40,719 nt of DNA. Source: Saccharicrinis aurantiacus. GTDB taxonomy: Bacteria > Bacteroidota > Bacteroidia > Bacteroidales > Marinilabiliaceae. This document shows, piece after piece, positions 1-40,719 of the stretch (positions within the stretch are counted from its first letter, which is position 1; every line of letters begins with the position of its first letter). A program made the translations under genes and the position numbers. The stretch is from contig NZ_LYBV02000016.1 in the NCBI RefSeq assembly GCF_001660705.2, positions 1 through 40,719 on the forward strand, written 5' to 3'. Below the pieces are notes generated by a model that ran no database searches, was not told the DNA's origin, and worked only from the letters and a program-made list of their open reading frames with translations.

Positions 1-347
1 TGTGTTTATAATTTATCAAAACCCACATAAGCAATGCACATTACAATCACGCCCTTGTGTGCCCCATAATTTGCTCTGGCCATGTCAGTTTCCTATTAGG
101 TTTTTGTTGTTAACTGCGAAGATATATTTTATTATGTAATTATATGCCAAGTTGGTGTAAACAACTATAAAACCAAAAACATCAGCAAATGATTGACATA
201 AATTGTTTCTATAAAGCTTCTACTACTTCATAAAACATCAGTTTAAATATGGCTATATCTCTATTTTACGTATCGTAGCATCTTTAAATAATTCAATTTC
301 TTATCAATCATGCAATAATGCATTTGAATTGTGCTATTCTAAATATA

Positions 348-511
348 GAAGTTGTTTAAAGTTGTATTGAAAATCTGCGAGTAACACCTTGATTTCATTG
401 GCTTCAGCTAATTTTTATTCCGTAGCTACGGCTATGCAATAAAAAATTGAGCTTTGCCACTGATAATCAAATTATCACTCTCGAAATTCCCCTACAACCT
501 TAAACAACTTC
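348..511. mobile_element. MITE-like element, copy 1
   Basis: A 164-bp stretch begins GAAGTTGTTTAAAGTTGT and ends with the inverse (ACAACCTTAAACAACTTC), giving terminal inverted repeats of about 18 bp with one mismatch. It is flanked by ATATA on both sides (343-347 and 512-516), which fits a short target-site duplication. The middle carries the palindrome CCGTAGCTACGG. It has no coding capacity. A second copy at 691-853 aligns along its whole length with scattered substitutions. The ends and a 3-bp duplication in both copies recall non-autonomous derivatives of IS5-type elements, but that family assignment is a guess. Confidence 0.75.
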
Positions 512-621
512 ATATACTGAACCTAATATAAAAGATGCTACACAAAATTTTTTTCTACTTTTAATACCTCAAATACATATCTCAATCATCGCCCAAGAGC
601 TAAAATAATACGCAGAAGCTA

Positions 622-1147
622 ATGCAAGAATACAAAGTTAAAAAAGCAATTCACCAATATTCTTTGGTCGATTTACTAGAGGTACTTATTGAAGTTGTTT
701 AAAGTCGTGCTGAAAAACTGCGAGTAACATCTTGATTTTATTGACTTCAGCTAATTTTTATTCCGTAGCTAAGGCTATGCAAGAAAAATTGAGCCTTGTC
801 ACTGAAAACTAATATGTCACTCTCGAAATTTCCAGACAACTTTAAACAACTTCATTGATAAAGAGCATCCAGAATATTTTTTAGTTGTAGAAGAATTAAA
901 AAAGAGAAAATACGCTGAGAAAGACTTAAGTATTGCGAAAAAGGGACTAAATATTAGATTAAAAGTAAGAAATAAACCCTTATCATTTTTCGACAAGGTA
1001 AATTGTTTTCTTACACCCTTTATATCTAAACAGCTGCCATTTCATTTAGACCATAGGAAAGCTGAAGATCAATTTGAAAGAGATAGGCAAGAGTTTATAA
1101 TATATGGGGAAACGAGACGACTTCAAGAATTATTAAAGGATAAATAA
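622..1147 (+). pseudogene. Small hypothetical gene split by MITE insertion
   Basis: An ATG at 622 opens a frame of 23 codons up to 690, where MITE copy 2 begins and gives an in-frame stop within four codons (GAA GTT GTT TAA). If the element (691-853) and one copy of the duplicated ATT (854-856) are removed, the frame continues from GAT at 857 for 96 codons to TAA at 1145-1147, with no stop. The restored protein has 119 residues, is rich in Lys and Glu, and is predicted soluble with no signal peptide. I do not recognise the family. The exact frame restoration after removing element plus duplication is strong evidence that this was a real gene interrupted once. A 7-bp hairpin (1172-1188) follows the stop. 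Confidence 0.7.
691..853. mobile_element. MITE-like element, copy 2
   Basis: This 163-bp copy of the element at 348-511 starts GAAGTTGTTTAAAGTCGT and ends ACTTTAAACAACTTC. It is flanked by ATT at 688-690 and 854-856, a 3-bp target-site duplication. It interrupts the reading frame that starts at 622. The internal CCGTAGCTAAGG is a degraded version of the palindrome in copy 1, so the copies have diverged somewhat. Confidence 0.8.
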
Positions 1148-1443
1148 GGTTTGTGATATGTTTTTAAATTCTACCTTAAAATAAGGTATTATAAACCCCA
1201 AATGTAAGGCATGTTTGAGATTTTTTTTATCTAAATAATTGCTAATTAGGATAAAGGTTTTATTTTTACATAAGTATAATTCTTGAACCTAAATATTTAT
1301 GATACCCCAAAAGCACACCCTCATTACTAGCACATCTTCAAATTGTACACCACGTAAAAAACAAGTATCTCTTATTATAATAGAAATTTCGCCATATAAT
1401 TGCTGGTGAATGGTAAGTTGTAACTAAACCGAGCGATACATTA

Positions 1444-1612
1444 TTATAAAAGCCCGCCTGAGAGTCAGGTAAGCAAATAAAATGTTTTTAAAGCTAGCCT
1501 GAGTGTCAAGTAAGCCAATAAAATACTTTTAAAGCGCACCTGAGCTTGGCCGAAGCCATTAAAACGTTTTTAAAGCTAGCCTGAGTGCCAAGTAAGCCAA
1601 TAAAATACTTTA
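1444..1612. repeat. Four-unit ~41-bp tandem repeat
   Basis: Four consecutive units of about 40-42 bp follow the pattern TTTTTAAAGC..GCCTGAG....AAGTAAGCCAATAAAATA. Units 2 and 4 differ by a single base across the core, while units 1 and 3 are more diverged. In unit 1 CCTGA and TCAGG can form a hairpin. The array ends about 36 bp before the start codon at 1649, so it lies in the upstream region of that gene. It is not a CRISPR: there are no unique spacers. The rest of 1148-1443 is AT-rich and shows nothing else I can name. Confidence 0.75.
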
Positions 1613-1648
1613 AATAACATCTATATACTAATCTTAAAATTATTAATT

Positions 1649-2359
1649 ATGATTAACAAATTGTCTACACAAAGCAGAGTAACCGAAGTTGATGCAACAA
1701 GCAAGCTTATACTTGAAGCCTTTAGTAGGGTCGATTTAAGTGCCGATACCTATATCTCAAATCTTATTAATCAATTAACATCTAAAGTGGCCGAATTATC
1801 CACTGCCATAAAACGCGATTCTGTTGAATCGGAACTCGATACGCTCGATGCCGTTAGAGACGAGTTAATTCAGTCGGTAAACTATCTGCTTATGGGTTTT
1901 GAGCGTAACCCTAATCCAACATTCAGAACATCGGCAACAGCCCTTAAAAAGGTATACGATAAGTATGGCGTTAAAATAATTAGCGAAAGTTATGCCGTGC
2001 AAAGTTCGCTTACCGAATCGCTAATGGCCGATATGTTAAAGCCCGAATTAAAAGGGCATGTTGATGTATTAGCGGGTGTTAGCGATGCCTTTGAGGCTTT
2101 GGCTACGGCGCAAAATAAATTTAATGCCGCCGAACTTCATTATAAAGAACAAAGCTCGCAAGAAGCCAAGTTAAAAAGTGCATCGCTTATTAAAAAAGAG
2201 GTATGTAGTATCGTTAATAACGATATAGTACTTTACCTTGGCGCCATGCAAAAGGCAAACCAAGCCACTTATGGTAGTTTGGCCTTAACCATTGATAAAA
2301 TTATTGATACCAATAACACTACCGTAAAAAGTCGTAGTAAAAAGAAAGTAGAGGCATAG
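1649..2359 (+). CDS. DUF6261-like protein of unknown function
   Basis: This 236-residue protein is predicted cytoplasmic, mostly alpha-helical, and has no signal peptide or membrane segment. The N-terminus runs as helices with regular hydrophobic spacing (LILEAFSRVDLSADTYISNL), followed by a stretch rich in Ser, Ala and Glu and a basic tail (KSRSKKK). The overall pattern resembles the DUF6261 family that is common in Bacteroidota, judged from memory rather than a search. No catalytic motif is visible. It stands alone: a tandem repeat array lies upstream and a strong terminator immediately downstream (2372-2397). Its codon use looks less AT-biased than the surrounding non-coding DNA, which fits a real gene. 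Function unknown. Confidence 0.75.
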   Translation: MINKLSTQSRVTEVDATSKLILEAFSRVDLSADTYISNLINQLTSKVAELSTAIKRDSVESELDTLDAVRDELIQSVNYLLMGFERNPNPTFRTSATALKKVYDKYGVKIISESYAVQSSLTESLMADMLKPELKGHVDVLAGVSDAFEALATAQNKFNAAELHYKEQSSQEAKLKSASLIKKEVCSIVNNDIVLYLGAMQKANQATYGSLALTIDKIIDTNNTTVKSRSKKKVEA

Positions 2360-2371
2360 GTGTTATTCAAC

Positions 2372-2397
2372 AAGGGCTGTTTATTCAGCCCTTTTTT
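2372..2397 (+). terminator. Intrinsic terminator after the DUF6261-like gene
   Basis: AAGGGCTG and CAGCCCTT form a perfect 8-bp stem around a 6-nt loop, followed by a T tract. It begins 13 bp after the stop codon. Confidence 0.85.
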
Positions 2398-2402
2398 ACA
2401 TA

Positions 2403-2564
2403 ATACCAATTTTGTTTTGAGATGCGTATTAAATAATTCAATATATTTTGTGTTTAATCAAGGCGAAAAAGTGAGAGATAGCCATAGTTACCTTGATCTT
2501 TTTCAACGCAGAGTAAACGCAAAAGAATTGAATTATAATGCTCATTTTAAAAGAATATTGGTAT
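2403..2564. repeat. Long imperfect palindrome with ATACCAAT ends (MITE-like)
   Basis: The stretch begins ATACCAAT and ends ATTGGTAT. Its two halves are near mirror images: AATAATTCAAT at 2432-2442 is answered by ATTGAATTATAATG at 2527-2540, and GCGAAAAAG near 2463 by CTTTTTCAACGC near 2508. It would fold into one long hairpin or cruciform. A short 68-codon reading frame crosses it, but that frame is a by-product of the palindrome. The same ends occur in a 44-bp palindrome at 17750-17793. This looks like a dispersed non-autonomous repeat; no transposase is present. Confidence 0.6.
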
Positions 2565-2594
2565 AAATACTACCAATAGTATTCTTTTAAAACC
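2548..2594. repeat. Inverted repeat overlapping the palindrome end
   Basis: TTTTAAAAGAATATTGGTA is followed by TACCAATAGTATTCTTTTAAA, so the right end of the palindrome at 2403-2564 is itself half of a second stem of about 19 paired bases with a 3-nt bulge. This may be a hybrid of two element ends or a regulatory hairpin. Confidence 0.5.
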
Positions 2595-2671
2595 ACTTCA
2601 TTACGAAGTGTTGATTTATTAGAAATAGCAACAACCATAAAGTAAGCATTATAAAAATTAGTATAAACATA

Positions 2672-2703
2672 CAAACTCCCTGGTCTTAAGATTAGGGAGT
2701 TTG
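2672..2703. terminator. Hairpin, possible bidirectional terminator
   Basis: CAAACTCCCT and AGGGAGTTTG form a perfect 10-bp stem with a 12-nt loop that contains the palindrome TCTTAAGA. The following bases are T-rich but not a clean T run. It could insulate the sugar operon that starts at 2956. The remainder of 2704-2955 holds no gene. TAGTTTTG at 2921-2928 matches the Bacteroidota -7 consensus and may be that operon's promoter, but I see no good -33 element. Confidence 0.5.
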
Positions 2704-2955
2704 TTGTATTTGATTATTGCTGAAATTATGCCCAATGACAAATAGAGATAAAAGCACCTTGCCATTTTTGTGCAGGCAACGGATGTACAATGCTTTTTCT
2801 ACTCAATAATCAGCTTAATTACGACCAAAATTACCACATATTTATCAAGTAATGTATATTATTGCAAATATAGGTCAGTATTTGGTCAATTATAAGCTTA
2901 TTTCTTCAATCTAAAGCTTATAGTTTTGCCTTCATAAATTATAAATAATATTTAA

Positions 2956-4029
2956 ATGTATTCAATAAAGAACTACTCCGTATACTCAGCAAAAGCTAAA
3001 TTAGAGAAACCTATTTCTGATGCCACGCATACATTAACCGAAATATCGTTTCTAATTTTACGTATACAAACCGAAGAAGGTATAATAGGCGAATCGTACC
3101 TTTTAAGTTTTCAATATAGCCCTATGGCCATTGCCGGTGCCTTAAAAGACGTGGGCGAAATGGTTATTGGTGAAGAAATACACGATACCGTTAAGGTATT
3201 TAATAAGATTGATGCAGCCAACGAGTATTTTGGTAACGAAGGTGTTAACCGATGGGCACAAGCTGCATATAATATTGCTATGTGGGATGCTTGGGGTAAA
3301 ACACTTGGGCAGCCTATCTGGAAAATATTAGGATCAAGTGCTCGTGAGGTACCTATTTATGGCAGTGGTGGTTGGATTTCGTACACGCCAGAAGAATTAA
3401 TTGGCGAAGTAACTGATTATAAAGCACGCGGATTTAAAGCGGTTAAAATTAAAGTGGGTAAACCCGATTGGCGCGAAGATTTAGAGCGTCTAAAAATGGT
3501 GCGCGATGCTGTGGGTAACGATATTGGTATTATGATGGATGCCAACCAAGGAATGGATGTTCCATCTTCGTTACAATTAGCCACTGCTGCTAAAGAGTTA
3601 AATATACACTGGTTCGAAGAGCCTATTAAACATACCGATTACCAAGGTTTTCAGATATTAAAAAACCAAGCCGGACTGTCCTTAGCAATGGGCGAAAGAG
3701 AATACAGTACTTTACCTTTGCGAGAGTTGTTAACACGTAATGCCATTGATATTTGGCAGCCCGATATTTTACGTATAGGTGGTGTTGAAGCTTGGCGCGA
3801 AAGTGCTGCACTAGCCGGTGCCTTTAATGTACCCGTTTTACCACACTATTATAAAGATTACGATATTCCTTTGTTATGTACTATTCCTAATGGAGCAGGA
3901 GCTGAGTCATTCGATTGGATTGATCCATTAATTGACCACCCGCTGCAAATTAACAACGGAATGGCAACTCCTCACGATCGCCCAGGTTGGGGATTCGGAT
4001 TTAAAGATGAGTGCTTAACACAGTTGTAA
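2956..4029 (+). CDS. Enolase-superfamily acid-sugar dehydratase (mandelate racemase subgroup)
   Basis: This 357-residue protein has the two-part enolase-superfamily fold: an N-terminal capping domain (about 1-130) and a TIM barrel. Every active-site residue of the mandelate racemase subgroup is visible: Lys164 and Lys166 (KIK), Asp195 and Asn197 (DAN), Glu221 (EEP), Glu247 (GERE), Asp270, His297 and Glu317. These bind Mg2+ and abstract the proton next to the carboxylate. In this subgroup the same residues serve racemases and acid-sugar dehydratases. The neighbours (lactonase, sugar dehydrogenases, mutarotase) favour dehydration of L-fuconate, or L-galactonate or L-rhamnonate, to the 2-keto-3-deoxy acid. 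It is clearly shorter than the classic ~430-residue L-fuconate dehydratase, so it probably belongs to another clade. First gene of the cluster. Subgroup sure; substrate inferred. Confidence 0.85.
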   Translation: MYSIKNYSVYSAKAKLEKPISDATHTLTEISFLILRIQTEEGIIGESYLLSFQYSPMAIAGALKDVGEMVIGEEIHDTVKVFNKIDAANEYFGNEGVNRWAQAAYNIAMWDAWGKTLGQPIWKILGSSAREVPIYGSGGWISYTPEELIGEVTDYKARGFKAVKIKVGKPDWREDLERLKMVRDAVGNDIGIMMDANQGMDVPSSLQLATAAKELNIHWFEEPIKHTDYQGFQILKNQAGLSLAMGEREYSTLPLRELLTRNAIDIWQPDILRIGGVEAWRESAALAGAFNVPVLPHYYKDYDIPLLCTIPNGAGAESFDWIDPLIDHPLQINNGMATPHDRPGWGFGFKDECLTQL

Positions 4030-4125
4030 TATTTGAGAGTCAGTATAAAGTAATAAGACATAAGTATAAAGACGCGGGGAGTGTAATCACACTTCTCTCT
4101 TCTGGCTACTGACAAAAACTAAAAA

Positions 4126-5142
4126 ATGAAAGCGTTTAAAATAACAGAAAAGGGAGGGTGTGGTTTCTTCGAAATTGAAAAGCCAACTCCACAGGATGGT
4201 GAAGTTTTAGTGCAGGTTAAAAAAGTGGGCTATTGCGGTAGCGATTTAAGTACTTACCGAGGAATTAACCCTTTGGTATCCTATCCTCGTATTCCGGGCC
4301 ATGAGCTAAGCGGCATTGTTACTGCTTTGGGTGCAAATGTTCCAGATCATATTAAAGTAGGAACCCAAGCAGCCATTACGCCACAAACGGCTTGTGGTAC
4401 TTGTTCATCATGTAAAAATAATAGACCTAATGCTTGTAGGTACAACGAAACATTAGGCGTTCAACGCGATGGTGCACTTACTGAATATATTGCTGTGCCT
4501 TGGCAGAAACTAGTTATTGATGATAGCTTAAGTGCTACAAAATTGGCTTTGTTAGAGCCTTTGGCAGTTGGTTTTCATGCTTCAAAGCGTGGCCAAGTTA
4601 AAAAGGGCGATAAAGTTGTTGTGCTAGGTTGCGGCGTAATTGGTATTGGTGCTATTGCAGGTTCAGCTTTCAGAGAGGGCGAAGTAATTGCCGTTGACTT
4701 GGTGGATGAAAAGTTAGAGAAAGCCAAAGTAGCAGGCGCTACACATGTTATTAATTCTAGTAAAGAAAATGTGCAGGAGCGCTTGCAAGAGTTAACCGAT
4801 GGGCATGGTGCTGATGTTATTATTGAAGCCGCCGGAAATCCGATTACCTATAAGTTGGCCTTTGATGAAATTAGCTTTACAGGTCGCATCGTTTATATTG
4901 GTTACACACCAAATCCGGTGAGTTACGAAACCAAATTCTTTGTACTTAAAGAGCTTGATGTTAGAGGATCAAGAGGGTCAGAAAAGGAAGATTTTGAGCA
5001 CGTATTACAAGCTGTAAAAAGCGGAAAAATTGATCCCGAAGAAATTGTTTCGCATACTTTCCCATTCGAGAAGAGTGATGAAGCAATAAAATTATGGGAT
5101 GCCGATCCATCAACTGTCACTAAAATAGTTATTGAACTATAA
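4126..5142 (+). CDS. Zinc-dependent sugar-acid/polyol dehydrogenase (MDR family)
   Basis: This 338-residue protein is a medium-chain dehydrogenase. Catalytic zinc ligands are Cys37 (GYCGSD), His59-Glu60 (GHE) and a Glu near 145 (LLEPLA). The structural zinc site is Cys90, Cys93, Cys96 and Cys104. A Rossmann motif (VVVLGCGVIGIG, about residue 165) binds NAD(P)+. The overall pattern is close to L-galactonate 5-dehydrogenase and related enzymes as I remember them. In this cluster it could oxidise L-galactonate or 2-keto-3-deoxy-L-fuconate, or act on a parallel sugar acid. It lies 96 bp after the dehydratase; the gap contains AT-rich near-repeats but no terminator, so co-transcription is likely. 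Family certain, substrate open. Confidence 0.85.
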   Translation: MKAFKITEKGGCGFFEIEKPTPQDGEVLVQVKKVGYCGSDLSTYRGINPLVSYPRIPGHELSGIVTALGANVPDHIKVGTQAAITPQTACGTCSSCKNNRPNACRYNETLGVQRDGALTEYIAVPWQKLVIDDSLSATKLALLEPLAVGFHASKRGQVKKGDKVVVLGCGVIGIGAIAGSAFREGEVIAVDLVDEKLEKAKVAGATHVINSSKENVQERLQELTDGHGADVIIEAAGNPITYKLAFDEISFTGRIVYIGYTPNPVSYETKFFVLKELDVRGSRGSEKEDFEHVLQAVKSGKIDPEEIVSHTFPFEKSDEAIKLWDADPSTVTKIVIEL

Positions 5143-5488
5143 TAATTGAGTGCTAAGCATTTTTGTATAATATACAGAACGTCTTGTTTAGTATCGACAT
5201 CAGCCAGTGAGCCAAAAAACAGGATTGAAATGACGTTTAAAAATCATTTTCTGTTTGAGCACTTTGAGGAACGAGAAAGTGAGAGTTTAAAATAATTTCA
5301 GTCATGAAACCTAGTTTTTTGAGTGAAATGGGTGCAGTCGACGGTCTTTTTGTCTACTTTTTTGACTGAAGAATTGAAAATCATGAACACCTTATATAAT
5401 ATATATTGTGGTGAACTAAAAAAGTAGAAGCCTTCACGGCTTGAGTGAAAAATTATTTAGGACAACATTGGAACTATAATAAAATAAG
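5143..5488. repeat. 346-bp intergenic stretch with palindromic repeat segments
   Basis: No gene is visible. ACAG..AAATGA near 5219-5235 pairs with TCATTTTCTGT near 5247. TCTACTTTTTT (5353-5363) is answered by AAAAAAGTAGA (5418-5428), with an AT-rich insert between, and AGCC/GGCT near 5430 forms a small hairpin. The pattern resembles palindromic spacer repeats that recur in Bacteroidota genomes, from memory. It divides the operon between the Zn-dehydrogenase and the SDR gene and might carry a processing site or second promoter. Confidence 0.45.
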
Positions 5489-6253
5489 ATGAACAGAATA
5501 GAACAATTATATTCTTTAAAAGATTTAAATATTGTGGTAACCGGAGCCTCTAGCGGTTTGGGTTTATCAATGGCTATTATGCTTGCCGAGTGTGGTGCTA
5601 ATGTTATCGGCTTAAGCCGATCAGGTAAAATAAAAGTTGATTTTGAAGGAAGTCTTCCTGATAATCTAAGCTTCGATACCATTGATGTGGCCAACGAAAG
5701 CAATGTAAAGCAAAAAATTACAGAAATAGGCGAAAAGCATGGCATCGATGTATTGGTAAATAATGCAGGTGTTACTGTTAAAAAACCAGCTGCTGAGGTA
5801 ACGCAAGAAGAACTTGACTACATCAATAATATTAATATTTCGGGTGTTTATAACTGTAGTAAATATGCATTTCCGTATTTAAAGCAATCGAGCAATGTTG
5901 GCCGTGTTATCAGTATTTCTTCCATGGCTTCTTATTTGGGCTTTAACCAAGTAGTACCCTATAGCGCAACAAAGGCTGCTGTGTTAGGTATAACACGAGG
6001 TTTGGCAGTTGAGTGGGCACAGGAGAATGTGTTGGTTAACTCAGTTTCGCCAGGTTGGTTTCCGTCCTTAATGAATCAACAAGTTATGGATGAAGAGCGT
6101 CAGAAGTTAATTTTGAACAGAATGCCATTGCATCGCTACGGTAAACCGGAGGAATTAGCCGCCATGATTTGCTTTTTAGCATCGCCAGCAGCAACTTATA
6201 TTACCGGACAAGATTTCAGTGTAGATGGCGGAGCAAGAGCGCATGGTTTTTAG
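5489..6253 (+). CDS. Short-chain dehydrogenase, probable 2-keto-3-deoxy-L-fuconate or L-fucose dehydrogenase
   Basis: This 254-residue protein is a classical SDR. It shows the cofactor motif TGASSGLG (18-25), NNAG (91-94), catalytic Ser145, and Tyr158 with Lys162 (YSATK), and it ends with the usual GQDFSVDGG strand. Its length is typical. In non-phosphorylating fucose pathways an SDR oxidises either the sugar itself or 2-keto-3-deoxy-L-fuconate at C4. Because an aldo/keto reductase and a lactonase in the same cluster can perform the first steps, the later step is the better guess here. It is followed after 92 bp by the lactonase gene on the same strand. Confidence 0.88.
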   Translation: MNRIEQLYSLKDLNIVVTGASSGLGLSMAIMLAECGANVIGLSRSGKIKVDFEGSLPDNLSFDTIDVANESNVKQKITEIGEKHGIDVLVNNAGVTVKKPAAEVTQEELDYINNINISGVYNCSKYAFPYLKQSSNVGRVISISSMASYLGFNQVVPYSATKAAVLGITRGLAVEWAQENVLVNSVSPGWFPSLMNQQVMDEERQKLILNRMPLHRYGKPEELAAMICFLASPAATYITGQDFSVDGGARAHGF

Positions 6254-6345
6254 TGTACAAAGGAGTTAGTTTATTAGGCTGAGGGCTGAAGAGATGATCT
6301 CTTGTCTATTATCTAAAATCTAAGAATCTATTAAATAAATCAAGT

Positions 6346-7176
6346 ATGAAACTCGATGCACATCAGCATTTTTGGAAATATAATGAAAGCGATTATGCTT
6401 GGATATCCGATGAGCTATCTGTTTTAAAGCGTAATTTTTTGCCCGATGATTTGGCAGAGGAGCTCCAAAAGCAAGGTTTAGACGGATGCATAGCGGTGCA
6501 AGCACGTCAGAGTGTTGAAGAAACCAAATGGTTACTATCATTGGCCAATGCGCACGATATTATTAAGGGTGTAGTAGGATGGGTTGATTTAAGAAGCGCA
6601 ACAGTATTGCAAGATATTAAACAACTCGCTCAAAACCCTAAATTAGTTGGTATGCGCCATGTGCTGCAAGACGAAGAGGACTTGTCCTTTATTCTTGAGC
6701 CAGCCTTTATGAATGGTATTCAGGCGTTACAAGATAATGGACTAACATACGATTTATTGGTTTTTGAACATCAACTACCTATGGTGAGTCAGTTGGTTAA
6801 ACAATTTCCAGATATGAAGTTTGTATTAGATCATATCGCTAAACCAAAAATTAAAGATAAAACCCTGCAGCCATGGAAAGATCACTTACTGCATCTGGCT
6901 CAATACAAAAATGTGAGCTGCAAGTTATCGGGCATGCTTACTGAGGCTGATTGGAATAACTGGACCATTACAGATTTTGAACCTTATTTGCAGCAAGTGT
7001 TTGCGTGCTTTGGTGCAGATAGATTAATGTTCGGAAGCGATTGGCCCGTTTGTAAATTAGCAGGCGAGTATTCCGATGCGCTTAATGTTGTAAGTCAACA
7101 TCTGAAAAAATATAGCAAAACAGCTCAAGCTAAGGTAATGGGCATTAATTGCGAACAGTTTTATTTAAATAAATAA
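6346..7176 (+). CDS. Amidohydrolase-family L-fuconolactonase-like sugar lactonase (COG3618)
   Basis: This 276-residue TIM-barrel metal hydrolase starts with the DAHQHFW motif (residues 4-10), where the two His are metal ligands. Further signatures are GMRHVLQ (about 105), the LDHIAKP strand (about 165, metal-ligand His) and FGSDWPV (about 225, catalytic Asp). This pattern is typical of COG3618 lactonases that open L-fuconolactone, L-rhamnonolactone or L-galactonolactone. Its stop codon overlaps the next start by one base (TAATG at 7174-7178), so it is translationally coupled to the aldo/keto reductase that would make the lactone. The pairing of dehydrogenase and lactonase is strong support for an oxidative sugar pathway. 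Confidence 0.9.
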   Translation: MKLDAHQHFWKYNESDYAWISDELSVLKRNFLPDDLAEELQKQGLDGCIAVQARQSVEETKWLLSLANAHDIIKGVVGWVDLRSATVLQDIKQLAQNPKLVGMRHVLQDEEDLSFILEPAFMNGIQALQDNGLTYDLLVFEHQLPMVSQLVKQFPDMKFVLDHIAKPKIKDKTLQPWKDHLLHLAQYKNVSCKLSGMLTEADWNNWTITDFEPYLQQVFACFGADRLMFGSDWPVCKLAGEYSDALNVVSQHLKKYSKTAQAKVMGINCEQFYLNK

Positions 7177-8117
7177 TGGAGTACAGACAATTAGGAAAAA
7201 CAGATATGAAGGTATCCGTACTTAGTTACGGAGCTTCAGCTTTGGGAGGCGTATTCAGCGGAACCGACGATAGCGAAGGAATAAGAGCTGTACATGCAAG
7301 TATCGATAACGGAATTAATTATATTGATGTATCTCCATTTTACGGCGATACAAAAGCAGAAACCGTACTGGGCAAGGCCTTAAAATCGGTGCCCCGCGAT
7401 AAGTATTTTTTAACTACCAAAACAGGACGATTTGCCAAAGGCGTATTCGATTTTTCGCCCGAAGCCATCGATAAATCCTTACAGGAGAGTTTAAATCGTT
7501 TGGGAACGGATTATTTGGATGTTTTTCAGTTACACGATATTGAATACCAAAACAGAAAACATCTTTCTACAGTGATAAACGAATCTATCCCGCATTTACA
7601 AAAATTAAAGGAGCAGGGTGTAATTCGTTATTATGGTATCACATCATATCCGATAGATGTATTTAAACAAGTTCAGGTTGAAGCACAGGTAGATACCATG
7701 TTGTGTCACGGGCATTATATGCTTAGCGATACCATGATGCTCGATTTGGTGCCCTATGCACAAAACGATGGAGTAGGTTTAGTAGCAGCATCGCCTTTGG
7801 GTATGGGTTTATTAACCGAGCGCGGTGTAGCCGATTGGCATCCTGCTACCCAAGCAGATAAACAATGTGTTTTAGAAGCCGTAAAGTTTTGTAAAGCTAA
7901 TGGCACCAGTTTAGAGGATCTTGCACTGCAATTTAGTGTGGCAAATCCCTTAATTCCAACAAATCTGGTTACTTCCTCAAAGTCTAATCGAATGATTAAT
8001 AACATCAGAGTAAGTCATGAAAAAATGGATGAAGACTTGGTTGCTGAAGTACAAAAAATATTATTACCCATAATGAATAAGGACTTTGATTTTGCAAAGA
8101 ATTGCGAATTTATGTAG
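7176..8117 (+). CDS. Aldo/keto reductase, L-fucose/L-galactose 1-dehydrogenase type
   Basis: This 313-residue (alpha/beta)8 barrel enzyme carries the AKR catalytic tetrad Asp51, Tyr56, Lys82 and His120. The opening YRQLGKTDMKVS and the run YIDVSPFYGDTKAE are close to plant L-galactose dehydrogenase and bacterial D-threo-aldose/L-fucose dehydrogenases as I remember them. It would oxidise the C1 hydroxyl of the cyclic sugar, giving the 1,5- or 1,4-lactone for the upstream lactonase, with NAD(P)+. L-fucose is 6-deoxy-L-galactose, and enzymes of this group often take both, so sequence alone cannot separate them. Start overlaps the previous stop by one base. Confidence 0.88.
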   Translation: MEYRQLGKTDMKVSVLSYGASALGGVFSGTDDSEGIRAVHASIDNGINYIDVSPFYGDTKAETVLGKALKSVPRDKYFLTTKTGRFAKGVFDFSPEAIDKSLQESLNRLGTDYLDVFQLHDIEYQNRKHLSTVINESIPHLQKLKEQGVIRYYGITSYPIDVFKQVQVEAQVDTMLCHGHYMLSDTMMLDLVPYAQNDGVGLVAASPLGMGLLTERGVADWHPATQADKQCVLEAVKFCKANGTSLEDLALQFSVANPLIPTNLVTSSKSNRMINNIRVSHEKMDEDLVAEVQKILLPIMNKDFDFAKNCEFM

Positions 8118-8145
8118 AGAAAATCAGACAAAAAAAAACTACAAT

Positions 8146-9756
8146 ATGAAATTAAATTTAATTGATTATATCATTATTATAGCCTACATACTAGGGGTTG
8201 TTGGTATTGGTGTTTTTACAGGCTTAAAGAATAAAAAGAAATCGAGCGAAGGCTTTTTTTTAGCTGGTAGAAACCTTAAATGGCCTATGGTTGGTGCGGC
8301 TCTTTTTGCAGCCAATATATCCACCATTCACATGGTAGGTTTGGCTGGTCAGGGATTCTCCGACGGAATGGTTTGGGGTAACTTTGAATGGTCGGCAGCA
8401 CTTTTACTAATTGTATTAGGATTAATATTTGCCCCGTTTTATTTTAAAACAAAAATTTCTACGTTACCTGAATTTCTCGAGCGAAGATATAACCCTCAGG
8501 CACGCTCTGTTTTGGCTTTTATCTCCTTGGTAACAGCCATATTCCTTCACATTGGCGTTAGTTTGTATGCGGGAGGTTTAGTGTTCGAAAACTTTTTTGG
8601 GATAGATAGGTATATGGCCATTACAATAATTGCAGTAATTACCTTTGCTTATGCATTTATCGGCGGACTCGAAGCTGTTGTGATCACAGAAGCCATTCAA
8701 TCGGTGATATTAATTTTAGGGGCTTCTATTATGACTATTTTGGCCATGACTATGCTCCCTGAAGTTGGCGTAACCAATTGGGCCGAATTAAAAGCAGCCG
8801 TTAAACCCGATCAATTATCGATGGTACACACGCATTCATCATCGCCTTTACCTTGGTGGGCATTTTGGTTGGGAATACCTGTTTTGGGTTTAAATTATTG
8901 GTGTGCCGATCAAACCATTGTGCAAAAGGTATTAGGAGCGAAAACTTTAGAAGATGCGCAACGCGGACCTATATTTGCAGGTTTTATAAAAATACTTCCG
9001 GTATTTATTATGGTGGTTCCGGGTATTTTTGCCTACGTATTATTTAAGGATGATATTACTGTTGCCGATCAGGCATTACCTGAACTTATTTTACGCGTTT
9101 TACCTACCGGATTAAAAGGTTTAATGTCGGCTGCATTATTGGCTGCATTAATGAGCACCATTGCATCAGGTTTAAATAGCGCCGGAACAATGGTATCAAT
9201 GGATATTGTAAAAAGAAAATATCCCGATACAAAAGACAAAACCTTATTAAACATCGGACGAATTACCATTTTATGTGTAATTATTGTTGCCATTGCTTGG
9301 TCGCCATTAATTGCTAAGTTCCCGAGTATATTCGAAGCCATTAATGATTTGTTGGCTGTTTTATCTCCGCCAATTTCTGTGGTTTTATTGTTTGGTGTAT
9401 TTTCTCGAAAAGGAACGCCAAAAGCGGGTTTGTATACGCTGATATTTGGTTTTGTTTTGGCCGTTGTTGCCTTCTCGTTAGACTTTGAGATGATTGCCGG
9501 ACAGCGTTACATTAGCGATGTTTGGAAAATCCATTTTATGATGAAAGCATTTTACATGTTTATGATATGTACCGTATTTTATTTTGCGGTAAGTGCTTTT
9601 ACGCCTAAAGCCGATGCTGAAGTATTGGAAAAGCTTACTTTAAAAAATCCTTTATCGTTTATTACAGAGGGTAAAGTAAAATCCTTCTCCGATCCACGTG
9701 TGTTTGCCGGGGTATTAGTGTTTTTCATGATTATACTATATTGGATTTTTAGATAG
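8146..9756 (+). CDS. Sodium/sugar symporter, SSS family (SLC5-like)
   Basis: This protein of about 536 residues has some 13-14 hydrophobic membrane segments and lies in the inner membrane. The start IDYIIIIAYILG, then FFLAGRNLKWPMVGAALFAANIS, is the typical N-terminus of SSS transporters, with the Na+ site region around the first discontinuous helix. GGLEAVVITEAIQS and AALMSTIASGLNSAGTM are also family signatures. I place the start at ATG 8146; the frame is open back to a TTG at 8086, but that region overlaps the reductase gene. Placed after the catabolic enzymes, it probably imports the monosaccharide they degrade, such as L-fucose. There is no other inner-membrane sugar permease in the window. 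Confidence 0.9.
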   Translation: MKLNLIDYIIIIAYILGVVGIGVFTGLKNKKKSSEGFFLAGRNLKWPMVGAALFAANISTIHMVGLAGQGFSDGMVWGNFEWSAALLLIVLGLIFAPFYFKTKISTLPEFLERRYNPQARSVLAFISLVTAIFLHIGVSLYAGGLVFENFFGIDRYMAITIIAVITFAYAFIGGLEAVVITEAIQSVILILGASIMTILAMTMLPEVGVTNWAELKAAVKPDQLSMVHTHSSSPLPWWAFWLGIPVLGLNYWCADQTIVQKVLGAKTLEDAQRGPIFAGFIKILPVFIMVVPGIFAYVLFKDDITVADQALPELILRVLPTGLKGLMSAALLAALMSTIASGLNSAGTMVSMDIVKRKYPDTKDKTLLNIGRITILCVIIVAIAWSPLIAKFPSIFEAINDLLAVLSPPISVVLLFGVFSRKGTPKAGLYTLIFGFVLAVVAFSLDFEMIAGQRYISDVWKIHFMMKAFYMFMICTVFYFAVSAFTPKADAEVLEKLTLKNPLSFITEGKVKSFSDPRVFAGVLVFFMIILYWIFR

Positions 9757-9785
9757 CCAATTGGTATCAACTAAAAACTATAAAA

Positions 9786-10661
9786 ATGCGAATGCGTCAT
9801 GTGAAAATATCAGATAATGCAGAACAATCCTTTCAGTTAACACGAGAGGTTGTTCCGCATTTCTATAATCCTTTGCACTTTCACGATAAGTTAGAACTTA
9901 CCTATATGGTGCAGGGTTATGGTACAGCTTTTATCGGCGATTATATTGGCCAGTTTAAGGCTGGCGATATGTTTTTTATGGGCAGTAGATTGGCCCACGA
10001 TTTTAAAAATGCCCCGGAGTTCTTTAAAGCCGATTCAATCTTAAAGGCCGAGGCCATTGTTTTGCATTTTGATGAAGCATTTTTAGGTGATTCCTTCTTT
10101 AAAATTCCAGAGATGAAAGAGGTGCAACAACTGTTTAAGGATGTAAGAACGGGTTTAAAAATCGAAGGAGAATCCAAGGCTCAGGTAAAGGCAATTTTAG
10201 AACATCTTAATCAGAGTTCGCCAGTAAAGCAAATTACCGATATTCTTAGTTTGCTTGATATATTAGCGCATTCAACCGAAGTAAGTAATTTGTCGGCTAG
10301 CTTGCCATCAAACACATTTAATTATTCCGATGCCGAAAAATTAGACCGTGTGCTTTGTTATGCCATGGATCATTACAAGGAAAAAATTCCTTTGGAAAAA
10401 ATTGCCGAAGTGGCGCACATGACAACCTCGGCTTTCTGTCGTTATTTTAAGCTTCGTACAAAACGTTCGTTTTCTGAGTTTATATTGGAGTTGAGAATTC
10501 AGAATGCATCGAGCCTTTTGCTTAATAGCGATTATACTGTTGAACAGGTAGCTTTAGAATGTGGATTTGAGAGTTCATCCTATTTTTACCGAGTTTTTAA
10601 AAAAGTAAAAAAAGAAACTCCATCATCTTATCAAAAACGAATGCGTTATGGAAAAAAATAA
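9786..10661 (+). CDS. AraC-family regulator of the deoxy-sugar cluster
   Basis: This 291-residue protein has an N-terminal cupin-type sensing domain (HFYNPLHFHDKLEL with metal-type His at about 28-32) and a C-terminal pair of helix-turn-helix motifs (about 195-287), including the AraC signature VALECGFESSSYFYRVFKK. It probably senses the sugar or an intermediate and controls the cluster. It lies 29 bp after the symporter gene in the same direction and overlaps the next gene by 14 bp, so it is part of the operon and would be autoregulated with it. A second in-frame ATG at 9792 is possible. Confidence 0.88.
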   Translation: MRMRHVKISDNAEQSFQLTREVVPHFYNPLHFHDKLELTYMVQGYGTAFIGDYIGQFKAGDMFFMGSRLAHDFKNAPEFFKADSILKAEAIVLHFDEAFLGDSFFKIPEMKEVQQLFKDVRTGLKIEGESKAQVKAILEHLNQSSPVKQITDILSLLDILAHSTEVSNLSASLPSNTFNYSDAEKLDRVLCYAMDHYKEKIPLEKIAEVAHMTTSAFCRYFKLRTKRSFSEFILELRIQNASSLLLNSDYTVEQVALECGFESSSYFYRVFKKVKKETPSSYQKRMRYGKK

Positions 10662-11415
10662 TTCTGTTTTTAATATTAATAACGGCAAGCTATGCCTTGG
10701 CTTACTTATTATTTTGCTGATAAATGCTTGTACTCCGCATCAAGAAGAAACCAAAATGAGGCGTTTTGTATTTGATGCATCTATTAGTACAGCGGATATT
10801 TCAAAGGTAAATGCAGCACTCGAACAAATAGGCACCACTGATATTGTTGATGTAGCTTTCTATAAAAAAGATACCATTCAATTGTTGATGTTCGATATGG
10901 CTTCGCATTATAATTTAAACGAAACACGTTTGTTACTTGCAGAATATGCGCAAAAAAATAATGATATTTCTATTATTAGTGAGCTTATAAATTCAACGGA
11001 GCCATTAAATCGTATTTATAAGTTTGAGCAAAAAGACGCTTATACACCTCAGCAAGGGCAGTTAATTCCTATGCCTAAAAAACAGCAGAGCCGATTTGTA
11101 TTGACACTCGAAATTGTTAATGATAAGGCTTTGGCCGAGGATTATGTTGAAGTACATGGCTTGGGGAAAGCATGGCCCGAGATTACCCAAAATATGAAAA
11201 CCGTTGGCATTCACGAAATGGAAATCTATTTAATTGGTTACCGCGCCTTTTTAATAATGGATACAAAACCTGATTTTGATTGGGATGTGGATGGCGAAAA
11301 ATGGGGGACTTTACCACGCGAAAAAGAATGGCAAGCTTATGTGGCCAAATTTCAGAAAACTAACCCCGAAAGTAAGGCTGCTGAAAAATGGGAAACCATG
11401 AGTTTGTTAGAATAG
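10648..11415 (+). CDS. Lipidated two-domain L-fucose/L-rhamnose mutarotase-like protein
   Basis: This 255-residue protein starts inside the AraC gene. It has a lipoprotein signal (LLIILLINAC, Cys28), so it should be membrane-anchored outside the cytoplasm. Residues 148-235 match the RhaM/COG3254 mutarotase family, with a candidate catalytic His170 (EVHGLGKAWPEI) and the IYLIGYRAFLIMD strand. Residues 37-85 look like a second, reduced copy of the same ferredoxin-like fold (RRFVFDASIS ... IQLLMFDMA) without the His segment. Cytosolic RhaM is about 104 residues, so both the lipid anchor and the extra domain are unusual. It probably interconverts sugar anomers before uptake or oxidation. Terminator at 11432. 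Confidence 0.8.
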   Translation: MEKNNSVFNINNGKLCLGLLIILLINACTPHQEETKMRRFVFDASISTADISKVNAALEQIGTTDIVDVAFYKKDTIQLLMFDMASHYNLNETRLLLAEYAQKNNDISIISELINSTEPLNRIYKFEQKDAYTPQQGQLIPMPKKQQSRFVLTLEIVNDKALAEDYVEVHGLGKAWPEITQNMKTVGIHEMEIYLIGYRAFLIMDTKPDFDWDVDGEKWGTLPREKEWQAYVAKFQKTNPESKAAEKWETMSLLE

Positions 11416-11431
11416 CAAAGAGAAATAGATT

Positions 11432-11458
11432 AGGGAATCCGAAAATGGATTCCCTTTT
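11432..11458 (+). terminator. Intrinsic terminator of the deoxy-sugar operon
   Basis: GGGAATCC (11433-11440) and GGATTCCC (11447-11454) form a perfect 8-bp stem with a 6-nt loop, followed by TTTT. It lies 17 bp after the mutarotase stop. Confidence 0.88.
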
Positions 11459-11516
11459 ATCATTATAAATGTGAATCAAGGGTTGAAAAGCTTTTATTTA
11501 GAGCGCCTCGTTTTAT

Positions 11517-11693
11517 TGGCCTCATTTTTAAATAGCTTTTGTTTGTGTTAAAACTTTAGTAAGACTGGGAAGCAGAGAGCTTTGCTCGAAGATCACCCAG
11601 CCGCACTTAACTTTTAGCATAATAAAAAGGCTATTTAAAAAGCAGCCTTGATTTTCTTTGCTTACTTTCTTTGATCAAGCAAAGAAAAGTAAG
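11517..11693. repeat. Structured intergenic inverted-repeat region
   Basis: Between two converging genes, TTTTTAAATAGC at about 11525-11536 is answered by GCTATTTAAAAAGC at 11630-11643, enclosing about 100 bp with an inner CTGGG/CCCAG pair. Directly beyond, CTTACTTTCTTTG and CAAAGAAAAGTAAG (11661-11693) form a long hairpin. No gene is visible. It looks like a spacer repeat of the kind scattered through Bacteroidota genomes, but that is from memory. Confidence 0.45.
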
Positions 11694-11701
11694 TCAGGGT
11701 A

Positions 11702-11720
11702 TAAGGGATGAAATCCCTTA
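11702..11720 (-). terminator. Hairpin after manA, probable terminator
   Basis: TAAGGGAT and ATCCCTTA form a perfect 8-bp stem with a 3-nt loop, 34 bp downstream of the manA stop on the minus strand. There is no clear T run, so termination is only likely. Confidence 0.5.
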
Positions 11721-11753
11721 GTGTTTACTATTATGCTAAACTTTTGATTCGTA

Positions 11754-12725
11754 TTATAAGTAAACCTCTAATAGTTTAGCCGAATTTTCTGTTTGAATTG
11801 TAATGTTCTTTTCTGAAGCCGGTATTAATACCGTTTCCATTTCGTTAACAGAAGTAGTTGTACCATTGCACTCAATGTTACATGCACCTCCTACATTCAT
11901 CAATATCACAAAAGAATCAATAGCGCTGTAATCCTTTTCTATTTTTTCTTTTACTTCAATGATATTTGTAGTGAAATATTCGCAAGTTGCTAAGTTAACC
12001 GACTCGTTTGCTTTAATTGAATAATCAACTTTACCAGAATCATCATCAGAAAAATCCATCGCATTCATAGCCAATTCATGGTGTAATTCGCGTGGGTTTC
12101 CGAACTTATCGCGTCTGTCAAAATCGTAAATACGATAAGTAATATCTGAAGTTTGTTGAATTTCAGCAATTAAGTTACCACTGCCAATCGAATGTACTTT
12201 ACCTGCAGGAATAAAGAATGTATCGCCCTCTTCTGTTTTGTGTGGGCTCATTAAATCCATTATTTTATTCTCGTTGTGCATTTGCTCAAACTCGGGAGCT
12301 GTAGTCTTTTTAGAGAAACCAGAATTTAAAGCAGCGCCTTCTTCTGATTCAACAACATACCACATCTCTGTTTTACCAAACGAGTTGTGCACCTCTGCAG
12401 CCAAAGCATCGTTAGGGTGTACCTGTATTGATAAATCATCGTTCGCATCAATATACTTAAGCAATAAAGGAAATTTAGTGCCGAATTTTTCATACACTTT
12501 ATCGCCAATAAGCGCACCTTTATGCTCCTCAATTAAATCAGCAAGAGCTTTCCCTTTTAATGCGCCTTCGCTCACTACCGACATATCATTTTTTAAACCT
12601 GATATGGCAAAGTTTTCTCCTACAGTAGCATCATCAGCCACATCAATATTAAGTTTTGCTGGAATCTTTTTTCCTCCCCATAACATTTCTTTAAGTATGG
12701 GATTAAATTTTAATGGATATAACAT
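11754..12725 (-). CDS. manA: Mannose-6-phosphate isomerase, class I
   Basis: This 323-residue cytoplasmic cupin metalloenzyme interconverts mannose 6-phosphate and fructose 6-phosphate. The zinc site is visible as Gln101 and His103 (QVHPND), Glu120 (GKTEMWYV) and a later His (GKVHSIG, about 178). The N-terminal MLYPLKFNPILKEMLWGG is typical of the short form found in Firmicutes and Bacteroidota. It follows the ROK kinase gene by 33 bp on the same strand, so kinase and isomerase form a two-step route from mannose to fructose 6-phosphate. This matches the beta-mannan enzymes encoded on the other side of the LacI regulator. Confidence 0.93.
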   Translation of the reverse strand: MLYPLKFNPILKEMLWGGKKIPAKLNIDVADDATVGENFAISGLKNDMSVVSEGALKGKALADLIEEHKGALIGDKVYEKFGTKFPLLLKYIDANDDLSIQVHPNDALAAEVHNSFGKTEMWYVVESEEGAALNSGFSKKTTAPEFEQMHNENKIMDLMSPHKTEEGDTFFIPAGKVHSIGSGNLIAEIQQTSDITYRIYDFDRRDKFGNPRELHHELAMNAMDFSDDDSGKVDYSIKANESVNLATCEYFTTNIIEVKEKIEKDYSAIDSFVILMNVGGACNIECNGTTTSVNEMETVLIPASEKNITIQTENSAKLLEVYL

Positions 12726-12758
12726 AGTGTTTTTATTATCGTTTCGTTTTGTGAATTT

Positions 12759-13832
12759 CTATTTGTCTAACTCCTTTAAAGCATAAGCATATGCACCTAA
12801 CGAAATTGCTGTACTTGCATCGAGTTTACTTGTTGCAATAGCTATTTTTTGTTCTGCATCGTAGTTTACTGTTTTATCAGAGAAAGGCACTTTTATTTGT
12901 TTGCCATTCGACTGTGTAAAAGCTTTAGCCTCCGCTTCATCATCTAGGCAATATACTTTGTGTACCAAGCGGTCTTGGCCGCAATTAAACTTTCCCTTAA
13001 GCACATTCATTACTTCGGGCATGTATAAACTGCTGGCTCCTGTTAATCCACCGCCAATAACCACTAAACCATCAAATAGATTAATTAGGTTGGCGATAGA
13101 GTCTCCAAGGTGCTTACCAAATAACTTAAAAGCATTTAGAGCAGCTTCTTTATTACCATCCTTTTTCTCTGTAGCGATATCGTAAATATCTTTTGGCATT
13201 AAAGTAGAATCCGGCGTTTCAATAGCATCATTATATGTATTAATAATCGCACGAGTACTTACACCTTCTTCTGCATTGTTATCAGGACTTATTGAATTAG
13301 AGATCAACCATACCTCAGCAGCAATACAATTATCACCAGTAATAAGCGTGTTGTTATGTACTAAGCCAGCGCCAAAACCAGTACCCAAGGTTATGCCTAT
13401 AAGGTTTTTATACTGTTTCTCAGATTGTATGTTAACATCAATTAATAAACCTCCAAGAGCTTCACCGTAAGTGTATAAGTCTCCATCGTTTTGAATAAAT
13501 ACAGGAATGTTAAAGTGATTATTCAACATATCACCCAAAGCAATACCTCCTCTAAATGCAGGTAGATTACCTAGGTCACCAATAATACCATTGCTATAAT
13601 CAGCTGGCCCTGGAAATGCAAAACTTATTGCAATTGGATCTTCGGATAATTGCGATTTGATATGCTCAAAACCATCAATCATGGTTTGCAGGCACTTTTC
13701 TAAATTATCACCATACGACGGTGTTCCGTGAGGTTTAAGTACAGCCTTTCCACCTTTAATTGCATTAAACACAAAATTAGTTCCACCAGCATCTAAGGTT
13801 AGTACTAATCTTTCGTCTGAAAATATATTCAT
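12759..13832 (-). CDS. ROK-family sugar kinase, probable mannokinase
   Basis: This 357-residue protein shows the ROK/ASKHA fold: the ATP phosphate loop LTLDAGGTNF (11-20), the sugar site and catalytic base in QNDGDLYTYGEA (Asp116) and GITLGTGFGAG (146-156). The CxCGxxGCxE zinc-binding motif that marks most ROK proteins is absent; the place is occupied by GDNCIAAEVW (167-175). It probably phosphorylates mannose (or fructose/glucose) with ATP. It lies between the LacI regulator and manA, and a LacI-type operator sits 22 bp before its start codon. Kinase function is well supported; mannose as substrate rests on the neighbours. Confidence 0.8.
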   Translation of the reverse strand: MNIFSDERLVLTLDAGGTNFVFNAIKGGKAVLKPHGTPSYGDNLEKCLQTMIDGFEHIKSQLSEDPIAISFAFPGPADYSNGIIGDLGNLPAFRGGIALGDMLNNHFNIPVFIQNDGDLYTYGEALGGLLIDVNIQSEKQYKNLIGITLGTGFGAGLVHNNTLITGDNCIAAEVWLISNSISPDNNAEEGVSTRAIINTYNDAIETPDSTLMPKDIYDIATEKKDGNKEAALNAFKLFGKHLGDSIANLINLFDGLVVIGGGLTGASSLYMPEVMNVLKGKFNCGQDRLVHKVYCLDDEAEAKAFTQSNGKQIKVPFSDKTVNYDAEQKIAIATSKLDASTAISLGAYAYALKELDK

Positions 13833-13853
13833 AGTATCATTTATTTTATTTAG

Positions 13854-13878
13854 TAAATCGGTTTAGTAAACCGATAAA
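13854..13878. promoter_or_regulatory. LacI-type operator upstream of the ROK kinase and manA
   Basis: The perfect 19-bp palindrome ATCGGTTTAGTAAACCGAT (13857-13875) lies in the 53-bp gap between the lacI-type gene and the kinase gene. It contains TAAATCGGTTTA (13854-13865), the same 12-mer found next to the regulator's own start. Its position 22 bp before the kinase start suits repression. Confidence 0.75.
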
Positions 13879-13885
13879 AAATATA

Positions 13886-14884
13886 TTATCTATTTATAAT
13901 CTTTGTTTTTAATTGAATGCCTTCCTTACCAATAGTATCCTCTATTTGCTTGCAAAGCATGAAAACTGACTGGTTGGCAATTTCTTCGCTGGGTTGAATA
14001 ACAGAGCTTACTTTGGGTAAAGAGTAATCAAAAAGGTCAAGATTATCGAAACAGGCAAATGATAGTTGATCCTTATATGGAGTAAAGCTTGTATTTACAC
14101 ACCATAATGCCTCAGATGCCAATACATTATTTACAAATAAGATAGCTGTAGGACAATCTTCGGTATTCATTATGCTTGAAAAAGCATTTACTATTTCTTC
14201 TTTTTTGTTTTTAAAATCAATTTCAAAATGAATCTTACTGTCATATGTAATTCCATTTTTTTCTAATGCTGCTTTGTAGCCTCTAGTGCGGTCAGAAATA
14301 TTTGGCAAATAGGATGTTGTTGAAAAGAAAGCGATTCTGCTATGTCCTTTATTGATGAGTGTTTCAGTAAGTTGCATTGCAGCTTCTTCGTTATTAATAT
14401 CAACAAAGGATTGAGATGAATCTTTAAAAACTCGATCAAATAAAACGGTTGGTAAATTTTTATTTAGTGTAATATTTAAGGTACTTAAGTTTGGAGCACT
14501 GCTAGCTAATATAATACCATCTACCTGTCGTGCTTTAAACTGATCAATAATCTTCTTTTCTTTTTTTAAATCTTCATTTGTACTAGCAACCATTACCGAA
14601 TAGCCTTTATCTTCGGCAAACTGTTCAATGTGCCGCGCTATTTTTCCGTAAAAAGGGTTTGAAATATCCGGAACAATAAATCCAATTGTAAATGATTTAC
14701 CAATACTTAAACTTCGTGCAATGTGGTTTGCTTGGTATTGGTTTTCTTTGGCTATGGCAGTAATTTTATCTTGAGTTGCCTTACTAATATTTTTTTCATC
14801 TCCTCGTCCGTTTAAAACGAATGAGACAGCAGTTTTTGAAACTTCTGCTAGTTCAGCTATTTTTTTTATTGATATTTTTGCCAT
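13886..14884 (-). CDS. LacI-family transcriptional regulator of mannose metabolism
   Basis: This 332-residue protein has an N-terminal LacI helix-turn-helix (ISIKKIAELAEVSKTAVSFV, residues 3-22), a hinge, and a periplasmic-binding-protein-like effector domain (starting FTIGFIVPDISNPFYGKI, about 66). It probably represses the kinase-manA pair and itself, and perhaps the divergent beta-mannosidase. Two copies of the 12-mer TAAATCGGTTTA support this, one upstream of the kinase gene and one 7 bp upstream of its own start. The effector is unknown; mannose, mannose 6-phosphate or a manno-oligosaccharide would fit. The gene order on this strand is regulator, kinase, isomerase. Confidence 0.9.
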   Translation of the reverse strand: MAKISIKKIAELAEVSKTAVSFVLNGRGDEKNISKATQDKITAIAKENQYQANHIARSLSIGKSFTIGFIVPDISNPFYGKIARHIEQFAEDKGYSVMVASTNEDLKKEKKIIDQFKARQVDGIILASSAPNLSTLNITLNKNLPTVLFDRVFKDSSQSFVDINNEEAAMQLTETLINKGHSRIAFFSTTSYLPNISDRTRGYKAALEKNGITYDSKIHFEIDFKNKKEEIVNAFSSIMNTEDCPTAILFVNNVLASEALWCVNTSFTPYKDQLSFACFDNLDLFDYSLPKVSSVIQPSEEIANQSVFMLCKQIEDTIGKEGIQLKTKIINR

Positions 14885-14890
14885 CTATAC

Positions 14891-14911
14891 TAAATCGGTT
14901 TAGCAAAAGTA
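14891..14911 (-). promoter_or_regulatory. LacI-type operator and -7 box of the lacI-type gene
   Basis: TAAATCGGTTTA (14891-14902) is the same near-palindromic 12-mer as at 13854. CAAAAGTA at 14904-14911 reads TACTTTTG on the minus strand, a match to the Bacteroidota -7 consensus TAnnTTTG. The operator would thus cover the transcription start, which indicates autorepression. Confidence 0.7.
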
Positions 14912-15019
14912 TATTTTTCTTCTTTATAAAAAAATAATCTAACATTATTTATGGTGTATTTTGTTGAAATAGTATCATATATGGTTAGATTTTCATTTAA
15001 ATGAAATGGAGCTGAGGTT

Positions 15020-15027
15020 TATATTTG
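15020..15027 (+). promoter_or_regulatory. -7 promoter box of the beta-mannosidase gene
   Basis: TATATTTG matches TAnnTTTG. It lies 40 bp before the ATG at 15067, and TTTA 20 bp upstream is a weak -33 match. It overlaps a TTG that could be taken as the start codon, so that start is unlikely. Confidence 0.55.
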
Positions 15028-15066
15028 TTAATGATGAAACTACAAATAACCACAAAAATAAATCGT

Positions 15067-17643
15067 ATGCGCATAATCTATTTTATAGGACTTTTAATGG
15101 CCTTCAGTGCTTGTAAACAAGAGAAAAAAGAATCTATGGAAATAAAGCAATTAAATGAAGGTTGGGTTTATAGCGAAGTTGATGGATCACATAGAGGAGC
15201 AGCTTCCGTTCCTGGTACTATTCATACCGATCTATTAAATAATAAGCAAATTGAAGATCCGTTTTACAGAACTAACGAACGTGATCAACAATGGGTTGAT
15301 AAAAAGGATTGGGTGTATGAAACTACTTTTGTGATTGAAGAGGCATTGTTATCAAAAGATAAACTTCAATTACATTTTTATGGTTTAGATACTTATGCTG
15401 ATGTTTTTGTAAATGATTACCTGGTATTAAAAGCTTTTAATATGCATAGGGAGTGGGATGCAGATATAAAGCAGTTTGCAAAAGTTGGTGAGAATCAGTT
15501 AAAAATAGTTTTTCATTCGCCTATTAAAAGGGGTTTAGAATTATATAATGCGTCTCCTTATTCTTATCCCGCTAATAATGATCAATCGGAGAATGGAGAG
15601 TTAGGCGATAAAAAAGTGTCCGTTTTTACGCGTAAGGCCGGTTATCATTATGGTTGGGATTGGGGACCGCGGTTTGTTACTTCGGGTATTTGGCGTCCTG
15701 TTGAGTTACGTGCTTGGAATGATTACAAAATTGAATCGGTTTATCTAATGCAATTAATGGTGAATAATGATGTTGCAGAACTTGAGGCAGAAATAGAAAT
15801 TCAGGCAGAGTCGCATTCTAATGTAAAAGCCATCATTAGAAATAAAGAGGATAATAGTATAGTCGCAAAACAAGATTTTGAAATAAATAAAGGAGAGAAT
15901 AAAGTGGCCATTCCTTTTACAATTGAAAATCCAAAGTTATGGTGGAGCAGAGGTTTAGGAGAGCCTAATATGTACGATTTTGAAATTCAAATTAGCAATG
16001 GTACTAATTTGGTGAGTACAAAGAGTATATCAACAGGCTTACGCTCAATTAAATTAGTGAGGGAAGAGGATGAGAAAGGAGAATCATTTTTGTTTGAATT
16101 AAATGGAGTTCGTGTTTTTGCAAAAGGGGCCAACTACATACCTAATGATAGTTTTTTACCTCGCGTTACAAAAAGTGATTATGATAAAGTTGTTGCCGAT
16201 GCTGTAAATGCCAATATGAATATGCTACGCATATGGGGTGGTGGTGTTTATGAAGATGACTATTTCTATGATTTATGCGATAAAAACGGTATCATGGTTT
16301 GGCAAGATTTTATGTTTGCTTGTTCCATGTATCCAGGCGATGAGGCCATGTTAAATAATATCAGAAAGGAAGCTGAAGACAATGTAATTCGTTTACGCAA
16401 TCATCCATCAATTGTATTATGGTGCGGTAATAACGAAATAAATATAGCATGGCATTACTTTGGAAAAGGAGGCTGGGGCTGGAAAGAAAGATACACACCA
16501 GCGCAGCAAGAAGAAATACAGGAAGCTTATGTAAATATTTTTCATAAAGTATTACCTGATGTTGTGGATGAATTTACAAATAATGCCGACTATTGGCCAT
16601 CGTCACCACAAGCAGGCTATGATATAGATAAACATGCCAGTGATGTAAATACATCTGGAGACATGCATTACTGGGGCGTGTGGCATGGTTTGCACCGATT
16701 TGAAGATTTTGATAAATATAAAGCTCGGTTTATGAGTGAATATGGTTTTCAATCTTTTCCTGAATTGAATACGGTAAAAACCTATGCGAGCAATGAGGAT
16801 TTCGATATTGAATCTGATGTAATGGCAGCACACCAGCGCAGTGGAATTGGGAATTTGAGAATTAAAGAATACATGAGTTGGTATTATAATGTGCCTGCTG
16901 ATTTCGAAGAGTTTCTGTATATGAGTCATGTTTTACAAGCAGAAGGTATTGGAATGGCCATTGAGGCGCATCGGAGAGCAATGCCTTATTGTATGGGTTC
17001 ATTATATTGGCAAATAAACGATTGTTGGCCTGTTGCCAGTTGGAGCAGCACAGACTATTACCATAATTGGAAAGCGGTTCATTACACCGTTAAACGAGCT
17101 TTTGAACCTATAATAATTAGTGCGACGCAGAATAAGGGGAATATTGAAATATATGGTATTTCTGACTTTCAGCAAGAGAAGAAAGCATCTCTAAAAATTG
17201 AGCTAAAAGATTTTGGAGGAAAGGTTCTCAAAACAATTAACCAGCAGCTTAAACTCGAAGCCAATACGTCAACGCAAATTTTCACGTTTGCAAGTTCAGA
17301 GTTAAAAGGCATAAATAAAAAGAAAACTTACTTATCAATTACCCTTAAGGATAAAGATAAACTTATAGCTGAACAAAAGTACTATTTTACTTTTCCTAAA
17401 GATCAAGAGCTAGATAAGGCAAATATTGATATTTCCATAATAGAACAAACCGAAGATAAGTTGGTGGTTTCTGTAAAATCAGACTCTCTAGTGCGAAGCT
17501 TATTCTTATCATTAAATAAATCAAAAGGCTTTGAATGGAGTGATAATTACTTTGATATGGAAGCTGATGAATCTAAAATGATTACAATCTTTGGAGATGT
17601 TGCAAATATTAAAACAGAAGACATTAAAATAATGACCTTGTAA
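15067..17643 (+). CDS. Lipidated beta-mannosidase, glycoside hydrolase family 2
   Basis: This protein has about 858 residues. The signal peptide MRIIYFIGLLMAFSAC has a lipobox, so it is anchored in the outer or inner membrane facing the periplasm. The order is N-terminal jelly-roll (GWDWGPRFVTSGIWRPVEL near 215), immunoglobulin-like domain, TIM barrel and C-terminal domains. The acid/base is the Glu of WCGNNE (residue 457) and the nucleophile the Glu of FMSEYGFQSF (558). It removes terminal beta-mannose from manno-oligosaccharides. The reading frame extends upstream to a TTG at 15025 and ATGs at 15031/15034, but a -7 box covers that region and the signal peptide starts cleanly at 15067. It is divergent from the LacI regulator and upstream of susC. 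Confidence 0.92.
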   Translation: MRIIYFIGLLMAFSACKQEKKESMEIKQLNEGWVYSEVDGSHRGAASVPGTIHTDLLNNKQIEDPFYRTNERDQQWVDKKDWVYETTFVIEEALLSKDKLQLHFYGLDTYADVFVNDYLVLKAFNMHREWDADIKQFAKVGENQLKIVFHSPIKRGLELYNASPYSYPANNDQSENGELGDKKVSVFTRKAGYHYGWDWGPRFVTSGIWRPVELRAWNDYKIESVYLMQLMVNNDVAELEAEIEIQAESHSNVKAIIRNKEDNSIVAKQDFEINKGENKVAIPFTIENPKLWWSRGLGEPNMYDFEIQISNGTNLVSTKSISTGLRSIKLVREEDEKGESFLFELNGVRVFAKGANYIPNDSFLPRVTKSDYDKVVADAVNANMNMLRIWGGGVYEDDYFYDLCDKNGIMVWQDFMFACSMYPGDEAMLNNIRKEAEDNVIRLRNHPSIVLWCGNNEINIAWHYFGKGGWGWKERYTPAQQEEIQEAYVNIFHKVLPDVVDEFTNNADYWPSSPQAGYDIDKHASDVNTSGDMHYWGVWHGLHRFEDFDKYKARFMSEYGFQSFPELNTVKTYASNEDFDIESDVMAAHQRSGIGNLRIKEYMSWYYNVPADFEEFLYMSHVLQAEGIGMAIEAHRRAMPYCMGSLYWQINDCWPVASWSSTDYYHNWKAVHYTVKRAFEPIIISATQNKGNIEIYGISDFQQEKKASLKIELKDFGGKVLKTINQQLKLEANTSTQIFTFASSELKGINKKKTYLSITLKDKDKLIAEQKYYFTFPKDQELDKANIDISIIEQTEDKLVVSVKSDSLVRSLFLSLNKSKGFEWSDNYFDMEADESKMITIFGDVANIKTEDIKIMTL

Positions 17644-17672
17644 AACATCTGGTTTATATAGTAGAAGGGCAC

Positions 17673-17728
17673 AATCAAAGGGAGCACCTATATTCTTTTT
17701 TAAAGAATTGGTGCTCCTTTTGATTTTT
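17673..17728 (+). terminator. Strong terminator after the beta-mannosidase gene
   Basis: AATCAAAGGGAGCACC and GGTGCTCCTTTTGATT form a stem of about 15 bp with an inner TTCTTT/AAAGAA pair, followed by TTTTT. It separates the mannosidase from the susCD operon. Confidence 0.88.
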
Positions 17729-17749
17729 ATTAGTTAGGGTTTACAACTA

Positions 17750-17793
17750 ATACCAAACGCATTATATCAATCATTTGATGATGTTTTTGGTAT
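17750..17793. repeat. 44-bp palindrome with ATACCAAA ends
   Basis: ATACCAAA (17750-17757) and TTTGGTAT (17786-17793) enclose an inner ATCAA/TTGAT pair. The ends match those of the ~160-bp palindrome at 2403-2564, and TTGGTATAAATAC is identical at both right ends. It lies in the upstream region of susC. Confidence 0.55.
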
Positions 17794-17871
17794 AAATACA
17801 GAATTCTCAAACTTGTTTAAAAAGTATTATCTATTGATGAAATAGTACGTAAGGGCAATTCATAAAACGTT

Positions 17872-17879
17872 TAAATTTG
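17872..17879 (+). promoter_or_regulatory. -7 promoter box of the susC operon
   Basis: TAAATTTG matches the Bacteroidota -7 consensus and lies 62 bp before the ATG at 17942. No convincing -33 TTTG at the usual spacing, which would suit an activated promoter. Confidence 0.5.
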
Positions 17880-17941
17880 TTAAATATGAAAGTGTATAAT
17901 ATACAATAAGTAAAAATGAAACTTAATTTAAATTGAATTTT

Positions 17942-20900
17942 ATGAAAATGAATCTACGCTTATTTGCGGTAATGGTGATGTTTTGCTTTGTTCAAATAAT
18001 ATTAGGACAAAACAAAACAATTTCCGGATCGGTAAGGGATGATGGTGGTCAACCTTTGCTAGGAGTTTCTATTTTAATTGAAGGCACAACTCAAGGAACG
18101 ATCTCAGATTTTGAGGGTAATTTTTCTTTAGTTGTTCCTGACGCACAAAAATCATTAATCTTTTCCTTTATAGGTTTTCAAGATTTGGTGGTTGATATCA
18201 GTAATCAAACTGAGTTAGATATTCAAATGGTTTTGGATAGTGAGGGTTTAGATGAAGTGGTGGTGGTTGGATATGGAACCATGAAAAAGAAATTAGTTAC
18301 AGGAGCTAATTTAAATGTAAAAGGTGAAAAGCTTGAGGAATTAAGTACGCCCAATGCAATTGATGCCATGAAGGGTATTACCCCAGGTTTAAATATTGTA
18401 CAAAACAGTGCGCAGCCAGGTGCAGGAACTAAGGTTTTTATACGTGGTATTGGTACAACGGGTGATGCACAGCCTCTTTATATTGTAGATGGGGTAATTC
18501 AAAGCAATATTGATTACTTAAGTACCAGCGATATTGAAAATATTGATGTGCTTAAGGATGCTGCTTCTGCCGCTATTTATGGGGCTCGTGCTGCTAATGG
18601 TGTTATTTTGGTTACTACTAGGAAGGGCCGTAAAAATATGAAAACTACGGTTACCTATAATGGTTATTATGGTGTTCAAAATGTTCGAAAATCGCCTGAT
18701 TTATTAAATGCACAAGAGTATGCATTAATGATGGATGAGGCTCGTGTAAACAGTGGTTTAGCTCCTAACGATTATGCTTCTATGGTACCTAACTGGGAAC
18801 AAATAGAAAGCGGAGAGTCAAAAGGAACCAATTGGTTTGAAGAGGCTAGGGTTGAAAATGCAGCTATTCAAAATCATGCGTTAAATATCACCGGAGGTAG
18901 CGAAAATTCAGCATTTGCACTAGGGTATTCTTATTTCGATCAAGAAGGTGTAATGGGCAAACAGTCCAATTCATTTTATAACCGTCACACATTCCGATTG
19001 AATAGTGAGCACACTATTATTAATAACGGTAAACGCGATATTGTAAAATTAGGACAGAATTTAACGTATTCAAAAACCAAGAATAATGGAATTCGCCAAG
19101 GAAATCAATATTGGAACGATGTACGAAACTTTGTAAGTGCTAGTCCATTTATGCCTGTTTATAGTGGCGATGAATATCATTATGCCATTGATTGGAATAC
19201 GCAAGAAGGTAATCCAATTGCATTGATGGACTATTTAACTAAGTATGGCGAAAATGACAATAATACTGCTGTAGGTTCGGCTTATTTGGTTATTGAGCCA
19301 ATTGATAATTTGGTATTACGTACTGAGTTAGGTGTTAACGCTTGGTGGGGAGGATCTCGTTCGTGGACTCCAAAATACGATATATCACAAAATCAATCAG
19401 AAGCTTCTGATAAAGTAGAGCAAAGTGTATACAGTGGTAATTCATTGATGTGGACAAATACCGCAACCTATGATTTTACGCCAATTGCCAATCATAATTT
19501 TTCAGTTATGGCAGGTCAAAGTATGGAAGCAACGCAAGTATCATATGATGTAGGTGCAACAGGGCGCGAAAGTTTATTTCAAACCTATAAAAATGCCTAT
19601 ATAAATAATACTACAGTAATTGCCAATGCATCAGGAAGCGATGATTATGGTGGCAACTTAATGTCGTATTTCGGTCGATTCTCGTGGAATTACAAAGAAA
19701 CTTACCTTTTATCAGCAATGGTTAGGGCTGATGGATCTAGTAATTTTACAAAAGATAACCGATGGGGAGTGTTCCCTTCTGTTTCTGCAGGTTGGGTATT
19801 AACCAACGAAAGTTTTATGGAAGGAAATCTTGATTGGCTTTCGTTTTTGAAAATTCGTGCTAGTTGGGGACAAGTAGGTAATCACTCTATTGAACCATAT
19901 TTACACTCATCTACTATTGGTTATACCGATGGTGATGGCAGTAGTTTACATTATAATGCATCATATGGTTTTGGCGATAATAAAGGTGCGCCAGGTACAA
20001 CATCTTCTACTAGAAATATTGGATCGTACCCTGCGCGTATTCCAAATAAGGATATTACTTGGGAAACTTCTGAGCAATTAAATATTGGAGTCGATTTTCA
20101 TCTTCTAAACTCACGTTTACAGGGTGCATTCGATTGGTATAAAAAAGATACGAAAGACTGGTTGGTTTGGACTCAAGTACCTTCTCATAATGGTATAAGC
20201 GGACAAATGATTAATGGAGGACAGGTAACCAATCAAGGTATTGAAACTTCGCTTAGATGGAACGATAGAATAGGAAGTGATTTTAATTATGGAATAACTG
20301 CATCTTATTCGTATAACGAAAATGAGGTTACGGATATTAAAAATTCAGAAGGAATTATTAATGGACCGAGTAATGTGCTAAGTGAATCTACAGGAGAAAT
20401 GTTTAGGGCTGAAGTTGGTTTACCTATAGGATATTTCTGGGGGTATGAGACCGATGGTGTTATTCAGAATGATGCAGAAGCGGCAGCTTGGGTTGCACCT
20501 GATGGCGCGGATAATGCTGGTCAACCTTATTTTGATGATCAAAAAGCTGGAGATTTAAAGTTTGTAGATCAAAATGGCGATGGCAAAATAGATGATGAGG
20601 ATAAAGTAAATATTGGTAATCCTAATCCTAAGCATATATTGGGTATTCAATTGAATACTGAGTATAAAGGGATTTACTTAAACATAACGGGTAATGGCGC
20701 TTTTGGGCATCAAGTTGCTAAATCGTATCGCTCGTTTGGAGACTCTCCTCTTCAAAATTACACTACTGATGTATTTGATCGTTGGCATGGTGAAGGTACA
20801 TCTAATACAATGCCTAGGTTAGATTACTCAATAGGTAGAAATCAGACTTATATCTCAGATATTTATATACAGGATGCAAACTATTTTAAGGTGAGCAATA

Positions 20901-21124
20901 TAACTCTTGGTTACGACTTTAAACGTTTAATAAAAGACATGGAATATTTTAGTGGAGCTAAATTATATGTTACACTTCAAGATTTCTTCGTGTTTACAAA
21001 CTACAATGGCATGGACCCAGAAGTAGGTTATGGACCCGATGATTATCCATGGGCATCAGGAATCGATTTAGGTTTGTATCCTGCAGCCAGAACAGTTTTA
21101 GTAGGAGTAAGTCTAACCTTTTAA
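17942..21124 (+). CDS. SusC-like TonB-dependent outer-membrane glycan transporter
   Basis: This protein of about 1060 residues starts with a signal peptide, then a CarboxypepD_reg-like domain (GSVRDDGGQPLLGVSILIEG), the conserved DEVVVVGYGT segment (TonB box region), the plug (PLYIVDGVIQS, GVILVTTRKG) and a 22-stranded barrel ending in ...GVSLTF. The DQNGDGKIDDEDKVNIGNPNP stretch before the C-terminus is a common SusC feature. It imports oligosaccharides, here probably manno-oligosaccharides, together with the SusD encoded 10 bp downstream. The frame is open to a TTG at 17933, but ATG 17942 gives the better signal peptide. Confidence 0.95.
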   Translation: MKMNLRLFAVMVMFCFVQIILGQNKTISGSVRDDGGQPLLGVSILIEGTTQGTISDFEGNFSLVVPDAQKSLIFSFIGFQDLVVDISNQTELDIQMVLDSEGLDEVVVVGYGTMKKKLVTGANLNVKGEKLEELSTPNAIDAMKGITPGLNIVQNSAQPGAGTKVFIRGIGTTGDAQPLYIVDGVIQSNIDYLSTSDIENIDVLKDAASAAIYGARAANGVILVTTRKGRKNMKTTVTYNGYYGVQNVRKSPDLLNAQEYALMMDEARVNSGLAPNDYASMVPNWEQIESGESKGTNWFEEARVENAAIQNHALNITGGSENSAFALGYSYFDQEGVMGKQSNSFYNRHTFRLNSEHTIINNGKRDIVKLGQNLTYSKTKNNGIRQGNQYWNDVRNFVSASPFMPVYSGDEYHYAIDWNTQEGNPIALMDYLTKYGENDNNTAVGSAYLVIEPIDNLVLRTELGVNAWWGGSRSWTPKYDISQNQSEASDKVEQSVYSGNSLMWTNTATYDFTPIANHNFSVMAGQSMEATQVSYDVGATGRESLFQTYKNAYINNTTVIANASGSDDYGGNLMSYFGRFSWNYKETYLLSAMVRADGSSNFTKDNRWGVFPSVSAGWVLTNESFMEGNLDWLSFLKIRASWGQVGNHSIEPYLHSSTIGYTDGDGSSLHYNASYGFGDNKGAPGTTSSTRNIGSYPARIPNKDITWETSEQLNIGVDFHLLNSRLQGAFDWYKKDTKDWLVWTQVPSHNGISGQMINGGQVTNQGIETSLRWNDRIGSDFNYGITASYSYNENEVTDIKNSEGIINGPSNVLSESTGEMFRAEVGLPIGYFWGYETDGVIQNDAEAAAWVAPDGADNAGQPYFDDQKAGDLKFVDQNGDGKIDDEDKVNIGNPNPKHILGIQLNTEYKGIYLNITGNGAFGHQVAKSYRSFGDSPLQNYTTDVFDRWHGEGTSNTMPRLDYSIGRNQTYISDIYIQDANYFKVSNITLGYDFKRLIKDMEYFSGAKLYVTLQDFFVFTNYNGMDPEVGYGPDDYPWASGIDLGLYPAARTVLVGVSLTF

Positions 21125-21134
21125 TTGAAAATTT

Positions 21135-22736
21135 ATGAAAAATATATTTTATATATCAATAGCGTTTCTAACAATTCTTACGAGTTGTGGAGATGAGTTT
21201 TTAGATAGAGAAAATCTATTTGAAAAAGACTTAGACAACTATTATCAAAATGCAAAAGATGTTGATGAAGCCTTAGTTGGAGCGTACTCATGTTTAGCAG
21301 TTGATGATGCGCAAAATCATCCTATTTTAATGGCAAATATTCAATCTGATGATTGTTTTGCTGGGGCCGGAACAACAGATCCAATTCCAAATGATTTAGA
21401 TAAATTTACTAAGAATTCGGGTGAAGATACATTCTTGCATATATACGAGCGTTGCTATCAAGGGATATTTTATATAAACACACTCTTGGCTAAAATAGAT
21501 CAAGCAACGTATACCGATGAAGAGTTAAAGCTGCAGCAAAAAGGAGAGGCCTATTTTTTAAGAGCTTTCTTTTATTTTCGCTTATCTCAATTATTCGGAG
21601 AAGTTCCACTACAGTTAGAGCCTGAGTTATTATATCTAGGTAAATCAACTCCTACCGAAATATATACTCAAATTACCTCTGATCTAAAAATAGCTATTGA
21701 TAGCCTTCCAAAAGAAAAATATACAACAGCATGGGCATCTGTAAATAGTGGTAGAGCTACAAAATGGGCTGCACAAGCTTTAATGGCAAGGGTATATTTG
21801 TTTTATACAGGCTATTATAAACAACCAAAATTGAGTACGCTCGAAGAGGGTGATGTTACAAAAGATATGGTGGTTGAATGGTTAGAATCTTGTATTAATG
21901 AAAGCGGACACGACCTAATAGGTGATTACGAAAGTGTTTGGCCCTATTCGTACTTAGATGATAATTGGGCAAAGGATGGTCATATTGAAACGGTGTTTGC
22001 CGTTAAATATACAAACCAAGGTGTTTGGCCAGGTAATCCAGGGCGATTAGCTTATAGTAATCAATATTGCCTTTACATTGGAATGCGCGGAGCAGAGTAT
22101 GCACCTTATGGTCAAGGTTGGGGTTTTGCTCAGGTATCACCAAAATTGCGCGAGGCTTTTGTTGGAGATAGTCGCTTATCACAATCTATTGTGGATATAA
22201 CTTTAGAAGTGCCAGATTATGAGTTTGGATTAGACAGAAATAGAGAAGAAACGGGTCTATATATTAAAAAACACATTCCAATTGTTGCTGATGATGGCGA
22301 GGGAAATGTACGAGGAATGTATTACAACTTATATGGTGGTGTGCAAGCCAATATGCAGCTTTGGAATATGCAGGATGATATTATTATTCGTTTCTCAGAT
22401 GTTTTATTAATGCACTCAGAATTAACAGGAGAAGTAGCAGGAATTGATAAAGTTAGAGCACGTTCAGGTATGTCATCGGCAGGAGCCGATTTAGAAACCA
22501 TAAAAGCAGAACGTAGAAAAGAATTGGCCTTCGAAGGGGTTCGCTATTACGATTTACTACGCTGGGGCGATGCCAAAGAAGCTATAGAAGAAGCTAATGG
22601 TACAATCGTTAAAAACTCGGGTGTTGATGAACCTTATCAAGTAACGTTTAATGCAGATCGCGTATTTCTTCCATTGCCTGAATCTCAAATTAGATTATCG
22701 CAAGGCAATTTGGTTCAAAATCCGGGATGGGAGTAA
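21135..22736 (+). CDS. SusD-like outer-membrane glycan-binding lipoprotein
   Basis: This 533-residue lipoprotein (lipobox LTILTSC, Cys18) has the SusD order: N-terminal FLDRENLFEKDLDNYYQNAKDVDEAL, the TPR-containing scaffold (AYFLRAFFYFRLSQLFGEVPL), and a C-terminus with the typical ERRKELAFEGVRYYDLLRWG and FLPLPESQI motifs. It forms the lid of the SusC pore and binds the glycan. It lies 10 bp after susC. The pair and two following lipoproteins form one operon ending at the terminator near 24684. Confidence 0.95.
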   Translation: MKNIFYISIAFLTILTSCGDEFLDRENLFEKDLDNYYQNAKDVDEALVGAYSCLAVDDAQNHPILMANIQSDDCFAGAGTTDPIPNDLDKFTKNSGEDTFLHIYERCYQGIFYINTLLAKIDQATYTDEELKLQQKGEAYFLRAFFYFRLSQLFGEVPLQLEPELLYLGKSTPTEIYTQITSDLKIAIDSLPKEKYTTAWASVNSGRATKWAAQALMARVYLFYTGYYKQPKLSTLEEGDVTKDMVVEWLESCINESGHDLIGDYESVWPYSYLDDNWAKDGHIETVFAVKYTNQGVWPGNPGRLAYSNQYCLYIGMRGAEYAPYGQGWGFAQVSPKLREAFVGDSRLSQSIVDITLEVPDYEFGLDRNREETGLYIKKHIPIVADDGEGNVRGMYYNLYGGVQANMQLWNMQDDIIIRFSDVLLMHSELTGEVAGIDKVRARSGMSSAGADLETIKAERRKELAFEGVRYYDLLRWGDAKEAIEEANGTIVKNSGVDEPYQVTFNADRVFLPLPESQIRLSQGNLVQNPGWE

Positions 22737-22794
22737 AGCATTGGATTATAATTAATTCTAATGATTGAATTATTAATAATTAAAACATGAAGCA

Positions 22795-23661
22795 ATGAAT
22801 AAGAACACTATATATTTATTTATAATAGGCTTACTGGTATCTGCAGCTTGCGACCCTATAGAGGATAGGCAATCGATGGAACCAGCTAAGTCAGAAACCG
22901 AATTGTTAGCGTCTGTTTCAGTTGAGGTAGATGGTAATAAGGTGGTTTGCACAACTTCCGAAAAAGGACTAATTGCACAGTGGGTATCTTCTTCTGGATG
23001 GATGGCCACAGGACCCGCTCATGAATTTGTAGTTGCATTAGCGGGCGATTATGATATTGATATTAGTTTTTACGGAGGAGATAAAGTAGTAAAAGTAACT
23101 CAATCGTTTAATATAGCTCAGGACGATCCTAATTTCTTCGATCATCCTTACTGGCAATTATTAGCCAAAACAGAAGATGGCGCCATTGAAAAAACATGGG
23201 TTTGGGCCGATGATAATACCTATCAACCCGATTGTATTTGGGGTAAAGGAGGATGGTTAAGTCCTACACCTAATTGGTGGGCTCCTTCTATTGCCGATGC
23301 AATTGATTCTAAAGGAATGGCTTTAACAGATAAGCTAACTTTTAAAATGGATGGTTTAAGTTTTGATAGTGAAACAGGTGCAACACCAGGAAGCGGAAGT
23401 GGTACTTGGGTATTGCAAGTTGGTGGCGAACACCAGGTTTTAGATGAAGAAGGCAATGTTGTTTTTGAAGGAAAGCTTGTATTAACAGGGCATTCCATCC
23501 CATTTGGGGTTGATGGTGATGCAGAGGCTAATGTATATTACGAATATTATATAGTTAATCTCACCGAAAACGAACTTAGACTTTGTGCTACTCCTACAGC
23601 GAACGATGGAGATGCTGCTGCTTGGTTTTGGCACTTTAAGAAAGAAGGTTACTCATATTAA
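22795..23661 (+). CDS. Surface lipoprotein, probable glycan-binding (SusE/F position)
   Basis: This 288-residue lipoprotein (LLVSAAC, Cys19) is in the SusE/SusF position after susD. It has an N-terminal immunoglobulin-like domain of about 90 residues (DGNKVVCTTSEKGLIAQWVS, then HEFVVALAGDYDIDISFYGG) and a Trp-rich C-terminal domain of about 180 residues (WQLLAKTEDGAIEKTWVWADD, GKGGWLSPTPNWWAPS). Exposed aromatic residues suit carbohydrate binding. I do not recognise the domain by name and see no catalytic motif. It probably sits at the cell surface and helps capture the glycan. Function rests on position and composition. Confidence 0.72.
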   Translation: MNKNTIYLFIIGLLVSAACDPIEDRQSMEPAKSETELLASVSVEVDGNKVVCTTSEKGLIAQWVSSSGWMATGPAHEFVVALAGDYDIDISFYGGDKVVKVTQSFNIAQDDPNFFDHPYWQLLAKTEDGAIEKTWVWADDNTYQPDCIWGKGGWLSPTPNWWAPSIADAIDSKGMALTDKLTFKMDGLSFDSETGATPGSGSGTWVLQVGGEHQVLDEEGNVVFEGKLVLTGHSIPFGVDGDAEANVYYEYYIVNLTENELRLCATPTANDGDAAAWFWHFKKEGYSY

Positions 23662-23676
23662 CAAAACGTTATAGCT

Positions 23677-24636
23677 ATGAATAAAACAAAATATATAAGT
23701 CAATTTACAGTATCTTTTATGATACTAATTGGATCATTATTGGTATTTAATACTTCTTGTATGAAAGAAGAAGTAGACGAGCCCATAACTATTGATTCAC
23801 CAACTCCTGAGCCACCAGAAGTTGAGGTTCCGCCAGTTTTTGAATTAGAGGGTTTTACTCCTGAATACGGCGTTCCTGGTACAATGATAACTGTTACTGG
23901 TTCGGATTTACAAAAGATTGAGTCTATATTGTTTCCTGGAGGCACCGTAGTGCTTGCAGCCGATTTTGTTGAGCAAACAAGACGTCAGATTATGGTTGAA
24001 GTACCGGCTCACATAGAGAGTGGAATACTTACCTTAACAGCTACTGATAATGAAGAGCCTGTAAATGTAGAAACAGAAGAGAACTTCTTTGTTTTTGCAC
24101 TTACACGTACAGCTTTAATTCCGGTTGATGCTGCAGATGCAATAATTTCGGATAACCCTGATGTGTGGCCCGACTTTATTCAATCTGGAGGCTTAAATTG
24201 GAGTGGACAACCATTTCTCGCCATTACAGATGACGCCGTTTCAAACGGAGCTGGTGTTAAAGGAAATGGAACAGCAATTGGTAATGGTGATTTTATATGG
24301 GGTTGGGGAATGAACTGGACTCCAATGGATTTTCAATCAACTAAAGCAACTCATAATCTGCGTATTGATATGAAGTTAACTAAGCCATTTGGTAGTAATC
24401 CTCGTTTTGCATTTTTAATTAATAAACATCAAATTAATTTAGGAAGCTTTGGTTTTGGTGCCGATGGAACTTTTGAAGGTTGGTTTACTGTTGAAATAGA
24501 TTTATCAGCTTATGGTAATTTGCCAGATGGTAATATTGAAGCAACAGGCGATTGGGGCTTTATTATGGATTATGTTGATGGAACAGCGGATGTTACAGGA
24601 TTATATATGGATAATTTCCGTTTTTCACCAAAGTAG
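23677..24636 (+). CDS. IPT/TIG-domain surface glycan-binding lipoprotein
   Basis: This 319-residue lipoprotein (LLVFNTSC, Cys28) has a Pro/Glu linker (about 36-50), one IPT/TIG immunoglobulin-like domain (GFTPEYGVPGTMITVTGSDL, about 54-140) and a C-terminal beta-sandwich (about 150-319) with exposed Trp residues (FIWGWGMNWTPMDF). This order matches the surface glycan-binding proteins of Bacteroidota loci, which hold the polysaccharide for endo-acting enzymes and SusCD. It lies 15 bp after the preceding lipoprotein gene, in the same operon. No enzymatic motif. Confidence 0.82.
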   Translation: MNKTKYISQFTVSFMILIGSLLVFNTSCMKEEVDEPITIDSPTPEPPEVEVPPVFELEGFTPEYGVPGTMITVTGSDLQKIESILFPGGTVVLAADFVEQTRRQIMVEVPAHIESGILTLTATDNEEPVNVETEENFFVFALTRTALIPVDAADAIISDNPDVWPDFIQSGGLNWSGQPFLAITDDAVSNGAGVKGNGTAIGNGDFIWGWGMNWTPMDFQSTKATHNLRIDMKLTKPFGSNPRFAFLINKHQINLGSFGFGADGTFEGWFTVEIDLSAYGNLPDGNIEATGDWGFIMDYVDGTADVTGLYMDNFRFSPK

Positions 24637-24683
24637 ATTTTACAGTTTAGTGTGTATAAAGTGAATTGATTTTTTCAGTAGAT

Positions 24684-24729
24684 AAAGGTCGGTAAATCAA
24701 ATTGTAGTAATTGACTTATCGGCCTTTTT
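24684..24729 (+). terminator. Terminator closing the susCD operon
   Basis: AAAGGTCGGTAAATCAA and TTGACTTATCGGCCTTT pair over 17 positions with a few wobbles, followed by a T run. The T tract ends just before an ATG at 24734, which argues for a later start of the next gene. Confidence 0.8.
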
Positions 24730-24757
24730 ATTTATGATCTATTTTAGAATTAATGCT

Positions 24758-25963
24758 ATGAATAACCTAATCAATATTAATATAGGTAGCATGCTTCATG
24801 AAATGAAGCTAGAATTAAGTGCCCTGTTAAATTATTGGGCTGAGAATTCTATAGATGACAAGTATGGAGGTTTTCTCGGTGAAATAAATGGGTTAGGTAT
24901 TGTTACTGATAAAGCAGAAAAAGGGGCCGTTCTTAATGCTCGTTTGTTATGGACTTTCTCCGCGGCATATGCTTTTTCAAAAGATAAAAGATACTTATCA
25001 TTAGCCAATAGAGCTTATCAATATCTAGTAAAATACTTTTGGGATCAGGAGAATGGAGGTCTATACTGGTCTTTAAATTTTGATGGCACAATACTCAATA
25101 ACCGAAAGCAAGCATATGCGCAAGGTTTTGGTATTTATGCTTTCTCAGAATATTTTAAAGTTACAGGTAACAAAGAAAGTTTGGCTTATGCAATTGATTT
25201 ATATCGAATAATCGAAGCGCATTATAAAGATCACAAACATGGTGGTTATTTCGAAGCTTTATCTAATTGTTGGGAACCTCTTGTTGATATGCGTTTGAGT
25301 GAAAAAGATGCCAATGAACCTAAATCGATGAATACGCATCTACACATAATAGAGCCGTATACAAACTTGTATAAAGTATGGTCTAATTCTCAATTAAAAG
25401 TGAGTATTCAATATTTACTCGATTTATTTTCAGAGCATATCATCAATAAACAAACCTTTCATTTCAATCTCTTTTTTCAAGAAGATTGGAAGTGTACCTC
25501 TCAAATTGTCTCGTATGGTCATGATATTGAAGGAGCATGGTTATTAAACGAAGCGGCCTATGCAATTAATGATACCAATAATATTAATCGTATGATGGAT
25601 TTATCTATAAAAATGGTAGAGGTTACCATAGACGAGGGGATTGCCCCAGATGGAAGTATTTATTACGAAAAAGAGAATGGACAGCTAGATACTGATAGGC
25701 ATTGGTGGCCTCAGGCAGAAGCATTAGTTGGATTTACAGATGCATATCTAAATACAAATAATGAAGCCTATTTACAACATGTTAATCGTGTTTGGAAATA
25801 TATAATAGGTACTATGAAGGATCCTATAAAAGGGGAATGGTTTTGGAAAGTTAGTGATAATGGAAAGGCGGATACATTTAATCCTAAATTAGGTTTTTGG
25901 AAATGTCCTTACCATAATTCACGTGCTTTAATTGAAGTTATAAAACGATTAGGATCAGGTTAA
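24758..25963 (+). CDS. Cellobiose/mannobiose 2-epimerase (AGE family)
   Basis: This protein of about 401 residues is an (alpha/alpha)6 barrel enzyme of the N-acylglucosamine 2-epimerase superfamily with no signal peptide, so it is cytoplasmic. Motifs of cellobiose 2-epimerases are present: KAYAQGFGIYAFSEY-like segment near 120, SYGHDIEGAWLL, DRHWWPQAEALVG and GFWKCPYHNSRALIEV, with the His residues that catalyse proton transfer. In a mannan locus it would convert mannobiose to mannosyl-glucose. The GH130 phosphorylase that normally follows is not in the window. An in-frame ATG at 24734 would add 8 residues but touches the terminator; I prefer 24758. Confidence 0.9.
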   Translation: MNNLININIGSMLHEMKLELSALLNYWAENSIDDKYGGFLGEINGLGIVTDKAEKGAVLNARLLWTFSAAYAFSKDKRYLSLANRAYQYLVKYFWDQENGGLYWSLNFDGTILNNRKQAYAQGFGIYAFSEYFKVTGNKESLAYAIDLYRIIEAHYKDHKHGGYFEALSNCWEPLVDMRLSEKDANEPKSMNTHLHIIEPYTNLYKVWSNSQLKVSIQYLLDLFSEHIINKQTFHFNLFFQEDWKCTSQIVSYGHDIEGAWLLNEAAYAINDTNNINRMMDLSIKMVEVTIDEGIAPDGSIYYEKENGQLDTDRHWWPQAEALVGFTDAYLNTNNEAYLQHVNRVWKYIIGTMKDPIKGEWFWKVSDNGKADTFNPKLGFWKCPYHNSRALIEVIKRLGSG

Positions 25964-26034
25964 TGAAATGAACTGACAACCCATATTCTCATCAATTTTC
26001 AGGATGATTTTGTTCTTAATTTAAACAGTTTAGT

Positions 26035-27000
26035 ATGTTTAATCTGATTAGGTATTTCCCAATAATAGTTTTATTAATATTTCAAGCGTGTACCCAGCCT
26101 GGTTTTAAAACAGATAATAATATATTGCTCGATTCTAATAATAAACCATTTGTTATTAGAGGAGTAAATAATCCTAATATTTGGTATCCTCAAAAAGCTT
26201 ATGATGCTTTGGAGTGTATTGCGCAAAAAGGGACAAATTGTATTAGGGTGGTGTGGGAAACAAATGGAAAGTGTGAGGAACTAGAAAAGATAATTTTACG
26301 ATGTATTGAATTAGAAATGGTAGTTATGATTGAACTACACGATGCAACTGGGGATAGTTCAAATCAATCCTTATTTAATCTCGTACAATATTATACGCAG
26401 AGCGATATAAAGGAAATGCTATTGAAATATGAAGATTACCTTTTAATAAACATTGCTAACGAATGGGGCAATCACCTTCTTGATGACCAATATTGGTACA
26501 GCTCATACAAGTCATCCGTAAGTTTATTGCGTGAAGCAGGATATAGTACTACAATAGTAATTGACGGATCGGGATGGGGGCAAGATATTTCGCCAATATT
26601 GAGCTACGGAAATGCCCTAATTGATGGAGATAAAAATCATAATATTTTATTTTCCATTCATATGTATGGCTCATGGAATTCTGAAGAAAGTATCGACCGC
26701 CAATTAAATAAGGCCAAAAAATTACGCTTGCCTATTATTATTGGAGAGTTTGGTTATAACTTTCAAAATGGCATTAATAACTTAGCCTGTAAAGTAAATC
26801 ATCTGAAAATACTTGAAACATGCAACCGATTGGGATATGGATATATTGCTTGGTCGTGGACTGGAAATAACGAAGATAATGCTTGGCTCAATCTAGTTGA
26901 CCCTAATGATTGGCAAACTCTAAGCTATTGGGGAGATCAAGTTTTTAATTCAGAATTTGGTATAGCCAATACATCTGTCAAAGCAAGCATATTTGATTAG
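26035..27000 (+). CDS. Lipidated endo-beta-1,4-mannanase, GH5 subfamily 8
   Basis: This 321-residue protein has a lipoprotein signal (LLIFQAC, Cys19). The (beta/alpha)8 barrel is very like bacterial GH5_8 mannanases: FVIRGVNNPNIWYP, VVMIELHDATGD, the acid/base Glu143 in INIANEWG, WGQDISPILSYG, FSIHMYGSW and the nucleophile Glu238 in IIGEFGY, followed by GYIAWSWTGN. It cuts internal beta-1,4-mannosidic bonds of mannan or glucomannan, probably at the cell surface. It has no carbohydrate-binding module. It lies 71 bp after the epimerase gene and meets the HTCS gene tail-to-tail with 7 bp between stops. Confidence 0.93.
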   Translation: MFNLIRYFPIIVLLIFQACTQPGFKTDNNILLDSNNKPFVIRGVNNPNIWYPQKAYDALECIAQKGTNCIRVVWETNGKCEELEKIILRCIELEMVVMIELHDATGDSSNQSLFNLVQYYTQSDIKEMLLKYEDYLLINIANEWGNHLLDDQYWYSSYKSSVSLLREAGYSTTIVIDGSGWGQDISPILSYGNALIDGDKNHNILFSIHMYGSWNSEESIDRQLNKAKKLRLPIIIGEFGYNFQNGINNLACKVNHLKILETCNRLGYGYIAWSWTGNNEDNAWLNLVDPNDWQTLSYWGDQVFNSEFGIANTSVKASIFD

Positions 27001-27007
27001 TTATACA

Positions 27008-30000
27008 TTAGGTAGCTTGCTTCTGTAAGGCATATTCCTTCGGACTCATTTTATAATATTTATGAAATGAGGTTGAAAAATATTGGTGAGAGTTAAAGCC
27101 TACCATATATGCAATTTCAGAGATGTTATGTTGATTCTTCTCAAGTAAATTAGCGGCATGTTTTAACCTAATAATTCTAATAAATTCGGTTGGGGATTGA
27201 TTAGTGAGTGCTTTAATTTTCCTATAAAAATGCGTTCTGCTAAATCCTAATTCTTGGCTTATTTTATCAATAGTTAAGTCTATGTCTTCGAGATGATTAT
27301 TAACAAAGTCAATGGCATTTTGTAAAAAAAGTTCATCGGTGTTTGTTGCTGTCATTTCCTTAGCTTTAAAACTCACTGTATGCGAAAACGCTTCCTTAAG
27401 CTTTTCTCGTCCATCAATAATTGATTTTACCTTGGCCTTGAGTATATCAATGTTAAAAGGTTTACTTATATAGGCATCGGCTCCATTTTGTAAACCATTT
27501 ATTACAAATTTATCAGCCGTTTTTGCAGTTAGTAATATGACTGGAATATGACTGGTTTCTAAGTTCTCTTTTATAGCAATACACAAATGATTACCATCCA
27601 TTATAGGCATGCTAATATCACTTATTATTAGGTCGAAAGAATTGGTTTCTACACATGCTAAAGCTTCTTTACCATTGTTGGCTGTATAAACAGAATAAGT
27701 ACTGTTAAATTCATTCTTTAAGAATTCAAGTATATCTAAATCGTCCTCAACAAGCAGAAGCTTTGATTTTTTGATTTCAGTGTTAGTGTTATTGCTAACT
27801 AGTTCTGAAGAGTTGTTTATATCCATTGATTCATCATGAAACTTTTCTTTGTGAATGTTTGTATTTTCTGAATTTATTTGAAAAGGTATAGATAATATAA
27901 ACCTAGTGCCTAACTTCTTAGAGCTTTCAATCCTTATTTTACCATCAATAGTTTCAACAAGTTTCTGAACAATATGAAGACCGATACCAGTTCCGTCATT
28001 ATTCGATTCTTGATAAAAGCGATCAAATATTTTTGTTCGATTTTCTTTTGGGATATACGACCCTGAGTTATTAATTGAAAGAATTAGTATGCTGTTATTT
28101 TCTTCAATGTTAATTGAAATTTTTCCGCCTTTGGGAGTATATTTAACTGCATTTGAAAATATGTTATAAACAACTTTATCTATTTTATCAGCATCAATAC
28201 AAATAGTTCTAAATTGTAGATGATTTCTAAATTGAACCCTTATTGAGTTATTGTTTATTGATATCTCAAACAGAGAGATTATATTGTGAATAAGGTCGTT
28301 AATGTTAACACTATCTTGTTTGATATGTAGTTGCGAGTTGTCAATTTTTTGAATGTCGATTAATTGATTGATTAAACGCTGCATTCGCATTGTATTCCTA
28401 CTGATATAGGAAATATATTTTCTCTGTTCATTATTTAAATCAGTACTATTAAGCTTTTGCAAAGGCGCTGAAATCATTGATAAAGGAGTTTTTACATCAT
28501 GAGATATGTTTGTAAAAAACTGGAACTTAGCCTGATTTAGTTTGCGCTGCTTTTGTTTTTCTAGTTCCTGAAATAAAACTTTATTCTGCATCCGTAGTCT
28601 AAATCGGTATAGCTTAAGTATTATAATAACTATGCTTGTAATTAACACAAAATAAATGCAGTATGCCCAAAAGCTTAAGGCGAATGGAGGTTTAATATTG
28701 ATAATAATCTCTCGGCTATTATTTAGCCAGTTCCCATTAGTATCGGTTGTTTTAGCATTAAAAACGTAGCTTCCTGGTTTCAGATTACTGTAGGTGGCCA
28801 CTCTATACTTGTAGCTTGTTTCAACCCACTTGTCGTTAAATCCTAATAACTGATATCTGTATTTTATTTTTTCGGGCGCGATGTAGTTTATTGCTGCAAA
28901 TTCAATAGAAAATGATTTATCAGAATAAAGTAAGTTAATAGTATCCGTAGCATTAATGCTTTTGTTTAATATCTGCCTGTTATCAGCAGAAATACCTTTT
29001 TTAAGCTCTTTATTAAAAAGTTTAAAATTGGTAAAATGAAGTCTTGAGTGAACGTTTTTAATTTTTATTTCGTCAGGATGAAATTTAATATATCCGTTTA
29101 CGCCTCCAAAATATATATAGCCTTCCTTGTCTTGGTAATTGGCATCTGATAAGAATTCGTTAAAAGGAAGCCCGTCAAACTGATTAAAATTTTTAAATGT
29201 TCTGTTCTGCGGATTGAACTTGGATAGGCCATTGGCAGTTGATATCCAAATTTCATTTTCTTTATACGGAATGATACTAGCAATTTTATTATTACACAAG
29301 CCATTGGCAGTGCTATAGTGTTCAAGTTTGTTTGTGATTTGGTTAAATACAAAATATCCTTTAAATGTTCCTAAAAGTATTTGCTTGTTGAATCCTCTTT
29401 TTACACAATAAACAGGAGTGTTCTCAAAAATAGGAAACTCATCCTGCAGGCGTACTAAATGTTGTTCCTTTTGTTTCCAAATTAACGGGCCTTGGTAGCT
29501 TGCCATCCAAATATCTCCGTTTTCTTCAATCAGAAGGTCGTTTAAGTTAGTTAGGGTTTCAGTGCTTCCAAAATTTGTTTTAAATTTTATTTTCGATGTC
29601 CATTCACCTGTGTGTTTATTGAATCTAACTAAGCCCGATCCATTGGTAGCCATTAGTAAATGATCATCATCCTCTTCTTCAATATCAAAAATCCAATTTA
29701 ATGATTGTTCAGATTTATCTGATTTTATAGGGTAGTTAATCAGTGTGTTATCATTAGCTCTAATGCATCCTAAACCGTTACTGTAACTGCCAATCCATAA
29801 ATTTTGGCTCTCATCATTCATAACAGCCAATATTGCCGAGGGCTTCCAATTATAATTATGGATAGTTTCACCATTCGAGGCATCGTTGCTCAGGTGTATT
29901 AAGCCGCCACCATCCGAGCCAATTAATAAGTTTTCATTTTTATCTTTAATTATGGTTCTTACCAGATGATGGTTTAATTGGCTATTTTTTGGAGTAACGC

Positions 30001-31027
30001 TTATAAACGGAAATGTAGGGTTAACTTGATGATAAATACCTACATAATTAATGGCATACCACAAATCATTATCATTATCTTTTTGGCAAATTACCGATGA
30101 CTTATTTAGGTTATTGATGTTCTCTAGCTTATTGGCATCTTGTAGAATTAGAGTTTTTTTATTGATGCTTTGAATTCCGGCATATTCAGTTCCCACAATT
30201 ATTTCAGCTTTAGTTTCCGTTATAGAAGTAATGCCACCTAATGCCTGGTTGTGTTTTTTTATTGCACACTGAATTGTGTTATCTAATTCGTTGTATAAAA
30301 TAATATTACCATCAATTCCACCAAAGCAAATAATGTTGTTCTCTAAACATTCAATGGTTTGAATGCTCTGAAAGGGCTCAAAGTTGGTGTTCTTCGTATA
30401 CTCTTTAAAGGTATAGAAGCGATTTGTTTTAGGATTAAAAATCAATATGCCATGACCGTTTGTGGCTAGCCAAATATTATTTTTCGAGTCTATACTTCCT
30501 CCATAAATGTGAATGTACGCCGGAGATCCATCCGAATTAAAAGAGGTATTGTAAAATTGTGTTTTAAAGGTTTTTGTATCAAATTTAATAAGTCCATTGT
30601 GACTTACAAGATATAGTGTTCTCGTGTCAAACTGAAGTATTTTTTGAATCGGAGTTTTTATATTAATACCGTTGTGTAATAAATTTAGGCGTTTAAAGTT
30701 ATCCTTTTCATAATTGTATAAATTCAAACCAATGTTACTCCCAACCCATAGTTGGTTATTATTATCGATAAATGATGTTAGTATAAACGATGAATTTAAG
30801 GTTGTTATATCATTTATATCAGTATGATACATTTTAAAATTGTAGCCATCAAATTTTATTAAACCTGTCATGGCCGATATCCACATAATTCCATTATGGT
30901 CATGCATAATATTATAGAAGAAACTGCCCTCTAAGCCTTCGCCTTTTGAGTATAGTCTATCAGGATAAGCATAAAGCTGACATGCTAAAACAATAGAAAT
31001 AACTATGGAAACAATGCGTTTATACAT
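27008..31027 (-). CDS. Hybrid two-component system sensor-regulator (HTCS)
   Basis: This 1339-residue one-piece regulator has a signal peptide, a periplasmic two-propeller sensor built of Reg_prop repeats (IMWISAMTGL, LWVGSNIGLN, IWLATNGHGI and more), a Y_Y_Y domain (about 690-770) and one membrane helix (about 785-805). Cytoplasmic parts are HisKA with the phospho-His in FTNISHDVKTP (about 841), an HATPase_c domain (NAVKYTPKGG, GTGIGLHIV), a receiver with phospho-Asp in LIISDISMPIMDG (about 1136) and an AraC-type DNA-binding domain (about 1240-1335). HTCS proteins sense an oligosaccharide and switch on the adjacent susCD operon, here probably a manno-oligosaccharide. It could alternatively serve the uronate operon that starts at 32361. 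Confidence 0.95.
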   Translation of the reverse strand: MYKRIVSIVISIVLACQLYAYPDRLYSKGEGLEGSFFYNIMHDHNGIMWISAMTGLIKFDGYNFKMYHTDINDITTLNSSFILTSFIDNNNQLWVGSNIGLNLYNYEKDNFKRLNLLHNGINIKTPIQKILQFDTRTLYLVSHNGLIKFDTKTFKTQFYNTSFNSDGSPAYIHIYGGSIDSKNNIWLATNGHGILIFNPKTNRFYTFKEYTKNTNFEPFQSIQTIECLENNIICFGGIDGNIILYNELDNTIQCAIKKHNQALGGITSITETKAEIIVGTEYAGIQSINKKTLILQDANKLENINNLNKSSVICQKDNDNDLWYAINYVGIYHQVNPTFPFISVTPKNSQLNHHLVRTIIKDKNENLLIGSDGGGLIHLSNDASNGETIHNYNWKPSAILAVMNDESQNLWIGSYSNGLGCIRANDNTLINYPIKSDKSEQSLNWIFDIEEEDDDHLLMATNGSGLVRFNKHTGEWTSKIKFKTNFGSTETLTNLNDLLIEENGDIWMASYQGPLIWKQKEQHLVRLQDEFPIFENTPVYCVKRGFNKQILLGTFKGYFVFNQITNKLEHYSTANGLCNNKIASIIPYKENEIWISTANGLSKFNPQNRTFKNFNQFDGLPFNEFLSDANYQDKEGYIYFGGVNGYIKFHPDEIKIKNVHSRLHFTNFKLFNKELKKGISADNRQILNKSINATDTINLLYSDKSFSIEFAAINYIAPEKIKYRYQLLGFNDKWVETSYKYRVATYSNLKPGSYVFNAKTTDTNGNWLNNSREIIINIKPPFALSFWAYCIYFVLITSIVIIILKLYRFRLRMQNKVLFQELEKQKQRKLNQAKFQFFTNISHDVKTPLSMISAPLQKLNSTDLNNEQRKYISYISRNTMRMQRLINQLIDIQKIDNSQLHIKQDSVNINDLIHNIISLFEISINNNSIRVQFRNHLQFRTICIDADKIDKVVYNIFSNAVKYTPKGGKISINIEENNSILILSINNSGSYIPKENRTKIFDRFYQESNNDGTGIGLHIVQKLVETIDGKIRIESSKKLGTRFILSIPFQINSENTNIHKEKFHDESMDINNSSELVSNNTNTEIKKSKLLLVEDDLDILEFLKNEFNSTYSVYTANNGKEALACVETNSFDLIISDISMPIMDGNHLCIAIKENLETSHIPVILLTAKTADKFVINGLQNGADAYISKPFNIDILKAKVKSIIDGREKLKEAFSHTVSFKAKEMTATNTDELFLQNAIDFVNNHLEDIDLTIDKISQELGFSRTHFYRKIKALTNQSPTEFIRIIRLKHAANLLEKNQHNISEIAYMVGFNSHQYFSTSFHKYYKMSPKEYALQKQAT

Positions 31028-31108
31028 ATAAAAAGGTTTTGGACTGTGTTATACAATAATATTATAATTTATTGAATTATAGTCTACTTATCGCTTGATA
31101 ATATTAAG

Positions 31109-31143
31109 ATGTAACATGATTTGAAGTTAATGTAACATGATTT
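31109..31143 (+). promoter_or_regulatory. Direct repeat, 21-bp period, AraC-type binding site
   Basis: ATGTAACATGATTT occurs at 31109-31122 and again at 31130-31143, exactly two helical turns apart, as in classical AraC half-sites. It lies in the 174-bp gap between the divergent HTCS and AraC genes and ends 25 bp before a -7 box (31168), an activator position. Confidence 0.7.
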
Positions 31144-31167
31144 TAAATAGATCACACATAAGGGTGT

Positions 31168-31175
31168 TAGATTTG
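31168..31175 (+). promoter_or_regulatory. -7 promoter box of the second araC-type gene
   Basis: TAGATTTG matches TAnnTTTG and lies 26 bp before the ATG at 31202. The direct repeat at 31109-31143 is directly upstream. Confidence 0.55.
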
Positions 31176-31201
31176 TTTTAGTCACCAATCTATGTCGTAT
31201 T

Positions 31202-32080
31202 ATGTGTATTGAAATTAGAAGAGAAATTACGCCTTTAAAAGAAAGTGATTGCTTTTTAATTATAGATAGAAAGCAGAATGCGTTTAATTATCCAGTTCAT
31301 TTTCATCCTGAGTTTGAAATTAATTTTATAATTAATGGCACCGGTTCAAAAAGAATTGTGGGTGATCATATAAGCGAAGTTGGTGAAATGGAATTGGTGA
31401 TGGTGGGTCCTAATTTATACCATGGTTGGGAAAATGGAAATATGAATTTAGATTCAAAGTATCGCCAGATTACCATTCAGTTTTCTCGCGATTTATTTAC
31501 TAATAGTTATCTCTGTAAAAAGGATGTTAAGCCGATTAAAGAGCTTTTAAATAATTCTTGCAGGGGAATCTCATTTTCAACTGAAACAATCAATAAAGTT
31601 CATCATAAAATAATTAAGCTAACAAAACTTGAGGGCTTCGAAGCTTTTCTGCTGTTTCAATCCTTTTTATATGATATAGCTAACTCAGCCAATCAAAGCT
31701 TCTTAACAAACCTCTCTTTTAATCACGAAAATGACTTTTATAATAGCGAACGAATTGAAAAGGCTTACAAGTACATTGTGTCAAATTTTCATAAAAAACT
31801 AAGACTTGAAGAAACTGCTGAAAGCATAAGTATGTCTGCAATTACTTTTAGCCGTTTGATTAAGCAACGCACAGGCAAATCTTTTGTCGATTTTGTTAAT
31901 GAAATACGTTTGGGTTATGCGACACGTCATTTAATCGAATCTAACAAAACGGTTTCCGAAATTGGTTATATCTGTGGATTTAATAATTTATCCAACTTTA
32001 ACAGGATATTTAAAAAACGTCAAGGGTGCACGCCTACAGAGTTTCGGAAAGATTTTGAGAGTGTTAAAGCAACTGCTTAA
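31202..32080 (+). CDS. AraC-family regulator of the uronate operon
   Basis: This 292-residue protein has an N-terminal cupin sensor (NYPVHFHPEFEINFIINGTG, about 29-48) and a C-terminal AraC double helix-turn-helix (about 190-290) with LRLEETAESISMSAITFSRLIK and SEIGYICGFNNLSNFNRIFKKRQG. It is built like the AraC protein encoded at 9786 but is a different protein. It is divergent from the HTCS and upstream of the lyase-sulfatase-GH88 operon, which it probably controls. The 21-bp-spaced direct repeat before its promoter suggests autoactivation. The 280 bp downstream contain an inverted repeat at 32226-32255 but no gene. Confidence 0.88.
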   Translation: MCIEIRREITPLKESDCFLIIDRKQNAFNYPVHFHPEFEINFIINGTGSKRIVGDHISEVGEMELVMVGPNLYHGWENGNMNLDSKYRQITIQFSRDLFTNSYLCKKDVKPIKELLNNSCRGISFSTETINKVHHKIIKLTKLEGFEAFLLFQSFLYDIANSANQSFLTNLSFNHENDFYNSERIEKAYKYIVSNFHKKLRLEETAESISMSAITFSRLIKQRTGKSFVDFVNEIRLGYATRHLIESNKTVSEIGYICGFNNLSNFNRIFKKRQGCTPTEFRKDFESVKATA

Positions 32081-32225
32081 CATACGGATATAGCATACTA
32101 ATTCACATTCTGGAGATATAGAGTAATTCACTAGCTAACTATATTTTAAAGTTGAGAAAGAAGTAGCCCTCAGAATAAATCATTGTCTATTTGTTTAATT
32201 TTTAGAAGCTTTGTGAGTATTGTTT

Positions 32226-32255
32226 CTATTAGTTTTATTGCATTTTAACTAATAG
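32226..32255. promoter_or_regulatory. Inverted repeat upstream of the beta-helix gene
   Basis: CTATTAGTT (32226-32234) and AACTAATAG (32247-32255) are perfect inverted repeats with a 12-nt gap, about 105 bp before the start at 32361. It could be an operator or a weak terminator of the araC-type gene; no T run follows. Confidence 0.4.
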
Positions 32256-32360
32256 TAAAAGGATAAAAAAACATACAGTTTCTTAGGATAACAATTCTTA
32301 TATTGCAAGGTGTTGTTCATTTTACAGCACTGCAAAATCCCTAAAATGAAAGTATAGTCT

Positions 32361-33908
32361 ATGAATAAAGTTATTTTAATAGTTCTAATGCTATCCACAT
32401 CTTTGCTCTATTCTCAAGAGAGTGAATTATGGAAAAATTACAAAAGTGCTTACGAAAGTGGATCAGAGCCTAAATTACCCAACTTTTCCTATGCCGGATA
32501 TAAATATGGAGAAGAACCCATTCCAATTGTTAAATATAAAGAGTTTAATGTAGTTGATTTTGGTGCAGATAAATTAGGTAATAAATCATCAAAACAGGCT
32601 TTGATAAAGGCTATATCAGCAGCAGAAAACAATGGAAGTGGAATAGTATTTTTCCCTAAAGGCCGATATTTGATTAATACGGAGGGAGACGATTTAGAAA
32701 CTATATTGGTTTCTAAATCAAATATTGTTTTTCGAGGTGAAGGAGATTCTGTTGATGGTTCAGTATTGTTTTTTGATAAAGATTTACCGGCAGAAGATCC
32801 TACTAAGTTATGGACTTGTCCTCCATCGATAAAAGTTAATGTAAAGCAACGTGACAAGTTTATAACAAAAGTTATAGCGGATGCAAGGCGTGAATCATTC
32901 TCAATTGAAGTTTCAGATGCATCAGCTATAAAGCCTGGCGACTGGGTAATTTTAAAGGTGAAAAATAATGCTCCTGAATTAATTGAATATGATTTACAAC
33001 CTCTAGTACCTGAAAAAGAATGGGTGTCTATATTAAATGATGGAGTTATTGTAAATGAGCGTCATCAAATAAAGAGTGTTAAAAATAATAGAGTTACATT
33101 TTTTGAGCCAATTCATTATGATGTTCAGTCTAAACATAACTGGGAGTTGTATTCTTATGCATATCTTGAAGGTGTTGGTTTTGAGCATATAAAATTTGAA
33201 GGGAATTGGAAGATTCCTTTTGTGCATCATAAAAATGCTCAGCACGATGGCGGTTGGACCATATTAAATTTAAGCCGTTGTGTTAACTCATGGGTGAAAG
33301 ATTGCAGTTTCGAGAATGTAAGCAGAGCCGTAGTTTTTAGTCAGAGTGCATATTCAACAGCTTTAAACAATACAATACTAGGCAATTTTGGTCATAGCGC
33401 TATTTCGGCAGGCGGCGGTTCTACAAGTATTTTAATTGCCCATAATATTGATTTAGCAGGTATGTGGCATACATTTGGTGTGCAAGGCGGGAGTACTACA
33501 GGTACAGTTATTTGGCGCTGTACTTATCCTGATTATACTTGTTTCGAGTCGCATGCATCGCAGCCACGTTGTACATTGTTTGATAATGTAGAAGGTGGTT
33601 TTTTTGCAGGTAGAGGTGGCGGAGCACGACAAAATCTCCCCAATCATGGTAGGTATCTAGTATTATGGAATTTTAAAGAAATTGATGAGGCTGAAGAAAA
33701 CTTTGAGTTTTGGGATACAAAAACTTGGTATTGGAAAATAGTTCCCCCTATAATTGTAGGTTTCCACGGTGCCGGAACTACGTTTAAAGAACAGGATGTG
33801 GATATTGTTGAAAGTTTGGGGAAACGGGTAAGTCCTGAATCGCTTTGGGAATCACAATTGAAACTTCGTTTGGGTAAATTGCCAAAGTGGATAGAGGCAT
33901 ATAAATAA
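32361..33908 (+). CDS. Secreted right-handed beta-helix protein, candidate polysaccharide lyase
   Basis: This 515-residue protein has a standard signal peptide (cleavage after about residue 18, SLLYS). FNVVDFGADKLGNKSSKQAL (about 63) followed by ALIKAISAAENNGSGIVFFPKGRY is the start of a Pectate_lyase_3-type beta-helix. Later come helix rungs (WTILNLSRCVNSWVKDCSFE, AVVFSQSAYSTALNNTI) and a C-terminal region with SHASQPRCTLFDNVEGG and HGRYLVLWNF, which recalls DUF4955 proteins. I cannot assign a known PL or GH family. It is the first gene of an operon with a sulfatase and a GH88 enzyme; GH88 needs a 4,5-unsaturated uronate, which only a lyase makes, so lyase activity is the most economical idea. 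It could instead be a hydrolase or epimerase. Confidence 0.7.
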   Translation: MNKVILIVLMLSTSLLYSQESELWKNYKSAYESGSEPKLPNFSYAGYKYGEEPIPIVKYKEFNVVDFGADKLGNKSSKQALIKAISAAENNGSGIVFFPKGRYLINTEGDDLETILVSKSNIVFRGEGDSVDGSVLFFDKDLPAEDPTKLWTCPPSIKVNVKQRDKFITKVIADARRESFSIEVSDASAIKPGDWVILKVKNNAPELIEYDLQPLVPEKEWVSILNDGVIVNERHQIKSVKNNRVTFFEPIHYDVQSKHNWELYSYAYLEGVGFEHIKFEGNWKIPFVHHKNAQHDGGWTILNLSRCVNSWVKDCSFENVSRAVVFSQSAYSTALNNTILGNFGHSAISAGGGSTSILIAHNIDLAGMWHTFGVQGGSTTGTVIWRCTYPDYTCFESHASQPRCTLFDNVEGGFFAGRGGGARQNLPNHGRYLVLWNFKEIDEAEENFEFWDTKTWYWKIVPPIIVGFHGAGTTFKEQDVDIVESLGKRVSPESLWESQLKLRLGKLPKWIEAYK

Positions 33909-33947
33909 ATGTAAAATTTACCGTTTATGTTTTTTAAAGATATAGTA

Positions 33948-35456
33948 ATGAAAATTTGCTTAGTCATTGCATCAATTCTATTATTTACTTCTTGTATTAA
34001 AACGGAAAAGCCCAATGTAATTGTAATATTTCCCGACCAGTTTCGGCAATATAGTTTAGGTTTCTGGTCGCAGGGTAAAAATGCACAATACATTCAAGGT
34101 AAACCAGACCCTGTTCATACCCCTAATCTGGATAAATTGGCTAATCAAGGAGTCGTATTTAGTCAGGCGATTAGTAATTTTCCGCTATGTAGTCCGTATA
34201 GGGGAATGTTACTAACAGGCACTTATCCATATAAAAATGGACTTACAGCAAATTGTCATAAAAATAGAACTGTCGGAATAAAAGCAGATGGAAATGCCAT
34301 TGCAAATGTGTTTTCGTCGGCAGGCTATGAAACTGCTTATTTTGGTAAATGCCACTGGCAGCGAACAGAGCCTTTATTTGATTCAATAGGGAATTATCGA
34401 GGAACAGATATAGTGCCTGGAGGTCATTTTATAAATGCTTATGATACGTATGTTCCACCTGGTAAATCTCGTTTGGGCTTTCAATATTTCTTTCAAACAT
34501 TGAGGGATACTCATTACGATCCTCTTTGTTATTCGAATGATAGCCTTGCAATTAATGGTTTATTAGATGGTGAATTGTATCAACCCAAAAAGTTTAATGC
34601 GCAATTAGAAACAGAGGCCTTGCTCAATTATCTTGATAATTCCCATAATCAGCGAAATACGAATAAACCATTCTTTATTACTTGGTCTTTAAATCCGCCA
34701 CACAATCCATGGACTGTAGAAAGTACAGACATGCGTTTCTTTCCTCAGTATACCGTTAATGGCAAAGTTGATGTGAATCAACTTCTATTGAGAGCAAATG
34801 CAGATAAATTGGTGGGAGAATATGCGCCATATTATTTTGCGAACGTGAGTGCTGTTGATCATTTTATCGGAAAGGTTTTAAACAAGCTCGATGAGATGCA
34901 AATTAGCGGTAATACAATTATTGTCTTTACTTCTGATCATGGAGAAATGTTAGGAAGTCACGGACATAAAGGAAAACCATATCCCGAGAGTGAAGCCTTT
35001 AATATCCCATTTATTATTAAGTGGGGAGACAAATTAAAGCATCGTATTGAAGATTTAAAACTAAGTGTACCTGATGTAATGCCCACTCTTTTAGCATTAG
35101 CGGGTTTCGAGGATAAAATACCAGCTTCGGTGCAAGGAAACAATTATTCCGAAATTATAGCAAATAAATCAACTAAGATAAAACGCCCAAAGGCAGTACT
35201 TTATTTTGATTATTACTCACGCGGTCTGTATTTAGGAGATTATACTTTTGTTGTTACTACTTCAGATAAAGCTACATTTAAGGAAGCTTTTTATTACGAT
35301 AATAAAAGCGATCCTTATCAACTTCATCGCATAACAGGTGACGCTATGAATGAGAAAATGGTTTCTGTTTGGAAAAAAGAGTTGGTAAATCAGCTTAAGA
35401 AAGTTGATGATGTTTGGGCAAAGAATAAAGTATGCTCTGAATATTTAGAGTATTAA
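33948..35456 (+). CDS. Lipidated S1-family sulfatase
   Basis: This protein of about 502 residues has a lipobox (ILLFTSC), so it is membrane-anchored in the periplasm or at the surface. The sulfatase signature CSPYRGMLLTG gives the Cys (residue 81 from this start) that is converted to formylglycine; CxPxR is intact. Metal and sulfate residues are seen in IFPDQ (N-terminus), HTPNLDKLA and TSDHGEMLGSHGHKGK. It removes sulfate esters from a glycan. An upstream in-frame ATG at 33927 adds seven residues before the signal peptide, so I prefer 33948. It starts 40 bp after the beta-helix gene. The S1 subfamily and therefore the sulfate position cannot be told by eye. Confidence 0.9.
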   Translation: MKICLVIASILLFTSCIKTEKPNVIVIFPDQFRQYSLGFWSQGKNAQYIQGKPDPVHTPNLDKLANQGVVFSQAISNFPLCSPYRGMLLTGTYPYKNGLTANCHKNRTVGIKADGNAIANVFSSAGYETAYFGKCHWQRTEPLFDSIGNYRGTDIVPGGHFINAYDTYVPPGKSRLGFQYFFQTLRDTHYDPLCYSNDSLAINGLLDGELYQPKKFNAQLETEALLNYLDNSHNQRNTNKPFFITWSLNPPHNPWTVESTDMRFFPQYTVNGKVDVNQLLLRANADKLVGEYAPYYFANVSAVDHFIGKVLNKLDEMQISGNTIIVFTSDHGEMLGSHGHKGKPYPESEAFNIPFIIKWGDKLKHRIEDLKLSVPDVMPTLLALAGFEDKIPASVQGNNYSEIIANKSTKIKRPKAVLYFDYYSRGLYLGDYTFVVTTSDKATFKEAFYYDNKSDPYQLHRITGDAMNEKMVSVWKKELVNQLKKVDDVWAKNKVCSEYLEY

Positions 35457-35511
35457 TGACTGTGAGTAAAAAAGCGAGGATAAGATTAGTAGGAATCAAA
35501 AAATTATTGAC

Positions 35512-36696
35512 ATGATAAAATGGGTTTTATTAATTGTGAGTATTGTTTTGCTATCTGCTTGTGCAGATAAAAAATCGAAATTAGAATTATTTAATCAGGA
35601 CTTAATATTAGCTTCTATGCAAGTTGATTCCATAAGTTCAATAGCAGCTGAAATAAAACGCATTCCTCGCACTCTAACGCCTGAAGGAGAAGTGCATTGG
35701 GCAAATCAGAATTTTGATTGGACAGAAGGTTTTTTTCCTGGTACCCTATGGTACTTATATAAATTTACGAAAGATGAGAAATGGAAAAAACGCGCACTTA
35801 TTTTACAGAATACCTATAAGCAACACCGATTTTTTACAAATAACCACGATTTAGGTTTTGTGTTTAATTGTTCCTATGGTAATGCTTATAAGTATAATAA
35901 AGATGATTCTTCAAAGCAGGTTTTAATTGATGCAGCCAATTCTTTAAGTACCCGTTTTAATGCCAATGTTGGATGTATACAGTCGTGGGATGTTGATGCA
36001 GGTTGGCAAGCAAAAAGAGGATGGCAGTTCCCTGTTATCATTGATAATATGATGAATTTAGAGCTTTTGTTTAAAGTTTCTGAAATTACAGGAGATTCTA
36101 AATATAAAAAAATAGCCATCAAACATGCCAATACCACTTTAGAGAATCATTTTAGAGATGACAATAGTTCATTTCACGTGATTGATTATAACCCAGATAC
36201 AGGTGAGGTGCGAAGTAAACAAACCGCCCAAGGATATGCAAATAATAGTGCTTGGGCTCGTGGGCAGGCTTGGGGTTTATATGGATATACGATTTGTTAT
36301 CGTTTTACTAACGATCCAAAGTATTTGCAGCAAGCTGAATTTATTGCAGATTTCATTTTTAACGATGAAAATTTTCCACAAGATCATATTCCATATTGGG
36401 ATTATGATGCCCCTAATATTTCCAACCAGCCCCGTGATGTTTCGGCAGCAGCCATTATTGCTTCAGCTTTAATTGAGCTGAACGAATATACAAGTAAGGA
36501 TTATTCAGAAAAGGCAAAAGGAATTTTGAAAGAGTTATCTTCTGATAAATATCGTGCTATGCTAGGCCATGAAAATGGCTTTATTTTAAAGCATAGTGTA
36601 GGAAGTATTCCTCATAATAATGAAATTGATGTGCCTTTAAATTATGCTGATTATTACTATGTAGAGGCATTAATGCGATTACTCGGATTGGATTAA
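35512..36696 (+). CDS. Lipidated unsaturated glucuronyl hydrolase, GH88
   Basis: This 394-residue (alpha/alpha)6 barrel enzyme has a lipobox (VLLSAC, Cys17). Active-site aspartates are Asp113 (NHDLGF) and Asp178 (VIIDNMMN), the equivalents of the two Asp known to be needed for vinyl-ether hydration in this family. SAWARGQAWGLYGY and the C-terminal EIDVPLNYADYYYVEAL are also typical. It removes the 4,5-unsaturated uronic acid left at the non-reducing end by a polysaccharide lyase. GH105 is the related alternative, but the length and motifs suit GH88 better. It lies 55 bp after the sulfatase gene in the same operon. Confidence 0.9.
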   Translation: MIKWVLLIVSIVLLSACADKKSKLELFNQDLILASMQVDSISSIAAEIKRIPRTLTPEGEVHWANQNFDWTEGFFPGTLWYLYKFTKDEKWKKRALILQNTYKQHRFFTNNHDLGFVFNCSYGNAYKYNKDDSSKQVLIDAANSLSTRFNANVGCIQSWDVDAGWQAKRGWQFPVIIDNMMNLELLFKVSEITGDSKYKKIAIKHANTTLENHFRDDNSSFHVIDYNPDTGEVRSKQTAQGYANNSAWARGQAWGLYGYTICYRFTNDPKYLQQAEFIADFIFNDENFPQDHIPYWDYDAPNISNQPRDVSAAAIIASALIELNEYTSKDYSEKAKGILKELSSDKYRAMLGHENGFILKHSVGSIPHNNEIDVPLNYADYYYVEALMRLLGLD

Positions 36697-36953
36697 GTAT
36701 CTATTTATATATACTGAATATCAGATTAATAATCTTACAAATTGAGTTCTATCAGTTTAAAAACTAACATTTAGTAACCTAGACAAAAACTAACGGTGCT
36801 AAATTATAACAATATTGCTTTTTTTACCCCCCGTAACATTGTAATTAAAGTTTCAAATTTGAAGTGTGGTTGTATATATGAATAAATAGGAGCCATTATT
36901 TAATAGTATATGCTACTTAAGATATTGTTAATACATTACTAAATTGTTATAGA

Positions 36954-39458
36954 ATGAAGAAAATTACGTATTTATTTTTTCTGATGATTTCGCCATTATT
37001 GTTGTTTGCTCAGCCAAACACAACGGAATCTCATGAAGATAATAGCCAACTTATTCGAGATTTAAGTGGCAGCAGGTGGACCATGAAGATGATGTTGCCT
37101 GGCGAAGGAGTTAAAAAAGGATTACACAACCTACCTCCTGAAGATATTGAAACTTTAGTGTGGAATTATGCACAGGTACCAGGAGATGTATACACAGATT
37201 TATGGAAAGCAGGGGCTATTGAAGATCCTTATTTCGGACGTAATAGTGTAAAAGCACAATGGGTACAACAATACGAGTGGTGGTACTCAGTACAATTTAA
37301 AGTTACTGAGCCTGTTAACGATCAAATTGTGCGTATTGAATTTGACGGTGTAGATTATGAATGTGATGTTTGGTTAAATGGCCATTTTTTGGGTCACCAC
37401 GAAGGTGCCTTTTCCGGATTTTCATTTGATGTGAACGATGCTTTACGTATTTCCAAATGGGATCATTTGGCGAGTACAAACATGTTAATGGTTCGTTTGG
37501 CTCCACCACCACAAGTAAACGCTTTGGTTGCCGGTAAAAAAACACCTTGGTTTGGTGATTACTGGCGCGATTTGATTCCATTTGGGATTAATAAGCCGGT
37601 ACGTATGGTATCAACAGGTAAAGTTCTTTTTGAAGATGTGTATGCAAATACTACCATCAATAAGGATAAATCTGCAGATGTAAAATTGGAGATGACCGTT
37701 GAAAATACGGATTCGGAACCACGTGATATGACTTTTATTGCTTCATTAGAAGGGAAGAACTTTAAAATGAAGACTCAAACTGTAGAATTTACAAAAACAG
37801 TTAAGCCAGGTGTTCATAAAGTTGAAAAGAATATACACATTAGCGATCCAAAATTATGGTGGCCATGGGATTTAGGAGATCAGAACTTATACAAAACACG
37901 TATTTCATTAAAAGAAGGAGCCGTTAATCACGATTTTAACGAAACTGTTTTCGGAATTCGTGAAGTTACTTCAAAGTGGAATCCTGGATTTGAGAAAAAT
38001 GTAGAAGTGAGTTTCCCTCGATCAACATATATCAATGGGAAGTTTCATTTTATACGCTCAGCTTGTTGGGGAGGACCACCAGATATTTTTGTAGGTCGTT
38101 CAGGTATTGAAAAATATAAAGAGTTGATCCGATTAGCTAAGGAAGCGAACCTTAATAATATTCGTATTTTCGGATGGCATCCGCCAGAGATACCAGAGTT
38201 TTATCAGTATTGCGATGAAATGGGTATGACGGTTTGGCAAGATATGATTCCATTAGGAACAGGTAATATTCCAACAGAAGAGGAAAAACTAGCCGCTATT
38301 TTTAACGAAGGTGTAAAAGTAGTGAAAGAGCGTAGAAATCATCCATCTTTAATTATGATGGAAGGTGGAGAAGAAATGATGTTACGTACTCGTGATCCTC
38401 AATTTGGACGTCAGTTCTTAGAGCGTTTAGGGGATTCTTTACAAAACTACGTGAAGCTACCTTATGTACCAGATTCACCATTAACGTGTCATGTGTCTAA
38501 AGCGGCTGGTTATAAAAATAAAGAAGCTGTTCATGCGCTAAGGTATTTCTACGATATGGGTAAATTCTTGCATGAAGATTGGTATCAAACACTTGAATTT
38601 CCTATTGTGCCAGAGTTCGCCATTACTTCTGTTCCATCGGTTGAGAGTTTAAAGAAGTTTATTCCTGAAGAGGAAATGTGGCCTCCAGGATTAAGTTGGG
38701 GACATCATTGGGCTGATTTAACACGCTTACGTATGCAAAACTGGGATGTTTTTGATAGCGAAATGACAGGTTCTTTAGGTGAGTTTGTGAATGCTACACA
38801 AGATGCACAGGGTATTATTTTCCAAAATGGTATTGAGTATTTCCGTCGCCAAAAGCCTAATTTAAGTGGTATTGCTTTATGCCATTGGATTACCTATTGG
38901 CCAGATATGAAATGGGGTATTGTTGATAACTATGCAAAACCAAAGAATTCATACGACTTTGTTAAGAAAGCGTACCAGCCATTGTTAGTGAACTTTGAGT
39001 TTAAAAAGCGTCGTTGGGATAAGAAAGAACCATTTGTTGGTAACATATGGGTAATTAACGATTTGTATAAAGATTACAGTAACTGTAAAATCGAATTCCA
39101 AATAAAAGATGATGCCGGCGCTGTTCTATCTACTCAAAAATTTGATGTAGCTAAGATTGATGCTAATAGTGCTAAGTCCTTATTCGCCATCAACGAAAAA
39201 GTGTTGAAAAGTGTTGACAAGAAATTCTTTGTAACACTTAAGTTGAGTGATAAAAAAGGGAATGCATTAAGTGAGAATGATTACTTCTTTTTAATTGGCG
39301 ATCAGGCTGAGGCAACTAAAAAGTTTAATGAGATGAAAGAAATGAGGGTGAAAAGAGAGTCGAAATATAAGTATGGAAACTACTATCAATTCTTTGATGA
39401 TATTGATAATAAAACATATGATAGTGGAACTCAGCATCCAAAGGCATTTGGGTATTAA
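36954..39458 (+). CDS. Secreted divergent GH2 enzyme, beta-mannosidase/glucosaminidase-like
   Basis: This 834-residue protein has a signal peptide (LFFLMISPLLLFAQ) without a lipobox. It has the GH2 layout: jelly-roll with VDYECDVWLNGHFLGHHEGAF (about 130), immunoglobulin-like domain with WWPWDLGDQNLYKT, then a TIM barrel. RRNHPSLIMMEGGEE aligns with the NHPSIVLWCGNNE of the mannosidase at 15067, so the acid/base is Glu474. The residue before it, an almost invariant Asn in clan GH-A that contacts the sugar's 2-OH, is Glu473 here. The nucleophile is probably Glu554 (VPEFAITS). A changed substrate at C2 is likely. It lies 257 bp after the GH88 gene and may be the last gene of the uronate module or separately transcribed. 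Confidence 0.85.
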   Translation: MKKITYLFFLMISPLLLFAQPNTTESHEDNSQLIRDLSGSRWTMKMMLPGEGVKKGLHNLPPEDIETLVWNYAQVPGDVYTDLWKAGAIEDPYFGRNSVKAQWVQQYEWWYSVQFKVTEPVNDQIVRIEFDGVDYECDVWLNGHFLGHHEGAFSGFSFDVNDALRISKWDHLASTNMLMVRLAPPPQVNALVAGKKTPWFGDYWRDLIPFGINKPVRMVSTGKVLFEDVYANTTINKDKSADVKLEMTVENTDSEPRDMTFIASLEGKNFKMKTQTVEFTKTVKPGVHKVEKNIHISDPKLWWPWDLGDQNLYKTRISLKEGAVNHDFNETVFGIREVTSKWNPGFEKNVEVSFPRSTYINGKFHFIRSACWGGPPDIFVGRSGIEKYKELIRLAKEANLNNIRIFGWHPPEIPEFYQYCDEMGMTVWQDMIPLGTGNIPTEEEKLAAIFNEGVKVVKERRNHPSLIMMEGGEEMMLRTRDPQFGRQFLERLGDSLQNYVKLPYVPDSPLTCHVSKAAGYKNKEAVHALRYFYDMGKFLHEDWYQTLEFPIVPEFAITSVPSVESLKKFIPEEEMWPPGLSWGHHWADLTRLRMQNWDVFDSEMTGSLGEFVNATQDAQGIIFQNGIEYFRRQKPNLSGIALCHWITYWPDMKWGIVDNYAKPKNSYDFVKKAYQPLLVNFEFKKRRWDKKEPFVGNIWVINDLYKDYSNCKIEFQIKDDAGAVLSTQKFDVAKIDANSAKSLFAINEKVLKSVDKKFFVTLKLSDKKGNALSENDYFFLIGDQAEATKKFNEMKEMRVKRESKYKYGNYYQFFDDIDNKTYDSGTQHPKAFGY

Positions 39459-39485
39459 GATTTACAATAACACAAAATAACAGAT

Positions 39486-39518
39486 AAAGCAGACATATTT
39501 AACGTGTCTGCTTTTTTT
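39486..39518 (+). terminator. Intrinsic terminator after the divergent GH2 gene
   Basis: AAAGCAGACA and TGTCTGCTTT form a perfect 10-bp stem with a 9-nt loop and end in a run of seven T. It closes the uronate module. Confidence 0.9.
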
Positions 39519-39650
39519 GTGCTAAATATCAACTAGTGTTCATATTACATGTATTGTAAAATACCTAATTTAAAACTTGTTTTTATAATTATAATTTACC
39601 TAACTTGATTAGCAATATATAAAACCTTAGTTTGTTTTAAAATATTTGCT

Positions 39651-40670
39651 ATGAAATTGAACATATTTTTATCATTTATTTTTATGGGGCTGTGTATCTC
39701 TCTCTCAGCTTTTTCCCAAAATGATTCGCTAGTATTTAATAATGGAAATTATATTGTTGGTGAGATAAAAGAAATGAATAGAGGGGTAATTCAGGTCGAA
39801 ACGGATTACTCTGATTCTGATTTTAAAATTGAATGGGACGGTATCAGTCAGATACATTCAAATGCTTATTATCTATTCACATTAGCAGATGGAACTCGTT
39901 TAACTGGAGGGTTTACCAGTCAAGGAGATAAGACAATTGTTATTAATGATGTTGAACAAGGTGCAGTTATAGTTCAAGCTGAAGATATTGTTTGGATAAA
40001 ATCCATAGAAACCGATTTTTGGAGTAAAATGTCAGCAAATATCGATTTAGGATTTAGTTATACAAAGGCTAAAAATGCCCAACAATTTAATGTGCGAAGT
40101 AATTTAGGTTATTTAACAGATAATTATTCATTAACAGGTAAATATGACCAAGTAATATCAACTCAAGATAGTACTGAAAAGATTCAAAGAACAGATGGTA
40201 TAATAGGGTATAATTACTTTTTACCGAGGGCATACTTCTTACTTGGCGAAGTTAACCTTTCTTCTAATAACGAATTAAATTTGAAACTAAGATCCGTTGG
40301 TAAGTTAGGTTTAGGTAAGTATTTAGTGCAAACTAATTTATTGTATTGGAGTCTTAACCTCGGACTAGCATACAATAATGAGGAATTTACAAATGACGAT
40401 CCTGTACGTAAAAGTATGGATGCCTTTTTGGGTACAGAATTCAATATGTTTAATACAGGTGATATTAGCTTTCTAACAGGAGCTATTCTTTATCCTAGTT
40501 TAACAGAGGGGGGTAGGGTAAGATCTGATTTTAAATTTGACTTGAAGCTTGATCTTCCTCGTGACTTCTATATAAAATTGGGTACTACTATTAACTACGA
40601 TAATGAACCCGCAACAGATGCCCTAACTACGGATTATGTTATTCAAAGTGGAATTGGTTGGGAATTGTAG
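39651..40670 (+). CDS. DUF481 outer-membrane beta-barrel protein (YdiY-like)
   Basis: This 339-residue protein has a signal peptide (MGLCISLSAFSQ), an N-terminal beta-rich part of about 100 residues (SLVFNNGNYIVGEIKEMNRG, LADGTRLTGGF) and a C-terminal DUF481 barrel of about 220 residues with alternating hydrophobic strands (ANIDLGFSYTKAKN, FNVRSNLGYLTDNYSL, ...IQSGIGWEL). The last residue is hydrophobic after an aromatic, typical of outer-membrane barrels. Function is unknown. It has its own flanking terminators (39486 and 40691), so it is probably not part of the sugar operons. Confidence 0.85.
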   Translation: MKLNIFLSFIFMGLCISLSAFSQNDSLVFNNGNYIVGEIKEMNRGVIQVETDYSDSDFKIEWDGISQIHSNAYYLFTLADGTRLTGGFTSQGDKTIVINDVEQGAVIVQAEDIVWIKSIETDFWSKMSANIDLGFSYTKAKNAQQFNVRSNLGYLTDNYSLTGKYDQVISTQDSTEKIQRTDGIIGYNYFLPRAYFLLGEVNLSSNNELNLKLRSVGKLGLGKYLVQTNLLYWSLNLGLAYNNEEFTNDDPVRKSMDAFLGTEFNMFNTGDISFLTGAILYPSLTEGGRVRSDFKFDLKLDLPRDFYIKLGTTINYDNEPATDALTTDYVIQSGIGWEL

Positions 40671-40690
40671 ATTTTTATACAATATAGATG

Positions 40691-40719
40691 AGGCATTCTT
40701 TTTAGAGTGCCTTTTTTTT
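40691..40719 (+). terminator. Intrinsic terminator after the DUF481 gene
   Basis: AGGCATTCT and AGAGTGCCT form a 9-bp stem with one wobble and a TTTT loop, followed by a T run that reaches the window end. Confidence 0.85.

Follow-up and report, generated by a model that had tools for sequence, protein, structure and literature searches.

A short PL29-type lyase encoded with a sulfatase and a GH88 enzyme in Saccharicrinis aurantiacus: a probable small glycosaminoglycan-degrading cassette

BT3328 of Bacteroides thetaiotaomicron is the founding member of the CAZy family PL29. According to PMC6994673, BT3328 (PL29), BT3349 (S1_27) and BT3348 (GH88) work in one pathway for chondroitin sulfate, dermatan sulfate and hyaluronan (CS/DS/HA). 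The same paper describes the N-terminal spacer of BT3328 as also present in BT3329, a binding protein, and the spacer is therefore not defining for the lyase family. PL29 is listed in PMC11848413 among the families shown only on CS/DS/HA. Here, we analyzed a window of 40,719 nucleotides (the whole stretch of DNA under study, contig NZ_LYBV02000016.1) from S. aurantiacus, in which a PL29-type lyase, a sulfatase and a GH88 enzyme appear, with good probability, to form a small glycosaminoglycan-degrading cassette. This reading is based on the sequence kinship of each protein, the active-site residues kept in the sulfatase and the GH88 enzyme, and the conserved association of the three gene types in relatives.

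All four genes proposed in an earlier note on this DNA were confirmed as open frames on the forward strand. They encode a beta-helix protein (32361..33908, 515 aa), which is most readily described as a short PL29-type right-handed beta-helix lyase with a DUF4955 region, a Cys-type S1 sulfatase (33927..35456, 509 aa), a putative unsaturated glucuronyl hydrolase of GH88 (35512..36696, 394 aa) and a beta-mannosidase-like GH2 protein (36954..39458, 834 aa). Profile searches placed the Sulfatase, Glyco_hydro_88 and GH2 domains in the second, third and fourth genes, respectively. The export signals assigned to all four enzymes were also recognized by eye as signal-peptide-like starts, which are SPI-like in the beta-helix and GH2 proteins and lipobox-like in the sulfatase (LLFTSC) and the GH88 enzyme (LLSAC). 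The gaps between the first three genes are 18 bases (lyase to sulfatase) and 55 bases (sulfatase to GH88), and a gap of 257 bases separates GH88 from GH2.

The beta-helix protein had been regarded as unclassified, with no recognisable lyase family encoded nearby; instead, it fits a PL29-type model itself. Residues 4-515 of its 515 matched NCBIfam NF058554 (BT3328 family hyaluronic acid endo-lyase, CAZy PL29; 840 positions) with 431.8 bits (5.5e-129), aligning to model positions 291-840, with the first 290 absent. The score lies below the equivalog cut-off of 1100, a value set for the protein of 840 positions, partly because these N-terminal positions are missing and partly because the remainder is divergent, the equally short L078 scoring 600. 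One locus protein, L077, passes the cut-off with 1247 bits and shares 33.7% identity with the window protein over 508 positions, and the comparison with BT3328 was made via NF058554 and L077 rather than via its own sequence. Five histidines (His289, His290, His345, His370 and His398) are invariant in all 24 aligned family members and in 27 of 27 members of a larger set. Phylogenetically, the window lyase and four relatives (L028 to L031) constitute one clade (support 100/100), and in the 27-row tree this clade, a sister short clade and the L077 clade fall inside one 22-row group (95/90) whose internal order is unsettled. A lyase model predicted from an input of three sequences reached a mean pLDDT of 39.4, which is too low for active-site geometry. 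Judged by its family match and conserved neighbourhood, the protein is very likely a lyase that feeds GH88, and the earlier suggestion of a lyase for a uronate-containing, probably sulfated glycan is thereby supported.

The best PDB match of the sulfatase was 6s21, an Endo-4-O-sulfatase (1.5e-90, 307.7 bits, residues 25-509), which, to judge from its name, is BT3349; two of the best three PDB matches of the sulfatase bear the name endo-4-O-sulfatase. Cys88 lies within CSPYR, and the Cys-type active site is kept. By its similarity to 6s21, the protein resembles chondroitin 4-O-endosulfatases of the S1_27 type. For the GH88 enzyme, the Pfam match to Glyco_hydro_88 (4.7e-11) was accompanied by PDB matches to 3wiw (the nearest, 1.2e-97; Phep_2830) and 1vd5 (1.9e-52). 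In the alignment with 1vd5, its Asp113 and Asp178 correspond to Asp88 and Asp149, the catalytic pair.

Of 16 lyase loci from nearer relatives (L028 to L043), 15 contain GH88, and the sulfatase type of the window and PL8 were each found in 12. Within the window clade, GH88 accompanies the lyase in three of the four other members, and one of these three, L029, possesses PL8 and a sulfatase of the window type as well. Around L028, which is the nearest relative of the lyase (69-70%), no GH88 or sulfatase gene was seen over 10 kb. The large lyases of L029 and L032, the two that were scanned, contain Lyase_N, Lyase_catalyt and Lyase_8 domains, an architecture of the chondroitinase-ABC type. Across 71 genomes of the bacterial family, the sulfatase type was found in 14 of the 15 having a PL29-type gene, and two of the three closest sulfatase relatives (L098 and L099) have no GH88 or PL8 nearby. 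Far lyase relatives (L044 to L049) occur in other gene contexts, so that substrates could differ across the wider family. A genome-collection scan with a single protein returned two loci, and the named relatives are few. In the host genome, a search covering PL8, Hepar_II_III (including Hepar_II_III_C) and chondroitinase-B gave no match. The Lyase_8 search of this genome alone had no positive control; the family-wide run, which included the host, matched 18 of the 71 genomes, with the host among the non-matching. All of the other 14 family genomes with a PL29-type lyase have PL8, and a short lyase without the N-terminal part of BT3328 in a host without a PL8 match is mildly unusual.

The likely target, by analogy with the homologous systems, is chondroitin/dermatan sulfate or hyaluronan; of the candidate substrates named earlier, glycosaminoglycans were retained, and ulvan, fucoidan and glucuronomannan were not. 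We infer the activities, their order and their location as follows. The lyase would cleave by beta-elimination at the uronate of CS/DS or HA and yield 4,5-unsaturated oligosaccharides, the S1_27-like sulfatase would take the 4-O-sulfate off GalNAc, and GH88 would then release the unsaturated uronate. The lyase would be soluble, and the sulfatase and GH88 enzyme would be membrane-anchored, facing the periplasm.

An AraC-type gene (31202..32080, forward strand; HTH_18 5.8e-22) lies 280 bases upstream of the lyase gene on the same strand, and we infer that it may control the cassette. An HTCS at 27008-31027 shows 26-29% identity to the HTCS adjoining the lyase genes of relatives and is therefore not established as their counterpart. 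Bacteroidetes-type promoter patterns (1 match versus a shuffle mean of 2.47) and sigma-70-type sites (46 versus 45.1, chance level) were not used. Terminator-like sites over the region numbered 6 against a shuffle mean of 5.0, i.e., no excess; one of them, a hairpin with an 11-pair stem and a T run, is located 3' of GH2 on the forward strand (39486..39514). Because the scan listed no such site in the GH88-GH2 gap, GH2 may be co-transcribed with the upstream genes.

The GH2 protein matched 5n6u (2e-61), and its Glu474 and Glu554 align with Glu residues in 2vqu. The WCGNNE of the beta-mannosidase subsite reads MEGGEE in this protein, and the alignment to 5n6u has a gap within the acid/base stretch. 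In the flanking stretches examined, none of ten relatives with 67-82% identity adjoins a PL29-type lyase, GH88 or S1_27-like sulfatase. Since its close relatives lie in settings that lack these three gene types, GH2 is probably a passenger outside the dedicated set and was dropped as a system member; the four-enzyme set originally suggested is thus reduced to its first three, closely spaced genes. At the genome level, GH2 occurs in 4 of 15 genomes with a PL29-type gene versus 4 of 56 others, a possible weak association (one-sided Fisher 0.056) whose evidence is overstated, as Fisher values ignore genome relatedness and most genomes come from two genera.

Several other explanations were weighed. 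That the protein founds a genuinely novel family, without kinship to any known lyases, is hardly credible. Pfam indeed gave only DUF4955 (7.4e-58) and general pectate-lyase-like models; the PDB profile matches are pectate-lyase-like beta-helix proteins, mostly over the first turns only, and the PDB search found no close solved structure. However, NF058554 matches along the chain, and L077 belongs to the same tree group. A heparin/heparan sulfate cassette is very improbable, although the nearest GH88 structure is 3wiw and Phep_2830 is assigned to the heparin pathway in PMC10154612: PL29 is listed only on CS/DS/HA in PMC11848413, the host genome search found no Hepar_II_III_C protein, and GH88 genes 53-63% like that of the window share loci with PL8. 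The sulfatase is also 4-O-endosulfatase-like, and heparin is not known to carry 4-O-sulfate.

It is also quite unlikely that a PL29-related lyase acts here on another sulfated uronate glycan, such as a marine or algal polymer, with GH2 taking a side sugar. The host without a PL8 match, the identity of only ~34% to the BT3328-type L077, and wider-family members whose neighbouring sulfatases show no more than distant similarity (L047 and L048) would agree with it, but the endo-4-O-sulfatase-like matches of the sulfatase, the neighbourhoods of the clade mates and the placement of GH2 relatives elsewhere speak against it. Rather doubtful, too, is a stripped-down cassette in which the short unanchored PL29 lyase would do all depolymerisation without PL8, perhaps with a chondroitin-like polymer as its substrate and GH2 taking off a side sugar.

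The preferred glycosaminoglycan cassette thus looks like a set of mostly ordinary sugar-degrading genes with a PL29-type lyase, not the new lyase system envisaged before, and it founds no new class of lyases. It adds a short form, spread among Bacteroidota (e.g., Puteibacter and Gramella), to the chondroitin/hyaluronan lyases of the PL29 type, and the host offers a natural case of a PL29-type lyase with PL8 not found, in which the minimal working unit of the family is testable. Compared with BT3328, the window lyase has the same beta-helix/DUF4955 region, the invariant histidines common to it and the model-passing L077, and a gene set with GH88 and an S1_27-type sulfatase. It differs in lacking the N-terminal spacer, and it is SPI-like without a lipobox (by eye), whereas BT3328 is described as a surface lyase in PMC6994673. 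The B. thetaiotaomicron CS/DS/HA locus BT3324-BT3350 likewise combines PL29, an S1_27-type sulfatase and GH88; the window cassette has one sulfatase, no PL8, SusC/SusD pair or surface binding protein, and an AraC gene just upstream. The loci with a short PL29-type gene in this bacterial family (L032 to L043) and in Gramella sp. AN32 (L029) differ in gene order and strands, and 12 of the 13 have PL8 nearby and six a SusC match, neither of which the window cassette has; all 13 unite the PL29-type gene with GH88, and 12 of them include the sulfatase type of the window.

The source genome (5.88 Mb, 69 contigs, stated completeness 100%) contains the window as one entire contig of 40719 bases. Open reading frames and a domain scan bore out the four plus-strand genes that the earlier note had placed there: a beta-helix protein (32361-33908), a sulfatase (33927-35456), a GH88 enzyme (35512-36696) and a GH2 enzyme (36954-39458), separated by 18, 55 and 257 bases, respectively. 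The domain scan also places an AraC-type gene (31202-32080, plus strand) upstream of this cassette, and, on the opposite strand, a hybrid two-component sensor (27008-31027). Elsewhere in the window, a row of genes at 2956-11415 (enolase-type dehydratase, alcohol dehydrogenase, SDR, amidohydrolase, aldo/keto reductase, SSF symporter, AraC and L-rhamnose-mutarotase-like) resembles an oxidative pathway for L-fucose or L-rhamnose. The genes at 11754-27000 (mannose isomerase-like, ROK kinase, LacI, beta-mannosidase-like GH2, SusC, SusD, 2-epimerase and GH5) look like a beta-mannan utilisation locus apart from the PL29 cassette.

The beta-helix protein matches DUF4955 in Pfam (7.4e-58), together with a general pectate-lyase-like entry, and the NCBIfam model for BT3328 family hyaluronic acid endo-lyase (5.5e-129, 431.8 bits, with residues 4-515 aligned to model positions 291-840). 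The model's cut-off is 1100; the protein falls short of it in part because it lacks the first 290 model positions. BT3328 is the founding PL29 enzyme, according to a title cited in PMC6994673; in the part that is absent here, that paper describes a region of about 300 residues which BT3328 has in common with a binding protein and which may be a spacer. One locus protein (from L077, outside the host's bacterial family) exceeds the cut-off with 1247 bits, and it is 33.7% identical to the window's protein over 508 positions. Judged by its sequence, the putative lyase belongs to an established family. The earlier note had deduced a lyase purely from what GH88 needs as substrate; family membership points the same way, but its description of the protein as unclassified does not survive the match to the BT3328/PL29 model. 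The closest named relative is from Puteibacter caeruleilacunae (Prolixibacteraceae). A genome search returned the lyase itself as the single DUF4955 protein of its genome, and matches occur in 8 of the 395 class genomes sampled (own genome counted), six of them above the cut-off; the domain is therefore sparse.

PDB matches of a 24-member family profile were pectate-lyase-like beta-helix proteins, including alginate epimerases, a putative pectin lyase, glucanases, GH110 and iota-carrageenase, most spanning just 50-100 or so positions near the N-terminus. Among 28 columns invariant in all 24 members are His289, His290, His345, His370 and His398, which are candidate catalytic residues. In a tree of 27 proteins, the window's lyase and those of L028-L031 form one clade (support 100/100); an 11-member short-form clade and a clade with the BT3328-type proteins fall inside the same 22-row group, and there are long branches among the far members, whose placement is unsure.

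Of 71 genomes searched across the family, 15 encode the lyase, and 22 loci were read, comprising 16 with nearer relatives (L028-L043; 46-69% by BLAST, one gene broken) and six with farther ones (L044-L049). The nearer loci contain GH88 in 15 cases (45-63%), a sulfatase of the window's type in 12 (33-43%) and a large protein matching PL8 lyases in 12; the two large proteins scanned (L029 and L032) have Lyase_N, Lyase_catalyt and Lyase_8 domains. None of the six farther loci contains GH88, and L028, the nearest lyase relative, has no partner gene within 10 kb. Four extra loci with a lyase relative lie outside the family, elsewhere in the order and class: GH88 is present in L078 (58%) and L079 (48%) and absent within the 20 kb read around the BT3328-type proteins of L076 and L077. 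Gene order and strands vary among the lyase loci, so that accidental linkage is unlikely. The PL29-type gene of L043 (G010:C59, 88576-90086) has an internal stop codon, with its match in two pieces. In L032-L043 the gene after the PL29-type one encodes about 200-226 residues; a domain scan, run on that of L032 (10837-11451) alone, matched it to CBM96. Far relatives in L047 (5488-9273 and 10978-13800, the latter with a DNRLRE domain) and L048 (9087-10739), 25-31% identical, adjoin sulfatases distantly like the window's (24-25%) and could be a distinct branch of the lyase family.

The sulfatase has a Cys-type motif (Cys88) and aligns over nearly its whole length with 6s21 (named Endo-4-O-sulfatase), presumably BT3349 of S1_27, followed by 8di0 (arylsulfatase) and 6j66 (chondroitin/dermatan 4-O-endosulfatase). 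Matches at E 1e-70 or better occur in 15 of the 71 family genomes, 14 of which are PL29 genomes. Three closer relatives (61-72%, one stop-broken) are situated away from PL29-type genes; that in G018 is near GH88 and PL8, and neither was found near the other two in the stretches read. GH88 retains both Asp columns and aligns with 1vd5 and, at 1.2e-97, with 3wiw, which we take to be Phep_2830. A published account assigns Phep_2830 to the heparin pathway (PMC10154612), and this nearest GH88 structure is the main pointer toward heparin. Hepar_II_III_C and Chondroitinas_B have no match in the window's genome (controls matched in 2/14 and 1/14). Lyase_8 (PL8) matches occur in 18 of the 71 family genomes, including every PL29-type genome (14 of 15) except the window's own.

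GH2 resembles beta-mannosidases (5n6u, 2e-61) with an altered acid/base motif, and ten relatives at 67-82% occur in seven other genomes. Because the stretches fetched around them contain no PL29-type lyase, GH88 or S1_27-like sulfatase at the threshold used (the L059 contig being only 4.9 kb), GH2 is read as a passenger of the cassette. L081, one such stretch, has one sulfatase, 26% like the window's, and ten neighbour proteins picked from five stretches include aldehyde dehydrogenase, two CoA transferases, methylmalonyl-CoA mutase, DXP reductoisomerase and one GH43. As caveats to the passenger reading, a scan found no terminator-like site between GH88 and GH2, and GH2 is slightly commoner in PL29 genomes (4/15 vs 4/56 others).

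Among the literature titles listed for PL29 in a marine or Prolixibacteraceae context, none concerns such a cassette, and an earlier report is possible. Overall, the cassette resembles a pared-down form of a known chondroitin/hyaluronan set.
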